In this document: positions 1 through 64,000 of the stretch, in pieces
How positions within the stretch are numbered: the first letter of the stretch is position 1
Layout of the letters: every line of letters begins with the position of its first letter
Assembly (NCBI GenBank): GCA_938007995.1
Contig: CALLLW010000010.1
Coordinates: 1-64,000 of the forward strand
DNA length: 64,000 nucleotides
Reading direction: 5' to 3'
Source: an uncultured Granulosicoccaceae bacterium
Lineage (GTDB): Bacteria; Pseudomonadota; Gammaproteobacteria; Granulosicoccales; Granulosicoccaceae
Notes under the pieces: generated by a model
Database searches by the model: none
Told to the model about the DNA's origin: nothing
Seen by the model: only the letters and a program-made list of their open reading frames with translations
Program-made: the position numbers and the translations under genes

Positions 1-61
1 CAAGCTGCTCTTCGGCGCTCGCAAGTTCTTCTCGAATCGATGTGGTGTTGACGCTGGGCAC
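1..61 (-). CDS. possible 5' end of an unidentified minus-strand gene (partial)
   Basis: On the minus strand a GTG at 61-59 opens a frame that runs off the left edge of the window and reads MPSVNTTSIREELASAEEQL. The composition looks protein-like (acidic, helix-forming) but only about 20 residues are visible, no good Shine-Dalgarno sequence precedes the GTG, and no family can be assigned. It may be the start of a gene that lies next to, or interrupts, the truncated transporter on the plus strand. Confidence 0.2.
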   Translation of the reverse strand, partial: MPSVNTTSIREELASAEEQL

Positions 62-114
62 AACTCATGTTGCAGTACAACTGTTACTGATAAAAGCTTG
101 TTTACTCAATTGAC

Positions 115-522
115 ATGTGGCAAAGGGGTGAGCAGTTACCAAAAAAGCTCACTGAAACCGATAGCAACACGGTTATTGTCGCGGTGCTGTCACTGGTCTG
201 TACGCTGGTATTGATGATTCCCGCGGCCCATAGCTGGCAGTCTGTATCTTTACGTGAGTATGGTTTGCTGTTCGGTACGGCAGGCTTTGCAACACTTGGA
301 CACTTTTGCCTGACTCATGCGTTTCGCTGTGCACCTATCGCTGCTGTACAACCGGTGACGTACCTGCAGTTGGTATGGGCGACTTTGCTGGGTATTCTGT
401 TATTTGGCGATGCGCTTGATTTTTATGTGATTGGCGGTGGTGCGATGCTGGTGATATCAACCACCTACATTGCTCACCGTGAATCAGTACTGTCAAAACA
501 GCAGGCAGCCGGCAAAAGTTAA
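115..522 (+). CDS. truncated EamA/DMT-family transporter (C-terminal half only)
   Basis: The 135 residues match the second EamA repeat of a drug/metabolite transporter. They begin with the KLTETDSNTVI linker that normally joins the two EamA domains, followed by about four or five hydrophobic segments and the late PVTYLQLVWATLLGILLFGD stretch typical of the second domain. Complete members have two such domains and roughly 290-300 residues. Two consecutive in-frame stops (88-93) lie just upstream of the ATG, and the sequence before them does not encode the first domain in any frame. I therefore read this as the 3' remnant of a broken gene, although a functional single-domain protein cannot be excluded. 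Confidence 0.6.
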   Translation: MWQRGEQLPKKLTETDSNTVIVAVLSLVCTLVLMIPAAHSWQSVSLREYGLLFGTAGFATLGHFCLTHAFRCAPIAAVQPVTYLQLVWATLLGILLFGDALDFYVIGGGAMLVISTTYIAHRESVLSKQQAAGKS

Positions 523-568
523 TTTTTGCAGCGGCTGCTATGTTGTGCTGTTGGCTGAACGGCCCCTG

Positions 569-1498
569 CTACAGTGCAGGGTCGCTTTGTTGAGCTTGCA
601 GGGAGCAGGTGTTTAGATCAACCTGACCCTGCGTATAGATTAATGCCTCAACATAAACAGTTGACGGCGGTGCGGTCAAAGCTACTGTTGGCGATTCATC
701 CTCTTCAGTGCTGAATGCTGCTTCTGTCAACTCAATGCCCTGAAAGTTTTCATCGAGGTATCCCAGCGCCACCGCTGCGTGTTCATTGCCTGTCTTGATG
801 CCGTTACAAGTCAGCTCCAGTGCCAGACCTTCAGAGGCGGTGAATTGCTGACTGATACAACTGTTGTTGATTGAGACTGTATTGTTTTCTGCGGTGACTG
901 TACCGTGGCTACATGCCTGCCAGCCATTTAAGCCTTCTTCAAAGTAGCTGTTAATCAATGCTTCGGAGGATTGTCCCTGCGCCAGATTAGTCAGCTCGCA
1001 GTTATCTATTTCAGCACCATCCTGAGCGTAAATCAGTACTTCTGCGTATGCAGTATTCTGCGGTGCGCGCAAAGTTGCATTCACATTGGTGAAGTTCGTG
1101 TCGGGAATCTCTGCCTCAACGGTTTTCAGTGGCTGGTAGTCTTCATCAAGATAACCGAATGTCATGCTGGCCCAGTTAGTGGTGGTTTTACTGGCACTGC
1201 AATTGACAAGCATGTTGTCATTCACCTGTGCAGGCACCATCTGGTACAAGCATCCACCGGCGTCAAGTACTGCAGAGCTTTCTGTTCGAGTCTCGTTACT
1301 TTTCAGGCTCACCAGTTGCGGGTCACTGCAAGCACGCCAATTGCCAAAGCCACGTTCAAAACCACCGCGATCCAGCAGATTGCTTGACAGGGCTGCACCA
1401 ATTTCGAGTGGACCACCTGTGATCTGCAATGCATCACAGGCACTCAGACCCGCGCTGATTGCCACCAACAAAGTGACATTTTTTACTGTTAGTGTCAT
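569..1498 (-). CDS. lipoprotein with two duplicated beta-rich domains, function unknown
   Basis: Start ATG is preceded by GGAG about 6 nt upstream. The N-terminus is a lipoprotein signal peptide with lipobox LSAC, Cys21 being the predicted lipidated residue. The mature protein consists of two related copies of about 120 residues: the first (about 40-172) begins NLLDRGGFERGFGNWRACS and the second (about 181-302) begins INSYFEEGLNGWQACS. Both continue with matching elements such as FGYLDEDYQPL / LGYLDENFQGI and AYAEVLIYAQDG / VYVEALIYTQGQ. The pattern (N-F-x-x-G-x-x-x-W start, several Cys per copy) resembles secreted jelly-roll carbohydrate-binding-type modules, but no ligand can be named. A membrane-anchored periplasmic or surface protein is likely. 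Confidence 0.75.
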   Translation of the reverse strand: MTLTVKNVTLLVAISAGLSACDALQITGGPLEIGAALSSNLLDRGGFERGFGNWRACSDPQLVSLKSNETRTESSAVLDAGGCLYQMVPAQVNDNMLVNCSASKTTTNWASMTFGYLDEDYQPLKTVEAEIPDTNFTNVNATLRAPQNTAYAEVLIYAQDGAEIDNCELTNLAQGQSSEALINSYFEEGLNGWQACSHGTVTAENNTVSINNSCISQQFTASEGLALELTCNGIKTGNEHAAVALGYLDENFQGIELTEAAFSTEEDESPTVALTAPPSTVYVEALIYTQGQVDLNTCSLQAQQSDPAL

Positions 1499-1637
1499 TA
1501 GTTCTCCACCCTGAATTAAGCCCTGTAAAACAGCAGACTTTCAAGTGGATATCGGAACAGCGGCTAATACCTTGAATGTGATGGAGTTGTTGGTTTGCAA
1601 GCAGGTCAAAGGCGAAGTTCTCTGCAAAAATACTATT

Positions 1638-1676
1638 CAGCCAGAAGTCAGCCAGAAGTCAGCCAGAAGTCAACCA
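1638..1676. repeat. 11-bp tandem repeat, about 3.5 copies
   Basis: Three perfect copies of CAGCCAGAAGT (1638-1648, 1649-1659, 1660-1670) are followed by a partial copy CAACCAG. It lies outside any supported gene. Confidence 0.85.
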
Positions 1677-2074
1677 GTGCAGAGAATTCTGAAAATTTTA
1701 TATAGGCATGGCCGACAGCATTGTGTGAACAGTGCTGTGTTAAGTAAGGGGGCAGGTAGCACGGTTACACTGTATCGCGTCAACCGCGCTCCAGTGTCAA
1801 GTTTAAGTGCGAATGGGTGTGATATATTCCGGCTCTTGCGATAGGCCACAAGCATTTGTTGATCTGCCAGTGTCAGGCACAAATCAGGTGTTGGGCGCAA
1901 ATTACTCGATTTTTACAATGACATTGGTGTGCGCCGGGTAACACGTAACATCATGTCTGGTGATATGTGGTTTTGAAGCGGGTCAAGTGGCCCGCAAAGA
2001 ACTCGTTTTCAGAGCAGGTGTCCGTGTCAGACAGTGGTAGTCATAAAATCTGAATTTATTCAGAAATGCGAGAA

Positions 2075-2097
2075 ACTGCAGTTAAAATAGCTGCAGT
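2075..2097. repeat. inverted repeat upstream of the hydrolase gene
   Basis: Arms ACTGCAG (2075-2081) and CTGCAGT (2091-2097) are separated by 9 bp, about 80-100 bp upstream of the hydrolase start. It could be an operator or a leader hairpin; nothing else in the sequence decides between these. Confidence 0.4.
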
Positions 2098-2179
2098 ACT
2101 AAAGGTTAGTGTTTAACGGGTTTTGCAAAACCGGACTTAAGCGCCAGGTTTTCAAGATAGAAAGGTTATAACGACATCG

Positions 2180-4039
2180 GTGTGTCTTCGAGGTAGTGGT
2201 TTGAAAGAAATTTTATTGTGTATGTTGATTACTTCTACGCTCGTATCCTGCGGCGGTGGATCCAATCTATCGAGCGAAACTGCTGGCACTGGTGAGACAA
2301 TCACCGGTGCCGCAGCTGGTGACGGATCACAGTTGACAATAATCAACCGAAGCGGCCAGACGTTTATCACATGGCCTGAGACATCCCCGACTGATGGCTA
2401 CCATGTGTATCGCCATACCAGCCCGATCACACCTGACAATCTGCAACTTGCCAGCAGACTGACAGGGCGTTGGGGTCCGCTGGATGAAAACACTTCTGTC
2501 GATCGGTTTGGCAGCGAAGCGTCACCTGATCATTTCGTGATAGAAGATCTTGCGTTACCGCTTAGCGATGATGTTGGTCTTTTTGTGCATACAACTCAGA
2601 GTGATCAGCAAGGTGCCGCTTACTATGCAATTACCCGGGTACGGTCCGGCGTAGAGGATCTTGATGTGGTACCCGGTGAGTTAGCAACCATTTACCCTGT
2701 AGAAGAAAGGGTTGATACACCGGCGCCCGTATTGGCAGATTCTCTCAATGATGGCAAGGGTCGCCTGTATACGCACTACATGGATTACTCACGATGGAAT
2801 CCGACCTTAAACGGCTATGCATTCAGTTATTCGGTTGCACTGCCTTTTAACTACGATGGCTCACGTGAGTACTCACTACGACTTTATCTGCATGCTTTTG
2901 GCGAGCCGCAAAAATACCTGCCGGAAACAGAGTTTCAATGGCCGGTAATACAGGTGTTTCCGCATGAGCCCGGTTTTAGAGAGAACACCTGGCATAGTTG
3001 GTGGTATGGGCATTCTGCAGAGCATAACTACAATATCGACGGCGATATACCGCGATCCGGGGTAATAGAGAACTTTACCGAACAACGCGTTCTAGCTGCG
3101 ATCAACTATCTGGTGAATGAAAGTGACTTAAACATTGATGCCGATCGGGTGCATGCTTTCGGTCACTCAATGGGTGCATCCGGAGTGGTCTCCATGGGTT
3201 TGAGATATCCGAATGTATTTGCAGGGGTATACGCCAGTCAGCCAATGATGAATTATGGTGCAAGCCCTTTGTTTCAGGAAAACTACTCCAGAGTGTGGGG
3301 TGAGAGAGCAAGCAATCTTCCAATAGTGAACGAGGGCGAGTTTGCCGACGGAATCACTGAGTACGGCGAAGGTGGAAGCAACCCGAACGGAGTGTACGAC
3401 TGGATGAATCATTTTCAACAGATAGAGCAGCGCAAAGGCGACAGATTTGCCTATCTGATGGTTGATCACGGTAAAGCAGACGGCACAATTGACTGGGCCA
3501 CTCAGGCAGAGCCTGTGGCACGCAGCTTTAACAGTGGAAAAGTCGGGTTTTCCAGAATTGCAATTGAAGGTGCCGGACATAGCTGGATGAGCTTCGGTTC
3601 AGTGGTTGGCAATGTATTCGGGATTTTGCGCGATGATGAATTCGGCTGGCGGTATCCTCGAACTTTAAGTTTTCCGGCAATTGGTAATGCATCTGCCTCT
3701 GGAAGCTTACAGCCCACGTTAAGCGGTGACGATCGGTACAATACAAATATTGAATGGGCAACACCAATCAACAATTTTGATGAATCTATTGTAGAAACAG
3801 CTGATAGCTATGCAATCACTCTGCGATCTCTAACAATAGATCAGACCGCTGATATTACACCTCGTAACACTAACCTGTTCAGGCCATCGTCCGGTGCTGG
3901 CTGCAGTTGGAATGCAAGATCTATTACCACTGATTCAACAATCAGCTCCGGAAATATGAGCGTGGATTTCGATGGGCTGGTAACCGCGACCGGTGTTCCT
4001 GTTACTGCGAGCGGTAGTCGATTGACAATCAGTTGTTAA
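2180..4039 (+). CDS. secreted lipoprotein alpha/beta hydrolase (esterase/depolymerase-like)
   Basis: The protein has a lipoprotein signal (hydrophobic stretch ending LVSC followed by GGGS), a fibronectin-III-like segment (roughly 50-165, with WPETSPTDGYHVYR), and a large alpha/beta hydrolase domain. The nucleophile elbow GHSMG is at about residues 328-332 (Ser330); later DHGKADG and GAGHSW segments supply plausible catalytic Asp and His. The C-terminal 120 residues form a separate beta-rich module ending in Cys. The family includes feruloyl/polyhydroxyalkanoate-type esterases and phospholipase-like hydrolases; the substrate is not identifiable. Translation may start at GTG 2180 or, more likely by signal-peptide geometry, at TTG 2201, which has GAGG 8 nt upstream. 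Confidence 0.75.
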   Translation: MCLRGSGLKEILLCMLITSTLVSCGGGSNLSSETAGTGETITGAAAGDGSQLTIINRSGQTFITWPETSPTDGYHVYRHTSPITPDNLQLASRLTGRWGPLDENTSVDRFGSEASPDHFVIEDLALPLSDDVGLFVHTTQSDQQGAAYYAITRVRSGVEDLDVVPGELATIYPVEERVDTPAPVLADSLNDGKGRLYTHYMDYSRWNPTLNGYAFSYSVALPFNYDGSREYSLRLYLHAFGEPQKYLPETEFQWPVIQVFPHEPGFRENTWHSWWYGHSAEHNYNIDGDIPRSGVIENFTEQRVLAAINYLVNESDLNIDADRVHAFGHSMGASGVVSMGLRYPNVFAGVYASQPMMNYGASPLFQENYSRVWGERASNLPIVNEGEFADGITEYGEGGSNPNGVYDWMNHFQQIEQRKGDRFAYLMVDHGKADGTIDWATQAEPVARSFNSGKVGFSRIAIEGAGHSWMSFGSVVGNVFGILRDDEFGWRYPRTLSFPAIGNASASGSLQPTLSGDDRYNTNIEWATPINNFDESIVETADSYAITLRSLTIDQTADITPRNTNLFRPSSGAGCSWNARSITTDSTISSGNMSVDFDGLVTATGVPVTASGSRLTISC

Positions 4040-4044
4040 CGGAG

Positions 4045-4060
4045 TGACCCAGCCGGGTCA
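4045..4060. terminator. small hairpin between convergent genes
   Basis: TGACCC (4045-4050) and GGGTCA (4055-4060) form a perfect 6-bp stem with a 4-nt loop just after the hydrolase stop codon and before the 3' end of imuB. There is no T-run, so its role as a terminator is uncertain. Confidence 0.3.
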
Positions 4061-4099
4061 GGGTGCTGGCTATTGTGGTGATCAAATCAAGTCGGGCTG

Positions 4100-5635
4100 T
4101 TATGCAAATACTCCGTGTATATAGAGCTCATTGGATTCGCCTCTGATTTTAAATACCCAATAGCGGGTGCCCTGGCTGTCATCGGCGATAAAATAATCTC
4201 TGCGTATGTCTGTGTCGTCCCACCAGCCAGTTTCAATTCTTTCGATACTGCTGATTCGTTGTAAACGGCAATTGCACAGCTTTGGTTTATCCAGTATCCA
4301 TAACGGTCTTTGTGGCCAGTCAGGGCTGTAATCCTGCGGGCAATCAGGGAATGATTTTTTCCAGGCTTTTTCAGGCCTGTGATCTTCGACGGTCAGCAGA
4401 GTATGTAAAGCATCCTGACCAAGCCGTCCGCAGAGTTTATCGATCACTTCACTGAGGCTTTTTTGTTGTCGCTGGCTTTTGTGAAAAAAATCAGCGCCAT
4501 CGCGTTCAATGCTGCTGAAGGTGTCTGCCAGCATATGTAAACCACAAACCGGAGCAGGTAATTCGGTTTGTGATAATCGTTCCGAGAGCACCTGGTGTAG
4601 ATGCTGCACCTGACTGGTTGCCTGTAGAAATCGTATTGTTATACACGTATGTTGCAGCTGTTCATGGCGCAGTGTGAATGTATAGCTGTTAACACCACAG
4701 TCGCGTGTTATAAGAAACGCGCTGAGCTCATTACACATGCGTTGGGTTGCAAACTGCAAGGCGTTGGTATCATCAACTTCTACTGGCAAATCCAGTGCAC
4801 GCTCAAAAAACTCACTGCTGCGGATCGGTTTAACCGGGTAGGGGTGTCTGCCGAGAAGGCAGTCAAGATACCGGTTAAAGCCCGGTCCAAAACGTCGCGT
4901 GAGTGAAGCCGGAGAAATATTCAGCAAAGCACCAATTTTATGCATACCGGATTGCTTCAGCCCGGCTTTAATCTTTGCATCAACATCAAGCAGTGTAACG
5001 GGTAGATCTTTAAGCTGCTCTGCCAGCTTTTCCTGCTGTGTAACGGCAGTCCGACAGGCAGCGCATGCCAGAAGGTTTGCGGCGAGAGGGTTTGGGGCAA
5101 CACCGGTCTGTGCGTTGAACCCAAGCTTTAACAGCTCACTGTAGATCAGCTTAATCAGGATCTGATAGCTTTCAAATAACCGTTTACTGCCGGCTATTTC
5201 TATCAGCAGATGATTTGGCGGGTGTAAACTGACAACTGAAGAAAACTGTGTTGCCCATTCACCCAACTGCTGAAGCAGTTGTTGTTGCTTCTCGTCACTG
5301 TATTCAACTGCAGTGAGCGCCGGGCACAGTGCGTAGGCACTGTTGAGCGTCATACTGCGATTAATGCCAAAAGCCGTCGCACCGGTGGTGCAGCTGTTGA
5401 TCAGCTGCCGGTTACTCACTCGTTCGATGATAGCAATCGGAGCAGACTGCTCCGGGTTGACCGACTCAAGTTGCAGGTTTGGCAGATAGAGGCTGGCCCA
5501 TAGCTGTTTTCTTCGAGGTTGCTTTTCGCTAGTTGGTTTTTCCTCGGGCTGTTTTTCCCTGGTTTGTTTTTCCCTGGTTTGTTTTTCTCCGGTTTGTGTT
5601 TCTCCGGGTTGCTTTTTGTTAGGCGACTGATTCAT
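4100..5635 (-). CDS. imuB: ImuB, inactive Y-family DNA polymerase-like protein for SOS mutagenesis
   Basis: In families carrying lexA-imuA-imuB, ImuB links the beta clamp and the error-prone polymerase DnaE2 (ImuC) for translesion synthesis. The Y-family palm is recognisable (NRSMTLNSAYALCPAL, then LLIEIAGSKRLFE where active polymerases carry the catalytic Asp-Glu pair; those acids are absent here, as in other ImuB). The C-terminus YWVFKIRGES...LYIHGVFA is the usual ImuB ending. The conserved part begins at about residue 45 (LWASLYLPNLQL). The first 45 residues are an unusual extension of charged five-residue repeats (EKQTR, EKQPE, EKPTS, EKQPR), encoded by a 15-bp tandem repeat. No dnaE2 is in the window. 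It is last in the operon, separated from imuA by a PIN-like gene. Confidence 0.88.
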   Translation of the reverse strand: MNQSPNKKQPGETQTGEKQTREKQTREKQPEEKPTSEKQPRRKQLWASLYLPNLQLESVNPEQSAPIAIIERVSNRQLINSCTTGATAFGINRSMTLNSAYALCPALTAVEYSDEKQQQLLQQLGEWATQFSSVVSLHPPNHLLIEIAGSKRLFESYQILIKLIYSELLKLGFNAQTGVAPNPLAANLLACAACRTAVTQQEKLAEQLKDLPVTLLDVDAKIKAGLKQSGMHKIGALLNISPASLTRRFGPGFNRYLDCLLGRHPYPVKPIRSSEFFERALDLPVEVDDTNALQFATQRMCNELSAFLITRDCGVNSYTFTLRHEQLQHTCITIRFLQATSQVQHLHQVLSERLSQTELPAPVCGLHMLADTFSSIERDGADFFHKSQRQQKSLSEVIDKLCGRLGQDALHTLLTVEDHRPEKAWKKSFPDCPQDYSPDWPQRPLWILDKPKLCNCRLQRISSIERIETGWWDDTDIRRDYFIADDSQGTRYWVFKIRGESNELYIHGVFA

Positions 5636-5725
5636 TGAGTTGTTTCAAGGAGGTATTTTACAGGGCATAAGTTGCATAGAAATTGTCCATGGCAAATGCT
5701 TCACGGTGATTGATTCGGATTAAAT

Positions 5726-6256
5726 TCACAGTGCGAATGTCATACGGGTTTTCCTGAAAAGCCGCTGGCAAAACTCACTGACGCTAAGCGATGTTGTGGG
5801 TTTTTCTTTTAACAGCCTTTGATGTAACAGCAATTCAATCTGTTGTAGGTTCTGTGTTGACGGATTGATGATTTTGTATTCCGCATTTCCGGCAGCTTGC
5901 TGTTCACAAGAGGTCACCAGTATCGGCTTCGACAAGCGCCCGAGGAATTGATACATGCCATCCAGGGTTTCCTTAACAGACGCATCTTTACCCACTATTT
6001 TGAATTTTCTATTTTTGTAGTGAGTGTTAAACAGGGTCAGAATATTATCGGCAGTGCTGCTTTTAATAATATTTTCCTCAGCCAGCTTTTGCAGGCGTTG
6101 TTCAAACTCGCTGACAACCCGGTTATTGATGATGTAGCGGGTGTCATCGTGGGATTTGTTATCTGATGAGAGCAACCACCGCATTACCGGTGTGCCCTGA
6201 TCCGATATAAAAAAGCTCAACAGCGCGCTGGTATCTAAAAACAGGATTTTTATCAT
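5726..6256 (-). CDS. PIN-domain-like protein between imuA and imuB
   Basis: The N-terminus MIKILFLDTSALLSFF is the first strand and catalytic Asp of a PIN nuclease domain (Asp8). A second acidic position is likely in RVVSEFEQRL. The strand that usually carries the third acidic residue reads ILVTSCEQQ, with Ser/Cys where Asp is usual, so activity is doubtful. Length (176 aa) suits a PIN domain with a C-terminal helical extension. There is no adjacent antitoxin gene. It lies 51 bp downstream of imuA and 90 bp upstream of imuB, same strand, so it should be induced with the SOS operon. The family call rests on short motifs only. Confidence 0.6.
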   Translation of the reverse strand: MIKILFLDTSALLSFFISDQGTPVMRWLLSSDNKSHDDTRYIINNRVVSEFEQRLQKLAEENIIKSSTADNILTLFNTHYKNRKFKIVGKDASVKETLDGMYQFLGRLSKPILVTSCEQQAAGNAEYKIINPSTQNLQQIELLLHQRLLKEKPTTSLSVSEFCQRLFRKTRMTFAL

Positions 6257-6307
6257 TTTTATGTCCTTTGTTGTTTATCAGGCTTTATTATTTTTTTGAG
6301 TCAGGAA

Positions 6308-7060
6308 CTAATGGATGTTGTGGTTATTGCCCTCACTGTGTGGGTGGTCCTGAATTGGGTTGTCTTTCGGGTTGTCTTTCAGTTTGTCTCTGGCAGCGGC
6401 GGCTGCATTACGCTTTATTGGTGCAATATTGCCGACGTTATTCGGTGCAACATTGTTCCGTTTCAGTTGTAAGGTGCTGAGTCTGCCGCCACGGTTTTTT
6501 ATGATGTCGGCTTTTAAGTGCTGATTACTGTGCTGTAAAACGATTCTCAATCCTGCCGGTGATGAAGTGCGCGCCGCTCTGTGTGACCGGTAGCATACTG
6601 CCCATGATCTGCCTTGTTCTGCGGCAAGCTGTAGCCGGCGCTGACGCCGTTCGTCCGAGCTTTTATCAGCCCATAACACTACCGATGAAAATACAGCGCT
6701 GCGTAGCAGTTGCTCTGTTGTCCAATAGGCATCTTTAGCGTCATTGCAGTCGATCACTAACAATCTTTCCAGCGCAATACCTGCGTTGACGAGTGCCGGG
6801 GCATAAGGGGTGTAGGGTGGTGCCACGAGAGCAATCCACTGCTGTTGTTGTGTCAGTGCAGCCAGGGCTGGGAGCAACAGGGTGAATTCACCAACTCCCT
6901 CGTGGGCAACCATTAACTCGGTCAGAGCGCCAACCGGCCAGCCACCTGAGGGGAGTGCTGCGTCTAGTTCAGGGTGGCCGGTTGAGAATGTTTCTCTTTT
7001 TTCATGTTGTTGCCGACCTTTCCACAGGGCCGGGTGCTTTAACAACGCTTCGACAGTCAT
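6308..7060 (-). CDS. imuA: ImuA, RecA/SulA-like translesion synthesis accessory protein
   Basis: The protein starts MTVEALLKHPALWKGRQ and continues with FSTGHPELDAALPSGGWPVG, the characteristic ImuA/SulA-like N-terminus, followed by a degenerate RecA-like core (about 40-190) with no intact Walker A. ImuA binds ImuB and RecA in the ImuA-ImuB-DnaE2 mutasome. The C-terminal 60 residues are low-complexity and rich in Asn, Lys and Asp (KDNPKDNPIQDHP), partly encoded by a 12-bp direct repeat. It follows lexA by about 200 bp on the same strand with no separate LexA box seen, so it is probably transcribed with lexA. Confidence 0.85.
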   Translation of the reverse strand: MTVEALLKHPALWKGRQQHEKRETFSTGHPELDAALPSGGWPVGALTELMVAHEGVGEFTLLLPALAALTQQQQWIALVAPPYTPYAPALVNAGIALERLLVIDCNDAKDAYWTTEQLLRSAVFSSVVLWADKSSDERRQRRLQLAAEQGRSWAVCYRSHRAARTSSPAGLRIVLQHSNQHLKADIIKNRGGRLSTLQLKRNNVAPNNVGNIAPIKRNAAAAARDKLKDNPKDNPIQDHPHSEGNNHNIH

Positions 7061-7080
7061 GTTTCATTGAAAAACCTTTG

Positions 7081-7100
7081 TGGCAGCGGTTGTGCTGCCA
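7081..7100 (-). terminator. hairpin between lexA and imuA, possible attenuator
   Basis: TGGCAGC and GCTGCCA form a perfect 7-bp stem around a 6-nt loop 20 bp upstream of imuA. Read on the minus strand it is followed after about 7 nt by five T residues, so it may partially terminate transcription coming from lexA. Its function is inferred only from structure and position. Confidence 0.35.
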
Positions 7101-7264
7101 GCGCCGTAGTGATGACGGGTTTTTGCCTTGGTTTATTTCACTACTTCTTTGTAAAGTGATATTGATAAATTTATTTTCAGCTTTGCTTTTACGGTTTTGC
7201 TATTTGAGTTACTGGTTTTATCTACTTACTGCCCGGTTCTTTTTTATTGTTAGTTTTTTTACTA

Positions 7265-7921
7265 TCAATTCTTTATATTTGAGATGTTGTGCCGAAGCAC
7301 GCCAACATAAATACCTTCAATCGAGAACTCCTGTTCTTTAAGATCTACTTCTATGGGATCAAAGTCATCGTTTTCAGGGAACAGGGTGACTTTATTGCGC
7401 ACGCGATGGAAACGTTTAACCGTGACTTCATCTTCTACCCGGGCAACAACAATCTGCTTGTTACGAGCTTCCTTTGCGTGGTGTACAACGAGAAGATCAC
7501 CATCCAGTATACCGACGTTGCACATACTCATGCCTTTAACTCTTAGCAGATAGTCTGCTTTGGGTGTGAACAGCGACGGGTCAATCAGATGGTGATCCTC
7601 TACGTTCGATACAGCGAGAATCGGTTCACCGGCAGCAACGCTGCCAATAACAGGGAGCGGAATAGCCTCACCGGCATCGGTAATGACGCGACAGGCTTCA
7701 ACATGCTCGGCCGCGGCGGGCAATATGACAATACCGCGTGACGCGCCGGGCAGGATTTCTATCATGCCTTTGCGCTCAAGCGCCCGCAGGTGGGACTCCG
7801 CCGCATTGGCTGACTTGAAACCCAGCATATAGGCGATCTCGGCCCGGGTGGGGGGCATGCCGTCTTCGCGAATACCCTGGCAAATCAGCCCGAGTATTTC
7901 CTGTTGTCTGTCAGTAAGCAT
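7265..7921 (-). CDS. lexA: LexA SOS-response repressor
   Basis: A 218-residue LexA with an N-terminal winged helix-turn-helix ([13 protein letters not shown]...[23 protein letters not shown]) and a C-terminal S24 self-cleavage domain. The Ala97-Gly98 cleavage site lies in [10 protein letters not shown], the catalytic Ser132 in GMSM, and Lys169 in VTVKRF. Length and spacing are normal for a functional repressor. It heads the operon with imuA, the PIN-like gene and imuB, as in LexA2-type mutagenesis cassettes, and is autoregulated through the LexA box just upstream. Since the second lexA of many genomes sits in such cassettes, this may not be the only lexA of the organism. Confidence 0.95.
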
Positions 7922-7947
7922 AGGTTTTATGGTGAGTCTTTATCCAG

Positions 7948-7967
7948 TACTGTACTTATATACAATA
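7948..7967 (-). promoter_or_regulatory. LexA box of the lexA-imuA-imuB operon
   Basis: The 20-bp site TACTGTACTTATATACAATA fits the gammaproteobacterial consensus taCTGT-N8-ACAGta with one deviation in the core (ACAA instead of ACAG). It lies 26 bp upstream of the lexA start codon, the expected place for autorepression. Confidence 0.8.
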
Positions 7968-8320
7968 AACTCTGAACAAACAAGTTTAATTTGCTGGTCC
8001 ATCCGTACCCGAGTGAGTGACCACGCTTCTGACTCAATATCAGGGTCGGATGCATTAGTAGTGCAGTTCCGGATCTGTGCCGGGGGAACGCTGAGCGGGT
8101 GGTATCACTGGCTCGTAAGTCGTTTCTCTACGGTGTCTCGATAAGACGTTCATATTCACCTGTTGTACACATGTTTCAGGCGCTAAGTCTCTCAAATATC
8201 ACACGAATGTTACAAATTTGTGAGTTCAAAAACATACTTGAACCGGAACGAACTGCCGGCAGCCTGTTCTTACTACCGAGGCCATCGCGGCTGTACAACA
8301 ATAAATATTTGGAGAACAGT
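7968..8320. other. intergenic region of about 350 bp between lexA and the BON gene
   Basis: No gene was found. A 10-bp palindrome ACAAATTTGT lies at 8212-8221, about 100 bp upstream of the BON-domain gene, and may belong to its promoter region. Confidence 0.4.
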
Positions 8321-8617
8321 ATGGACATCAGCAAAACCAAAGCAGTTCTGGCACTGGGTATCTCAGGTGCCATGTCGGTCGGTGCAGCGAACGCAAGAGT
8401 TCCTGACACCGCTTACGAGAAAGCCGCCGATCACAGCCGCGCCGCCAGCGACTCGATCATCTCGGTCAGTGGGCCAAACATCCGCGTTACCGTCTATGAC
8501 GGTATCGCTACCATGATAGGCAAAGCTGACTCCTCTCACGAGGCAGATGCGGCCGAGCAGGAAATCCGCGCAGTGCCGGGCATCGAGCATGTCATTAATT
8601 TGATCACGTGGGGTTAG
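8321..8617 (+). CDS. periplasmic single BON-domain protein
   Basis: The start is set by GGAG (8311-8314) six nt before ATG 8321. The 98-residue product has a signal peptide (MDISKTKAVLALGISGAMSV...ANA) and one BON domain (about 45-98) with the typical V-x-V-x-x-G-x-x-x-x-x-G core (IRVTVYDGIATMIGKADS) and the end IRAVPGIEHVINLI. BON domains bind phospholipid or peptidoglycan-associated surfaces and often occur in envelope-stress proteins such as OsmY, which has two. It is transcribed alone. Confidence 0.8.
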   Translation: MDISKTKAVLALGISGAMSVGAANARVPDTAYEKAADHSRAASDSIISVSGPNIRVTVYDGIATMIGKADSSHEADAAEQEIRAVPGIEHVINLITWG

Positions 8618-8767
8618 TACCCCACCGGGAATCGCACTTGCCGGATCTGTTCTCTCTGCCTGCTCCAGGTGTCATTGAATAAGCGGTGGTATACTGCCGC
8701 TTCGACACCCGCGCCGTTTGGGCACAAGCAAACGGGATAACGGCCGGGCTAATAGCGGAGAAAATCC

Positions 8768-9037
8768 TTGGTCACATCAATAATTCTCATCACCGCCGAC
8801 AGGCTCAGGGTTAACGACGTCGCGCAGAAGCTCACAGCGGTAGATGGAATATCAGAAGTTTATTCGGTCAGCGGTAACTACGACCTGGTGGCAATTGCCC
8901 GCGTACCAGACAACGATGCTTTGGCCGATATGGTCACCAACCGTTTTGTAGAAATCGACGGCATAGAAACCACTGACACCATGCTGGCTTTCAAGGCATA
9001 CTCGAAGCACGATCTGGAATCGATGTTTTCTGTGTAA
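8768..9037 (+). CDS. stand-alone Lrp/AsnC ligand-binding (RAM) domain protein
   Basis: The 89 residues form one Lrp/AsnC C-terminal effector domain without the DNA-binding helix-turn-helix: MVTSIILITADRLRVNDVAQKL, then VDGISEVYSVSGNYDLVAIARV. Such stand-alone RAM proteins bind amino acids and oligomerise; their targets are mostly unknown. The start is TTG 8768, chosen because close relatives begin MVT and a GGAG motif lies 7 nt upstream (8757-8760). It precedes asnS by 154 bp on the same strand. Confidence 0.8.
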   Translation: MVTSIILITADRLRVNDVAQKLTAVDGISEVYSVSGNYDLVAIARVPDNDALADMVTNRFVEIDGIETTDTMLAFKAYSKHDLESMFSV

Positions 9038-9191
9038 CTCACTCCTTCCGCCTCTGCAGCACGCATGCACCAGCGGCTTATTGCAAATCACCCGTCCAGT
9101 CCAATACCAAACCGAAACCGGCAAGTCATTGCCCGCTGAGCTGACAACCATCTATAGTTAGCTAATCAGTTTCTATGCACGGTAGATAGCA

Positions 9192-10592
9192 ATGGCCCAG
9201 GTGGTTACCACAAAACAGATTCTCGGCGGTAAATGCGCTGTTGGTGAGACAGTCACGGTACAGGGCTGGGTGCGTACCCGGCGGGATTCAAAAGCCGGCA
9301 TTTCCTTTCTGAATGTCTACGACGGCAGCAGCTTTGACGGTGTGCAAGCGGTGGTGCCCGAGAGCCTCGATAACTATCAGGACACTGTACTCAAGTTGAC
9401 ATCCGGCTGCTCGGTTGAGGTGACTGGCACCGTCGCCGAGTCGCAGGGCGGTGGCCAGGCGTTTGAGATGCAGGCGACCGATGTGGTTGTACACGGTTGG
9501 GTCGATGATCCTGAAACCTACCCGATAGCAAAAAAGCGCCATACTTTTGAGCACCTCAGAACGGTAGCGCACCTGCGACCACGCACCAACGCCTTTGGTG
9601 CGATCACCCGCGTCAGAACCACGCTTGCCAATGCGGTACACAACTATTACTACGATCGTGGCTTCCAATGGATCAATACACCCGTCATTACCGGCAGTGA
9701 CTGCGAAGGCGCGGGCGAGTTGTTTCGGGTGAGCACGCTCGATCTTGCCAATCTGCCAACCGGTAAGGATGGCAAGCCTGATTTTGAACAGGACTTCTTC
9801 GGCGGTGAATCATTTTTGACTGTTTCAGGCCAGCTTAATGTTGAGTGCTTCGCGATGGCTTTGTCAAAGGTGTACACCTTCGGCCCGACGTTCCGAGCTG
9901 AAAACTCCAATACCAGTCGTCATCTGGCAGAGTTCTGGATGATCGAGCCTGAAATCGCCTTTGCCGGACTCGATGAAAACGCAGCCCTTGCAGAAGACTT
10001 TCTCAAGTACCTGTTCAAAACTGTACTGGATGAACGCGAGGACGACATGGCGTTTTTTAACCAGCGTGTTGATAAAGGCTGTATCGAACGACTAGAAAAA
10101 ATGCTGCAAACTGATTTTGAACAGATGGAATACACCGATGCAGTGACCATACTCAAGAGCTGCAACAAGCAGTTTGAGTTTCCGGTAGAGTGGGGGCACG
10201 ATCTGCAGTCAGAGCACGAACGCTACCTGACCGAAGAGCATGTCGGTAAACCGATTGTGTTACGCAACTACCCGAAAGAAATCAAAGCCTTTTACATGCG
10301 TGAAAACGAAGACGGTAAAACCGTTGCGGCAATGGACGTGCTGGCACCCGGTATAGGTGAAATTATTGGTGGTAGTCAGCGCGAAGAACGGCTTGATGTA
10401 CTGGATGCCAAGCTCAACGCTCAGGGTATTTCAGAGGAGCTCTGGTGGTATCGAGATCTGCGGCGCTACGGCACCGTGCCACATGCCGGCTTTGGTCTTG
10501 GCTTTGAAAGGCTGATCAACTACATCACCGGCATGGAAAATATACGCGATGCGATTCCTTTTCCACGCACTCCTAAAAGCGCACCGTTTTAA
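9192..10592 (+). CDS. asnS: asparaginyl-tRNA synthetase
   Basis: A 466-residue class II aminoacyl-tRNA synthetase charging tRNA-Asn. An N-terminal OB-fold anticodon-binding domain ([16 protein letters not shown], about 20-110) is followed by the catalytic domain: motif 2 [21 protein letters not shown] begins near residue 236 and motif 3 [12 protein letters not shown] lies near the C-terminus. Length equals that of typical bacterial AsnRS, and no truncation is seen. The DUF599 gene follows after 15 bp and may be co-transcribed. Confidence 0.96.
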
Positions 10593-10607
10593 CCGGAAAA
10601 AACCGTA

Positions 10608-11360
10608 TTGATTTCATCTATTGTGCAGGTGCTGAGTACAGCAGGTTTTACTCGGCTGGATGCTATCGCGCTTGTGATATTTGCTATCTCGTGGGTGATG
10701 CACTACTGGATTGTCAATAGCTCACCGTGGCGGCATAAAACCATCTCGGCCAAAATGAGTCTGTTCCGGCAACGATGGATGACCAACATGGTTTATCGTA
10801 ATCCCAAAATGCCAGACACACTTATCCAGAACACTTTGCAATATGGCGTACTGTTTTTTGCCTCCACATCAATACTGATAGTGGGTGCGTTAATGGCGGG
10901 CCTTGGTGCATCTGATCAGGCAATCAAATTACTCGGAGATCTGCCGTTTACCGCTGGCACCACGCGCAGTGTGTGGGAGATCAAGGTATTGCTGGCGATT
11001 TTGATATTCACCTTCGCGTTCTTTAAGTTTGCCTGGAGCTACCGGCTGTTTAACTATGTGTTGATCCTGATCGGTGCTGCTCCAGATGACTCTGTGGCCA
11101 GTGTCAGAGGTACACCTGACGCGGTTGATGCAGAAGAGTATGCGAGAAGAGCAGGGCAGTTACACACACTGGGTGCAAGACACTTTACTACCGGTCTAAA
11201 TTCCTACTTTTTTGCACTGGCCGCCTGTGCATGGTTTCTGAGCCCGGTGCTGTTCATTGCGGCCACCGTCTGGGTTAGTCTGGTGTTGTATCGACGCGCT
11301 TTCTGGTCTGCTTTTGGCAAAACGCTCGGCAATATCGAAGAGTTGGATGCTGGCAGTTAA
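10608..11360 (+). CDS. DUF599 family inner-membrane protein
   Basis: 250 residues with four predicted membrane spans (about 17-36, 75-100, 125-147 and 200-230) and the DUF599 landmarks WVMHYWIVNSS, MTNMVYRNPKMPDTLIQNTL and TLGARHFTTGLNSYFF. The function of the family is unknown. It starts at TTG 10608 just after asnS; a weaker alternative is GTG 10623. Confidence 0.8.
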   Translation: MISSIVQVLSTAGFTRLDAIALVIFAISWVMHYWIVNSSPWRHKTISAKMSLFRQRWMTNMVYRNPKMPDTLIQNTLQYGVLFFASTSILIVGALMAGLGASDQAIKLLGDLPFTAGTTRSVWEIKVLLAILIFTFAFFKFAWSYRLFNYVLILIGAAPDDSVASVRGTPDAVDAEEYARRAGQLHTLGARHFTTGLNSYFFALAACAWFLSPVLFIAATVWVSLVLYRRAFWSAFGKTLGNIEELDAGS

Positions 11361-11409
11361 CGTTGGCGTTATAAGTAACGTTGATTAATGACAGTCATAT
11401 TTTCTGCCA

Positions 11410-12057
11410 TCAGATTTCCTGTCCAGGCTCATGAATAGCGCGATACGACTCCGGCCACAGGGATTGCGGCAGAGCACCGCGCTCCTGAATCCACGGGTGA
11501 ATAGTCACAGCCTTTCTTAGCATCTGTATGGCTGTCTCGTGGCGACCCTGAATGCGTAGTACGTGATACATGCCGGACAAAGCACCGAAGTGATTCGGAT
11601 AGAGTGAAAGCGTGGTTTCAAGGTCAGTCAGTGCGCCGGCATAGTTTTCCCGCAAAAACCGTGCGAATGCGCGCTGGTTATAACCTTCAAAGTAATCCGG
11701 CGCTTGTTCGACTACCTGATCAAAAAGTTTCTCCGCCGCTTCATAGTCATAGGCTTCACGGCGCGCACGGCCGTCGTCGAGTAGCTGCCGCGCATCTGCG
11801 GTTGGCGCCAGATTAAACCAGTACTCCCACAGTATGCCCTCGGCCTGGCGGCCTCGACTCTCGGACTCGGCAGACGCCAGCTCGCGAAACATGATCTGTT
11901 CGATTTCAGCTAATTTTGCAATATTTTCTTCGGCACTTGACGCTGTATCGGGTTCGGCGCTTTGTGCAGCCAGAGGCATTGGCAGTGAAAACAGCAGTAC
12001 ATAGAAAAGCAATATCATCTGCCTACGCAGATGGTGCACAATTGCAGATGCAAGCAT
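11410..12057 (-). CDS. periplasmic tetratricopeptide-repeat protein
   Basis: ATG 12057 is preceded by GAGG six nt upstream and gives a protein with a clear signal peptide (ILLFYVLLFSLPMPLAAQ). An in-frame upstream start at 12114 would overlap the palindrome at 12096-12111 and is less likely. The mature part has two to three TPR units (ARREAYDYEAAEKLFDQVVEQAPDYFEGY; AFARFLRENYAGALTDLETTLSLYPNHFGAL; a third with GRHETAIQMLRKAVTIHPW). Probably a protein-interaction module in the periplasm; no partner is evident. Confidence 0.75.
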   Translation of the reverse strand: MLASAIVHHLRRQMILLFYVLLFSLPMPLAAQSAEPDTASSAEENIAKLAEIEQIMFRELASAESESRGRQAEGILWEYWFNLAPTADARQLLDDGRARREAYDYEAAEKLFDQVVEQAPDYFEGYNQRAFARFLRENYAGALTDLETTLSLYPNHFGALSGMYHVLRIQGRHETAIQMLRKAVTIHPWIQERGALPQSLWPESYRAIHEPGQEI

Positions 12058-12095
12058 AGGTGGCCTCGTGTAGTGTTGGGGCGTCAATAGATATA

Positions 12096-12111
12096 TTGAC
12101 ATAGCTGTCAA
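12096..12111. promoter_or_regulatory. palindrome between divergent TPR and aldo/keto reductase genes
   Basis: TTGACA (12096-12101) and TGTCAA (12106-12111) are perfect inverted arms around TAGC. Each arm also matches a -35 box, so the site can be an operator, overlapping divergent promoter elements, or both. Confidence 0.4.
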
Positions 12112-12170
12112 CACTTTACCTTACCGAATACCACAGACTGTTAATAGCAAACCTCGGGGATTATTGAATA

Positions 12171-13115
12171 ATGAAAGTTGTTCTTGGAACAATGACCTTT
12201 GGTGATCAGGTCGATCACGACGGTGCAATAGCGATGATAGACGCTTTCAAAGCGCGCGGATTCAATGAACTGGATACAGCCTATGTTTATCACGATGGTA
12301 AAACCGAAGAGTTGCTCGGCCAGATAAAGCAGTCAGACACACTCAACGGCCTGCCGGTGGCCGGTAAGGCAAATCCCGCAGTCATGGATGGTCTTACTCC
12401 TGAGTCGATCACACACCAGATCACTACTTCTTTGCAACGTACCGGGCTCGATTCTTTCGATCTTTACTACCTGCATCAGCCGGATCTGAACACAGATATT
12501 CGCACCACACTGGCGACTGTCTTTGAGCATTATCAACAGGGCAGGTTCAAACGTTTTGCACTGAGTAACTACGCCGCCTGGCAGGTGGCACAGATTCATG
12601 AGATCTGTCAGCAGGAAGGCTGGATGCAGCCCGTGGTTTATCAGGGCATGTATAACGCGTTAACGCGTGATGTTGAGCGCGAGTTGTTGTTGTGTCTTAC
12701 CGACTACCAAATGGGCTTTTATGTATACAACCCGCTGGCGGGTGGCATGCTAAGCGGAAAGCATGTTGAAACGTCTGCAGATAATCAACCGGCATCAGGA
12801 CGCTTTGCAACGTTTGCCGGGTATCAGGATCGCTACTGGAAATCGGACTACTTTAGTGTGATGAAATCCATTTGCAGTGCCTGTGCTGCTGCCAACATAG
12901 AGCCAGCCAATGCCGCGTTGCGCTGGCTGGTGCATCATTCAGCAGTTGCCGGTGATGATAAAAACGCCGTTATTCTTGGCGCAAGTAAGCTTAAGCATTT
13001 GCAGAGTAATCTTGATGCCTGTGCAGATGACAGATTGCCTGAATCTGTAGTGGCAGCCTTTGATGAAGGATGGGAAGAAGTTCGACCAGCTTGCATCAAG
13101 TATTTTCGGCCCTAG
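12171..13115 (+). CDS. aldo/keto reductase (AKR7-like)
   Basis: An NADPH-dependent aldehyde/ketone reductase of the TIM-barrel AKR superfamily. Visible family features are VVLGTMTFG at the N-terminus, LDTAYVYHDGKTEELLG with the catalytic Asp and Tyr, VAGKANP with the Lys, LYYLHQPD with the His, and the cofactor-binding VILGASKLKHLQSNL near the end. The C-terminus ...CIKYFRP is normal for the aflatoxin-aldehyde-reductase group. Its stop codon TAG is formed by the first bases of an adjacent MITE-like repeat. The physiological substrate is unknown. Confidence 0.88.
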   Translation: MKVVLGTMTFGDQVDHDGAIAMIDAFKARGFNELDTAYVYHDGKTEELLGQIKQSDTLNGLPVAGKANPAVMDGLTPESITHQITTSLQRTGLDSFDLYYLHQPDLNTDIRTTLATVFEHYQQGRFKRFALSNYAAWQVAQIHEICQQEGWMQPVVYQGMYNALTRDVERELLLCLTDYQMGFYVYNPLAGGMLSGKHVETSADNQPASGRFATFAGYQDRYWKSDYFSVMKSICSACAAANIEPANAALRWLVHHSAVAGDDKNAVILGASKLKHLQSNLDACADDRLPESVVAAFDEGWEEVRPACIKYFRP

Positions 13116-13291
13116 TGGGCCACTTGAGAAAAAGGGTGACAAAATTTTCACAGCCACAGGCGTCAGAGCAAGGCGGAAAAACACAGGCATAGCAGGCTCT
13201 ACGTCTAGGCCATATTTTATCAATGATGGCAACGCGGCTGTGACGTCTGTGGCGAAGAAAACTGTTACTTTATTTTTCAAGTGGCCCACTA
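13113..13291 (+). mobile_element. MITE-like repeat, copy 1 (179 bp, terminal inverted repeats)
   Basis: The ends TAGTGGGCCACTTGA (13113-13127) and TCAAGTGGCCCACTA (13277-13291) are perfect 15-bp inverted repeats, and similarity continues inward for about 45 bp. The outermost TA on both sides may be a target duplication, as for IS630/Tc1-type transposition. A second, diverged copy lies at 14300-14463. There is no transposase; short open frames in it simply translate the repeat. Confidence 0.8.
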
Positions 13292-13403
13292 AATGTAATC
13301 CTGCGCACAACGGTAACGTGTTGCTGCTGCCTGTGACCACCAAGCGCAAACTGATCATCGTTTGCCCCGCTGTTAAATTACTTTTTGCAGGTAGCGAATC
13401 AAT

Positions 13404-14321
13404 TTGAATCATACCGATAGCAGTGATCGCAGTGACTTCAATCGCCGTGGCATTTTGTTAATGATCGCGTCGATGGTGCTTTTCTCGATTGCTGACTCAC
13501 TGGTGAAAGTAATCACGTCATCACTTTCTGCAGCGCAGATTCTTTTTTTACTAATGGGTGGTGCGCTGGTGATATATACATCGATCGCAGTGGTGCAGGG
13601 TGAGAACCTGATCGATCGCAGAGCCTTCTCACCTGTGTTACTGCTGCGCTACCTGACAGAGGTGGTAGGTATGATCGGTATGATCAACGCACTGGCACTG
13701 ATACCTATCTCAACCGTTGGCGCGGTAACACAAGCGTCTCCTATTCTTGCGGCAGTCGGTGCGGTGATTTTCCTGCGTGAACAGATTGGCTGGCGGCGCT
13801 GCGTTTGTATCGCACTGGGGTTTGTTGGTGTATTACTTATTGTGCAGCCCGGTGCGTCAGAGTTTGACTTAAATGTATTGTGGGCAGTGCTGGCACTGGT
13901 GGCATTGTCGGTTCGTGATCTGACTACGCGTCTGGTGCCAAAAGATATGTCTTCGATTGGACTGGCTGCCTACACCATGGCAGCATCAACACCGGTCGCA
14001 GCGGGCTGGGTATTGCTGCGCGGTGAAGAGCTTTTGCCGGCGCATATCAACTGGGTGATTGTCTGCCCTTTGATTTTAACCGGCTCACTCGCGTATATGT
14101 TAATCATCGCATCACTGCGCGTTGCTGATGTTTCTGTAGTCATGCCATTCAGGTATTCGCGTGCCGTTTTTCTGCTTGTGATAGGCGTGCTGATCTTCGG
14201 TGAACGTCCGAATGCACTGATGTTAATCGGCGCATTGCTGATTGTGGCGTCTGGTATCTATATGATGCGACGCGAGCAGCAAGTGCGAAGACAACAACGG
14301 AGTGGGCCGCCTGAGAAATAG
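13404..14321 (+). CDS. DMT-superfamily transporter (two EamA domains)
   Basis: About 305 residues with ten predicted membrane helices in two EamA repeats, starting GILLMIASMVLFSIADSLVKV and with AVGAVIFLREQIGWRRCVCI closing the first domain and ALLIVASGIYMMRREQQ the second. This is a complete exporter/permease of unknown substrate. It starts at TTG 13404; the start of the first helix allows ATG 13461 as an alternative. The last residues (about RSGPPEK) and the stop codon are encoded by the MITE-like copy 2, so the native C-terminus has been replaced. The gene is flanked by direct copies of that repeat. Confidence 0.85.
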   Translation: MNHTDSSDRSDFNRRGILLMIASMVLFSIADSLVKVITSSLSAAQILFLLMGGALVIYTSIAVVQGENLIDRRAFSPVLLLRYLTEVVGMIGMINALALIPISTVGAVTQASPILAAVGAVIFLREQIGWRRCVCIALGFVGVLLIVQPGASEFDLNVLWAVLALVALSVRDLTTRLVPKDMSSIGLAAYTMAASTPVAAGWVLLRGEELLPAHINWVIVCPLILTGSLAYMLIIASLRVADVSVVMPFRYSRAVFLLVIGVLIFGERPNALMLIGALLIVASGIYMMRREQQVRRQQRSGPPEK

Positions 14322-14463
14322 GGTGACAAAGATTTCACAGCTACAGGCGTCAGAGCAAGGCGGAAAAACGCAGGCATTGCAGGTTCTACGTCTAGTTTTT
14401 CCGACGCGGCTATGGCACCTGTGGCGAAGAAAATGGTTACTTTATTTTTTAACTGGACCACCA
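14300..14463 (+). mobile_element. MITE-like repeat, copy 2 (diverged, about 164 bp)
   Basis: The sequence aligns along its whole length with copy 1 (13113-13291) in the same orientation, including GGTGACAAA, GGCGTCAGAGCAAGGCGGAAAAAC and GGCGAAGAAAA stretches, with a deletion of about 15 bp in the middle. Its terminal repeats are degenerate: AGTGGGCCGCCTGA on the left and TTAACTGGACCACCA on the right. The left end lies inside the DMT transporter reading frame. Confidence 0.75.
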
Positions 14464-14746
14464 GTGGCTATCTACTTGTTATGGGTGGCGTTAAGTTTTC
14501 TACTGTGGCAACTATAAAGCACGTTAACGTCAACGTTGGCGCTGCAGAAACCAATACAAAAACGATGATCAAAACTCGTTGCACATTAAAACCACGGCAA
14601 ACAAAAAACCGGAGATGCTAAAACGGCATCATTTGCCGGAAAGTTAATGGTGGTAAGCGCCGTTCTTTCACCGCACATCACGGTGGTTGCTGCGTCTGGA
14701 TACGCATGATCAATTGAGTGTCCGTTACTTAAACTTGCGACTACTT
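14464..14746. other. intergenic region upstream of the GntR gene
   Basis: No gene was found. It is A-rich in the middle and contains a weak imperfect hairpin around 14610-14640 (GATGC...GCATC inside CCGG...CCGG) of unknown role. Confidence 0.4.
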
Positions 14747-14780
14747 ATTGTATACATATTGTATTTTACAGTGATACAAT
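14747..14780 (+). promoter_or_regulatory. candidate GntR operator/promoter region
   Basis: Two direct copies of ATTGTAT (14747-14753 and 14758-14764, 11 bp apart) and one inverted copy ATACAAT (14774-14780) lie 29-62 bp before the GntR start codon. Spacing of one helical turn and the AT-rich GTATAC-type core are compatible with autoregulation by a dimeric FCD-type GntR protein. Confidence 0.45.
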
Positions 14781-14808
14781 CGGACGAAATTCCGATGAAT
14801 ACCGTCTC

Positions 14809-15525
14809 ATGATTCCTTCAAAAAAAGACCTTGCTTATCATTCGCTGATAGAGAGGGTACTCACACTGGATTTGAAGCCAGGTTCGGCACTCGATGAGGT
14901 CGCACTGAGCACCGAATATAATCTTTCCCGAACCCCGATGCGTGAAGTTTTTCAACGACTTGCAGGCGCTGGTTATGTAATTATTGAGAGTAACCGTGGC
15001 GCATCAGTTTCGTCGATGGACCTTGAAACGATGCGAGGTTTCTTTCAAACCGCACCGATGATCTACGCCGCAGTGGCACGGCTGGCCGCCGAGCTTGCAA
15101 CCGATGCGCAAATTCGCGAATTGAAAAAAATTCAGGCGCGTTTTAAAAAGGCGGTAAAAAATAACACTGCCACCGACATGGCCATGCACAACCATCGCTT
15201 TCATGAGTACATGGGGGTAATGGCTGCATCACCTTATCTGGCACCAGGTCTTGGTCGTCTGCTAATTGATCATACTCGTATGGCGCAGCGCTTTTATCGG
15301 GTAAGTCATTCCAAATCTGACAAGCGTATTGAGTTGGCTTGTGATCAGCATGATCAAATGATCGACGCTCTAGCTAATCATCATGCGTCCGTTGCCGTTG
15401 AGCTAACACTTGCGCATTGGGAGTTGTCGCGTAGCGAGATGGATAAATATGTATTGCCTGATCCTTTGCCGGTTGTCGAGCCGGCAGATAGGGTGGCAAC
15501 AGTAGCTGAGGGTAGTTGGCGATGA
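14809..15525 (+). CDS. GntR-family (FCD) transcriptional regulator
   Basis: 238 residues with an N-terminal winged helix-turn-helix (LAYHSLIERVLTLDLKPGSALDEVALSTEYNLSRTPMREVFQRL) and an all-helical FCD effector domain (about 85-215) with the acidic/His metal-ligand pattern. It is the first gene of a catabolic operon; its stop overlaps the DapA-like start by ATGA. It probably represses the operon until the substrate or an intermediate binds. Confidence 0.88.
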   Translation: MIPSKKDLAYHSLIERVLTLDLKPGSALDEVALSTEYNLSRTPMREVFQRLAGAGYVIIESNRGASVSSMDLETMRGFFQTAPMIYAAVARLAAELATDAQIRELKKIQARFKKAVKNNTATDMAMHNHRFHEYMGVMAASPYLAPGLGRLLIDHTRMAQRFYRVSHSKSDKRIELACDQHDQMIDALANHHASVAVELTLAHWELSRSEMDKYVLPDPLPVVEPADRVATVAEGSWR

Positions 15526-16445
15526 AATTTGAAGGTATCTACACGCCCGTGGTGACCCCGCATACCGATTCTTTTGATATTGATCACCAACGCTTCGAGC
15601 AAGTGATCAATATGCTGATTGAAGCGGGCGTCAACGGGCTGATTGTTGCCGGCACAACGGGTGAGTACTACGCACAAACGACAGATGAACGTATAGAGCT
15701 AATGCAAATCGCGCGTGATGTTATCGATAAACGCGTACCTTTGATTGTTGGTACGGGTGCTATCCGTACAGAAGACAGTATTCACTTTGCACAAAAGGCT
15801 AAGGCGGTTGGTGTAGATGCGCTGTTAATAGCAACACCTCCATATGCGTACCCGACAGGGCGTGAAATAGCGTTACACGCGTTGGCTATTGATCGTGAGG
15901 CAAATTTACCGGCGATGCTTTACAACTATCCTGGACGTATGTGCGTGAACATGGATGAAGAAACCCTCGATCGCCTGGGGAGAAGCCCGAATTTTTGTGC
16001 CATCAAAGAGAGCTCGGGTGATCCGAACCGTCTGCACATGCTCGCACGTGATTATCCACACATTCAGTTATCTTGCGGGATGGATGATCAGGCTCTTGAG
16101 TTCTTTGCATGGGGTGCTCGTTCATGGGTGTGTGCCGGATCTAACTTTGCACCGGAGGCACATATAGCGCTCTATAAAACGTGTGCTGTTGAAGGCGACT
16201 TTTCGAAAGGGCGACGAATCATGTCTGCCATGCTGCCCTTGATGCGCGTGTTGGAGCAGGGCGGCAAGTTTGTCCAGTGCATTAAACACGGTCTAACGTT
16301 AAGGGGCATTAATGCTGGGCCGCCACGCAGGCCGTTGCAACCGCTTAATAAAGATGAAAAGCGCGAACTGGCTGAAGTGATCGATACAATGAACAAGACC
16401 ATTGCTGCGATTGAACATGAGAGCGAAGCGGAGAGCCAGTCATGA
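15522..16445 (+). CDS. DapA/DHDPS-family aldolase or lyase
   Basis: A class I aldolase-type TIM barrel that forms a Schiff base with a 2-oxo acid substrate. The start ATG 15522 overlaps the GntR stop (ATGA). Motifs seen: GTTGE (about 44-48) for carboxylate binding, LYNYPG with the catalytic Tyr (about 134) and FCAIKESSGD with Schiff-base Lys162. It is unlikely to be the lysine-pathway DapA because it sits in a degradative operon with ALDH and amine-oxidising enzymes. DHDPS-like deaminase or aldolase members (for example hydroxyproline-pathway deaminases) pair with a semialdehyde dehydrogenase in the same way. The exact reaction is not assignable. Confidence 0.85.
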   Translation: MKFEGIYTPVVTPHTDSFDIDHQRFEQVINMLIEAGVNGLIVAGTTGEYYAQTTDERIELMQIARDVIDKRVPLIVGTGAIRTEDSIHFAQKAKAVGVDALLIATPPYAYPTGREIALHALAIDREANLPAMLYNYPGRMCVNMDEETLDRLGRSPNFCAIKESSGDPNRLHMLARDYPHIQLSCGMDDQALEFFAWGARSWVCAGSNFAPEAHIALYKTCAVEGDFSKGRRIMSAMLPLMRVLEQGGKFVQCIKHGLTLRGINAGPPRRPLQPLNKDEKRELAEVIDTMNKTIAAIEHESEAESQS

Positions 16446-17944
16446 GTGAGCTATTAACGCATGAAGAATACCGGGCGATTGCAGGCAGCCTGGATCTACC
16501 ACGCACAGCATTTATTGATGGGAAGTATCAGGCGGGTAGTGGTGCTGTGATGAAATCGATAAATCCTGCTACGGGTGAGTTGTTGTGTGAAATAACAGCT
16601 TGCAATGCTGGCGATGTCGATGCCGCCGTTGCGCATGCAAAACGGGCATTCGAGCAACGCAGCTGGGCAGGACTTGCACTAACTGCACGTAAAGAGGTAT
16701 TGATTCGCTTATGCAAGCTCATCACGCGCAATCGTCGTGAATTGGCAGTGATGGAATGTCTTGATAGTGGAAAACCGATTCGCGATTGCGAATTGATTGA
16801 TGTTCCTGAAACCATTGCCACCCTTAAATGGCATGCTGAGGCCATAGATAAAATCTACGATCAAACGGCACCGGCGAACGACGATGCCATAGCGATGATT
16901 GTGCGCGAGCCAATTGGTGTTGTTGCTGCAGTGTTGCCGTGGAATTTTCCATTGCTAATGTTGGCGTGGAAAATAGCACCGGCATTGGCCGCAGGTAACT
17001 CGGTGATTGTAAAGCCTGCAGAGCAAACCTCGTTAACTGCTTTACGCGTTGCAGAGCTTGCCAGTGAAGCAGGTATACCGCGTGGTGTTTTGCAAGTGTT
17101 GCCGGGTGAGGGTGATGCTGTAGGCGAACCATTGGGGCGGCACATGGACGTCGATATGGTGAGTTTCACAGGCTCGACCGACACAGGTAAACGCTTTTTA
17201 CACTACGCCGCAGATAGTAACCTCAAGAAAGTAGTGCTTGAATGCGGTGGTAAAAATCCAGCTGTTGTACTCGAAGATGCAGAATATCTCGACCTGATTG
17301 CAGAACATATTGTTAATGGTGCGTTTTGGAATATGGGCGAGAACTGTTCAGCCAGTTCGAGGCTAATTGTGCATGAGTCTGTTAAAGCAGATCTGCTTGA
17401 ACGTATTGTGGCGCGTATCCGTGACTGGCGCACCGGTGATCCGTTGAACCCCGCCAATCATCTGGGTGCCTTGATTGACTCCGATCATTGTAAGAAAGTA
17501 TCTGCATACCTGGATTCTGCAAAACAAAAAGCACTGGTGGGTGGTACGCCAGAAGGTGCTTATTTCCCACCGACAATATTTGACGATGTGTCGCTCGATG
17601 ATGCGTTAGCCACCGATGAAATCTTTGGTCCGGTATTGTCGGTTATTCCGGTGAGTTCGTTTGAGCAGGCAATAGAGATTGCGAACAACTCAAACTATGG
17701 TTTGACTGCCAGCGTGTACAGTGCCAACGGTAGAACAGCAATCAGAGCCGCACGTGCACTTCGCGCCGGCACCGTTACCGTGAATTGTTATGGCGAAGGA
17801 GATATCACAACACCCTTTGGAGGGTATAAGCAATCGGGCTTTGGCGGGCGCGATAACGGTTTGCATGCTCACGATCAATACACTGAATTGAAAACGATCT
17901 GGGTTGATCTCAGCGACCCGAATGCGGGAGACACGATCGCGTGA
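16442..17944 (+). CDS. aldehyde dehydrogenase (PuuC/betaine-aldehyde type)
   Basis: A 500-residue NAD(P)-dependent ALDH. Landmarks are VLPWNFPL, the nucleotide-binding FTGSTDTGK, the general base Glu267 in LECGGKNP and the nucleophile Cys302 in GENCSASSR. The start overlaps the preceding stop (ATGA), and the next gene overlaps its own stop (GTGA), so translation is coupled. It is most similar in style to gamma-glutamyl-aminoaldehyde and aminoaldehyde dehydrogenases. In this operon it probably oxidises an aldehyde from amine dealkylation or the semialdehyde made by the lyase. Confidence 0.9.
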   Translation: MSELLTHEEYRAIAGSLDLPRTAFIDGKYQAGSGAVMKSINPATGELLCEITACNAGDVDAAVAHAKRAFEQRSWAGLALTARKEVLIRLCKLITRNRRELAVMECLDSGKPIRDCELIDVPETIATLKWHAEAIDKIYDQTAPANDDAIAMIVREPIGVVAAVLPWNFPLLMLAWKIAPALAAGNSVIVKPAEQTSLTALRVAELASEAGIPRGVLQVLPGEGDAVGEPLGRHMDVDMVSFTGSTDTGKRFLHYAADSNLKKVVLECGGKNPAVVLEDAEYLDLIAEHIVNGAFWNMGENCSASSRLIVHESVKADLLERIVARIRDWRTGDPLNPANHLGALIDSDHCKKVSAYLDSAKQKALVGGTPEGAYFPPTIFDDVSLDDALATDEIFGPVLSVIPVSSFEQAIEIANNSNYGLTASVYSANGRTAIRAARALRAGTVTVNCYGEGDITTPFGGYKQSGFGGRDNGLHAHDQYTELKTIWVDLSDPNAGDTIA

Positions 17945-19497
17945 GTGAAATGATGAAAGGGCGCCAGCGGCGTGGCGGGCGCGCGGCACTACGTAAAAAA
18001 CGTGAAAAGCGAGTGGTTCACATGCTGCCCGCGCTCAAGCGCGGTATGCCGTTGACCGAGCCGATGACACCGGAGCAAATCGAGAAAATCGATAATGCCT
18101 CGATGGATATATTAGAAAACGTCGGCGTCGTGTTTCGCGACGATCAGGCCATAGCTGATTGGAAAAGTGTTGGCGCTGACGTAAGAGAGGGTGATCGGGT
18201 GCACCTTGATCGCACCCTGGTGCGAGAGTTGATTACAACCATACCCGCTACGTTCACTTATTACGCCCGCAACCCTGAGCATAATCTGCCCTTTGGCAAC
18301 GATCATAGTATCTTTGTCCCGATGACCGGTGCGCCGTACCTGCGCGATTTAGAAGATACGCGCCGTTCCCCGACCCTTGACGATTTGGCCAACTTTCACA
18401 AGCTTGCGCAAATGTTGCCATCGATGCACTCCAGTGCGCACCATATTGTTGAGCCAATGGATCATGTGGTTTCGCACAGACACCTGCGCATCACATACTC
18501 GTCAATGAAGTATTCAGATAAAACCTTTATGGGCATGACCACTTCAGGTCGCAATGCAGAAGATGTGCTCGATATGTGTGAGGTTTTATTTGGCAAGGAA
18601 TTTCTTGAAAACCACCCGGTAGTTACCGGCAATTGCAATGGCAATTCACCATTGGTGTGGGATGAGACGATGCTCTCGGCGATGCGTGCGTTTAATCGTC
18701 GCAATCAACCAGTCCTGTGCTCACCCTTTGTATTGGGTGGTGCCAATACACCAGCGTCTACCGCTGCAGCTGTGGCCCAGTTAAATGCCGAAGCATTGTC
18801 TGCACTGGCCTACACACAAGTGGTACGTAAGGGTTGTCCTGCAATCTACGGACACTATCTCTCTACGGTGTCAATGGCATCCGGTGCGCCAATGGCGGGT
18901 ACGCCCGAGATCAGCTTGATGAATTTTATGATTGGTCAGATGGCTCGATACTATGATGTGCCATGGCGAACATCTAACACGCTCGGCGGTGCAAAAACCT
19001 TTGATGCGCAAGCAGGTTATGAAAGCGCCACCACACTGATGTCAGTGTTGTTATCCGGTGCTAATTATTTATGGCATTCAGCGGGTTGGAATGAGGCAGG
19101 GATGCATTGCTCTATGGCCAAGTTTGTCGTCGATGCAGAACAGTGTGCAATGGGGTATCGAATGGCACAAGGTATTCAGTGGGACGACTTCAATGAAGCG
19201 TTATCAGCGGTAAGTGATATTGGCCCGGGAGGCCACTACCTCGGTCATCCACACACGCTTGAAAAGTTCCAAGAAGCGTTTTTTATACCCCGGTTATTCG
19301 ACAATAATTCCGTTGAACAATGGATAGCGGATGGTAGTCAGGAAATTACCGAGCGGGCATTGAAAGAAGTAAAGTCGTTATTGAATAACTACGAAGAACC
19401 GAAGCTCGATCCAGCCGTTGATGAGGCGCTGCTTGACTATATAGCGCAACGCGAACGTGAGATTCCAGCTGTTGATGCGTTGAACACCGAGCACTAG
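17941..19497 (+). CDS. MttB-family (trimethylamine methyltransferase-like) protein, non-pyrrolysine
   Basis: 518 residues with the MttB TIM-barrel family pattern: basic N-terminus RQRRGGRAALRKKREKR, MTPEQIEKIDNASMDILENVGV, CSPFVLGGANTPAS and AGWNEAGMHCSMAKFVVDAEQ. The frame contains no in-frame amber codon, so it lacks pyrrolysine and belongs to the group that includes glycine-betaine and proline-betaine demethylases, which pass a methyl group to a corrinoid protein. No corrinoid protein, reactivase or B12-related gene lies in the operon. It starts at GTG 17941 overlapping the ALDH stop; ATG 17950 is possible. Confidence 0.85.
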   Translation: MSEMMKGRQRRGGRAALRKKREKRVVHMLPALKRGMPLTEPMTPEQIEKIDNASMDILENVGVVFRDDQAIADWKSVGADVREGDRVHLDRTLVRELITTIPATFTYYARNPEHNLPFGNDHSIFVPMTGAPYLRDLEDTRRSPTLDDLANFHKLAQMLPSMHSSAHHIVEPMDHVVSHRHLRITYSSMKYSDKTFMGMTTSGRNAEDVLDMCEVLFGKEFLENHPVVTGNCNGNSPLVWDETMLSAMRAFNRRNQPVLCSPFVLGGANTPASTAAAVAQLNAEALSALAYTQVVRKGCPAIYGHYLSTVSMASGAPMAGTPEISLMNFMIGQMARYYDVPWRTSNTLGGAKTFDAQAGYESATTLMSVLLSGANYLWHSAGWNEAGMHCSMAKFVVDAEQCAMGYRMAQGIQWDDFNEALSAVSDIGPGGHYLGHPHTLEKFQEAFFIPRLFDNNSVEQWIADGSQEITERALKEVKSLLNNYEEPKLDPAVDEALLDYIAQREREIPAVDALNTEH

Positions 19498-19500
19498 TAC

Positions 19501-20838
19501 TTGGTAAAAGCGATACAACAACCAGCTGACCCGGGCCCTGCAGCATGGAATTCGATACTCCCACCACAGTCGCCACGTTCGTCACTGAGTAATAAAACCA
19601 CTGCTGACTGGTTGATTATCGGTGCAGGTTTTGCCGGCCTGTCTGCAGCGAGAAGACTATCCGAGCTTCATCCTAACGATCAGGTTATTGTGTTGGATGC
19701 CTGCAGAATAGCTGAAGGACCATCAGGCAGAAACAGTGGTTTTATGATCGATGTGCCACATGATTTAAGTTCTGATGATTATGGTGGTAACGCAAGCAAC
19801 GACCATCGTCAAATAAGATTAAATCGGGCTGCTATCGCATACGCAATGCAGGCTAAAGATCAGTGGCAAATGGCAGATGAGGCTATTGTTGCCAGCGGCA
19901 AAATAAACGGGGCGATGTCTTCTCGAGGTGTCACTCATAATGAAGCGTACGCAAGACATCTGGATCGGTTGCACGAACCTTACGAGCGTCTTGATGAACA
20001 AGCGATGTTTGAAATTACCGGTACCCGCTGCTACCTGGAAGGATTGTACGCTCCTGGCACGGTTATGCTGCAACCGGCTTTGTATACCCGGCTGTTGGCA
20101 GCATCAATTGAGTCTTCCCGTTTGCGTATTCATGAGGCTTCACCCGTGGTGTCTCTGGAGAAAGAAGGTACAGGCTGGGTGGCATACACACCTCAGGGAT
20201 CGGTTCGTGCCCCCCGAGTTGTACTGACTGTTAACGGCCATCTGCAGAGCTTCGGTTACTATGATCAACATTTGGTACATGTTTATACTTATGGCTCTAT
20301 GACACGTGCATTAACGACCAGAGAAGTGAACGCACTGGGCGGGCAGAGCAATTGGGCACTCACACCCGCTGACCCTTTGGGCACAACGGTCAGACGGTTT
20401 AGTGGTACTGGCGGAGATCGAATCATCATTCGCAATCGTGCGACTTATGATCCCTCACTTTCTGTGAGTGACAAACGACTGGAGCGGATTGCTTCAGATC
20501 ACGATCGGTCTTTTCTAAACCGGTTTTCAAAGCTCAAGGATGTCAGCATGGAATATCGGTGGGGTGGACGACTGTGTTTAAGTCTCAATAGTGTGTCGGT
20601 GTTTGGAGAGATCGATAAAAACCTGTATGCCGCTTGTTGTCAAAACGGATTGGGTACTGCAAAAGGAACAATCTCGGGAAAACTAATCGCTGAGCTTGCC
20701 AGTAGTGAACAATCAGATCTGCTTGAAGACCAATTGAAAGACACCGGGCCTGCAAAACTGCCACCCGCCTGGATTGCAAATCTGGGCGGCTCGGTCAGAT
20801 TAAAGTGGGGAGAGTTTCGTGCGGGTAAAGAGCTTTAG
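19501..20838 (+). CDS. FAD-dependent oxidoreductase (DAO/glycine oxidase-like)
   Basis: About 445 residues with an FAD dinucleotide-binding fold near the N-terminus (DWLIIGAGFAGLSAARRLSEL, about 36-55), then EGPSGRNSGFMIDVPHD, typical of the GMC-unrelated DAO family (sarcosine and gamma-glutamyl-putrescine oxidase-like). The end GLGTAKGTISGKLIAEL is the usual C-terminal FAD loop. It likely oxidises a secondary or N-methyl amine or amino acid. It starts at TTG 19501, three bases after the MttB stop, because no in-frame ATG fits. Confidence 0.85.
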   Translation: MVKAIQQPADPGPAAWNSILPPQSPRSSLSNKTTADWLIIGAGFAGLSAARRLSELHPNDQVIVLDACRIAEGPSGRNSGFMIDVPHDLSSDDYGGNASNDHRQIRLNRAAIAYAMQAKDQWQMADEAIVASGKINGAMSSRGVTHNEAYARHLDRLHEPYERLDEQAMFEITGTRCYLEGLYAPGTVMLQPALYTRLLAASIESSRLRIHEASPVVSLEKEGTGWVAYTPQGSVRAPRVVLTVNGHLQSFGYYDQHLVHVYTYGSMTRALTTREVNALGGQSNWALTPADPLGTTVRRFSGTGGDRIIIRNRATYDPSLSVSDKRLERIASDHDRSFLNRFSKLKDVSMEYRWGGRLCLSLNSVSVFGEIDKNLYAACCQNGLGTAKGTISGKLIAELASSEQSDLLEDQLKDTGPAKLPPAWIANLGGSVRLKWGEFRAGKEL

Positions 20839-20856
20839 TTAAAGGAGTGAAATCGA

Positions 20857-22092
20857 ATGACAGACAAAACAATTCTTGTGGTTGGCACTTACGACACTAA
20901 AGACGATGAACTGCGCTATATGGCAGAACGCATTGAAGCGCAGGGAGGGGCGGCGATGACGATGGATGTCAGTGTGCTTGGTGACCCGACAAGTGCCTGT
21001 GACATTTCGAAACATGATGTAGCCAAAGCCGCAGACAGCTCAATTCAGGCAGCGATTGATAGCGGAGATGAGAACACCGCCATGCAAATTATGGCCAAAG
21101 GTGCATCTGCAAAAGCCGCCGAGCTTCATGCGCAAGGCGGTATTCACGGTGCAATAATTTTAGGTGGCACCATGGGCACTGACCTGGCACTTGATGTGTG
21201 TCAGGCGTTGCCACTCGGTGTTCCCAAGTATGTGGTATCGACTGTATCTTTTTCACCGTTGATTCCAGCAGACCGTTTGTCACCCGATATTCAAATGATC
21301 TTATGGGCTGGTGGCTTATACGGTCTTAACTCGGTTTGTAAATCAGCACTTAGCCAGGCTGCAGGTGCGGTGCTTGGTGCTGCGCGTGCAGTTGAAATGC
21401 CTGTTGCTGACCGACCGGTAGTGGGAATGACATCGCTCGGTTCGTCGTGCTTAAGTTATATGAAGTTGCTAAAGCCAGCACTTGAAGAGCGCGGTTATGA
21501 AGTGGCTATTTTTCATGCCACAGGCATGGGTGGCATGGCCTATGAAAAAATTGCCAGCCAGGGTGGCTTTGCGTGTGTAATGGATTTTGCGTTGCCGGAG
21601 ATTGGCAACCTGCTCGCAGGTTCTGTGATAAACGCCGGTGCTGACCGTATGTTAAACGCGGGTAAAGCGGGTATTCCCCAGCTGATTTCACCTGGCTGTA
21701 TTGATCTAATAGACTTTGCGGGTTGGCAGGAAATTCCAGAGCAATACAGCGACCGCCCATTTCACGCGCACAATCGTTTAATAAAATCTTCCGGACTAAA
21801 TAATGAAGAACGACGTGAAACCGCGCGCGAAATCGGTAAGCGACTGGCGCAATCATCGACGCCGGCACATGTCATTCTGACAACCGGCGGTGTAGAAGAG
21901 TGGGATAAACCCGGAGAGCCGGCGCATGACCCTGAAGGGCTGGCGGCTTTTATCGATGAGATGCGCAGCGCGATTAAGGCGCCGGCAATTTTGACCGAAG
22001 TCGATGCACACATTAATGACAAGGCGTTTACTGATAAGGTACTGGAAATATTTGATGCATGGGTGGCCGACGGTACGGTAGTCAGCGCATGA
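20857..22092 (+). CDS. Tm-1-like ATP-binding (UPF0261) protein
   Basis: 411 residues beginning ILVVGTYDTKDDELRYMAERIEAQGG, the Tm-1 N-terminal signature, with IILGGTMGTDLALDVCQALPLG and the second-domain FHATGMGGMAYE. Tm-1-like proteins are named after the tomato virus-resistance factor; bacterial members are of unknown activity but recur in catabolic operons. The preceding AAAGGAG is a good ribosome-binding site. Its stop overlaps the next start. A shrunken second copy of this family is at 27474-27649. Confidence 0.88.
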   Translation: MTDKTILVVGTYDTKDDELRYMAERIEAQGGAAMTMDVSVLGDPTSACDISKHDVAKAADSSIQAAIDSGDENTAMQIMAKGASAKAAELHAQGGIHGAIILGGTMGTDLALDVCQALPLGVPKYVVSTVSFSPLIPADRLSPDIQMILWAGGLYGLNSVCKSALSQAAGAVLGAARAVEMPVADRPVVGMTSLGSSCLSYMKLLKPALEERGYEVAIFHATGMGGMAYEKIASQGGFACVMDFALPEIGNLLAGSVINAGADRMLNAGKAGIPQLISPGCIDLIDFAGWQEIPEQYSDRPFHAHNRLIKSSGLNNEERRETAREIGKRLAQSSTPAHVILTTGGVEEWDKPGEPAHDPEGLAAFIDEMRSAIKAPAILTEVDAHINDKAFTDKVLEIFDAWVADGTVVSA

Positions 22093-24122
22093 CGGCCGAT
22101 CGATACAGCATTCTGTTTGAGCCGGTCGCCATAGGTCCGGTGACTGCACCCAATCGATTTTATGCAGCGCCACACGCCACTGGTCATGGCTGGAATCAAC
22201 CACATGGTGCTAATGCGCTGCGGGGTATGAAAGCCGAAGGTGGTTGGGGTACTGTGGCAGTACAAATGACCGAGATCGCACCAGACACTGACATGGCCAG
22301 TCACCCGATGGAGCGCATCTGGGATGACAGTGATATTCCGCGTCATGCCGCGCAAGTGACAGCGATAAAAAAATACGGCAGCTTAAGCGCGATAGAAATA
22401 GCGCATGGTGGCATGCGGGCGCGTAACTTCACCACTGGCAAATCGGTGATTGGCCCAAGTTCATTGCCGATACTGCGGCCCGAAGTTCCGGCTCAGGCGC
22501 GAGCCATGGATGCAGCTGATATTAAATCCTTCCGTGAATCACACAAGGCTGCAGCACGTCGTGCAAAAGCGGCTGGCTACGATATTATTTATGTTTATGC
22601 GGCACATGATATTTCCATACTGAATAATTTTTTGTCTTTACGCACCAATCAAAGAACCGATGAATACGGCGGTTCGTTTGAAAATCGCCTGCGACTAATT
22701 CGAGAGGTACTCGAAGACACACTTGAGGTAGCTGCCGGTGAGCAGGCCGTCGCGATAAGATTTAGTGTTGCAGAGCCTGGTAAACCGGGTGGTTTAAGAC
22801 ATGACGGCGAAGGTCGTGATGTGGTCGAAGCACTCGCAGAGCTACCGGATCTGTGGGACGTTAATATCTCTGGCTGGTCTAACGACAGTGCGACTGCGCG
22901 CTTTGCGGAAGAGGGCTTTCAACAACCCTATACCGAGTTTGTAAAGTCGGTGACTTCAAAGCCTGTGGTCGGTGTTGGCAGATTTACGTCACCCGACAAA
23001 ATGGTATCACTCATTAAGAAGGGGCACCTGGATTTGATTGGTGCAGCACGCCCCTCGATTGCAGATCCGTTTTTACCCACCAAAATCAGGGAAGGTAGAA
23101 TTGAAGAGATACGAGAATGTATTGGCTGCAACATTTGCGTGAGTATGGACGCCTATGGTGTGCCAGTTCGCTGCACGCAAAATCCTACTATCGGTGAAGA
23201 GTGGCGACATGGATGGCATCCGGAGGCGCCGGCAATTTCGAAGCAATTGCAATCTCACTTGATTGTTGGTGCGGGCCCTGCGGGTCTTGAATGTGCGGTT
23301 ACACTGGCACGTGCAGGACACGAAGTGACCATTGCGGATAGTGCCAGAGTGGCAGGTGGCAGAGTGACACGCGAAGCGAGCCTGCCGGGTCTTGCAAGCT
23401 TTATTCGAGTGCGTGACTACCGGGTGTATCAGCTCTCACAAAGTGCCAATGCAAACCTGTATTTAGACAGCGCAATGAGTTTTGAAGATATAGAAGCCTT
23501 TGAAGCCGACAACATTATACTTGCCACAGGTGCAAGCTGGCGTGCTGATGGAGTCGGATCGTCACAGTTTGAACAACGTGAGCTGACACGCTTCAACGTG
23601 CTGACCCCCGACGATATTATGGACGGTGCACTGGATAAGTTGTCTGCCTCGAATATAACCGTGTACGATGATGATCATTTTTACATGGCAAGCTGTATTG
23701 CCGAAGCTGCAGCTGTTGCCGGGCACAAGGTGACCTACCTGACGCCATTGCCGAGCATTGCGACCTGGACCGACTTTACACTCGATCATCAACGGATTAT
23801 TGAAAGGCTTGCAAGTCTTGATGTGTCTATGTTGCCCAATGTTTCTCTTGGAAGTGATGGCGCGTTTAAACAATCACTTTCCGGTGAAATACTGAATGTC
23901 GAGAGCTCAGCATTGGTGTTTGTCGGTGCCAGAAAACAAAATGATGAGATGTTTGAAGCACTGAACGAAGGTCGAGCCGGTGGTGTTTACCGTGCTGGAG
24001 ATTGTCTGGCACCGGGTATCATTCAAGCTGCAGTGCTATCGGGGCATAGCATTGCGCAACAGATCCTGAATCAGAAAATACCGACAAGAAAGCGTGAGCA
24101 AATTTCACTTCAAGCAGTTTGA
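22089..24122 (+). CDS. TMADH-like flavin/iron-sulfur oxidoreductase (OYE domain plus FAD domain)
   Basis: About 677 residues arranged as trimethylamine/dimethylamine dehydrogenase or 2,4-dienoyl-CoA reductase. An Old Yellow Enzyme barrel (1-340) binds FMN. It is followed by a [4Fe-4S] site with Cys344, Cys347 and Cys350 in CIGCNIC and Cys362 in VRCTQNP, and an FAD/NAD-binding module starting SHLIVGAGPAGLECAVTLARAGHEV. Genomic context favours an amine dehydrogenase that releases formaldehyde and passes electrons to an ETF. The start ATG 22089 overlaps the Tm-1-like stop (ATGA). It is the last gene of the operon. Confidence 0.88.
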   Translation: MTADRYSILFEPVAIGPVTAPNRFYAAPHATGHGWNQPHGANALRGMKAEGGWGTVAVQMTEIAPDTDMASHPMERIWDDSDIPRHAAQVTAIKKYGSLSAIEIAHGGMRARNFTTGKSVIGPSSLPILRPEVPAQARAMDAADIKSFRESHKAAARRAKAAGYDIIYVYAAHDISILNNFLSLRTNQRTDEYGGSFENRLRLIREVLEDTLEVAAGEQAVAIRFSVAEPGKPGGLRHDGEGRDVVEALAELPDLWDVNISGWSNDSATARFAEEGFQQPYTEFVKSVTSKPVVGVGRFTSPDKMVSLIKKGHLDLIGAARPSIADPFLPTKIREGRIEEIRECIGCNICVSMDAYGVPVRCTQNPTIGEEWRHGWHPEAPAISKQLQSHLIVGAGPAGLECAVTLARAGHEVTIADSARVAGGRVTREASLPGLASFIRVRDYRVYQLSQSANANLYLDSAMSFEDIEAFEADNIILATGASWRADGVGSSQFEQRELTRFNVLTPDDIMDGALDKLSASNITVYDDDHFYMASCIAEAAAVAGHKVTYLTPLPSIATWTDFTLDHQRIIERLASLDVSMLPNVSLGSDGAFKQSLSGEILNVESSALVFVGARKQNDEMFEALNEGRAGGVYRAGDCLAPGIIQAAVLSGHSIAQQILNQKIPTRKREQISLQAV

Positions 24123-24274
24123 GGTAGGGTGACGTTAAAGAAAAGACCCCGCACGCACGACGCCGTACTGCCAGATTGAGCATTATGACCTGTCTGGTTT
24201 TTTCAGATGGAACCTGATGTCATGGACCAGGCGCAGAAGTTTTTCCCACCCTTTTAAAAAGTGAGTGTTTATCA

Positions 24275-24745
24275 ATGAACCTGTATCTAAGACTGCTCTG
24301 GGTGTTTTTTGTGGCGAAACGCAGCAGCAGAATTACCGAGAGCAATTTATACAACGAGATCAATACATTCGTTCTGCCCAATGATCTTGATCTGAATCTG
24401 CATGTGAATAACGGGCGCTATATGACGCTGTGCGATTTTAACCGGGTTGATCTTTTTATACGTTCGGGTTTGGCGTCTATCATGATCAAAAATAAACTCG
24501 CGCCGATTGTGGCTGAACACACCATGACTTACTTCAAGTCACTGAATCTCTTCAATCGTATAAAAATAACCATGCAAATAACACACTGGGATGAAAAGTA
24601 CTTTTATTCAACCCACACGTTTTATCGTGGTGAGCTAAAGGTTGCCGAGGGTACATCAAAGTCTTTGGTAATCAGCAGAAAAGACGGTCGCATTGCACCG
24701 GAGCGGATTGTTGACATGGTTAACGAATATCAGTCTTCGAGGTAA
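24275..24745 (+). CDS. hotdog-fold thioesterase-like protein (THEM6/FadM type)
   Basis: 156 residues with a hydrophobic N-terminus (LRLLWVFFVA) and a 4HBT hotdog domain: LPNDLDLNLHVNNGRYMTLCDFNRVDLF contains the D-x-x-x-H-V-N-N-x-x-Y signature of acyl-CoA thioesterases, followed by EHTMTYFKSLNLFNRIKI. It probably hydrolyses an acyl-CoA thioester. It is monocistronic, about 150 bp after the amine operon and convergent with the next two genes. Confidence 0.8.
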   Translation: MNLYLRLLWVFFVAKRSSRITESNLYNEINTFVLPNDLDLNLHVNNGRYMTLCDFNRVDLFIRSGLASIMIKNKLAPIVAEHTMTYFKSLNLFNRIKITMQITHWDEKYFYSTHTFYRGELKVAEGTSKSLVISRKDGRIAPERIVDMVNEYQSSR

Positions 24746-24770
24746 GCGGCTACAATGCGCACTTGGTAAT

Positions 24771-25064
24771 TTACTTTTTGTGCCATCGCAACGGTTTGCT
24801 GTCAGCTCTTACAATAATCCCTTTGGCTTCAAGATCAAGCTGCACCGTTTTGGCCCACCAGCCGGTTTTTGCACCTCCTGGAAATAACTCTTCAAGTGGT
24901 GCTTTTATTTCAGTGCGTATCTCGTTGAAGGTCAGACCGGGCGGCTTCTTGGGCAGAATCTGCAGCAGTGCTTTCTTCACGACCGTGTATTTGGTTTTGT
25001 CTACATTGCTGGTGTGGCCGGGTACGTTAACATTTTCGACTTCTATCTTTTCAGATTTGGCCAT
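24771..25064 (-). CDS. conserved small protein of the DUF6958 type
   Basis: 97 residues: VNVPGHTSNVDKTKYTVVKKALLQILP, then FPGGAKTGWWAKTVQLDLEAKGIIVR. I recognise the pattern as a conserved small protein (DUF6958). It resembles winged-helix-like proteins of unknown function. It lies just downstream of the ytoQ gene on the same strand. Confidence 0.7.
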   Translation of the reverse strand: MAKSEKIEVENVNVPGHTSNVDKTKYTVVKKALLQILPKKPPGLTFNEIRTEIKAPLEELFPGGAKTGWWAKTVQLDLEAKGIIVRADSKPLRWHKK

Positions 25065-25098
25065 TATTAACTCACCGTTTTAATTCCGAAAGACGCGC

Positions 25099-25539
25099 CT
25101 ATGCAGTAGTCACGTAGCGGAGAATTTCAACCACCTGCTCAGGCGTTTGTGCCCAGCCCATGGCGGCAGAATCAACTTCTTTTAACGGGTGAATGATGTC
25201 AGCATCGTGCAGCGTGATATAGGGCTTTCCCAATGCGGCAAGCTGGCCGGCATCGAATGCGGCATTCCATTGCTTGTATTTATCACCGAAGCGGACCACT
25301 GCAATATCGCATTTGGCGATCAGGTTGCGGGTTCGGATGCCGTTGACCTTTGAAGATTTGTGATCGCGCCAGAAACCGTCTGAATCAGGGCCGAGCACGT
25401 CACCAGCCGCATCACTGGCGTCGTGATCTGTCACGGCTGAGCAAAAGCTCACTGGCAGATTGAGATCTTCACAGCCTTTGGCAATCTGCTGGCGCCAGTC
25501 GGTGTGAATTTCGCCGGATAAATATACGCTCCAGGTCAT
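25099..25539 (-). CDS. YtoQ family protein
   Basis: Start ATG 25539 is chosen because relatives begin with MxWxVYLSGEIHTDWR, and GGAG lies about 8 nt upstream; a longer frame to 25632 has no family support. The 146-residue product has the YtoQ pattern including VTDHDASDAAGD, NLIAKCDIAVVRFGDKYKQWNAAFDAGQ and ALGKPYITLHD. The fold resembles nucleoside 2-deoxyribosyltransferases, but the biochemical role is unknown. Confidence 0.85.
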   Translation of the reverse strand: MTWSVYLSGEIHTDWRQQIAKGCEDLNLPVSFCSAVTDHDASDAAGDVLGPDSDGFWRDHKSSKVNGIRTRNLIAKCDIAVVRFGDKYKQWNAAFDAGQLAALGKPYITLHDADIIHPLKEVDSAAMGWAQTPEQVVEILRYVTTA

Positions 25540-25654
25540 TGAGGTGCTCCAGGTAATTGTTTGTGTTTGACCATTGCAATAATAGCATGTGAGATCGACG
25601 GCAGCATTCATCAGCAGGTAAACTGAAGCCACGCACAGCAGAGTGAAGCGCCAG

Positions 25655-27385
25655 ATGAAAAAAGATCCGAAAACCTTCAGAAGCTACCGCTGGCTCGGTG
25701 AAGATGATCTTCGTTCCTCAAGTCACCGGTCAAGATTTATGCAGATGGGTTACGGTGCTGAAGACTGGCAGGACAGGCCGGTTATCGCGATTATCAACAC
25801 CTGGTCAGACATCAATCAGTGTCACTCGCATTTCAAGCATCGTATTGATGACATCAAGCGGGGTGTTTTGCAGGCCGGTGGTATGCCGCTGGAGTTGCCG
25901 GCAATCTCATTGTCAGAGCCGATTGTTAAGCCATCCACCATGTTGTATCGAAATTTTCTTGCCATGGAAACCGAGGAGCTGTTGCGCAGTCATCCGGTGG
26001 ATGGTGCTGTGCTGATGGGAGGCTGTGACAAAACAACGCCGGCACTGCTGATGGGTGCTATCAGTATGGACATTCCGTCTATCTATGTACCCGCCGGCCC
26101 CATGTTGCGCGGACACTGGAAAGGTAAAACACTTGGCTCCGGTTCCGATTCATGGAAGTACTGGGATGATCTGCGTGCCGGTGAAATTGATCAGCAGGAC
26201 TGGAATGAAGTCATGGGCGGGATTGCACGATCCTACGGCACCTGTATGACCATGGGTACGGCGGCTACTATGATGTCGATTGCAGACAGTATCGGTATGT
26301 GTTTAAACGGTGCGAGCTCAATTCCGGCAGCTGACTCCAACCATATTCGTATGTGTAGTGCATCCGGTCGGCGTATTGTTGAAATGGTTTGGGACGATCT
26401 CAAACCATCGCACATACTCAAATCAAACGCTTATCAAAACGGTGTCACAGCCGCGATGGCCATGGGGTGCTCTACCAATGCAATCATTCACCTGATTGCA
26501 ATGGCACGGCGCAGTGGTGTTGATTTAAGTCTGGCCGACTTTGAAGCTAAAAGTCGAAAAATACCGGTCATAGCAAACATTCGACCAAGCGGTGACACCT
26601 ACCTGATGGAAGACTTCTTCTACGCCGGTGGGTTACCGGCCATGCTGTCACGCATAGAAAATGAACTTCATACAGAGTGTATGACAGTCTCCGGTAAAAC
26701 CTGGGCTCAGGCACTGGAGCGCGCCGAGGTTTATAACGATGATGTGATCAGAACCACCGATAACGCTATCTATGCAGAGGGCGCTTTGGCGGTACTCAAA
26801 GGTTCACTGGCCCCTGACGGATGTGTGATAAAACCATCAGCCTGTGAGCCACGTTTGTTACAACACAGTGGGCCGGCACTGGTGTTTGATAACTACGCTG
26901 ACATGAAAGCCAACATAGACAACGACGATCTTGATGTTGATGAAAATACCGTGCTTGTGTTGCGTAACGCAGGTCCGAAGGGTGGGCCGGGCATGCCGGA
27001 ATGGGGTATGTTGCCGATACCGAAGAAGCTGCTTAAAAAAGGCATACGCGACATGCTGCGGATATCTGATGCAAGAATGAGTGGCACCAGCTACGGCGCC
27101 TGTATTCTTCACGTAGCACCGGAGTCTTACATTGGTGGTCCACTGGCACTGGTAAAAACCGGTGATATTATTGAAGTGGATGTGCCAGCCAGATCAATCA
27201 ACCTGAACGTCAGCGCTGATGAACTAAAGCGCAGAAAGGATGCCTGGCAGGCTCTGCCGCCTAGATACGAACGTGGTTATGGCTGGATGTTTTCCAATCA
27301 TATATTGCAGGCGGACAGTGGTTGTGATTTTGATTTTCTTGAAACCGGCCATGGCAGGCCGGTCGATGAGCCGTCTATTTTTTAA
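25655..27385 (+). CDS. IlvD/Edd-family sugar-acid dehydratase
   Basis: About 576 residues of the IlvD/Edd family, which dehydrates 2,3-dihydroxy acids with an Fe-S cluster. Three cluster cysteines are visible: Cys56 (SDINQCHSHF), Cys124 (MGGCDKTTPA) and Cys197 (SYGTCMTMG), a spacing matching L-arabinonate/D-xylonate dehydratases rather than IlvD of branched-chain synthesis. ARMSGTSYGACILHVAPES is the conserved C-terminal domain. It starts at ATG 25655 (GTG 25643 is also in frame). It lies next to the IclR-regulated island but on the opposite strand from the aminotransferase, so its link to that pathway is uncertain. Confidence 0.85.
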   Translation: MKKDPKTFRSYRWLGEDDLRSSSHRSRFMQMGYGAEDWQDRPVIAIINTWSDINQCHSHFKHRIDDIKRGVLQAGGMPLELPAISLSEPIVKPSTMLYRNFLAMETEELLRSHPVDGAVLMGGCDKTTPALLMGAISMDIPSIYVPAGPMLRGHWKGKTLGSGSDSWKYWDDLRAGEIDQQDWNEVMGGIARSYGTCMTMGTAATMMSIADSIGMCLNGASSIPAADSNHIRMCSASGRRIVEMVWDDLKPSHILKSNAYQNGVTAAMAMGCSTNAIIHLIAMARRSGVDLSLADFEAKSRKIPVIANIRPSGDTYLMEDFFYAGGLPAMLSRIENELHTECMTVSGKTWAQALERAEVYNDDVIRTTDNAIYAEGALAVLKGSLAPDGCVIKPSACEPRLLQHSGPALVFDNYADMKANIDNDDLDVDENTVLVLRNAGPKGGPGMPEWGMLPIPKKLLKKGIRDMLRISDARMSGTSYGACILHVAPESYIGGPLALVKTGDIIEVDVPARSINLNVSADELKRRKDAWQALPPRYERGYGWMFSNHILQADSGCDFDFLETGHGRPVDEPSIF

Positions 27386-27473
27386 CCGACGGTAAAGCCA
27401 CCTTGCCGGCATTGCTGTTTGAGTAGAAGCTATCAGTTAGTTTGGCGCTGCCGATTAAACCGGCAGAAAAAGT

Positions 27474-27649
27474 ATTACCTGAACCACTCGTCAAAAATCT
27501 CTAATACCTTTGTAGTGAACACCGTCGGGCCAACGGGATCCTTTAGAACGCTGAAGTCCATGGTGCGAACGCTACCGCCTTGTTCTACGATCACGTTTTC
27601 AAGAAAGCGCAACTCGGCGTCTTTGGTGTCGTAAGTACTATAACGGGTT
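27474..27649 (-). pseudogene. remnant of a second Tm-1-like (UPF0261) gene
   Basis: Read on the minus strand the frame gives TYDTKDAELRFLENVIVEQG, continuing SVRTMDFSVLKDP. This matches the first 45 residues of the intact Tm-1-like protein at 20857. It then joins directly to FTTKVLEIFDEWFR and a stop, matching that protein's last 15 residues. About 340 internal residues are missing, so this is an in-frame internal deletion remnant. It lies directly after the aminotransferase gene, which suggests that an intact copy once belonged to that operon. Confidence 0.8.
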
Positions 27650-28996
27650 ACTTGTCATGGCTGCATCAAGTGCTGCGATTACTTTAGCCGTTTCTGCTTC
27701 GGTAATTATAAGTGGTGGTGACAGTATGACGTTAGGGCCTGACACCCGAACCATTACACCATTGGCGCAGGTGTCGTTGTAAATTGCACCGGCGATAGCT
27801 TTGTCCGGAGCCGCTTTGGTTGTGCGATTTGATGTCAGTTCAATGGCTGTCATTAAACCGTGCCCACCACGAACGTCGCCAATGATTTCATGTTTTTCAG
27901 CCAGGGCTTTTAAGCCGTTGAACATTTGCCTGCCACGCGCTGCGGCGTTTTCATTGACTGCTAAACGTTGAGTCTCTTTGATGCATGCAACGGCTGCAGC
28001 AGCACCAACGGGATGGCCGGAATAGGTATAGCCGGATCCAATCGCACCTGCACCGGAGGTGTCTTTTTCGAACACCTCCGCCACTTTTTCATTCAGCATG
28101 ACTGCGCCAAAAGGGAAGTACCCGTTGGTAATCGCTTTTGCTGTGCACATCATATCCGGCTGCACGCCCCAGAGCCGTGAGCCTGACCAGGCACCGGTGC
28201 GCCCGTAGGCGGTAATCACTTCATCGGCGATCAGCAAGATGCCGTGTTTCTCGCAAATCGTACTTACAGCAGGCATAAAAGATTCGTGCGGTGGAATGAC
28301 ACCGCCTGCGCCGAGGATTGGTTCCATAATAAAGGCGGCGATGGTATCCGCACCTTGAAAAGCAATCTCATCTTCCAATGCTGCAATGCAAAATGCCGCC
28401 AGCTTTTCCGGGTCGGTTTCGTTAAACGGATTGCGGTACGGGTAGGGTGAGGGGATGTGGTAACACCCTGACATCAGAGGTTCGTATTGGGTACGAAAGT
28501 TGGCGTTGCCATTAATAGAAGCGCCGCCTGTGTGAGTGCCGTGATAGCCTTTTTTAAGGCTTAAGTATTTGACGCGGCCTTTTTCACCACGGAGTTTGTG
28601 GTACTGGCGTGCTAAACGAAGCGCGATCTCGATGCTATCTGACCCGCCTGAGGTAAAAAATGAACGCACCATGCCTTCAGGTTCAAAAAACTCCTGCAGC
28701 ATTTCACTCAGCTCAATCACTTTGTCGTTAGTGGTGCCGCGAAACGTAGAGTAGTATGGGAGCTCGTTTAACTGATCGGTGATGGCTTGCTTTACCACGT
28801 CACAAGAATAACCCAGGTTAACGTTCCATAACCCACCCACGGCATCAATCATTTCAGCGCCGTCAACATCGCGAATAACACAGCCTTCACCACCGGTGAT
28901 AATCGCGGGTGGTTTTGCTTTCATTTCTGCAGGGTGCGCCATCGGGTGCCAAATGTATTCAGCGTTATGGGCTTTAAGGAAGTTGGAATCTTTCAT
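27638..28996 (-). CDS. class III aminotransferase (omega-transaminase type)
   Basis: 452 residues, PLP-dependent. Motifs are WNVNLGYS, FFTSGGSDSIEIALRLARQY, the cofactor Asp in LLIADEVITAYGRTG and Schiff-base Lys287 in TAKAITNGYFPFG. Family members move an amino group from an omega-amine or beta-amino acid to pyruvate or 2-oxoglutarate. It follows the IclR gene by 4 bp on the same strand, divergent from the ALDH-TTT-P450 operon, so it is probably part of the same amine or amino-acid pathway. Confidence 0.9.
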   Translation of the reverse strand: MKDSNFLKAHNAEYIWHPMAHPAEMKAKPPAIITGGEGCVIRDVDGAEMIDAVGGLWNVNLGYSCDVVKQAITDQLNELPYYSTFRGTTNDKVIELSEMLQEFFEPEGMVRSFFTSGGSDSIEIALRLARQYHKLRGEKGRVKYLSLKKGYHGTHTGGASINGNANFRTQYEPLMSGCYHIPSPYPYRNPFNETDPEKLAAFCIAALEDEIAFQGADTIAAFIMEPILGAGGVIPPHESFMPAVSTICEKHGILLIADEVITAYGRTGAWSGSRLWGVQPDMMCTAKAITNGYFPFGAVMLNEKVAEVFEKDTSGAGAIGSGYTYSGHPVGAAAAVACIKETQRLAVNENAAARGRQMFNGLKALAEKHEIIGDVRGGHGLMTAIELTSNRTTKAAPDKAIAGAIYNDTCANGVMVRVSGPNVILSPPLIITEAETAKVIAALDAAMTSNPL

Positions 28997-29000
28997 TGCT

Positions 29001-29792
29001 TTAGTTCTCTAATCGTTTTGCCCAAATGGCGGCGATAGAAGGTGGAGTTTGTCCGCTCAGGTCGTGGCTGAGATTCTGCCCGGCGGCGACCAGTTCATTG
29101 ATACATTTATCTGCCAGCGCTGCATCCATGCGCGATGCAGGCGTTGCTATAGCGATTGTGCCCATGGCGTCGCCGCCAGGGCCAAAAAACGGCACTGCAT
29201 AGGAGACAACTTCGGCTTCATAAGACTGATCAACCGAAGCGATACCACTGGACCTGGCTTTTGCGATCAGTTTTTCTACATCGCTAATGTCTGTTGCAGT
29301 TGCTGCGGTATAACTTTCGAGATGTTGGGACAGCACACTCTGCACAAATTCTTCGTTACTGAACGCCAGCATCGCGATGCCTGATGAGGTGGCGTGAAAC
29401 GGAAGAATTTCGGCTTCATCAAAGCTGACCCGTGTGCCATGCGAGCCGGCATCTTTGGCGTAGATTGAAGTCATACCTTTCTTTTCCGGTAAGGCAGCGT
29501 GTGTCAGCTCCTGAACCCTGTCTGAAATTCTGTCGATATGGGACTTCACCGTTTTTGCCAGTGGCACTGTCTTTTCGCGAACAATCGCCAGCCGAATGAC
29601 TGCAGGCCCGAGGCGATAAGCGCGCGTGCTGTGATTCTGTTCCAGAACGCCGCAGTTGCGCAACGCAGTCAGGTGCCGGTGCAGTGTTCCCTTGTCGACA
29701 CCGGTCAGCGTTCTGAACTCGCTCAGACCGATTTCCGGATGTGCGGCAGAAAAGTGTTCTAAAAGCCCCAGTGCTTTCTCAATCGTCGACAT
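29001..29792 (-). CDS. IclR-family transcriptional regulator
   Basis: 263 residues: N-terminal helix-turn-helix (IEKALGLLEHFSAAHPEIGLSEFRTLTGVDKGTLHRHLTAL) and an IclR effector domain with FHATSSGIAMLAF and IASVDQSYEAEVVSYAVPFFGPGG. It is divergent from the ALDH-led operon, and direct repeats in the gap are its likely binding sites. It is co-transcribed with the aminotransferase. Confidence 0.92.
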   Translation of the reverse strand: MSTIEKALGLLEHFSAAHPEIGLSEFRTLTGVDKGTLHRHLTALRNCGVLEQNHSTRAYRLGPAVIRLAIVREKTVPLAKTVKSHIDRISDRVQELTHAALPEKKGMTSIYAKDAGSHGTRVSFDEAEILPFHATSSGIAMLAFSNEEFVQSVLSQHLESYTAATATDISDVEKLIAKARSSGIASVDQSYEAEVVSYAVPFFGPGGDAMGTIAIATPASRMDAALADKCINELVAAGQNLSHDLSGQTPPSIAAIWAKRLEN

Positions 29793-29820
29793 TCAACCTT
29801 GTCCTTCCCGTACTTATTAC

Positions 29821-29886
29821 TTGACAAAAGAGCGGTAGATCGACAATATCATATATTGAAACGATGGTACACTATTTGAACCGATG
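29821..29886 (+). promoter_or_regulatory. promoter and IclR-type operator of the ALDH-TTT-P450 operon
   Basis: A perfect -35 box TTGACA is at 29821-29826, followed after 17 bp by CAATAT. Downstream, TTGAAACGATG (29856-29866) and TTGAACCGATG (29876-29886) are direct repeats exactly 20 bp apart, i.e. on the same face of the helix. They overlap the likely transcription start, a good position for repression by the divergent IclR protein. Confidence 0.55.
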
Positions 29887-29903
29887 TGAATGGAGTACGT
29901 TGT

Positions 29904-31376
29904 GTGAATCAAGAACAGGTAGATCATTTTAGAGCGCAGCCTGTTGGCGCCGTCAAAATGATCATAGGTGGTGCGTCTGTTGAAGCGGCAACGGGCCGGA
30001 CTCTGGCCGTTGTCTCACCGATTGACGGCCAGAACATCGCGGCTTTGCCGAATGCCACTGAGGATGATGTTAGTGCTGCGGTTGCAGCGTCCCGCGCCTG
30101 TTTTGATAGTGCGATCTGGGCAGGCATGGCGCCTGCTGCCCGCAAGCGCGTGTTGTTGAACTGGGCTGACCTGATCGAAAAGCATGCGCTGGAGCTCGCC
30201 GTGCTTGGTGTGCGCGACAACGGCACCGAGTTGTCAATGGCACTGAAAGCAGAGCCGATGTCTGCCGCAGGCACCATCCGCTACTACGCTGAAGCGATTG
30301 ATAAGATCTATGGCGAAATCGCCCCGACTGACTCGTCTACGCTGGCGCTGATTCACAAAGAACCGGTTGGTGTGGTTGGCGCAATCGTGCCGTGGAATTT
30401 CCCGTTAATGATCAGCGCCTGGAAGATTGCTCCTGCACTGGCGATGGGCAACAGCGTTGTGTTGAAGCCCTCTGAAGTCGCTTCTTTATCTGTGCTGCGC
30501 ATGGTAGCGCTGGCGCTTGACGCCGGCCTGCCTGCAGGTGTGCTGAACGTTGTCACCGGTGAAGGGCCTGTGGTCGGACAGGCGTTGGCTAAGTCGATGG
30601 ACGTTGATGCATTGGTGTTTACCGGTTCCGGTAACGTTGGGCGTAAACTAATGGAATACGCAGCGCAGTCCAACTTAAAGCGGGTATTTCTGGAGCTTGG
30701 CGGTAAATCACCGCACATTGTTTTTGATGACACCGACGATCTGGATAAAGCGGCACAGGCGGTTGTCGGTGGGATTTTCAGAAATTCAGGGCAGGTATGT
30801 ATTGCAGGGTCGCGCTTGTTAGTGCAGGACAGCATTCATGATGCGTTTGTTGATAAGATTGTTGCGTTAACCAGAAAGATGCGCGTCGGTGATCCGCTTG
30901 ATGTGAATACCCAGATCGGCGCCGTCAGTTCGGCCGGGCATCTTGAGCATGTGTTGTCAGCGCTTGAAGGGGTTCAATCTATTGCCACCGGTGGTAACCG
31001 TCTTTTACAGGAAACAGGTGGCAGCTATATGCAGCCAACCATTGTTACCGATATGTCGGCTGACGACTCGCTGGTGCGTAATGAAGTGTTCGGTCCGGTG
31101 TTAACTGTCTCGCGATTTACAGATGAAGCCGATGCTGTAACACAGGCTAACAACAGCGAACTCGGTTTAGCTTCTGGTGTGTGGACCTCAAATCTCAGCC
31201 GTGCACATCGTATGATTGCTGCGCTGCGAGCCGGGGTGGTTCATGTCAACACTTACGGTGGTGCTGATAACACAGTGCCTTTGGGTGGTTTTAAACAGTC
31301 GGGCAACGGCCACGATAAATCGTTGCATGCGATTGATAAGTTTATCGACAAAAAAACCGCGTGGATCAAGCTTTGA
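29904..31376 (+). CDS. aldehyde dehydrogenase (PuuC-like)
   Basis: About 490 residues. Landmarks are VPWNFPLMISAWK, the catalytic Glu264 in LELGGKSP and nucleophile Cys299 in GQVCIAGSR. The closest functional style is gamma-glutamyl-gamma-aminobutyraldehyde / aminoaldehyde dehydrogenase. Start GTG 29904 has GGAG eight bases upstream; an earlier in-frame GTG (29886) lies inside the operator repeat and is rejected. It is the first gene of an operon extending to about 39199. Confidence 0.9.
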   Translation: MNQEQVDHFRAQPVGAVKMIIGGASVEAATGRTLAVVSPIDGQNIAALPNATEDDVSAAVAASRACFDSAIWAGMAPAARKRVLLNWADLIEKHALELAVLGVRDNGTELSMALKAEPMSAAGTIRYYAEAIDKIYGEIAPTDSSTLALIHKEPVGVVGAIVPWNFPLMISAWKIAPALAMGNSVVLKPSEVASLSVLRMVALALDAGLPAGVLNVVTGEGPVVGQALAKSMDVDALVFTGSGNVGRKLMEYAAQSNLKRVFLELGGKSPHIVFDDTDDLDKAAQAVVGGIFRNSGQVCIAGSRLLVQDSIHDAFVDKIVALTRKMRVGDPLDVNTQIGAVSSAGHLEHVLSALEGVQSIATGGNRLLQETGGSYMQPTIVTDMSADDSLVRNEVFGPVLTVSRFTDEADAVTQANNSELGLASGVWTSNLSRAHRMIAALRAGVVHVNTYGGADNTVPLGGFKQSGNGHDKSLHAIDKFIDKKTAWIKL

Positions 31377-31378
31377 GC

Positions 31379-32167
31379 ATGTCAAAAGCATCCGACAAAG
31401 ATCTTTATTTGTTTGAAGAGGCACAGCCTGGCAGGCTCAGTTCTGATGAGCCTGGGCCTGATGAGCCTGGGCCTGATGAGCTTGGGCCTGATGGGCTCAA
31501 CAATAGTTTTAAAAGTGAATGCCCACCGGATAAAAAGGTCAAGGTGGAAGATCTTTTCAAGTTCTCACGCGGACGCGGAGACTTGCCCGTTTCTGTGGTA
31601 GCTGCAGGTATCGCACTCTTTTTTCTTATTTTTTTCTGGACACAAACAGGATGGGACAGTCGAAAGTTACCCGATGAGCTCGGTGCCTATGTTGCGCATC
31701 AGTTCGGCATTATCGAAATCGATGGCCGCGTAACCCGACTTGGTCGAATACTAAAGCAGTCATGGGTAGCTCCGTTGTTGTGCTTACTGGTTTTGGTACC
31801 GGCAGCGCTGTGGAATCTGCGAGCCTCACTAAAGGAGCATCAATGGCGCAAGCGATTTCTGTTACCAACCAGTGCCCGCTTTGAGGTTGCAAAGTTTGCT
31901 GCGGCTTTAGAGTTCGTTGCTTACTTTATTATCTACACATTGCTGGTGCCGGTGCTCGGGTATCTGGTATCCACGCTGTTGATGGGTACCTTGCTTCCAT
32001 GGCGTCTGGGTTATCGTGGCCGCACCTGGTTTGTACGCAGCCTTGTTTCAAGTTTTGCAGTGGTGGTGGTTTTTCGCACGTTTTTGCAGATAAAAACACC
32101 CGTTTCCATTTGGCTCTACGATCAGCTTCCAACCGCGCTTCGTGGTTTCATGCTGACGTATTTTTAG
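31379..32167 (+). CDS. TctB, small membrane subunit of a tripartite tricarboxylate transporter
   Basis: The C-terminal 200 residues carry four hydrophobic segments of the TctB (DUF1468) family (VSVVAAGIALFFLIFF, WVAPLLCLLVLVPAALW, FVAYFIIYTLLVPVLGY, SLVSSFAVVVVFRTF). The N-terminal 60 residues are an unusual cytoplasmic tail with repeats DEPGPDEPGPDELGPDG made by a 15-bp tandem repeat. ATG 31379 starts directly after the ALDH stop. With TctA and TctC it imports a carboxylate using a periplasmic binding protein. Confidence 0.82.
   Translation: MSKASDKDLYLFEEAQPGRLSSDEPGPDEPGPDELGPDGLNNSFKSECPPDKKVKVEDLFKFSRGRGDLPVSVVAAGIALFFLIFFWTQTGWDSRKLPDELGAYVAHQFGIIEIDGRVTRLGRILKQSWVAPLLCLLVLVPAALWNLRASLKEHQWRKRFLLPTSARFEVAKFAAALEFVAYFIIYTLLVPVLGYLVSTLLMGTLLPWRLGYRGRTWFVRSLVSSFAVVVVFRTFLQIKTPVSIWLYDQLPTALRGFMLTYF
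31440..31496 (+). repeat. 15-bp tandem repeat inside tctB
   Basis: About 3.6 copies of a GATGAGCCTGGGCCT unit encode the pentapeptide DEPGP. The last copies are mutated (DELGP, DGL). The repeat length keeps the frame. Confidence 0.85.
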
Positions 32168-32177
32168 GGCAGGGGCG

Positions 32178-33674
32178 ATGGAGGCATTTCTCGCAGGTGT
32201 ACAAAATCTGTTGGAACCATCGGTTCTGATCGCTATAGTGATCGGTTCAGTTGGCGGTGTCATTATTGGTGCAGTACCGGGTATCGGACCTGCGATAGCC
32301 ATTGCGATATTGCTGCCTGCGACAGTGTTTCTGAATGATTTAGTCAGCCTTGTTTTACTATTGGGCGTGTACGGTTCATCCATGTATGGCGGTGCTATAC
32401 CGGCTATCTTAATCAACACGCCGGGCACACCGGTGAACGCGTTAACTACTTACGACGGTTATGCCATGACGCGTCGGGGTGAGGCTTCGCGAGCTTTGTC
32501 ACTGGCTTACTCTTCTTCATTCGTCGGTGGCTGTTTCTCAATTTGTATGGCGTTAATTGCGTTGTTTGCTTTTGGCCCTTACTTGCGTGACCTTGGCGCT
32601 CTGTTTGGTCAGCGCGATATCATGATGGCGGCGATACTGGGCGCGGTACTTCTTATCGCAGCGCATCGTCAAACGATGGGTATCGCGGCCATGCTGTTCG
32701 GCTTCGGGTTTCTTATTGCTATGGTCGGGCGGCAGTCTACCCGGGGCATTGACCGATACACGTTTGACATCGACTATCTGTATTCAGGCTTCAATCTGAT
32801 TGTTGTGATTGTTGGAATTTTTGCACTGAGTCAGGCACTGAATCTAATGGTCGGCAAAGATGACGATCCACCTGAAGCACGGATTACCGGTGGCCTTCTG
32901 AGTGGCTTTAAAGAACTTGCCGGTAAAAAAATTATCGCTGTATGCTCTGCCTGCTATGGCACGTTGATGGGTATCATCCCCGGTGTCGGTGAGTTTGTCG
33001 CGCAGTTCTTTAGCTATTCAACCGCGCGTGCGTTGTCAAAAGAACCGGCGCGGTTTGGTCATGGATCATCAGAAGGGTTGGTGGCCTCTGAAACATCTAA
33101 CAACGCCGTGCCTGCAGCGGCGATGATTCCGTTGCTTGCACTCGGTGTTCCAGGAGAAGCGCTAACGGCCATGATGATGGTGGTGTTTTTTGATGCCGGT
33201 ATAAAGCCTGGCCCCGATATATTTGAGAACAACCCCGACTTCCTGTTCAGTTTGTTTACTGCACTGTTGATCATCAATGTGCTGGTGCTTGCAACGCTAC
33301 TGTTGACAACAAAGTACATTGCCAAAATGATTTATATCCCGAACCGGTTCCTTGGTGCTTTCATCATGATTCTGGCGTTTGTCGGTGTATATTCAATACG
33401 TAACAGCCTGACCGATTGCGTCTTTGCAGTGGTGTTTGGCTTTATCGGTTATGTGTTGCGGCGCCTTGACTGGCCGTTGGTGCCCATTGTACTAGGCCTT
33501 GTACTTGGTTCGATCATTCTCGAGCGACTGACCGCCGGATCCGGTCAAATCAAATCGGCCATAGATTTAGTTAATCGACCGGTGTCGGGTAGCCTATTTG
33601 TGATGATCCTTCTGGTCATTGGATTCATCATCTGGACGTCTATAAAAAACAGACGAACCGACTATCAAAACTGA
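32178..33674 (+). CDS. TctA, large membrane subunit of the tripartite tricarboxylate transporter
   Basis: 498 residues, about 11-12 membrane helices. The TctA signature GAVPGIGPAIAIAILLP near the N-terminus is repeated as MGIIPGVGEFVAQF in the second half; AIPAILINTPGTPVNALTTYDGYAM and NNAVPAAAMIPLLALGVPG are also standard. Complete and in frame. It lies between tctB and tctC. Confidence 0.93.
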   Translation: MEAFLAGVQNLLEPSVLIAIVIGSVGGVIIGAVPGIGPAIAIAILLPATVFLNDLVSLVLLLGVYGSSMYGGAIPAILINTPGTPVNALTTYDGYAMTRRGEASRALSLAYSSSFVGGCFSICMALIALFAFGPYLRDLGALFGQRDIMMAAILGAVLLIAAHRQTMGIAAMLFGFGFLIAMVGRQSTRGIDRYTFDIDYLYSGFNLIVVIVGIFALSQALNLMVGKDDDPPEARITGGLLSGFKELAGKKIIAVCSACYGTLMGIIPGVGEFVAQFFSYSTARALSKEPARFGHGSSEGLVASETSNNAVPAAAMIPLLALGVPGEALTAMMMVVFFDAGIKPGPDIFENNPDFLFSLFTALLIINVLVLATLLLTTKYIAKMIYIPNRFLGAFIMILAFVGVYSIRNSLTDCVFAVVFGFIGYVLRRLDWPLVPIVLGLVLGSIILERLTAGSGQIKSAIDLVNRPVSGSLFVMILLVIGFIIWTSIKNRRTDYQN

Positions 33675-33699
33675 CCAATCACTCCAGAGGAATTTACAG

Positions 33700-34641
33700 A
33701 TGAAAAAAATCGCAACCGTGGCCGCTATGGCGGCTGCAACGTTTCTGGCTGGTGCAACACCCGCTTACGCTGACTATCCAGATAGCCCGGTGCAATTCAT
33801 CGTGCCATGGCCACCGGGTGATTTTGAAGACATCCTGACGCGCATGATTGCAGCAGAGTTTCAGGAGCAAACCGGTGAGTCAGCGTCAGTGGTAAACCGT
33901 CCGGGTGGTGGTGATGGACCATTCCCTGGCGCACTGGAAGTTCTTGACGGACCGACTGATGGTTCTGTTGTCGGTTCATTTGTTATTGGTGTGCCGGTTG
34001 TCGGCCCGCAGATTGATATTGGTATTGAGGCAGACAGCTTCACGCCCGTGGGTATCTTCCTGACCTATCCGTTCGTACTTGCCGCCTCCGGTGATGCAGG
34101 CTATTCCAACATGGCTGAACTCGCCGCACATGCACAGGACAACGATGTTGTATTGGGCCATTTCGGTGCCGGTTTAACACCAACTCGTGCATCGTTTGCA
34201 GCAGCCAAACTGATGGATTTTGAATTCGCAGATGATGCTGCGTTCGATCTGCTGGACTGCAACACGTTGTCGTCCGGTGATGCTGATGTGATCAACACCA
34301 CGCTTGCATTGATTGAGCCTTGTTTAGACGACATCAACGTGTTGGCTAACATTGGTAGTGACCCCATTGGCAAGCTGGACGGCGTTGAAACACTGGCGGC
34401 ACAGTCTGGTGTTAACGACATTGAATTATGGAACGGCTTGTTTGTTAAGAAAGGCACTCCGCAAGAAGTGATTGACGTGTTGGCAAAAATTGCCAGTGAA
34501 ACCATGGCTGGCGAAGAAGCACAGCAACTGATGGCTGAAACCGGTGCTCGTGTCTACTGGCAGGGTATGGAAGATTCTGCTGCACGTATTGAAGCTGATC
34601 GCGCAAAAATCGACGAACTCGATTCAATCATTGGCGAGTAA
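33700..34641 (+). CDS. TctC/Bug-type periplasmic substrate-binding protein
   Basis: 313 residues with a signal peptide (MKKIATVAAMAAATFLAGATPAYA) and the Bug fold: YPDSPVQFIVPWPPGDFEDILTRM, then VVNRPGGGDG. It differs from ordinary tricarboxylate receptors in the ligand loop (PPGDFEDI in place of PxGGxxD), and residues 185-205 contain two Cys (LLDCNTL, IEPCLDD) that could form a disulfide. A ligand cannot be named; family members bind dicarboxylates, aromatic acids or amino acids. Confidence 0.88.
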   Translation: MKKIATVAAMAAATFLAGATPAYADYPDSPVQFIVPWPPGDFEDILTRMIAAEFQEQTGESASVVNRPGGGDGPFPGALEVLDGPTDGSVVGSFVIGVPVVGPQIDIGIEADSFTPVGIFLTYPFVLAASGDAGYSNMAELAAHAQDNDVVLGHFGAGLTPTRASFAAAKLMDFEFADDAAFDLLDCNTLSSGDADVINTTLALIEPCLDDINVLANIGSDPIGKLDGVETLAAQSGVNDIELWNGLFVKKGTPQEVIDVLAKIASETMAGEEAQQLMAETGARVYWQGMEDSAARIEADRAKIDELDSIIGE

Positions 34642-34694
34642 TGTCACGAGAGTAATGTAGCTATCGAGGTGGCTGGAAACTTCCGGCCGCCCTG

Positions 34695-35465
34695 ATGTCA
34701 TTCCCTGATAACAAGACCGCATTCATGAAACGCATAAAGCTTGGAATATTGCAGACCAACCACGACAAGAGCGTTGAGGTGGGCGATGCCTTTCCTGATG
34801 ATGCTCACCGGTTTCGCGATCTTTTTGATGCGCAGAACGAAAGGTTTCAGTATCAGATTTATATGACCATCGGTGGTGAGGTTCCCAAAGCCCTGGAGGA
34901 ACAGGACGCGTTCATGATTACCGGTAGCCCACTGAGTGTGCTTGATAAGCATATTTTTACTGATGACTTATTCGAATTTATCCGTAAATGCGATGCGGCG
35001 AAAAAGCCGTTGTTAGGTGCCTGTTTTGGGCATCAGGCCATCGCTTTAGCATTAGGCGGAAAAGTGGAGCGCTCGGATGCAGGTTACAACGTTGGTATAG
35101 AGGAAACTCAGTTCCATACTCATAAAGAATGGATGACGCCACAACGCGACAGCTTACCGTTGTACGTGTTTCACGAAGATCAGGTAACGCAATTACCTGA
35201 AGGCTGTACATTGTTGGGCTCAAGCGATAAATGCAAAAACGCAAGTTTTTCAAAAGGCGATCATATTTTTACCACCCAGGCCCACCCGGAGTTTTCGCAT
35301 GAGTTTATGTCGTGCGTGCTTAAATTTACTGAAAGCAAAATGCCTGAACAGGATGCAAAAAGCGCGTGGGACAGTTTGACACTAAAACAAGATGGGCAGG
35401 TGTTTGGTACATGGTCCACTAACTTTTTTAAGAAGGCACTTAACGAGGCTGGCAACAATGCATGA
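34695..35465 (+). CDS. class I glutamine amidotransferase-like hydrolase
   Basis: 256 residues with the triad Cys110 (GACFGHQAIALALGG), His197 and Glu199 (AHPEFS) of GMP-synthase-type amidotransferase domains. No synthetase domain is attached, so it probably acts as a free hydrolase. In the Puu pathway the analogous enzyme (PuuD) removes the gamma-glutamyl group at the end. Here it is encoded beside a glutamine-synthetase-like enzyme, which supports that role by context, although its sequence is closer to GMP-synthase-like proteins than to PuuD. ATG 34725 is a plausible alternative start. Confidence 0.82.
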   Translation: MSFPDNKTAFMKRIKLGILQTNHDKSVEVGDAFPDDAHRFRDLFDAQNERFQYQIYMTIGGEVPKALEEQDAFMITGSPLSVLDKHIFTDDLFEFIRKCDAAKKPLLGACFGHQAIALALGGKVERSDAGYNVGIEETQFHTHKEWMTPQRDSLPLYVFHEDQVTQLPEGCTLLGSSDKCKNASFSKGDHIFTTQAHPEFSHEFMSCVLKFTESKMPEQDAKSAWDSLTLKQDGQVFGTWSTNFFKKALNEAGNNA

Positions 35466-36693
35466 TGATGGATTTTTAAACCTGTTGGATCACGATAGTT
35501 TTTCCAATGGAGTGCCACACGCCACATTCGCTCGCTTACGCAAAGAAGACCCGGTCTCATGGAATGATGGTGATGAAAAAACCAAAGGCTTCTGGAGTCT
35601 TACGCGCCACGCTGACATTGCTTTGGCAAATAAGGAAAACAGGATTTTCAGTTCTGCTCAAGGCATCCGTCTTGAAGATCAGAACCGTGAGGAATATCTT
35701 GCGCGTCGCACCTTTCAAGAGACAGATCAGCCTGAACATTCAGGTGTTCGTCGAACAGTAAACCCGAACTTTGCCAAACCCACTGTGGCAAAGTTTGAAA
35801 CGCTGATCCGTGAGCTAGCCTCTGATATCTGTGAGAAAGCGCTGTCGAATTCAGAGTTTGACGCTGTTGACGCCATCGCCAAACAATTGCCGATGATGAT
35901 GCTTGGCCGCATCCTGGGTGTGCCCGATGAAGATCTGAATTGGTTAGTGGAAAAGGGTGATGCATTAATCGGTAACTCAGATCCCGATTTCACCGATCAT
36001 GTGGTAGACAAAATGGATACCAGCGCTTACCGCATGATGCCGTTCCGCAGCCCCGCCGGCGTTGAGCTTTATGATTACGCGGAAGACCTGCTGCACAACC
36101 GACGCAAAGTGGCCGAAGAGGGCATCCTTGCGAAGATGATGAGCGATGAACACGGGCTGAAGGAATTAGACTTTAAGAATTTTTTCTGTCTGTTGGTTGC
36201 CGCTGGTAATGACACCACTCGTTACTCCATTGGCATGGCATTGAATCTGTTGGCACATAACACGGATTTAATAACACAGCTTAAGTCAGGTGACTATTGG
36301 GGCACCTGCGCTGATGAGTTTGTGCGGCTTGCATCTCCCACTATGCACTTTCGGCGCACTGCCACCGAGGACTTCGACTTACACGGCAAGACCATCCGTG
36401 AAGGCGATAAAGTGTTGTTGTGGTTTGTCTCTGGCAGCCGTGATGAAGAGATCTTTGATCAACCCAACGAGTGTTTGCCAGGTCGCTCACCTAATCGCCA
36501 CTTAGCTTTTGGACAAGGTGGGATTCACGTCTGTCTGGGCATGCATCTGGCAAAACTGGAAGTTCGAATTGTGCTGGAAGAATTGATAAAACGAATTGAT
36601 ACTTTCGAAGCCATAGAGGCACCCACATGGACGCGTTCCAACTTTATTTGTGGTGTAAAAAAGTTGCAAGTGCGTGCAACACGGGTGGGTTAG
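35458..36693 (+). CDS. bacterial cytochrome P450 (class I)
   Basis: About 411 residues. I-helix AGNDTTR (249-255), K-helix EFVR (Glu287-Arg290) and heme loop FGQGGIHVCLG with ligand Cys359 are all present, so it should be active. ATG 35458 overlaps the end of the amidotransferase gene by 8 bp. It requires electrons from a ferredoxin; a ferredoxin reductase (37985) and a [2Fe-2S] ferredoxin (39355) are close by. It probably hydroxylates or dealkylates an amine or its gamma-glutamyl derivative. Confidence 0.92.
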   Translation: MHDDGFLNLLDHDSFSNGVPHATFARLRKEDPVSWNDGDEKTKGFWSLTRHADIALANKENRIFSSAQGIRLEDQNREEYLARRTFQETDQPEHSGVRRTVNPNFAKPTVAKFETLIRELASDICEKALSNSEFDAVDAIAKQLPMMMLGRILGVPDEDLNWLVEKGDALIGNSDPDFTDHVVDKMDTSAYRMMPFRSPAGVELYDYAEDLLHNRRKVAEEGILAKMMSDEHGLKELDFKNFFCLLVAAGNDTTRYSIGMALNLLAHNTDLITQLKSGDYWGTCADEFVRLASPTMHFRRTATEDFDLHGKTIREGDKVLLWFVSGSRDEEIFDQPNECLPGRSPNRHLAFGQGGIHVCLGMHLAKLEVRIVLEELIKRIDTFEAIEAPTWTRSNFICGVKKLQVRATRVG

Positions 36694-36696
36694 GTC

Positions 36697-37971
36697 ATGA
36701 GCGAGATCACTCGAACACGCGCCATGTTTTGCGACATGCTTAACCTGCCACGTGGTAAGTATGTACCGGTAGATGTGGCATCAGGCGGTGCTATTGGTTT
36801 TGCCCGCGGTGTATTTGCGGTTTCATACGACCGTGATCTGGTCACAGTACCCGGTTGCGGTGTGTACGAAGGCTTGCCTGATATGGAGCTGTTGCTTGAT
36901 AACGAGCGTCGCCAATGCTGGCAATCCGGTACCGAGATAGCGCTGGGTGACTTGCATATTGATGAAGAACCTTTTGGTCTGTGCCCACGCAGTACGCTGA
37001 AACGTGCCATTAAGGCATGGACCGATTTGGGTTACAGCCCGATGATCGGGTTAGAGACCGAAGCCTTTCTGTTTCAGCGTGATCAGGATGGTGTGTGGCG
37101 ACCGTACGATACGCCCGGTGCGTTTGTTTACGGCACTGGTCCTGAAAACGATCCCAAAGGCGTGATGGATGATATCTGGGAGGCTTCTCAGCGTGCAGGC
37201 ATTCCCATTGAAAGTATGAATGGAGAATTCGACAACGGTCAGTTTGAATTAACGCTGCAATTCGATAACGCGCTAAAGGCGTGTGACGATGCGTTCCTGA
37301 TGAAAACCATGGCGCGAGAGATAGCACTTAAAAAAAACTTGTTGTTAACCTTCCTGCCGAAGCCGATTCCGGATCGCGGTGGTTCCGGCTTACATGTGAA
37401 TTTCAGTTTCTCGGATAACGAAGGCAACAACCCGATTGCACCGACTGGCGAGTTATCTGATCTGGCTAAACATTGCATGGCAGGTTTGATCCATCACCAT
37501 CAGGCGCTTGCGGGTTTACTGGCAACCACTGTCAACAGTTACGACCGCTTAGCTGCCGGTGCTATGGCAGGTTATTGGGCTAACTGGGCTGATGATCACC
37601 GATTAGTCACCACACGTTGTTCAACCAAATCAGCCAGATCGGCGCGCCTGGAACACCGCATGGCCGATTGTGCAACCAACCCTTACCAGGCAGTTGCAGC
37701 TGTACTTCAGGCGGCACGATTAGGCTTTGAAGGTAAACTGCCGTTGCAGCCGCCGGAGGATCTTGATGGTTTGGAAAACGTGCGAGAAAAAAGACATATA
37801 CCGTCCGGTCTGGATAAATCACTCAATGCGTTAGATAAAGATGTTGTGCTTCGGCAAGCGGTGGGTGAAGCCTACTGTGATGCGTTGCTATACCTAAAGC
37901 GAGACGAGTTCAAACGATTGCTTGGCAAGAGCGTTGATGATGTTCGTGATTTCTACCTACCGTTTATCTAA
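36697..37971 (+). CDS. glutamine synthetase-like gamma-glutamylamide ligase (PuuA/GlnA3-like)
   Basis: 424 residues of the GS superfamily without the regulatory adenylylation Tyr context of GlnA. Active-site strands visible are IGLETEAFLF, MNGEFDNGQFELTLQF (Glu metal ligands), GSGLHVNFSFSD, and the late LEHRMADCATNPYQAVAAVLQAA. Such paralogues join glutamate to amines (putrescine, ethanolamine, isopropylamine) using ATP. Position between the P450 and ferredoxin-reductase genes strongly links it to P450-based amine catabolism; a GS-like gene also follows P450/ferredoxin genes in mycobacterial morpholine-degradation loci. Confidence 0.88.
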   Translation: MSEITRTRAMFCDMLNLPRGKYVPVDVASGGAIGFARGVFAVSYDRDLVTVPGCGVYEGLPDMELLLDNERRQCWQSGTEIALGDLHIDEEPFGLCPRSTLKRAIKAWTDLGYSPMIGLETEAFLFQRDQDGVWRPYDTPGAFVYGTGPENDPKGVMDDIWEASQRAGIPIESMNGEFDNGQFELTLQFDNALKACDDAFLMKTMAREIALKKNLLLTFLPKPIPDRGGSGLHVNFSFSDNEGNNPIAPTGELSDLAKHCMAGLIHHHQALAGLLATTVNSYDRLAAGAMAGYWANWADDHRLVTTRCSTKSARSARLEHRMADCATNPYQAVAAVLQAARLGFEGKLPLQPPEDLDGLENVREKRHIPSGLDKSLNALDKDVVLRQAVGEAYCDALLYLKRDEFKRLLGKSVDDVRDFYLPFI

Positions 37972-37984
37972 AGAGGGTTAAACC

Positions 37985-39199
37985 ATGGCAGGTGTGATTG
38001 TCATTGGTGCGGGTCAGGCAGCTGCTTCCTTCGTTGCTAAATTTCGAAGCCTGGACGCTGACACACCGGTGACGGTGTTTGGTGACGAACCGGTTATTCC
38101 ATACCAACGTCCACCGCTGTCAAAGAAATACGCCACGGGTGAGATGGCACGGGAGCAACTTTTTTTGCGGCCCGAACAATGGTACACCGATCAAAACATC
38201 GATCTGCAAACCGGTGTTGCGGTGACATCAATCGATCGTGATGCTCGCGTAGTGCACTTATCAGATGGTTGCAGTGCAGCTTGGTCGAAGCTGGTTATCA
38301 CAACAGGTTCACGCGTGCGTGAACTGCCTGATACCTTAACTAAAGGTTTATCCGGCATTCATTACATGCGTACCCTGGCGGACGCTGATCGGTTTGGCGC
38401 TGAGCTACAGCCGACGCGTCGGGTGGTGATTGTTGGTGGCGGTTATATCGGCCTGGAAGCTGCTGCAGTGTGTGCAGCTAAAGGCTTGAAGGTCACTTTA
38501 GTTGAAGCCGCTGAGCGTATCCTGCAACGAGTTGCCTGTGCCGAAACATCAGACTGGTTCCGCAAGCTGCATCAGGCTGAAGGTGTAGAGATCCGTGAAG
38601 CTGTGGGGCTGTCTCAATTTGAGGGGCAGGAGGGCAAACTAACTGGTGCGACGCTTGCCGACGGCACTTTGATCGAAGCTGATGCTGCAGTCGTGGGTAT
38701 CGGCATTATTCCAAACACAGAGCTTGCAGCAGATTGTGATCTACAAGTTGATAACGGAATCGTTGTGAATGGTCAGTGCCAGACCAGCGATGCAGATATT
38801 TATGCAGCAGGTGATTGTGCGGTTACTGATTTTAAAGGCCTGCCAACGCGACTTGAATCAGTACCTAATGCCAGTGATCAAGCTACCGTGGCAGGCATTC
38901 ATGCCGCAACTGGTGATGTACCTGGCTATGTGGCAAAGCCGTGGTTTTGGTCAGATCAGTTCGATGTGAAGTTGCAGATTGCAGGACTGAACCGGGGTTA
39001 TACCGATGTTGTTGTGCGAGCAGGGAATACACCGCGATCAGCCAGTCACTTTTACTATGCCGATGGTCAGCTTGTGGCAATAGATGCGATGAATTCGCCA
39101 CGCGTTTACATGATTGGTAAACGCATTATTGAAGCGGGTAAAAACATCTTGCCTGAGCAAGCTGCAGATACCGAACTCGAACTTAAATCGTTGATGTAG
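37985..39199 (+). CDS. NAD(P)H-ferredoxin reductase for the P450 system
   Basis: 404 residues, FAD-dependent, of the putidaredoxin/rhodocoxin reductase group: N-terminal GVIVIGAGQAAASFVAKFRSL, YQRPPLSKKY, NAD-binding VVIVGGGYIGLEAAAVCAAKGL and the FAD motif DIYAAGDCAV. The C-terminal domain KPWFWSDQFDVKLQIAGL is typical. GAGG lies 10 nt before the ATG. It is the last plus-strand gene of the operon; the ferredoxin it would reduce is on the other strand 155 bp away. Confidence 0.92.
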   Translation: MAGVIVIGAGQAAASFVAKFRSLDADTPVTVFGDEPVIPYQRPPLSKKYATGEMAREQLFLRPEQWYTDQNIDLQTGVAVTSIDRDARVVHLSDGCSAAWSKLVITTGSRVRELPDTLTKGLSGIHYMRTLADADRFGAELQPTRRVVIVGGGYIGLEAAAVCAAKGLKVTLVEAAERILQRVACAETSDWFRKLHQAEGVEIREAVGLSQFEGQEGKLTGATLADGTLIEADAAVVGIGIIPNTELAADCDLQVDNGIVVNGQCQTSDADIYAAGDCAVTDFKGLPTRLESVPNASDQATVAGIHAATGDVPGYVAKPWFWSDQFDVKLQIAGLNRGYTDVVVRAGNTPRSASHFYYADGQLVAIDAMNSPRVYMIGKRIIEAGKNILPEQAADTELELKSLM

Positions 39200-39304
39200 A
39201 GTAAGGCATTGTCGCGTTGCTTGCAGCACCGCGCGTCCTGTTTGGACGGCGACTTTGCTGTTGGTTCTTTTTGAGCGGATGCTTTGCAGCTGATCGTTTA
39301 TAGA

Positions 39305-39346
39305 TGGCCGTTTGTGGCTGGCCGTTTGCAGCTGGCCATTTGTACC
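39305..39346. repeat. 14-bp tandem repeat, three copies
   Basis: TGGCCGTTTGTGGC (39305-39318), TGGCCGTTTGCAGC (39319-39332) and TGGCCATTTGTACC (39333-39346) follow each other directly between the convergent reductase and ferredoxin genes. Confidence 0.8.
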
Positions 39347-39354
39347 TGGGTAGA

Positions 39355-39669
39355 TCAGGACTGCTCGGCTGGAACCACAAAAGTCATCCCATCCATCTCG
39401 TCAGTGACCTTGAGCTGGCATGACAGGCGGGAGTTATCCCTGGCTTCCCACGCGAACTCGAGCATGTCGCTTTCCATACCTTCGACCGCCGGCAGATCGG
39501 CACCTTCCTCCACATAGACATGGCAGGTTGCACAGGCACAAGCGCCGCCGCATTCAGCAGTGATCCCGTCTATGCCGTTGTTGACGGCAGCTTCCATCAC
39601 AGACAGTCCGACGGCGACTTCAACCTGATGAGTCGAACCATCAGCAAGGAGAAAATTAATGGTAGGCAT
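39355..39669 (-). CDS. [2Fe-2S] ferredoxin (P450 type)
   Basis: 104 residues of the adrenodoxin/putidaredoxin class. The cluster ligands lie in ECGGACACATCHVYV (C-x5-C-x2-C) and SRLSCQLKV. It would carry electrons from the neighbouring reductase to the P450. It is transcribed away from the hpa operon and convergent with the reductase, so its expression may be set by the palindromes at 39694-39880. Confidence 0.92.
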   Translation of the reverse strand: MPTINFLLADGSTHQVEVAVGLSVMEAAVNNGIDGITAECGGACACATCHVYVEEGADLPAVEGMESDMLEFAWEARDNSRLSCQLKVTDEMDGMTFVVPAEQS

Positions 39670-39693
39670 TGGCGCACCCTCCCGTGTTATTAG

Positions 39694-39880
39694 TTTACAT
39701 GTTAATTAGTTTAGCCGATCAGATGCTTAACATGTCAATTGATTTTTATGAACAGGAAGTGGTTCTTGTGTTGCTGCCCGGGTTGCGGCGTGCGTTGCGC
39801 GTCTGGCAGCGCTTATCCTGGAACGATGGCCTTGCAACCTGGCGCGAAAATATTTAACATATCAAGAGTTAACATGTTAA
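39694..39880. promoter_or_regulatory. divergent control region with four TTAACATGTTAA-type palindromes
   Basis: Sites are TTTACATGTTAA (39694-39705), TTAACATGTCAA (39727-39738), TTAACATATCAA (39854-39865) and the perfect TTAACATGTTAA (39869-39880). Two lie next to the ferredoxin start and two next to hpaF. This looks like the operator set of a MarR-type repressor (HpaR/HpcR regulates hpa operons in enterobacteria) or a similar dimer; no regulator gene is in the window. Confidence 0.6.
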
Positions 39881-39889
39881 GGAAATTGA

Positions 39890-40276
39890 GTGCCTCATTT
39901 TCACATCGAGTACTCAGCCAACCTCGAAAATCAGGTCGACTTTGGCGAGTTGTGCGAACGCATTCGTGTTGTCGCTGCAGAAATCGACACCTTCCCGACC
40001 GCAGGCATTCGGGTACGGGCCACAAGAGTTGATCATGTAGCAATCGCAGATGGTAACGCCAAACACGGCTTCATCGATTTATCGATACGGCTACGCGAAG
40101 GCCGACCGCAGGCGGTAAAAGAAGAGGCGGTTGCACAGGTCTTCGCCGCTTTAAAAAATTTTATAGCACCGGCAATGGAAACGCACTCTATTGCCTTGTC
40201 TGCAGAAATGCGTGACATCGATGCCACCCTGTCCCCCAAGTTCGGCAACATCCGTGACCACATGGAGTCTACTTAA
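39890..40276 (+). CDS. hpaF: 5-carboxymethyl-2-hydroxymuconate delta-isomerase
   Basis: 128 residues starting MPHFHIEYS; Pro2 is the catalytic base in this tautomerase-superfamily enzyme. Further family matches are RATRVDHVAIADG and GFIDLSIRLREGR. It isomerises the ring-cleavage acid in homoprotocatechuate degradation. The start is GTG 39890. Its stop overlaps the hpaE start (TAATG), the first of several couplings in this operon. Confidence 0.9.
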   Translation: MPHFHIEYSANLENQVDFGELCERIRVVAAEIDTFPTAGIRVRATRVDHVAIADGNAKHGFIDLSIRLREGRPQAVKEEAVAQVFAALKNFIAPAMETHSIALSAEMRDIDATLSPKFGNIRDHMEST

Positions 40277-41787
40277 TGAGTGCACTTGACGACAACATCC
40301 GCAAGCTATCCGCACATCTGGAACGCTTCAAAAAAACCGGTATCCAGAATCGTATTGCTGGTAAAGATACGCCGGGTGGAGCAGGCGTGTTCCAATCGGT
40401 AACACCGGTTGATAAATCTTTTATCTGCAATGTTGCACAGGGTACCCGAGCCGACATTGATGCCGCCGCAAATGCTGCCCACGATGCATTCGCTGCATGG
40501 CGCGATATGCCCGCAGGCGAACGCAAGAAGACCCTGATCCGAATTGCTGAAGGAATAGAAGCACGCGCAGAAGAAATCGCACTGTGCGAGTGCTGGGATA
40601 CCGGGCAGGCTTATAAATTCATGTCAAAGGCCGCATTGCGTGGCGCAGAAAACTTTCGCTATTTTGCTGATCAGGTGGTGCAGGCACGGGATGGTCAGCA
40701 CCTGAAGTCTCCTACGTTAATGAACATCACCACACGTGTACCGATCGGGCCGGTTGGTGTCATCACTCCGTGGAATACGCCATTTATGTTGTCGACATGG
40801 AAAATCGCGCCAGCTCTGGCCGCCGGTTGCACCTTGGTGCACAAGCCTGCTGAAGCATCACCACTCACAGCGCGACTATTGGTTGAAATTGCTGAAGAGG
40901 CAGGCTTACCACCCGGGGTGTTGAATACCGTTAACGGCTTTGGTGAAGAAGCGGGTAAAGCGCTGTGCGAGCATCCAAAGTTAAAAGCTATCGCGTTCGT
41001 TGGTGAGTCGCGTACCGGTAGCCTGATCACCAAACAGGGTGCGGATACGCTAAAACGTAACCATCTTGAGCTGGGTGGCAAGAACCCCGTTATTGTCTTT
41101 GATGACGCGGATCTCGATCGTGCACTGGACGCTGCAATTTTTATGATCTATTCGATTAATGGCGAACGTTGTACGTCATCGTCACGCCTGTTAATACAGG
41201 ATACCGTGCGCGAAGAGTTCGAAGCCAAACTGATCGAGCGTGTTAACAACATTATAGTGGGTCACCCGCTTGATCCTGCCACCGAGATTGGTCCGCTGGT
41301 GACTGAAGAACATTTTAACAAGGTTACCAGCTACTTTGATATTGCTAAACAGGATGGCGCTACTGTTGCGGCGGGTGGTGTTACTGTGGGCGATGAAGGC
41401 TACTTTGTTCGTCCAACCTTATTTACCCGGGCTAATAATCAAATGCGTATATCGCAGGAGGAAATCTTTGGCCCTGTGTTAACGTCGATACCATTCAACA
41501 CTGAAGAAGAAGCACTGCAAATTGCCAATGACATTCCGTATGGACTAACCGGCTATGTCTGGACCAACGATTTAACCCGTGCACTACGTTTTACCGATAA
41601 GCTTGAAGCCGGGATGATCTGGGTGAATTCTGAAAACGTGCGTCATCTTCCCACACCTTTTGGTGGTGTTAAGGCTTCCGGTATTGGTCGTGATGGCGGT
41701 GATTGGTCGTTCGAGTTTTATATGGAACAAAAACACATTGGCTTTGCCACCGGTCAGCATAAAATTACCAAACTGGGAGCACTATAG
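40276..41787 (+). CDS. hpaE: 5-carboxymethyl-2-hydroxymuconate semialdehyde dehydrogenase
   Basis: 503 residues, ALDH superfamily. ITPWNTPFMLSTWKIAPAL, LELGGKNPVIVFDDADLDRALDA and Cys299 in GERCTSSSR mark the HpaE group. It oxidises the semialdehyde made by HpaD ring opening, using NAD. Between hpaF and hpaD with no gaps. Confidence 0.93.
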   Translation: MSALDDNIRKLSAHLERFKKTGIQNRIAGKDTPGGAGVFQSVTPVDKSFICNVAQGTRADIDAAANAAHDAFAAWRDMPAGERKKTLIRIAEGIEARAEEIALCECWDTGQAYKFMSKAALRGAENFRYFADQVVQARDGQHLKSPTLMNITTRVPIGPVGVITPWNTPFMLSTWKIAPALAAGCTLVHKPAEASPLTARLLVEIAEEAGLPPGVLNTVNGFGEEAGKALCEHPKLKAIAFVGESRTGSLITKQGADTLKRNHLELGGKNPVIVFDDADLDRALDAAIFMIYSINGERCTSSSRLLIQDTVREEFEAKLIERVNNIIVGHPLDPATEIGPLVTEEHFNKVTSYFDIAKQDGATVAAGGVTVGDEGYFVRPTLFTRANNQMRISQEEIFGPVLTSIPFNTEEEALQIANDIPYGLTGYVWTNDLTRALRFTDKLEAGMIWVNSENVRHLPTPFGGVKASGIGRDGGDWSFEFYMEQKHIGFATGQHKITKLGAL

Positions 41788-42771
41788 ATGCCTGTACCAG
41801 CACCGAACCTGTACCCTGATTTTAATACAATCCGTTTGAGCCACGTGTGTTTGAACATCGCGGATCTTGCCGCTTCAAAAAAATTCTATACAGAAATTCT
41901 GGGGCTTCAGGTTACTGACGAAACTGACAGCCATATATATTTGCGCGCTATGGAAGAGCGTGGCCATCACTGCGTGATACTACAAAAGTCAGATCAGCCT
42001 GGCACAGTTGAAGTGATGGGATTCAAGACCTTCGACGAACAGGATCTGGATAAAGCGGAAGTTTATTTCAAGGCCAAAGGTCGCCCGACTCAATGGGTTG
42101 AACGTGCTTACCAGGGTAAGACTTTACTGACCTCTGATAACATGGGCATTCCGCTGGAGTTCTATCACAAGATGGATCGACTTGAGCCTATACACCAGAA
42201 GTATGCGCTTTATCGTGGTGTAAAGCCGCTGCGAATTGACCACTTTAATTGTTTTAGTCATGATGTTGATGCGTCGGTGGCGTTCTATTCTGACTTTGGC
42301 TTCCGCGTTACCGAATACACTGAAGACGAAGACACTAAAAAACTATGGGCAGCATGGATGCACCGCAAAGGTGGTGTCCACGACATGGCTTTTACCAATG
42401 GTACCGGCCCACGTATGCACCATGTTGCGTTTTGGGTGCCAACGCCGTTAAACATTATCGACCTTCTTGACTTGATGGCAACAACAGGCTACGTCGATAA
42501 TATTGAGCGTGGTCCCGGTCGTCACGGTATTTCCAATGCATTCTTTTTGTACATTCTTGACCCGGATGGTCACCGGATTGAAATTTATTGTTCAGACTAT
42601 CAAACAGTCGATCCTGATCTTGAACCGATCAAATGGGATCTAACCGACCCGCAGCGTCAGACACTATGGGGCGCTGCCGCGCCGGAAAGCTGGTTCAAAC
42701 ACGGAACAACTTTCGTTGGTGTGGATACCAAAGACTCTGAAATCAAAGCCAGTCCTATTATTGCTCCATGA
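41788..42771 (+). CDS. hpaD: 3,4-dihydroxyphenylacetate 2,3-dioxygenase (homoprotocatechuate dioxygenase)
   Basis: 327 residues, type I extradiol dioxygenase with two vicinal-oxygen-chelate domains. Metal ligands are His152 (RIDHFNCF), His211 (RMHHVAFWV) and Glu265 (HRIEIYCSDY). It cleaves the aromatic ring of homoprotocatechuate at the 2,3 bond. It starts directly after the hpaE stop, and its own stop overlaps the start of a decayed gabD-like gene. Confidence 0.93.
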   Translation: MPVPAPNLYPDFNTIRLSHVCLNIADLAASKKFYTEILGLQVTDETDSHIYLRAMEERGHHCVILQKSDQPGTVEVMGFKTFDEQDLDKAEVYFKAKGRPTQWVERAYQGKTLLTSDNMGIPLEFYHKMDRLEPIHQKYALYRGVKPLRIDHFNCFSHDVDASVAFYSDFGFRVTEYTEDEDTKKLWAAWMHRKGGVHDMAFTNGTGPRMHHVAFWVPTPLNIIDLLDLMATTGYVDNIERGPGRHGISNAFFLYILDPDGHRIEIYCSDYQTVDPDLEPIKWDLTDPQRQTLWGAAAPESWFKHGTTFVGVDTKDSEIKASPIIAP

Positions 42772-43266
42772 GTTTACAGCTTAAAAACTCCGCATTACTG
42801 CGAGAAAGTGCCCCCATTGGCGGTCGCTGGATTGATGCCAATGCAACAGGCATTGTAGCCACCAACCCGGCCATGGGTGAGGTAACGGGCTGATAAACGC
42901 ATCTTGTGCATCAAACATGGTCGCCAGAGAAGGAACCTTTGGTCCGGTTGCACCGTTGGGCAGCAGGTTTGACACTGAAGCGGAGGTTATCGCCGCAGTA
43001 ATGGCACGGAGTGCGGTCTTGCTTCGTAATTTTACAGCTGTGATATTGCGCGCGTCCGGCGAATCTCTGAAGCGCTGGAATACGGTATAGTGGGTGCCAA
43101 TACAGGCCAAATACAGGCCATGTTCCCACCACAGAAGCTCTGTTTGGCGGTATTCAGTCTTCCGGTCCCGGGTGTGAAGGCGGACGCCAGGGGAGGGATG
43201 ATTTTATGGCAACCAAGACCATCTGCATGGGCGGGATTAACCCGTCAATTAAAGAGGACAGCATTC
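42768..43266 (+). pseudogene. decayed succinate-semialdehyde dehydrogenase (gabD-like) gene
   Basis: From ATG 42768 (overlapping the hpaD stop) the frame reads LQLKNSALLRESAPIGGRW...NPAMGEVTG and then stops; this is a GabD N-terminus. Downstream pieces in other frames read EGTFGPVAPLGSRFDTEAEV, SEALEYGIVGANTG and FGGIQSSGPGCEGGRQG, ending TKTICMGGI, all in the order found at the C-terminus of GabD. About 330 central residues, including the catalytic Cys, are gone and several frameshifts remain. GabD would oxidise succinic semialdehyde, an end product of this pathway. Confidence 0.85.
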
Positions 43267-43267
43267 A

Positions 43268-44122
43268 ATGAAATTTGCTACATACAGCGCCGCAGGCGAA
43301 CAGTTTTATGGTGCAGTCACTGATGCAGGCATGATTGCGTTAAACGATGCATTCCCGCAATGGCCCTCGCTATTTGATGCGGTTCAATCCAATGGTTTAG
43401 CCGACCTGGGTGCGGCGGCAGAAGGTAAACCGGTAAGTCACACCGAGTTTGACTTTGACATGGTGCTACCCAACGCGCGGCGTATATTGTGTGTGGGCGT
43501 TAACTTCCCTGATCGCAATGCTGAATACAAAGACGGTTCGGAACAGCCAAAATATATGTCGCTGTTTCCGCGTTTTGCTACCGGCTTTACCGGGCACAAT
43601 CGTCCGTTAATCCGCCCGCCTGAAAGTCATCAGCTGGACTATGAAGGTGAAGTTGCCATTGTGATCGGCAGAGCCGGTCGCCGTATCAAGCAGGCTGACG
43701 CCTACGATCACATTGCAGCCATAACCATCTGTAACGAAGGTACGATTCGTGACTGGGTGCGCCATGCAAAATTCAACGTCACGCAGGGAAAAAACTGGGA
43801 TAACTCCGCAGCCATTGGCCCGTGGCTGGTGCCGTTCACAGATGCCGCACAACTTGATGATGCGCATATCGTTACCCGCGTCAACGGCGAGGTGCGACAA
43901 GACGATGTGTTATCAAGAATGATGCACCCGATTCGACGCGAAATTGAATACATTTCAACGTTCATGACGCTACAACCCGGTGACATCATTGTGACCGGCA
44001 CGCCAACCGGTTCCGGTGCGCGTCTTGATCCACCACAATACTTAAAGCCCGGTGATGTGGTCGAAGTTGAAGTGAATACCATTGGCACACTTCGCAACAC
44101 GATTGAGGATGAAACCGTATGA
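43268..44122 (+). CDS. fumarylacetoacetate hydrolase-family protein (HpaG-like)
   Basis: 284 residues, a single FAH domain: RRILCVGVNFPDRNAEY, LDYEGEVAIVIGRAGR (metal-binding Glu residues), and PGDIIVTGTPTGSGA. In the homoprotocatechuate pathway HpaG carries out the decarboxylation/isomerisation step after HpaF; enterobacterial HpaG has two FAH domains, this one only one. Position between hpaD and hpaH supports that role. The next start overlaps its stop (ATGA). Confidence 0.87.
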   Translation: MKFATYSAAGEQFYGAVTDAGMIALNDAFPQWPSLFDAVQSNGLADLGAAAEGKPVSHTEFDFDMVLPNARRILCVGVNFPDRNAEYKDGSEQPKYMSLFPRFATGFTGHNRPLIRPPESHQLDYEGEVAIVIGRAGRRIKQADAYDHIAAITICNEGTIRDWVRHAKFNVTQGKNWDNSAAIGPWLVPFTDAAQLDDAHIVTRVNGEVRQDDVLSRMMHPIRREIEYISTFMTLQPGDIIVTGTPTGSGARLDPPQYLKPGDVVEVEVNTIGTLRNTIEDETV

Positions 44123-44919
44123 CACCTGACGATCATGCAAAGGCAGCACTCGATCTGTTGGCGGCAGAAGACAACGGTACGCAAATCGGCTTGCTGACCA
44201 AACGCTTCCCCGAGATGGGAATGGACGATGCCTACGCGATCCAGAATGCCATATACCAGGCAAAGCTTAAGCAGGGCAGATCCGTTATCGGCTGGAAAAT
44301 CGGACTCACTTCCAGAGCAATGCAATATGCGCTGAACATAGACATCCCGGATAGCGGCATCCTGTTTGATGACATGGCGTTTGTGCACGGCAGTACCATA
44401 CCGAAGGGACGTTTTATCCAGCCACGGATTGAAGCCGAGATTGCCTTCGTGATGAAAGACGCCATTGGTGGCGCGGAGGTCACGCGATCTGATGTATTGG
44501 CAGCAACTGATTTTGTCGCTCCGTCAATTGAAATTCTCGACACCCGGATAAACCGGGTTGATGCAGAAACCGGTGAAACCCGCAAAGTATTCGACACCAT
44601 AAGCGATAACGCAGCTAATGCTGGTGTGGTACTCGGTGTAGAACAACATGCAGTGGATGCCTTTGATCTGCGCTGGGTTGGTGCGATTACGTCAAGTAAC
44701 GGTGAAGTGGAAGAGACAGGTTTAGGCGCAGGTGTGCTTAATGATCCGGTAGAGAGCGTGGTCTGGCTGGCGCGTCGAATGGCGCAGTACGGGCAACGTA
44801 TTGAGCCGGGACAGATCATTTTGTCGGGCAGTTTTATTCGGCCTGTAGAATGCCCCCCGGGTACTCACATAGTCGCTGATTTTGGACCGTTTGGCTCAGC
44901 CGAGGTCGCGTTTGCCTAG
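44119..44919 (+). CDS. hpaH: 2-oxo-hept-4-ene-1,7-dioate hydratase
   Basis: 266 residues of the HpaH/MhpD hydratase family: MDDAYAIQNAIYQAKLKQGR, VIGWKIGLTSRAMQ, IPKGRFIQPRIEAEIAFV and SGSFIRPVECPPGTHIVADFG. It adds water to the oxo-heptenedioate before aldol cleavage. No aldolase (hpaI) follows; the operon ends here within the window. Confidence 0.92.
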   Translation: MTPDDHAKAALDLLAAEDNGTQIGLLTKRFPEMGMDDAYAIQNAIYQAKLKQGRSVIGWKIGLTSRAMQYALNIDIPDSGILFDDMAFVHGSTIPKGRFIQPRIEAEIAFVMKDAIGGAEVTRSDVLAATDFVAPSIEILDTRINRVDAETGETRKVFDTISDNAANAGVVLGVEQHAVDAFDLRWVGAITSSNGEVEETGLGAGVLNDPVESVVWLARRMAQYGQRIEPGQIILSGSFIRPVECPPGTHIVADFGPFGSAEVAFA

Positions 44920-45018
44920 TGAATAGAATCACTGCTACTTATATTTGCAAACAGTGTTCTATGGCACTCAACAGAAAATATTCACGAGCTTGCAAAAAAA
45001 GCTTGTACGCTTGTTTAT

Positions 45019-45201
45019 TCAGGCTCTGTATAGGTGTATCAGTACTTTGGGTGCAAATTGAGCTCCGGTAAGCCCGCAGCAGTTTCCAAAAGCAAACATT
45101 GCCCACTCGCTAAACCAGTTTCTGTTCCGCAGAAAAATACACAAAATAACTGACAAAAGCACCGCTACAACAAACCGGATTGTTGCAGTTGAAATTGCCA
45201 T
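45019..45201 (-). CDS. possible small membrane protein
   Basis: 60 residues with one strong hydrophobic segment (FVVAVLLSVILCIFL) and an AGAG motif upstream of ATG 45201. I recognise no family. It sits in a 430-bp gap between hpaH and the CoA-transferase gene that otherwise shows no features. The coding status is uncertain. Confidence 0.3.
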   Translation of the reverse strand: MAISTATIRFVVAVLLSVILCIFLRNRNWFSEWAMFAFGNCCGLTGAQFAPKVLIHLYRA

Positions 45202-45353
45202 ATCTCTGCTCTTTTACAACGCCATAACCTGTCTCTTTTTGAAATTTAGTGATGTATCTATCGGCCGTGTAGTGCGCAGCATGCCTGCACTGCGTTACGA
45301 ATGAATCCAGACTCTGTCAATTTTGTGAATATTGATTCAAGTACTTGCACGGG

Positions 45354-46550
45354 TTAGATAACTCCGTCCTGTTGCATCTGATCAATGTCTTTTATTGAAT
45401 ACCCGGCTTCCAGCAAGACCTCCTGCGTATGCTCTCCCAGAGACGGTGGCGGGTTTTCTATAGACGGTGATCCGTGTTCATAGGAATAGGCACTAACCGG
45501 GAAGTACGCGGGGCAGCCGTCGGTGGTCTCTGCTACCGGCTGCAATACACTTCGACCCTGTAGTTGCTTTTCTTGCAAGGTTTCATCAAGCGTGCGCACT
45601 TTGGCAGCGGGAATGTGTTGTTCATTCAACAGCTGCTCCCATTCAATAGCTGGTTTGAGCTTTAGCTTTTTGGCGATTAGCTGCGAATATTCGTCCCGCG
45701 ACTCTTTCAATTTGTGTCTGGGTGTGGCGATTATTCTGGCTGCGTGTTGTTGTTCATCTAATGCAGTTAACAGCGCGGCAAACTGTTTGTTGGTCCATGC
45801 ACCCAGCATGATTTTTCCATCGGCGGTGTCATAAGTGGCATAGCTGCTATAGCTGGGGTGAGCATTGCCATGCGGGGCAGGGGGTTCGTTCGTGATAGCT
45901 GTATCTACTACCAGTGCGCTCATCAGCATGAGCGCGGCATCAAGCATTGAAACATCAATGTATTGACCTTCGCCTGTGCGTTCCCGCTGCAGTAGCGCTG
46001 CTGATATTGCAAATGCCGCCTGCGCTCCGGTGCCGTAGTCGACCATGGGTGGGCCAACTCTTACCGGCTCACTGTTTGCCTCACCGTTGGCGGCCATTAA
46101 ACCAGAGAAAGCCTGAATGACTACATCATATGCCGGGTGTTCTGCTTTCGGGCCTGTGTTGCCGTATCCCGATATCTTGCAATAGATCAGATTCGGATTG
46201 ATTGTTTGCGTTGCCTGATAACCAAAGCCAAGTTGATCCAGTGAACTACCCGCATAGTTCTGCACCAGCACATCGGCTGATTCAATCAGTTTTGTCAGCA
46301 CTCGCTTGCCGGTATCTGTTTTAAGATTCAGCGTAATTGCGCGCTTACCGGCGTTTTGAGATTGAAAGTACGAGCCGTACAGCGCATCGTTATTTTTTTG
46401 ATTCACCCCTTCAATGCGGGTCATGTCTGGTGTAGCCGGTGATTCTACTTTAATCACATCAGCACCATTCACCGCAAGCTGGAACGTGCTGAACGGGCCG
46501 GCCAGTACATGGGTTAGATCAAGTACTCTAATGCCTTCGAAGGGTTTCAA
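45354..46550 (-). CDS. class III (CaiB/BaiF) CoA-transferase
   Basis: 398 residues: FEGIRVLDLTHVLAGPFSTFQLAVNGADVIKVE, the N-terminal signature, and the catalytic Asp in HPAYDVVIQAFSGLMAANG. It moves CoA from an acyl-CoA donor to a free carboxylic acid. The start is TTG 46550. It lies 44 bp after the amidase gene on the same strand, so it probably activates the acid released by the amidase. Confidence 0.9.
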   Translation of the reverse strand: MKPFEGIRVLDLTHVLAGPFSTFQLAVNGADVIKVESPATPDMTRIEGVNQKNNDALYGSYFQSQNAGKRAITLNLKTDTGKRVLTKLIESADVLVQNYAGSSLDQLGFGYQATQTINPNLIYCKISGYGNTGPKAEHPAYDVVIQAFSGLMAANGEANSEPVRVGPPMVDYGTGAQAAFAISAALLQRERTGEGQYIDVSMLDAALMLMSALVVDTAITNEPPAPHGNAHPSYSSYATYDTADGKIMLGAWTNKQFAALLTALDEQQHAARIIATPRHKLKESRDEYSQLIAKKLKLKPAIEWEQLLNEQHIPAAKVRTLDETLQEKQLQGRSVLQPVAETTDGCPAYFPVSAYSYEHGSPSIENPPPSLGEHTQEVLLEAGYSIKDIDQMQQDGVI

Positions 46551-46594
46551 TGCAGGTTCCGTTTACGAACTATTGTCGCTTTCAAATGGTGCTA

Positions 46595-47923
46595 TCAAGT
46601 TGTATTTTTCAGATCTGCCAACAGCTGACGAGCATGACCTATAAGTAAATGATCACTCTTCAGTGCGCCAACCAACTGTACTCCGATTGGCATGTCTGTT
46701 TTTCCCTGCAGCAACGGTAAGGTTATACAAGGCAGGCCACACAGAGTCCAGATGGTGCAGCAGACGGGATCGCCGGTGCTGCCCATCAGTGGTGCCTCTG
46801 CGACTGCAGAGGGAGTGAGTATGGCATCGTATTGCTGATTGAATTTACTAAACCAGTCGATGGCAGAATCGCGAACTTTCAATGCCTGCAGATACTCTGT
46901 CTCTGTTCTGTGCCTGGCAGCAGCAAATATCGGACGCGCAGTTTCACTGATATCGAGCCAGTGATTGCTGATTTCATTATCAAGCGCTCTGACGATTTCA
47001 TAGTCATAGATGACTTTGTGCGCATCAAGGTAAGCAGTGAATTCATCTGGAGCTGCAATCCGTGTGATTGAATCCTTAAGCTTTGTGGTGAGGCTTTCAA
47101 AGGCACTGTTGGCATCGTCAGAGTAACGATCGCTGTAGGGCATATCAATCCATACAATCGAAGCTGGACTGTTTGGCTGCTGAAGATCCAGCTCTCGTAG
47201 ATGATTGACGATTGATGGTCGTGGTTGCGCATAACTGGCATTATCCGCCGGGTCATGCGCAGACAATGCGTCTGTTACCGAGGCAATATCATCCAGGTTG
47301 CGGGCAAAAAGCCCAACGTGATCGAGCGTTGTTGATGTTTCCAGAACACCGCTTCGGGAGATTAGTCCCCGCGATGGCTTAAAACCATACACACCACAAA
47401 AAGACGCAGGTCTGATTACCGAACCATTGGTTTGACTGCCGACTGCAACCGGCACATGGCCGGCAGCGACGGCGGCTGCCGAACCGCTTGACGATCCGCC
47501 CGGGCTGTACCGGGTATTCAGCGGATTGCAGGTTCGGGATGGATTAAAGAACGCGAACTCGGTAGTCACCGTTTTTCCCATAATGACCGAACCCGCGGCT
47601 TTCAATTGCTCAATCACTGCACAGTCTTTTTCAGGGCGTCGGCGCTTGTGGATGATTGACCCGTGCTCTGTCGGGTAATCAGCGCTATCAAAGATATCTT
47701 TCAGGCCCACGGGTATCCCATGCAACGGCTTCTGGCTTTTATCCTGATCTAACTGTGCTGCCTGCTGTAGTGCAAGCTCCGGGTTGTGGTGCGCCCATGC
47801 ACCAATCTCGCTTTCAGTCGATGCAATTTTGCTGTTACAGCTTTCTGTAAGTTCAGTACAGCTCATTGCTCCGTCTGCGATGAGTTTTACGGTGTCCTGT
47901 ATTGTCTGGTTAGATTTTGTCAT
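46595..47923 (-). CDS. amidase (amidase-signature family)
   Basis: 442 residues with the Ser-cisSer-Lys triad: Lys75 (GIPVGLKDIFD), the cis-Ser within PGGSSSGSAAAVA (about 145) and nucleophile Ser168 (GSQTNGSVIRPASFCG). It hydrolyses a carboxamide to acid and ammonia, probably in the cytoplasm since there is no signal peptide. Gene order TRAP permeases, amidase, CoA-transferase suggests import of an amide or a related compound. Confidence 0.9.
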   Translation of the reverse strand: MTKSNQTIQDTVKLIADGAMSCTELTESCNSKIASTESEIGAWAHHNPELALQQAAQLDQDKSQKPLHGIPVGLKDIFDSADYPTEHGSIIHKRRRPEKDCAVIEQLKAAGSVIMGKTVTTEFAFFNPSRTCNPLNTRYSPGGSSSGSAAAVAAGHVPVAVGSQTNGSVIRPASFCGVYGFKPSRGLISRSGVLETSTTLDHVGLFARNLDDIASVTDALSAHDPADNASYAQPRPSIVNHLRELDLQQPNSPASIVWIDMPYSDRYSDDANSAFESLTTKLKDSITRIAAPDEFTAYLDAHKVIYDYEIVRALDNEISNHWLDISETARPIFAAARHRTETEYLQALKVRDSAIDWFSKFNQQYDAILTPSAVAEAPLMGSTGDPVCCTIWTLCGLPCITLPLLQGKTDMPIGVQLVGALKSDHLLIGHARQLLADLKNTT

Positions 47924-48004
47924 TAGCGTGCTGCCTGATTACACAGGGTCCGGTAATTGTTGTCGTGCTTTTGAGTAATCAACCCTGAAATCATCGAACC
48001 ATTC

Positions 48005-49453
48005 TTAATTGGCATAAGCAATGGCGGGGAGCCAGGTGGTCAGCTCAGGCCAGAAGAACACAATCGCAAGCCCGATCAATTGCAAAATAACAAACGGGAT
48101 GACACCTTTATAGATATGCCCCAGTGTAACACCGGGCGGACAAACCCCCTTTAAGTAGAACAACGCAAATCCCACCGGTGGTGTGAGAAAAGAGGTTTGC
48201 AGGGTGACTGCAACCAGAATCGCAAACCAGACAACTGAAGGATTACTGACAACATCAAAACCGTTAACCGCCAGATCAAGCGATAAAATCACCGGCAACA
48301 TCAACGGCATGATAATCAGGGTGATTTCAATCCAGTCAAGCAGGAACCCAAGCAGAAATATAATAAACAGGATAAACGCAACGATCATATAGGGATTGTC
48401 AAACGAACCAAGCACCAGGTTCTCGATAATCTCGTCACCACCATAGCGGCGCAATATGTAGGCAAAGAAATTGGCAGCGATAAAAATACCGACGATATAC
48501 CCGGCTGTGTTCAGTGTTTGGCGTGATACATCTCTGAACACCCGCAGGTTCAGCTTGCCGCTGAAAAGTGCAAGCAGTGTTGCACCCATTGCTCCCAGAC
48601 CGGAAGCCTCGGTTGGCGTGGCCAGACCGAAAAATATCGAACCGAGCACCAGCAGTATCAGAAACATCGGTGGTACCACCGAGAGTGCCACCTGAAATAA
48701 TATTTTTGCTGTTACCGGTTGCCTGTTTGCAGGCAAAGGCATGGAGTCTGGTCTGATTAGCCCGTAAATGATAATGAAAAGAATATACAACGCACCAAGA
48801 ATAAGACCGGGGATTAATGCACCCATAAACAGGTCGCCAAGCGAGATTGATAACTGATCACTCATAATCACCAGCATGATCGACGGTGGTATCAAAATAC
48901 CCAGTGTGCCGGAGGCGGCGATGGTTCCGGTGGCTATCGGTTTACCATAGTTCTGTTGCATCATCGCCGGTAAGCCCATGACACCAAGCAGCACAACAGA
49001 TGCACCAATAACTCCGGTAGAAGCCGCCAGAATAATGCCGATCAACATGACGGTAAGCGCGAGCCCGCCGCGCAATGCACCAAACAGTACCTGCATGGAT
49101 TTCATCATGCGCTGTGCCACACCGGATTGATCCAGCATTAACCCCATAAAAATAAACATGGGTAATGCAACAAGCACCGGGTTTTTAATGATTCCACCAA
49201 AAAACCGCCCGGCGTTTACAAACATCTTTTTGTAGGTGATACCGGTTCTTTTAAACTCAATGACCTCTGAAATTGCTTTGCGATGTTCATCGAGTATCTG
49301 CTCTCCGATAACAACAAAAATCAGACTCACGCCAACCAGCGCGTAGGCAACCGGAATTCCGGCGAACAGAAAAATAATAAAAACCAGAAACATCGCAAGA
49401 ACCATCCACTGGTTCAAATCGAGGAACTGACCGAGGTAGGCTAGAATCTCCAT
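48005..49453 (-). CDS. TRAP transporter large permease (DctM)
   Basis: 482 residues, about 12 membrane helices of the DctM family: MVLAMFLVFIIFLFAGIPVAYAL, ALPMFIFMGLMLDQSGVA and a long series of hydrophobic segments with GTLGILIPPSIMLVIMSDQ. A hydrophilic stretch of roughly 45 residues (about 50-95) is inserted between the first helices and the conserved PMFIFMG; this is found in some large-type permeases. Two bases follow the dctQ stop, so it is coupled to it. Confidence 0.9.
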   Translation of the reverse strand: MEILAYLGQFLDLNQWMVLAMFLVFIIFLFAGIPVAYALVGVSLIFVVIGEQILDEHRKAISEVIEFKRTGITYKKMFVNAGRFFGGIIKNPVLVALPMFIFMGLMLDQSGVAQRMMKSMQVLFGALRGGLALTVMLIGIILAASTGVIGASVVLLGVMGLPAMMQQNYGKPIATGTIAASGTLGILIPPSIMLVIMSDQLSISLGDLFMGALIPGLILGALYILFIIIYGLIRPDSMPLPANRQPVTAKILFQVALSVVPPMFLILLVLGSIFFGLATPTEASGLGAMGATLLALFSGKLNLRVFRDVSRQTLNTAGYIVGIFIAANFFAYILRRYGGDEIIENLVLGSFDNPYMIVAFILFIIFLLGFLLDWIEITLIIMPLMLPVILSLDLAVNGFDVVSNPSVVWFAILVAVTLQTSFLTPPVGFALFYLKGVCPPGVTLGHIYKGVIPFVILQLIGLAIVFFWPELTTWLPAIAYAN

Positions 49454-49455
49454 CG

Positions 49456-50235
49456 TTATAGCCCCCGATTCTTACGACCAATCAACCAGAGGCCGATTAT
49501 TAAAATCACAAGCGTGACAAATGCGGTGAGCGTTGCATGTTCCATTAATGGTTCTTTCGAAATTCTGCGCGGATTTATATCCGGGTTTGTCAATCTGATA
49601 AACCAGTAAAACCCGTAGTGGTACAACCGGTCCAGTACAAACCATGCAAACGGGAACGCACCGAGCAGGCACTTTGATAACGTTGGTGTGGTGAAGAGAT
49701 TCAGGTTGCGTTTGAGCATTGACCATCCTGCCATTGCCGCAACGATCATCAAAATCGGTAGTGTAATTTTTAATATGTACAGTCGGTGCAGTCCATTAGG
49801 ACTGTCCGATCCTTCTTTGGCGGTCCACGAGGCAAAAGCATAGTGGGTAAGGATGTCGACCATCAATGCAATAAAAGGCAGCAGCAACCAGCCGAGTGCA
49901 AAGATCTCAAGCTTTGCTTTCTTGCCGGTTGAAAACCGTTGATGGAAGATATCAACGCGTACATGGCTGTCGGTGGTGATCGCATATGCAAAACCCGTGA
50001 GCATAGCAAAACCGTATAGCCACCATTGCCCATCATCCAGCCACGCCTGGTTGTGTCCCATCTTGCGCATCACAACCTGGGCGACAATGGCGAACATCAA
50101 CAGCGGGAAGATCCATGCAACAACGTTACTCAGGCCAATAACAAATCGGTCTGTTTTATAGTGCTCTTCCCGTCTTCGCTCACCCGGATCGGTGATCGCA
50201 ATAGAAGCTTTGTTATCTGGCAAAGTGTCAGTCAT
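49456..50235 (-). CDS. TRAP transporter small permease (DctQ), long form
   Basis: 259 residues, longer than the usual 160-200. The DctQ core is recognisable by QAWLDDGQWWLYGFAMLTGFAYAITTDSHVRVDIF with four N-terminal helices, and an additional C-terminal helical part follows (FVTLVILIIGLWLIG). It pairs with DctM to form the membrane unit of the transporter. Confidence 0.85.
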   Translation of the reverse strand: MTDTLPDNKASIAITDPGERRREEHYKTDRFVIGLSNVVAWIFPLLMFAIVAQVVMRKMGHNQAWLDDGQWWLYGFAMLTGFAYAITTDSHVRVDIFHQRFSTGKKAKLEIFALGWLLLPFIALMVDILTHYAFASWTAKEGSDSPNGLHRLYILKITLPILMIVAAMAGWSMLKRNLNLFTTPTLSKCLLGAFPFAWFVLDRLYHYGFYWFIRLTNPDINPRRISKEPLMEHATLTAFVTLVILIIGLWLIGRKNRGL

Positions 50236-50250
50236 TAATCAAATCGGCTC

Positions 50251-50286
50251 TTTGTTTATGCTGTCTGCGTTTATGCTGTCTGCGTT
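50251..50286. repeat. 15-bp direct repeat upstream of dctQ
   Basis: GTTTATGCTGTCTGC occurs twice in a row just before the dctQ start codon. Confidence 0.6.
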
Positions 50287-50369
50287 GCGGCACTCGAAGT
50301 GCTGTTCAGATAGCGCAATTACAGCACGGACCATTACTACAATAGTAAGCAAATCAATTGTAAGCAAAT

Positions 50370-50392
50370 CACGTTGAATTGTGTTCAACGTG
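50370..50392. promoter_or_regulatory. 9-bp inverted repeat upstream of dctQ
   Basis: CACGTTGAA and TTCAACGTG surround TTGTG, about 135 bp upstream of dctQ. It can be an operator for a separate dctQM promoter; on the plus strand it is followed within 4 nt by five T residues and could also end transcription. Confidence 0.4.
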
Positions 50393-50505
50393 AAGTTTTT
50401 CCTGCAATGAATGCTTTTGATTTTTGCAGCAGGAAAAATACACGGTGTAATAACAGCTCAAGTGAGATGTCATCGAAATCGCGAATAGACCGGCTTAAAG
50501 ATGTT

Positions 50506-50538
50506 AAAAAAAAAGGTGGTCCAGAGACCACCTTTTTT
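50506..50538 (-). terminator. strong intrinsic terminator between dctP and dctQM
   Basis: GGTGGTC and GACCACC form a 7-bp stem with loop CAGA (50515-50532), flanked by nine A on one side and six T on the other, extending the stem and making it work in both directions. It follows the binding-protein gene by about 25 bp, so most dctP transcripts should end here. Confidence 0.88.
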
Positions 50539-50564
50539 AGTTGCTGACCAGAGGTGAGCGCTAC

Positions 50565-51617
50565 CTACTTGCGCGGCAGGTAAATGTTAGTCGACCAGAC
50601 TTTGTAACCCTCACGGTACTCGGTCAGATCATCCCATGCCTTCTTAAACATCTCATCCTCTTCCGCCAGACCTGCGGCAACTTCGTTCCAGGTGCTCTCG
50701 AACAGTTCGAGCATTTCATCAGGCCACTTTTTTATGTTCACACCGTTGTTGTCAGTGTTGTCGACCATGGCGGCATAGTTAGTGGCTTCACCTTCGGCCA
50801 GGCTGGTTGTAATGTTCGCAAGACACGCCACTTTAATCTGATTCTTTGCGATATCAGACAGGTCTTCGTAGACATCTTTATTGATCAGCAGCTCGAACAG
50901 GGTTGATGGCTGGTGCCAGCCGGGGAAGTAGTTGTACTTGGCAATTTTGTGAAAACCCAGATTGGCGTCAATTCTGGGCATGGAAAATTCAGTCGCATCA
51001 ATTGCACCGCGTTCAAGAGCAGGGAAGATATCTCCACCGGCAAGCAGCGATGTTGACACCCCGAGCTTCTGCATGACCTCAGCGCCAAGGCCGAAAAAGC
51101 GCATGTTCAAGCCTTTCAGGTCATCAACGCTGGTAATTTCATTTTTGAACCATCCCGATGTTTCGGGGGCAATCACACCGCAGGGGGTCGCGACCACATC
51201 GTAGCCCGCTTCATCGTACATTTCCTGCCATAGCGCTGCGCCATCGTCATAGAGTATCCAACCGAGATACTCGCCCGCTTCCGGACCGAAAGGAACAGCG
51301 GCAAACAGTGATGCAGCGGTGATTTTACCCTGCCAGTAGCCGGAAGTTGCAAACGCGGAGTCAACAGAGCCGTTGGATACTGCGTCAAGCGCTTCAAGGG
51401 TTGGAACGAGCTTGTTGGGGTCAAAGTGTTCAAATTGCACTTCACCGGAAATGCTGTTTATTTTGTCGACGAAGTCTACGCCGGCAGTGCCAAGGATTGG
51501 CAGTGTCTTGGCAAATGACGATGTCATTTCCAGCGTATCCTGCGCGTAAACAGGTGCGCATAGTGCGGCACTTACCAGTGATGCGCACAGTTGTGTTTTG
51601 GTAAATTTAATTTTCAT
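50565..51617 (-). CDS. TRAP transporter periplasmic substrate-binding protein (DctP)
   Basis: 350 residues. Start ATG 51617 has GGAGG five nt upstream and begins a signal peptide (KFTKTQLCASLVSAALCAPVYAQ). The mature protein follows the TRAP receptor pattern: ITSVDDLKGLNMRFFGLGAEVMQKLG, LAGGDIFPALERGAIDATEFSMP (the conserved Arg of DLKGLxxR binds a carboxylate). The tyrosine/tryptophan-rich FPGWHQPSTLFELL region is typical of the family subgroup that binds 2-oxo or amino acids. It is expected to be made in excess over the permeases because of the terminator downstream. Confidence 0.9.
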   Translation of the reverse strand: MKIKFTKTQLCASLVSAALCAPVYAQDTLEMTSSFAKTLPILGTAGVDFVDKINSISGEVQFEHFDPNKLVPTLEALDAVSNGSVDSAFATSGYWQGKITAASLFAAVPFGPEAGEYLGWILYDDGAALWQEMYDEAGYDVVATPCGVIAPETSGWFKNEITSVDDLKGLNMRFFGLGAEVMQKLGVSTSLLAGGDIFPALERGAIDATEFSMPRIDANLGFHKIAKYNYFPGWHQPSTLFELLINKDVYEDLSDIAKNQIKVACLANITTSLAEGEATNYAAMVDNTDNNGVNIKKWPDEMLELFESTWNEVAAGLAEEDEMFKKAWDDLTEYREGYKVWSTNIYLPRK

Positions 51618-52258
51618 TATTCCTCCAGTGGTGTGGTCGGCAAACATTCGCCCAATCATTCGCCAGGCACTGCTGTTTCAGTGATGTAGGCCGTATACGT
51701 CAGGCGCGATGCCAGTATGTAACCATTAGCCGGCAGTTAGCCAGTTAAAAAGCCATCAGTTCCAACAGTCCTCTACGCTAAGCTTAACAACCACGCTGAT
51801 GACAATAAAGCACTTTAAAACCTAATTCTGCTCAGCCGGTGGTTGGCAGGTCTACCGCGCTATATGGCGGACGGGGATGCCGTGGGTCCTGAAGTAGGTC
51901 AGTCGTGCTTAATCAACCAGGTGGCGCGATATCTTATCCGCTTGCGTATGCGTCGCCAGTGCCGGTGTACGGTTGAGTTTCTTGTTAATTTCTTGTTTTT
52001 ATTGTGACAGTACGATTTCGGGCACCTGCCGCTATATAGTTGGGAATAAACGGCAGCAGTCCGGTGCCGCAGGTTAAAAACTATTACGCAGGGTCTGAGG
52101 GTGTTAAATTCCCCGTCAGGTAGTCATATACAAACAGTAACTGAACTTTTTCGGTCGAATTTGCTTAATCAGTTCGTGCTTTGGCCTTGGCTGATAACGG
52201 ATTTTTGTACCGTCTTTACATCGAGAAATCAGTAACATCGCGCATTGGAGACTAAAAT
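51618..52258. other. intergenic region of about 640 bp between dctP and the acyl-CoA dehydrogenase
   Basis: No coding region is supported. Around 52021-52068 there is a nested inverted repeat (GGCAC...GTGCC and CTGCCG...CGGCAG) that may fold, about 190 bp before the acyl-CoA dehydrogenase start. GGAG lies just before that start codon. Confidence 0.45.
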
Positions 52259-54061
52259 ATGGCCGATTTCAGGGTACCACTCAGAGACATGCATTTTAGT
52301 CTGCGGGAGGTGTTCAACTACCCGTCGCGTTGCGCTGAGCTGGGCGGGTTTGAAGAGGTTGGCGATGACCTGCTTAGCGCGATCCTTGAGGAAGCCGCCA
52401 AGTTTGTTGAGGCTGAGCTGGCACCGATCAATCAGTCCGGCGATCAACAAGGCTGTCAGTGGCAGGACACAGTGGTCACAACGCCGGACGGTTTCAAAGA
52501 AGCCTACGCGACTTATGTCGATGCCGGTTGGGCAAGTTTATCAGCTGATCCGGAGTTCGGTGGACAGGGGTTGCCGCCTTCAATGGCAACTTTTATGAGC
52601 GAGATGGCAGGCACTGCCAACTGGGCATGGGCCATGTACCCGGGCCTCAGTCACGGTGCTCATGCAACAATCACCGCGCATGGCAGTGAGGAACAAAAAG
52701 CACAATATCTCGGCAAGCTGACCAGTGGTGAATGGACTGGCACTATGTGCCTGACAGAATCACACTGTGGTACCGACCTTGGGATGTTGCGAACCCGTGC
52801 AGAGCCGAATGACGATGGCAGCTACGCTATCACTGGCACCAAGATTTTTATTTCAGCCGGCGAACACGACATGACAGACAACATTGTTCATATCGTCCTG
52901 GCGCGACTACCTGATGCACCGAAAGGCACTAAAGGGATATCGCTGTTTATCGTACCGAAGATGCTGCCCGACAGAAGCGGTGAAGCAGGTGACCGTAATA
53001 GCGTCAGCTGTGGTTCTATTGAACATAAAATGGGTATCCACGGTAACGCCACTGCGGTACTTAACTTTGATGGTGCAAAGGGCTGGCTGATCGGGCCACC
53101 CAATCGTGGCCTTAATTGCATGTTTACGTTCATGAATGCAGCAAGGCTCGGTACTGCATTGCAGGGACTGGCGCACGCAGAGTTCGGTTTTCAAAAATCA
53201 CTTGATTACGCTCGAGAGCGATTGCAGATGCGTTCGCTATCGGGTCGTAAAACACCTGACAAACCAGCAGACCCGATCATTGTTCACCCCGACGTCAGAC
53301 GCATGTTGCTGACCCAAAAGGCATTTGCTGAAGGTGGACGTCTTTTCGTACATTCACTGGCGATGGACGTTGACGTGATGGAATCCGATGCATCTGATGA
53401 GCGCAAAGGACTGGCTGATGCACGACTTGCACTGCTCACCCCTATTGCCAAGGCGTTTTTAACCGAAACCGGATTTGAATCTGCCAACCTGGGCTTACAG
53501 ATTTTCGGTGGTCACGGGTTTATCAAAGAATGGGGTATGGAGCAAAACGTTCGTGATTGTCGAATCTCGATGCTTTATGAAGGCACCACAGGTATTCAGG
53601 CACTTGATCTTCTGGGCCGTAAGGTCGTTGGTTCCCAGGGAGGGTTGCTTAGACCGTTCCTTGCTGAAATAGCCGAGTTTTGTGCAAAGCATGAAGATAA
53701 TCGCTTAATGGCTAACTCGGTTGCCACGCTTAAAACCCACTGTGAAGAGTGGCAGCAAATCACTACCGATATCACCATGCGCGCTATGTCTGATGCAGAT
53801 GAAGTCGGTGCTGCATCTGTAGATTATCTGATGTACTCGGGTTATGTCGTGCTGGCCTATTTCTGGGCTCGGGCACAGGCTACGGCGCTTACAGCGCTGG
53901 CTAAAGATGACTGCAGTGAACCTGATTTCTATCGAGCCAAGCTATCAACCTGTGATTTTTATTTTGAAAAACTATTGCCGCGTACCAGGTCGCTGGTAGC
54001 GACGATGGAATCCGGTGCTGATCCGGTGATGGCACTTGATGCCGATCACTTCAGCTTCTAA
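52259..54061 (+). CDS. acyl-CoA dehydrogenase
   Basis: 600 residues, FAD-dependent, of the long form with an additional C-terminal acyl-CoA dehydrogenase domain. [17 protein letters not shown] is the FAD-binding signature, and the catalytic base is the Glu of [17 protein letters not shown]. It starts fatty-acid or aryl-acyl-CoA beta-oxidation by making an enoyl-CoA. It heads an operon with fadB and fadA. Confidence 0.93.
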
Positions 54062-54087
54062 TCAGCCTGCTAAGGAGTAAAACAGTA

Positions 54088-56244
54088 ATGTTATACGAAG
54101 GTCAGTCACTCAGCATTGCTGAAGTCCAGAACGGCATCTATGAAATGCGCTTCGATCTTAAAGATTCAAGCGTTAACAAGTTTAATCAGGCAACGTTAAA
54201 AGAACTGGGTGAAGGTATAGCAGCCTTGCAGCGTCAGAAAGGCGTTACCGGTTTGATGCTAAGCAGCGCCAAAAAGAGTTTTTTTGTTGGCGCAGATATT
54301 GGCGAATTTGGTGCGCTATTTCAACGCCCGGAAGCAGAGATCACTGCAGCGCTGTTAGAAATAGATGAACTTTTTTCGAGCATTGAAGACCTGCCATACC
54401 CAACGGTTGTCGCTATCAACGGTGAAGCGCTCGGTGGTGGCTTTGAAATTTGCCTGACCTGTGATTACCGGATCATGGCAAGCTCTGCAAAAGTCGGCCT
54501 GCCTGAAGTCAAGTTGGGTATCTTGCCTGGCTGGGGCGGCACAGTGCGGTTGCCGCGCATGATCGGCGTGGACAATGCCATAGAGTGGATTGCTACCGGT
54601 TCCAACAAGCGTGCGGCGGCAGCACTTAAAGATGGTGCTGTTGATGCAGTGGTAGCAGAAGATCAATTACGTGCGGCCTCTCTACAAATATTATCGGACT
54701 GCATCGACGGTAAGTTTGATTACCTTGAACGACGTGAAGAAAAGAAGTCCCCGCTGTCGTTATCCACAATTGAACGCACCATGGCGTTTACCAGTGCACG
54801 TGGCGTGGTTGGTGCCAAGGCGGGCCCACACTACCCATCACCAATGACCATTATCGGTGTGATTGAGAAGCATGCGAGCCTTGATCGTGACAGTGCCTTT
54901 AAAGTAGAAGCTGCAGCATTTGCCAAACTGACCAAATCACCGGTGACTGCGTCATTGATTGGCATCTTCATGAAAGATCAGTTTCTTAAAAAACAAGGCA
55001 AACAGCTGACAGAATCCGCCAGAGAAGTAAACAAGGCAGCAGTGCTTGGTGCCGGCATTATGGGTGGCGGCATTGCTTATCAATCAGCCTCTAAAAATAT
55101 TCCGATAATGATGAAGGACATCAACCAAAAGGCGCTGGATGACGGATTGGCTGAGTCAGACAAATTGTTCTTTAACCAGGTGAAGCGCGGCAGGCTTGAT
55201 CAGGCAGGTGCTGCGGCTGCGATGCACCGCATCATGCCAACACTCAGTTATGGCGACTTTAGTGATGTTGATCTGGTTGTTGAAGCCGTGGTTGAGAATC
55301 CGAAGATCAAGCAGGCAGTGCTCAGTGAGGTTGAAGCGCTTATTAATGACGATGCCGTATTGACCAGTAACACATCGACTATCTCAATCGATCTGCTGGC
55401 TAAAGAGCTGAAACGCCCCGGGAATTTTTGCGGTATGCACTTTTTCAATCCGGTTCACCTGATGCCACTGGTTGAGGTGATTCGCGGCGAGAAGTCGAGT
55501 GATGTAGCGGTGGCAACCACGGTCGCCTATGCACTGCGGCTCGGCAAGTCGCCTATCGTTGTTAATGACTGCCCCGGCTTTTTTGTTAACCGGGTGTTGT
55601 TTCCGTATTTTGGCGGGTTTTCACTATTACTAAAACACGGTGCAGACTTCACGCGTGTTGATAAATTGATGGAGCGTTGGGGTTGGCCGATGGGCCCTGC
55701 CTATCTGCTCGATGTGGTTGGTATAGACACCGGTCATCACGGCGGTGAAGTGATGGCAGATGGATTCCCTGATCGTATGAAGTACGACTACACAACGGCA
55801 GTTGATCTGCTATACCAAGCTGAACGCTTCGGCCAGAAAAACAGTGTTGGCTTTTATAAGTACGAGCTGGATAAACGCGGTAAGCCAAAGAAACTGCCTG
55901 ACGCTGACACAGCCGGTGTGATCGCACCGTCAGTGACCGAACAAAGGGAGTTAACTGACGAGCAGATCGTAGAGCGTATGTTGATACCCATGTGTATTGA
56001 AACGATCAGGTGCCTTGAAGAAGGCATTGTGAGTGGTCCGGCTGATGCTGACATGGGGCTGGTATACGGCATCGGTTTTCCTCCGTTTCGCGGTGGTGTG
56101 TTGCATTATATGGATACCATCGGCATGGATAACTTCTGCAAGATGTGTGATCAGTACGCTGATCTTGGCGCGCTGTATCAGCCGACAGACGGTATGCGCA
56201 AGATGGCAGCTGACAAAAAACTCTTTTTTCCACGCGGAGCGTAG
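54088..56244 (+). CDS. fadB: bifunctional enoyl-CoA hydratase / 3-hydroxyacyl-CoA dehydrogenase
   Basis: 718 residues. A crotonase domain (1-190) has [11 protein letters not shown] and the catalytic Glu region [15 protein letters not shown]; the NAD-binding domain starts [18 protein letters not shown] at about 320 and is followed by the dehydrogenase part ([16 protein letters not shown]) and C-terminal helical domain. This is the alpha subunit of the fatty-oxidation complex. AAGGAG precedes the start. Confidence 0.95.
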
Positions 56245-57423
<1,179 letters not shown>

Positions 57424-57646
57424 CCAACGGCACTAAGGTATAGTGAACAACGGGGCATAGTGAACAACCGGGTTGCTATTATCGCTCCCGGTTTGTGAGC
57501 AAAGGGATGAACCGGCTGGCCGTTTAATGTGATTAGGTAATTCGGTAATCCGCCTTAACAGCAAAACCATGCAAGATTAAAGCGATAAACATAAGAGAAT
57601 CAGTCCGGAGTTTCACGTAACGGGCCAGGATTATGGGTAACAAGCA

Positions 57647-57895
57647 ATGGGTCACCTGCCAAACTTAAAGCGAATAACTATCAATTCTGAGCTGGCGCTC
57701 GATATCTGGCTTAAGAAAAACTCCACAGTCAGTGAAGCGGTAATACTGGTAACTCATACTAAAGAAACTCACAGGAAGTTTATCAGTTCCGAGCAGGTTC
57801 GGCGGCAACTCGAAAAGCATCACTGGACGTCCGGATCCTCTTACACCATTGGTTCTGATCTACTTGGTCGTGTTGTGCAGAAAGCAAAACAGTAA
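57647..57895 (+). CDS. small hypothetical protein
   Basis: 82 residues, basic and soluble, with a C-terminal part (SSEQVRRQLEKHHWTSGSSYTIGSDLLGRVVQKA) of helix-turn-like character. I recognise no family. The frame is intact, but the ribosome-binding site is weak. Confidence 0.4.
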   Translation: MGHLPNLKRITINSELALDIWLKKNSTVSEAVILVTHTKETHRKFISSEQVRRQLEKHHWTSGSSYTIGSDLLGRVVQKAKQ

Positions 57896-57911
57896 GTAAC
57901 CTTAAGTACTG

Positions 57912-58961
57912 CTAAATCAACCCAAGCTTGTTCTGATAAGCAAATAGTGCAGGCGCACCACCTGTATGAATGAAAATCACTGTAGCGCCTTGCGGGATTT
58001 TGTTCTGTTTTACCAGCGCAATCAGGCCTGCCAGTGTGCGGCCTGAATAAACCGGATCAACCAGTAGTCCTTCAAGTCTGGCTGCCATGCGGATTGCACT
58101 GCTGACTTCTTCGTTTAACTGGCCGTAGCCCGGTGAGAGAACATCGTCATATGTATTTACAGTGTTTATTGCGCCTGATGTGTAGCCAAGCAGTGCGGCT
58201 ACGTCAGAGGTTCTTTTTTTAATTCGGGTAAGTTGCAATTCTTTTTTTCGCCGAACACAAATGCCTTCTACAGCAATATCCCAGTTCAGTTCTTTGACTG
58301 CTGCCAGAATTCCCGCGTGAGTGCTGCCACTGCCGGATGGAGTAATCAGATGTGTTGCACTGATATTCTGTGCCTGCAGTTGAAGTTTTAGTTCTGCCGT
58401 TGCCAGTGCATAACCGAGTGCGCCAAGCGGTGGGTGGTCAGCGCCGAGATGCACCACATACGGTTTGCGACCCTGAGCTTTCTTTTCTTTCGCCAGCGCG
58501 TCGAGCCTGCTATCCGCCAGCGCTTCATTTTCACCTTCTGATAAATAGTGAATTTCAGCGCCATAGAGTTGATCGAGCAATACATTGCCTGATGTTTGAT
58601 AGACCGTGTCATTGGTGGGCACGCGTTGTTCGAGTTGTACCACTGGCTGCATACCCAATTTTCTACAGGCAGCGGCACAGAGTCTGACAAAGTTCGACTG
58701 TATTGCACCTGTGATCAGCACAGTGTCTGCCCGTTGTGTGATGGCAGGGCCAAGGTAGAACTCCAGTTGCCTGACCTTGTTGCCGCCCATACCGAGCGGT
58801 TGTGAGTCATCTCGCTTAATGTAGAGCTCGATGCCGAGTGTTGTGCTCAAACGTGCAGCGTATTGCAGTGGCGTGCGAACAGGGCCAAGGTCAGCGCGAG
58901 TGTGACTGGCCAGTCCGGGCAGCAGCTGATATTCGTCTGTGTGTTCGAAGGCGTAGGACAC
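57912..58961 (-). CDS. PLP-dependent D-cysteine desulfhydrase / L-cysteate sulfo-lyase type
   Basis: 349 residues of the ACC-deaminase/D-cysteine desulfhydrase family. Schiff-base Lys62 is in MGGNKVRQLEFYLG; VLITGAIQSNFVRLCAAACRKLG and HLITPSGSGSTHAGILAAVKEL bind the cofactor phosphate. Substrates in this family include D-cysteine, 1-aminocyclopropane-carboxylate and cysteate (CuyA); the motif set fits D-cysteine or cysteate best. It is convergent with the small gene at 57647. Confidence 0.85.
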   Translation of the reverse strand: MSYAFEHTDEYQLLPGLASHTRADLGPVRTPLQYAARLSTTLGIELYIKRDDSQPLGMGGNKVRQLEFYLGPAITQRADTVLITGAIQSNFVRLCAAACRKLGMQPVVQLEQRVPTNDTVYQTSGNVLLDQLYGAEIHYLSEGENEALADSRLDALAKEKKAQGRKPYVVHLGADHPPLGALGYALATAELKLQLQAQNISATHLITPSGSGSTHAGILAAVKELNWDIAVEGICVRRKKELQLTRIKKRTSDVAALLGYTSGAINTVNTYDDVLSPGYGQLNEEVSSAIRMAARLEGLLVDPVYSGRTLAGLIALVKQNKIPQGATVIFIHTGGAPALFAYQNKLGLI

Positions 58962-59280
58962 GGCAGTTTTCGCTGAGTATTCACCGCAGTATACTGAAGA
59001 CGGCAGAGGAACCGGGAAGCTGCTCGCCGATGTCTGCGTTGTGTTTGCAGCCGCCTGTGTCGGGGCTTAAGCAATTCACACCACAGGCACGGCTGGCCTG
59101 CGAAACTTCGCTTCGCAAATCTGGCATTTGGCAACACAGACCGGGTACCAGGGCTGGTAGAATAAGCGTCAAAGTAAACGCAGAGTCGGCCACTCAGGGT
59201 ACTCGGTGTGGCTGTAAAGCCGTACGCCGGAAAACCCGCCACCACCATGCTCTGCACTCAAATTTTTACGGACACACTCA
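58962..59280. other. intergenic region upstream of trpB
   Basis: No gene is supported. It contains a small inverted repeat TGCGAA...TTCGCA around 59100-59118 and presumably the divergent promoters for the desulfhydrase and trpB. No trpF or Trp leader peptide was recognised. Confidence 0.4.
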
Positions 59281-60522
59281 ATGAAGAATAGTGGCTACTA
59301 CAGCCAGTTTGGCGGGGCCTACATCCCCGAGATTCTGGTGCCAACATTTGACGAACTCGAAAGTGCCTATCTGGCAGCCAGAGAGGATGAGTCTTTTTGG
59401 CAACAGTACATGGAGCTGATGTCCACTTATTCATGTCGCGCCACTCCAATAAGCCGGCTCGACAACCTGACCGAGCAGCTCGGCGGCGCGAATATTTTTG
59501 CAAAGCGTGAGGACCTGAACCACACCGGTGCGCACAAGGCGAATAATGTCATGGGCCAGGGGCTGCTGACCAAACGCATGGGCAAGAAACGCGTAATTGC
59601 AGAAACCGGTGCCGGCCAGCATGGTGTGGCTACTGCCACAATGGCTGCCAAATTCGGCTTTGACTGCACGATTTATATGGGCGCGCACGACGTGGCCAGA
59701 CAACGCCCGAATGTTTTCTGGATGGAGCAAATGGGTGCCACTGTGGTGGCTGTGACCGAAGGTAGTCAGACTCTCAAAGATGCGATCAACGAAGCTTTTC
59801 GCGACTGGGTCACCAACATGGATGACACCCATTACGTTCTGGGTACCGCTTGTGGTCCGCACCCGTTTCCTGAAATGGTCAGTTGGTTTCAGTCAATCAT
59901 CGGCACCGAGTCGCGTGAGCAAATGCTTGAGCGCAATGGCAGGTTGCCTGCCCGCGTCTATGCCTGTGTCGGTGGCGGATCCAATGCGATGGGAATATTC
60001 GGCGGCTTCCTCGATGATAAGGAAGTTGAGCTGGTCGGTGTTGAAGCAGGTGGCCGTGGCAGAGGACAGGGGCAGCATGCCGCCCGGCTTGCCTATGACG
60101 ATGCCAGCATCGGTGTTGCGCAGGGATACAAAACCTACTTTCTACAGGATAACGACGGCCAGATGCAGGACACCCACAGTGTCTCTGCGGGCCTCGATTA
60201 CGTCGGTGTTTCACCGATACTCAGCCACATGCACGAAACGCAGGAAGTCAGGTTTGAAGCTGCCACTGATGATGAAGTGGTCGAAGCAATGCAACGAACC
60301 GTGCGTTATGAAGGTTTGATACCCGCGCTCGAATCTTCACACGCTTTTGCCCAGGCCTATAAGGAAGCCGGGGCCATGTCTTCCGATGAAGATATCCTGA
60401 TCAATATGTCAGGCCGTGCTGACAAAGACATATTCACCGTCGCTGACGCAGTACACGATCCCAAATGGCAGCAGTTTATTATCGATAAAGCCGAAGCCTA
60501 CCGTGCGGAGATGAACCAATGA
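59281..60522 (+). CDS. trpB: tryptophan synthase beta chain
   Basis: 413 residues, PLP-dependent, condensing indole and serine. Lys86 in HTGAHKANN binds the cofactor; AETGAGQHGVATA, VACVGGGSNAMGIF-type loop and ISGRADKD-like end (INMSGRADKDIFTV) are all present. It is co-translated with trpA (ATGA overlap). trpF, which usually precedes it, is absent. Confidence 0.96.
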   Translation: MKNSGYYSQFGGAYIPEILVPTFDELESAYLAAREDESFWQQYMELMSTYSCRATPISRLDNLTEQLGGANIFAKREDLNHTGAHKANNVMGQGLLTKRMGKKRVIAETGAGQHGVATATMAAKFGFDCTIYMGAHDVARQRPNVFWMEQMGATVVAVTEGSQTLKDAINEAFRDWVTNMDDTHYVLGTACGPHPFPEMVSWFQSIIGTESREQMLERNGRLPARVYACVGGGSNAMGIFGGFLDDKEVELVGVEAGGRGRGQGQHAARLAYDDASIGVAQGYKTYFLQDNDGQMQDTHSVSAGLDYVGVSPILSHMHETQEVRFEAATDDEVVEAMQRTVRYEGLIPALESSHAFAQAYKEAGAMSSDEDILINMSGRADKDIFTVADAVHDPKWQQFIIDKAEAYRAEMNQ

Positions 60523-61301
60523 GCAGAACGCCCACCCGCCTTGAAGCCTCCATTCGCGCTGCCCGCGAGAAAAAAGATATTCTGTTGATGACCCATATTG
60601 TGTTGGGTTATCCAAGTTTTGATGATTCCCTGCGCATGGTTGAAGACATGGTCAACGCCGGTGTTGATCTTATGGAGCTACAAATACCTTTCTCCGAGCC
60701 GATGGCAGACGGACCGGTTATTTTAAAAGCCAATGCAGAAGCACTCAAAGCGGGCGCTACGGTAGAAAAAAGCATTGAAGCTGCAGAGCGCATTACCCGC
60801 GAATTTGATATCCCGTTTTTGTTTATGACCTACTACAACATACTCTACTGTTACGGGGTTACCGGGTTTGTTGAACGCTGCAAAAGCGCTGGTATACAGG
60901 GTTGCATCGTACCGGATCTGCCACCCATTGAAGGGCAGGACTATCTTGATGCGATGGCAGCAGCGCAGCTCTCACCGGTACACATTTTTACCCCGAAAAC
61001 ACCACAGTCGCGAATGCGTCACCTGAGTGATATGAGTGCCGGCATGATCTATGTGGTCGCTCGCAAAGGCGTTACCGGCAAAGACACCGCTTTTTCATCA
61101 GAAATGTCTGACTACCTTCAGCTCTGCCGCAACAGCACAGAACTGCCACTGGGAGTAGGTTTTGGTGTCAAAAGCCGTGAGGATATTGATTTCCTCAGTG
61201 GTAAAGTTGATATCGCCGTCGTTGGCTCTGAGACGATCCGGGTAATGGAGCAGGACGGAGTGGGTGCGGTGAAGGGGTTTATTGAAACACTTGTTGCCTG
61301 A
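60519..61301 (+). CDS. trpA: tryptophan synthase alpha chain
   Basis: 260 residues, TIM barrel that releases indole from indole-glycerol phosphate. Catalytic Glu53 and Asp64 are both kept in ELQIPFSEPMADGPVI, but this segment has Gln and Glu where most TrpA have Gly and Asp (ELGIPFSDP). The phosphate loops (GFGVKSREDI) are normal. The subtype is known from some gammaproteobacteria. Confidence 0.93.
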   Translation: MSRTPTRLEASIRAAREKKDILLMTHIVLGYPSFDDSLRMVEDMVNAGVDLMELQIPFSEPMADGPVILKANAEALKAGATVEKSIEAAERITREFDIPFLFMTYYNILYCYGVTGFVERCKSAGIQGCIVPDLPPIEGQDYLDAMAAAQLSPVHIFTPKTPQSRMRHLSDMSAGMIYVVARKGVTGKDTAFSSEMSDYLQLCRNSTELPLGVGFGVKSREDIDFLSGKVDIAVVGSETIRVMEQDGVGAVKGFIETLVA

Positions 61302-61313
61302 TTGAGTGCAACG

Positions 61314-61331
61314 CTTTCGGTTACTCGAAAG
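61314..61331 (+). terminator. hairpin after trpA
   Basis: CTTTCG and CGAAAG form a 6-bp stem with a 6-nt loop 13 bp after the trpA stop. There is no T-run, so termination here is doubtful. Confidence 0.3.
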
Positions 61332-61476
61332 TATGAGTATCGTGTAAGCGAGTATAAGGCATCTTTATGTTGCGTAGACTGTACAAAAAATCGTGTACCT
61401 CAACATTAGCGTTACACGCAACTGCTCAAAAAATACGAATCAAAATAAACATATAGCCGATAGCCACCGCCCCGAC

Positions 61477-62331
61477 CGTAGGCTGGATAAGCCGGAGGCG
61501 CATCCGGCGATGTTAAAATGGTAGATGCGCTGTCGCTTATCGCCTCTACGAGGATTGAGTGGATTGCAGAGATTGAGGCAAGTACGCTGTATGTGCAGCG
61601 CACGATGGCTTTCTATTAGACAGATATGCGTATAGCCAACGTAGGCTGGATAAGCTGCAGGCGCATCCGGCGATGATTAAAATGGTAGATGCGCTGTCGC
61701 TTATCGCCTCTACGAGGATTGAGTGGATTGCGGAGATAGTGGCAAGTACGCTGTATGTGCAGAGTACGATGGCTTTCTAGTAGGCAAGTATTCGTATAGT
61801 CAGCGTAGGCTGGATAAGCTGGAGGCGCATCCGGCGATATTAATATGGTAGATGCGCTGTCGCTTATCGCCCCTACGAGGATTGAGTGGATTGCAGAGAT
61901 TGTAGCAAGTACGCTGTATGCGCAGAGTAAGATGGCTTTCTAGTAGACAAGTATGCGTATAGTCAGCGTAGGCTGGAGGCGCATCCGGCGATATTAAAAT
62001 GGTAGATGCGCTGTCGCTTATCGCCCCTACGGGGATTGAGCGGATTGCGGAGATTGTGGCAAGTACGCTGTATGTGCAGAGCACGATGTCTTTCTATTAG
62101 ACGGGTATGCGTATAGCCCACGTAGGCTGGATAAGCTGGAGGCGCATCCGGCAGTTAAAATGGTAGATGCGCTGTCGCTTATCGCCCCTACGAGGATTGA
62201 GTGGATTGCGGAGATTGAGGCAAGTACGCTGTATGTGCAGAGTACGATGGCTTTCTATTAGACAAGTATGCGTATAGCCAACGTAGGCTGGATAAGCTGC
62301 AGGCGCATCCGGCGCATCCGGCGATGATTAA
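61477..62331. repeat. array of about 163-bp tandem repeats with internal hairpins (five full, one partial)
   Basis: Units begin with CGTAGGCTGG at 61477, 61640, 61804, 61967, 62121 and 62282 (partial). Within each, CGTAGG, GATAAGC and GCGCATC pair in order with later GATGCGC, GCTTATC and CCTACG, giving a hairpin of about 75 nt with a 20-nt loop, followed by an 88-bp spacer ending GCGTATAGCCAA or similar. Unit 4 lacks 9 bp including most of the GATAAGC arm, unit 5 lacks 3 bp in the loop, and unit 6 has a duplicated GCGCATCCG. It lies between trpA and the 3' end of the dehalogenase gene. Short minus-strand frames inside it have no coding support. Confidence 0.9.
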
Positions 62332-62372
62332 GCTGTTAAACCCCAATGTTGAATAAATTTTAATTCACCGGT

Positions 62373-64000
62373 TTACAAATCAATTTCAAGAATCCCGTCT
62401 CTCTGTGCTGCGCGTGACTGACACAGAATTACCTCCCGTTTTTGCTGCGATTTTGACAATACAAAATCCCGATGTTCGACCTCTCCACTCACGATCGAAC
62501 ACTTACACACGCCACACAAACCATCAGAACACTTTACATCAATTTGAATCCCGTTTTCGGTAAGCACATCGGTTGCTGACTTATCAGCAGGTACTTCAAA
62601 CTGTTTGCCGGATTGAATCAGCTTTAACGTGAACGGATAGTTGATGTATTCCGGCACTTCCGGCAGGGAAAAATACTCACTGTGTATTTGCTCATTAGAA
62701 AGCCCGGCCTTCTCTGCTGCAGCAACGACGGATTGCATGTAGGCGTCTGGTCCGCAGGTGTATACATGAGTACCGGGTGAGTGGCTCGCAAGCAGAGCAT
62801 CAAGATCTGCCCGGCTGCCTTCATCTGAAAAATGCAGATGAATACACTGATGCCATGGCACTGCAGCAAGGTCTTGCAGATACGCAGCATCTTTGCGCGT
62901 CGAGCAGGAGTAGTGCATAACAAAAGATTGTTTTGCAGCGTGTAGTTCATGCGCCATGGCAATCATTGGAGTGATACCAATTCCGCCACCCATTAACAGA
63001 TGATGAGTAGCATTTGTCTGAACCGGAAAATGATTGATCGGCTTAGAGATAAACAGCTTACGATCTTCGGTAAAAATCCGATGCAACAGTTGCGAACCGC
63101 CGCGGCCGTTATCTTCACGCAGCACACCTATCTGATAGGTAGATCGATCAGCCGGGTCACCGGACATCGAGTACTGTCGCAGAAACTCGGGCGCGACCAC
63201 AATATCCAGATGTGCACCGGCTTTCCATTCGGGTAACGGTGTGCCATCAAGTGAGGTAAATTCATACTTAGTGGTGCGTTCTGTCATCACTTCGACTTTA
63301 CTCAGCCTGACGCGTAACACAGGTGCATCGCCTTCAATGCGATATTCATGTGCAAGCCCGTTGATTTCACCACGCACCAGTTTTGCCTTATATTGCTCAG
63401 CGGTGATCATTGCCTGGTAGGCTTCAATACCTTTTTCACGATCCATCGGGTAGGGAAAGGGCCAGGGCGGTGGCGCAAGGTTTGCCGGATAAACAGCGAG
63501 GGTTTGATCTTCGTATTTAAGATGCAGATTTTTATTTAAATTGCGTATATTAATTGGATGCAGTGTTTGGCGGTAACCTCCATCGTCCTGTTTTTCCAGG
63601 TCCCACCACCATTTTTTGACCGGATTGCGTTCACCATTACCAACGGCATCGTCCAGCTTTGCCAGAAGCTTTGCCGATCCCGGTAGTTTCATCGCAGCCC
63701 ATCTGAACGGTGCTTCTTTAAATAACCCTTCAAGATTCCATGGGCAGGTTTTCATGCATCTGCCGCACATGGCTCCGCCTTCTGTGGTTAGTCGATACGT
63801 TGTGCACTTCTGGCTGTCTGACTTCCAGATCTCATAACCGTTAAACATCAGCTTCGGGCCTGCGGTGATGGCACCTGACGGGCACTCGCGTGCACACTTG
63901 TTACAGTTTTCGCAGAAGTTCTGTAAGCCGAAGTCGATTGGCTTGTCGTGAGTGACAGGCATGGTGGTAGTGACAACACCGGACTTAAGGCGCGGCCCGA
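62373..64000 (-). CDS. reductive dehalogenase fused to NAD(P)H-dependent flavin/[2Fe-2S] reductase (partial, 5' end outside window)
   Basis: The frame stays open to the right edge, reading GPRLKSGVVTTTMPVTHDKP before IDFGLQNFC; the ATG at 63962 is therefore internal. The first visible part is the C-terminal Fe-S domain of reductive dehalogenases, with [4Fe-4S] motifs CENCNKCARECP and CGRCMKTCP and an isolated QKCTTY Cys. A ferredoxin-NADP-reductase-like module follows: flavin-binding RQYSMSGDP, nucleotide-binding MGGGIGITPMIAMAHEL and YTCGPDAYM. The end is a plant-type [2Fe-2S] domain (CSDGLCGVCKC and ILCQSRA). This layout matches self-sufficient catabolic dehalogenases such as BhbA of brominated-phenol degraders. 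The corrinoid-binding catalytic domain lies beyond the window. Confidence 0.85.
   Translation of the reverse strand, partial: GPRLKSGVVTTTMPVTHDKPIDFGLQNFCENCNKCARECPSGAITAGPKLMFNGYEIWKSDSQKCTTYRLTTEGGAMCGRCMKTCPWNLEGLFKEAPFRWAAMKLPGSAKLLAKLDDAVGNGERNPVKKWWWDLEKQDDGGYRQTLHPINIRNLNKNLHLKYEDQTLAVYPANLAPPPWPFPYPMDREKGIEAYQAMITAEQYKAKLVRGEINGLAHEYRIEGDAPVLRVRLSKVEVMTERTTKYEFTSLDGTPLPEWKAGAHLDIVVAPEFLRQYSMSGDPADRSTYQIGVLREDNGRGGSQLLHRIFTEDRKLFISKPINHFPVQTNATHHLLMGGGIGITPMIAMAHELHAAKQSFVMHYSCSTRKDAAYLQDLAAVPWHQCIHLHFSDEGSRADLDALLASHSPGTHVYTCGPDAYMQSVVAAAEKAGLSNEQIHSEYFSLPEVPEYINYPFTLKLIQSGKQFEVPADKSATDVLTENGIQIDVKCSDGLCGVCKCSIVSGEVEHRDFVLSKSQQKREVILCQSRAAQRDGILEIDL

Follow-up and report, generated by a model that had tools for sequence, protein, structure and literature searches.

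A conserved amidotransferase, cytochrome P450 and glutamine synthetase-like gene unit beside homoprotocatechuate genes in a Granulosicoccaceae bacterium, and its possible role in aromatic amine breakdown

What role might a cytochrome P450 play when its gene is wedged between those of a glutamine synthetase-like ligase and a class I amidotransferase? The question is raised by an island in the window, the whole stretch of 64,000 nucleotides analysed here, from an uncultured Granulosicoccaceae bacterium. The island begins on the reverse strand with a class III omega-aminotransferase of the PRK07481 subfamily (27638..28996; PF00202, E 4e-91; NCBIfam NF005683, 711.7 bits, cut-off 575), whose closest solved chains are 5lh9, an omega transaminase, and 6s54. 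An IclR-family regulator, also on the reverse strand (29001..29792; PF01614/PF09339; 117 bits to TIGR02431 PcaR/PcaU/PobR, under the cut-off of 284.75), is divergent from a PuuC-like aldehyde dehydrogenase (ALDH) on the forward strand (29886..31376), which is 48.5% identical to E. coli PuuC. The forward strand continues with a carboxylate importer consisting of TctB, TctA and TctC (31361..34641; PF07331, PF01970 and PF03401, the 28.6 bits of TctB being marginally below the Pfam cut-off of 29.1), a class I glutamine-amidotransferase-like protein, here called GAT and proposed to be a gamma-glutamyl hydrolase (34695..35465; PF00117), the P450 (35458..36693; PF00067), a glutamine synthetase-like amine ligase of the GoaS type, here called GSL (36697..37971; PF00120, E 5e-74), and a ferredoxin reductase (37985..39199; PF07992 and PF14759). 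A [2Fe-2S] ferredoxin with a C-x5-C-x2-C ... C pattern in its translation is located on the reverse strand (39355..39669; PF00111). The open reading frame of the P450 extends from 35392, and its start was set at 35458 by a conserved ATG in the alignment. GAT, P450 and GSL thereby form one tight run, in which the P450 starts 8 nt inside the end of GAT and GSL 3 nt past the P450, and the ferredoxin reductase begins 13 nt downstream of GSL. All genes named in the sequence-only reading were found in 27638-39669 and at the right positions, but these bounds proved too narrow, since they missed a homoprotocatechuate (Hpa) module at 39890-44919. A DAO-family gene is present outside the island, at 19501-20838.

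The active site and the phylogeny of GSL support its prediction as a glutamine synthetase-like amine ligase that is distinct from GlnA. The residues for ATP, metal and glutamate (E129, E131, E212, E220, H269, R321, R339, R344, R355, E357 and R359) are kept, and the ammonia-site residues Asp50 and Glu327 are lost, with A/T/V/M at D50/S53/Y179/E327. D50 and E327 are likewise absent from NpaA1, DcaQ and PuuA in the residue alignment. This combination of a kept catalytic core with the loss of both residues is what we use to define the GoaS type, and the excerpted text of PMC11335346 describes the loss of Asp50 and of a Glu-flap residue for glutamyl organic amide synthetases. At the position after E212, the core GSLs in the comparison have Phe or Tyr; the corresponding residue of NpaA1, Trp235, is required for its activity according to the same excerpts. 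The tunnel residues Phe75 and Phe86 of NpaA1 have no aromatic counterpart in GSL (locus L044 was left out of the residue comparisons). BLASTP gave the best E-value with PuuA (1e-50, 31% identity), followed by DcaQ (3e-32), NpaA1 (4e-29) and GlnA (8e-27), and the identity to the aniline-type ligases is just 27-29%. In the tree, from which the C72 glutamine synthetase fragment (L083) and the second SAR116 glutamine synthetase were left out, the core GSLs form a clade of their own (46 rows, support 100/100) with E. coli GlnA outside it, although the deep joins of the long outgroup branches are unsure. An ordinary GlnA was thus rejected on the active-site residues and the separate clade, and the grouping with GlnA that would have counted against the sequence-only reading was not found.

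The amidotransferase is supported as a predicted gamma-glutamyl-hydrolase-like protein akin to the hydrolases of the aniline operons. Its triad, Cys110, His197 and Glu199, is invariant in 21 of the 21 aligned sequences, and its best PDB match is gamma-glutamyl peptidase 1. The protein scored 63.7 bits to PF00117 and 20.3 bits to Peptidase C26, for which the cut-off is 20.5. A hydrolase of the PuuD type was considered and rejected, as the BLASTP E-value is 0.033 for PuuD versus 1e-22 for DcaT, with NpaA2 at 2e-22. The closest solved chains of the P450 are of the CYP125-, CYP268- and CYP126-type, and the alignment reveals invariant AGN[D/E]TTR and haem Cys positions.

The GAT-P450-GSL core is a real conserved unit. 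Among 46 distinct P450 loci, counted without the window and after removal of six duplicates, GSL lies next to the P450 in 45 and GAT in 42, which supports the co-conservation of the three genes, and the P450 could be rejected as a chance neighbour. These counts omit two loci with 29-30% P450 matches lacking GSL (L050 and L051) and one with the amidotransferase only (L054); the short loci L001-L017 were swapped for longer stretches of the same genomes, and locus L045 contains undetermined bases. The pairwise distances of GAT, P450 and GSL correlate (r 0.89-0.94, 35 loci). Records with the cluster are titled Rhodobacteraceae, Planktomarina, SAR116 and Granulosicoccaceae, and in a class-level sample the GSL clade was found in two of 321 genomes, one being the window's own. 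The adjacency of P450 and GSL extends to 38% and 32% identity, respectively, in a Streptomyces plasmid; that of Streptomyces canus brings GSL and P450 together with ferredoxins, an FAD-dependent oxidoreductase (31% identical to the window's ferredoxin reductase) and an annotated 3,4-dihydroxyphenylacetate 2,3-dioxygenase. Co-conservation of the P450 with GSL, whose absence would have counted against the sequence-only reading, holds at 45 of the 46 P450 loci but fails in two of the 17 genomes of the order that have GSL (G007 and G009). These two retain TctC-GSL, lack GAT and P450 at that site, and have P450s elsewhere that are merely 26-28% identical; the TctC-GSL locus of G009 includes HpaF/E/D/G and that of G007 HpaE and part of HpaD.

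Directly downstream of the core in the window, on the forward strand, are genes for homoprotocatechuate cleavage, namely the HpaF isomerase, HpaE dehydrogenase and HpaD 2,3-dioxygenase (39890..42771), followed by an HpaG-like FAA hydrolase and the HpaH hydratase (43268..44919; PF01557 and TIGR02312). HpaE (752.5 bits, cut-off 638), HpaD (408.5, cut-off 321) and HpaH (TIGR02312, 372, cut-off 351.5) all score above the curated cut-offs of the equivalogs by which we recognise homoprotocatechuate meta-cleavage. HpaF reached 134 bits to PF02962 (cut-off 26.5) and 67.8 bits to the NCBIfam HpaF model, under its cut-off of 215. Loci titled Rhodobacteraceae, Rhizobiaceae and Granulosicoccaceae have Hpa genes a short distance from the core. 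In 38 wide loci, defined by at least 10 kb of flank (window excluded, L023 used for its duplicate L022, L088 added), HpaD is present in 15 and HpaD or catechol 1,2-dioxygenase in 18, and neither HpaD nor a catechol dioxygenase was detected in 20 with the queries used. A DOPA-decarboxylase-like gene (PDB 7xin, E 6e-109) is close to the Hpa genes in five loci and absent from the window; the bacterium's own genome has one match to PF00282 at 99.9 bits, above the Pfam cut-off, which is an assignment at the family level. A comparison of 48 genomes of the order, 17 with and 31 without GSL and uncorrected for kinship, gave no significant excess of HpaD in genomes with the core (14/17) over those lacking it (20/31; Fisher p 0.32).

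The same genomes were used to ask whether the P450 replaces HpaB, and they give no support for this beyond a hint. HpaB (PF11794), the only family sought for this hydroxylation, was not found in the window's own genome, which is 91.5% complete. It exceeded the cut-off in 2/17 genomes with GSL and 11/31 without (Fisher p 0.10), and among the genomes with HpaD in 1/14 and 9/20, respectively, a difference that is fragile (p 0.024). G007 has HpaB together with a fragment of HpaD, located at the end of a contig and missed by the threshold, and counting this genome gives p 0.07; G029, one of the nine with HpaB, has stops within that gene, and dropping it gives p 0.05; both changes give p 0.13. Five core-bearing loci carry a clear HpaB (family checked on one), so at these loci that hydroxylation does not require the P450.

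The sequence shows the gene identities, the amine-ligase-type active site, the intact hydrolase triad, the conserved GAT-P450-GSL unit and the adjoining Hpa module, and on these features a predicted pathway can be built. The cluster probably gives access to the degradation of aromatic amines that resemble tyramine, a substrate class that is inferred. More specifically, it may encode a pathway that tags, oxidises and untags an aromatic, most likely aryl-ethyl, amine and feeds homoprotocatechuate cleavage; with its reactions, their order, the ring hydroxylation and the substrate all predicted, we regard this as having slightly less than an even chance of being right. GSL would spend ATP to link the amine to the gamma-carboxyl of glutamate. 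The tag would hide the free amine, otherwise a ligand of the haem iron, and supply a carboxylate handle, and the P450, with electrons from the adjacent ferredoxin reductase and ferredoxin, would hydroxylate the tagged molecule, probably on the ring or else by dealkylation. The amidotransferase would cleave the gamma-glutamyl amide, the aminotransferase and ALDH would convert the freed amine to an arylacetate, and HpaD/E/F/G/H would open this as homoprotocatechuate. Counted against it are the two genomes with GSL lacking GAT and P450, the HpaB of five core loci, the 20/38 loci in which the queries detected neither HpaD nor a catechol dioxygenase, the non-significant enrichment of HpaD, the window's lack of a DOPA-decarboxylase-like gene, and TctABC, by family a carboxylate importer.

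The sequence-only reading had instead assigned to the island the roles of a Puu pathway in which the P450 takes over from the flavin oxidase. On such a route, an aliphatic amine would first be gamma-glutamylated; dealkylation or hydroxylation by the P450 would give a gamma-glutamyl aldehyde, which the PuuC-like ALDH would oxidise, with release by the amidotransferase. GSL is nearer to PuuA than to DcaQ, NpaA1 and GlnA, and the ALDH resembles PuuC, but the ALDH reached 531 bits to the PuuC equivalog model, under its cut-off of 850, GAT is not of the PuuD (Peptidase C26) type, and no PuuB-type flavin oxidase was found among the scanned ORFs of 27638-39669. Furthermore, the ALDH is present in 17/46 and the aminotransferase in 18/46 P450 loci, fewer than GAT, with flanks cut at many; among the 33 loci with at least 8.5 kb upstream of GSL, the numbers are 16 and 17. 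As aromatic ring-cleavage genes recur next to the core and the neighbours suggest an aromatic amine, we did not retain this claim and consider the route quite unlikely. In a route of the aniline type, which is unlikely too, a ring amine, perhaps with a carboxylate side chain imported by TctABC, would be gamma-glutamylated and hydroxylated by the P450 in place of a Rieske dioxygenase. Consistent with it are the architecture, as on pJS3066 and pC1-1, the Phe/Tyr at the position of Trp235 in NpaA1, the catechol 1,2-dioxygenase-type gene that adjoins the core in three SAR116 loci, and the catechol 1,2-dioxygenase annotated next to P450-GSL in Novosphingobium EMRT-2. However, P450s are not known to perform the dioxygenation that yields catechol from an anilide, the NpaA1 tunnel aromatics lack counterparts, and the homoprotocatechuate, DOPA-decarboxylase-like and class III aminotransferase genes better suit side-chain amines.

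A decidedly improbable reading places GSL, GAT and P450 in one operon with TctABC but in a different pathway from Hpa; the tagged substrate would then be a carboxylate-bearing compound, imported by TctABC and unrelated to homoprotocatechuate. TctC (33/46) and TctA (30/46) are found at more P450 loci than HpaD (15/46), flank lengths differing, and two genomes keep TctC-GSL with neither GAT nor P450 there; against this stand the Hpa genes near the core in loci titled with three family names, and a distant form by GSL-P450 in Streptomyces. Very improbable, finally, is a morpholine- or piperidine-type route, in which a secondary or cyclic amine would be opened by the P450, with the GS-like protein helping in the handling of nitrogen. 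The accessible part of PMC9477822 numbers Gulosibacter GS genes next to a pipA/morA-like P450 and ferredoxin reductase (438/437/436 and 3052/3051/3050) but mentions no amidotransferase there, and the P450 of the window is closest to the solved chains named above and has aromatic neighbours.

The tag-oxidise-untag pathway may also have a wider meaning, which we put forward as speculation, rated less likely than not and slightly lowered by the HpaB comparison. It could represent a third class of gamma-glutamylation catabolism beside Puu, with its flavin oxidase, and the aniline type, with its Rieske oxygenase, in which a removable glutamate tag makes aryl-ethylamines P450 substrates and so channels tyramine- or dopamine-like amines into homoprotocatechuate cleavage. 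This would apply to several marine lineages and, with a diverged form, to actinomycetes, the P450 standing in for HpaB in genomes that lack it. If so, P450s would join the oxygenases known for gamma-glutamylated amines, and oxidation of a primary amine by a P450 without blockage by that amine would be explained. Given the lineages in which the cluster occurs, a seawater route for aromatic biogenic amines would be named, and testable functions would be given to genes now labelled "glutamine synthetase family", "amidotransferase" and "cytochrome P450".

No system that combines a GS, a GATase and a P450 was found in the literature searched, which included the available portions of PMC11335346, PMC11596033, PMC9477822 and PMC10606097. 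The piperidine and morpholine clusters (pip, mor) share the P450, the ferredoxin reductase and a closely numbered GS gene, and differ in their N-heterocycle substrates (PMC9477822, in the part available). The E. coli Puu pathway shares the GS-like ligase, the PuuC-like ALDH, the role of a gamma-glutamyl hydrolase and a class III aminotransferase, here 25% identical to the part of PuuE compared, and differs in its hydrolase, in having PuuB, and in lacking the P450 and ring-cleavage genes. HpaD, HpaE and HpaH are shared with homoprotocatechuate meta-cleavage (HpaDEFGH), which here would be fed from the P450 route. The aniline and 1-naphthylamine operons (AtdA, TdnQTA, DcaQTA, NpaA) share a GS-like ligase, a class I amidotransferase and an oxygenase in one operon, the losses of Asp50 and Glu327 in the ligase, and an amidotransferase (NpaA2, DcaT) to which GAT is significantly similar. 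Since GAT is DcaT-like rather than PuuD-like, and since an AtdA2-like amidotransferase lies beside ligase and oxygenase in a common core, the architecture is that of the aniline type and not of a modified Puu pathway. No two-subunit Rieske dioxygenase was matched among the island ORFs scanned; the P450 takes the place that this enzyme has in the aniline-type operons, and homoprotocatechuate genes follow the core.

The gene content of the island is as described in the sequence-only reading, and all genes named there are present. The aminotransferase and the IclR regulator are located on the minus strand, followed on the plus strand, in this order, by ALDH, TctB, TctA, TctC, the class I amidotransferase (GAT), the P450, the glutamine synthetase-like protein (GSL) and the ferredoxin reductase; the [2Fe-2S] ferredoxin is again encoded on the minus strand. 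The gaps along the plus-strand run are -16, 10, 25, 53, -8, 3 and 13 nt, and the ATG of the P450, which starts at 35458, the first position of the alignment with its relatives, overlaps the GAT stop codon in the DNA. Given this tight spacing and the overlap, the plus-strand genes are likely co-transcribed. Consensus promoter matches (11, against a shuffle mean of 19.5) were below the shuffles and uninformative. Beyond the segment at 27638..39669 covered by that reading, genes for HpaF, HpaE, HpaD, an HpaG-like hydrolase and HpaH are located at 39890 to 44919. Their products cleave homoprotocatechuate (3,4-dihydroxyphenylacetate), and HpaE, HpaD and HpaH have profile scores above the curated cut-offs.

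To place the island among its relatives, genome contigs were scanned with the P450, which gave 34 loci, and 48 genomes of the order Granulosicoccales were searched with GSL, of which 17, including the window's own, matched at E 1e-60 or better. The synteny set comprised 48 distinct loci after removal of two unlike P450 matches and six duplicates and inclusion of plasmid records. The P450 is present in 46 of these by construction, since most loci came from the P450 query, a selection that does not extend to having GSL and GAT next to it. GSL adjoins the P450 on the same strand in 45/46 P450 loci and GAT does so in 42/46, one of the four misses (L065) being truncated at a contig end, and the proposed association of the three genes is thus conserved. 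Five P450 stretches are identical, letter for letter, between an order genome and a Granulosicoccaceae record (L055/L021, L056/L019, L059/L034, L064/L036 and L066/L038). The P450 also adjoins GSL in 15 of the 17 order genomes retrieved by GSL. In the remaining two, genomes G009 (L061) and G007 (L068), GSL directly follows TctC, and neither GAT nor P450 was found there; the TctC-GSL gap in L061 contains a weak ten-residue match to GAT (E 0.65). The pairwise distances of GSL, P450 and GAT are correlated (r 0.89-0.94, 35 loci), as would be expected for jointly inherited genes, which is no proof of function. Both the gene identities and the conservation of GAT-P450-GSL as a unit are firmly supported.

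More distant forms were observed in Ruegeria sp. TM1040 (P450 55%, GSL 47%), in Novosphingobium sp. EMRT-2, where GAT was not found within the examined stretch, and in Sagittula stellata, with the order GS-GAT-P450. Novosphingobium humi has GAT-P450, with GSL not found at the locus, and plasmids of Streptomyces canus and Embleya encode GSL (32-35%) and P450 (38%), with GAT not found. The run of GS, amidotransferase and P450 on the Sagittula stellata plasmid (L073, 8873-12180) lies beside an AraC regulator and near salicylyl-CoA hydroxylase-type and ring-hydroxylating genes; its GS is much diverged (22-26% identity), and the run may represent a P450 arylamine system of its own. The GSL tree places the window's sequence next to a Rhodobacteraceae-titled sister sequence (support 99/83), and the clade is present in just 2/321 class-sample genomes, one of them the window's own. 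The core has likely moved between classes by transfer, a conclusion that calls for care, as many of the records are metagenome bins.

The best reference match of GSL is PuuA (31%, E 1e-50), followed by DcaQ, NpaA1 and GlnA. The ATP, metal and glutamate residues are kept, and Asp50, Ser53, Tyr179 and Glu327, in the Salmonella numbering, are replaced by Ala, Thr, Val and Met. In organic-amide synthetases, the catalytic Asp50 and one residue of the Glu-flap are reportedly no longer present, ammonium use is reported for none of these enzymes, and replacing NpaA1 Trp235 by alanine abolished activity (PMC11335346). This position is Phe or Tyr in the compared core GSLs and Ala in PuuA, whereas NpaA1 Phe75 and Phe86 lack aromatic counterparts; overall, the comparison points weakly to an aromatic amine as substrate. 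The Cys, His and Glu triad of GAT is invariant in 21/21 aligned sequences, and its closest solved structure is gamma-glutamyl peptidase 1. GSL is likely an amine ligase and GAT a hydrolase. In the aniline system, the GATase is reported to hydrolyse gamma-glutamylanilide and hold it at a tolerable level, and conversion proceeded without NpaA2 (PMC11335346). By analogy, GAT may act as a safety valve, in place of or besides releasing the product.

The neighbours bear on the substrate. Of 49 loci entered, 48 had a GSL match and 38 had flanks of 10 kb or more. Among these wide-flank loci, 15/38 contain HpaD and 18/38 contain either HpaD or a catechol 1,2-dioxygenase, a count in which the HpaD query misses distant forms, the Streptomyces one being known by annotation. 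A DOPA-decarboxylase-like gene lies near the core in five loci (L020, L023, L025, L026 and L033), in two of which (L023, L026) it sits between HpaD and HpaG. A PRK06148-related class III aminotransferase (472 bits, below the model's cut-off) is found in 9/46 P450 loci and adjoins an APH-type kinase in four listed loci (L028, L031, L038 and L049). We read it as a putative phospho-lyase; acting on beta-hydroxylated aryl-ethylamines such as octopamine, such a pair could serve to eliminate both the phosphate and the amine group. From these neighbour genes, the assignment of the core to aryl-ethylamine breakdown, with an aromatic substrate, is a reasoned guess. For genomes without HpaB, the simplest P450 step would convert tyramine to dopamine, with substrate and product both carrying the gamma-glutamyl group. 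O- or N-demethylation by the P450 would fit the HpaB-bearing genomes equally well; HpaB is clear in five loci (L020, L032, L044, L047 and L048), and a test for avoidance between HpaB and the P450 core gave only a hint, which two doubtful genomes are enough to cancel.

Further genes were observed near the core and in the window. A second amine-like cluster at 14809-24122 contains GntR, DHDPS-family, ALDH, MttB-family methyltransferase, DAO-family oxidase, UPF0261 (Tm-1-like) and OYE-family oxidoreductase genes, and relatives (72-77%) of its OYE and UPF0261 genes lie near the core in L058 and L063. UPF0261 (Tm-1-like ATP-binding) genes are near the core in 13/46 P450 loci, including L020, L044, L045, L046 and L052; we know of no role for them in this pathway. 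The core in the SAR116 loci L041, L042 and L043 is surrounded by a second GS paralogue, a GMC oxidoreductase, a sulfatase-family gene and an intradiol catechol dioxygenase. Near the core, L024, L025, L026, L027 and L028 encode a protein of 348 residues that matches no Pfam family and a nitrososynthase-related protein of the acyl-CoA-dehydrogenase fold, and an alpha/beta hydrolase ORF is present in all of these except L026, where it was not seen. At the end of the window (62373-63962) lies a gene whose product is similar to the dimethylamine-monooxygenase protein DmmA and includes a ferredoxin domain.

The sequence-only reading had taken the island for a P450-based variant of the Puu pathway. 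In the tests made it is not a member, and GAT is similar to DcaT and NpaA2, with no significant similarity to PuuD. No description of a system combining GS, GATase and P450 came up in the searches of open-licence literature. The combination of GS and P450 alone is not new, since GS genes with numbers adjacent to those of P450 genes have been published for piperidine/morpholine-like clusters (PMC9477822). By analogy, the system appears to work like the aniline operons, which it resembles in architecture, except that a P450 here replaces their Rieske dioxygenase.
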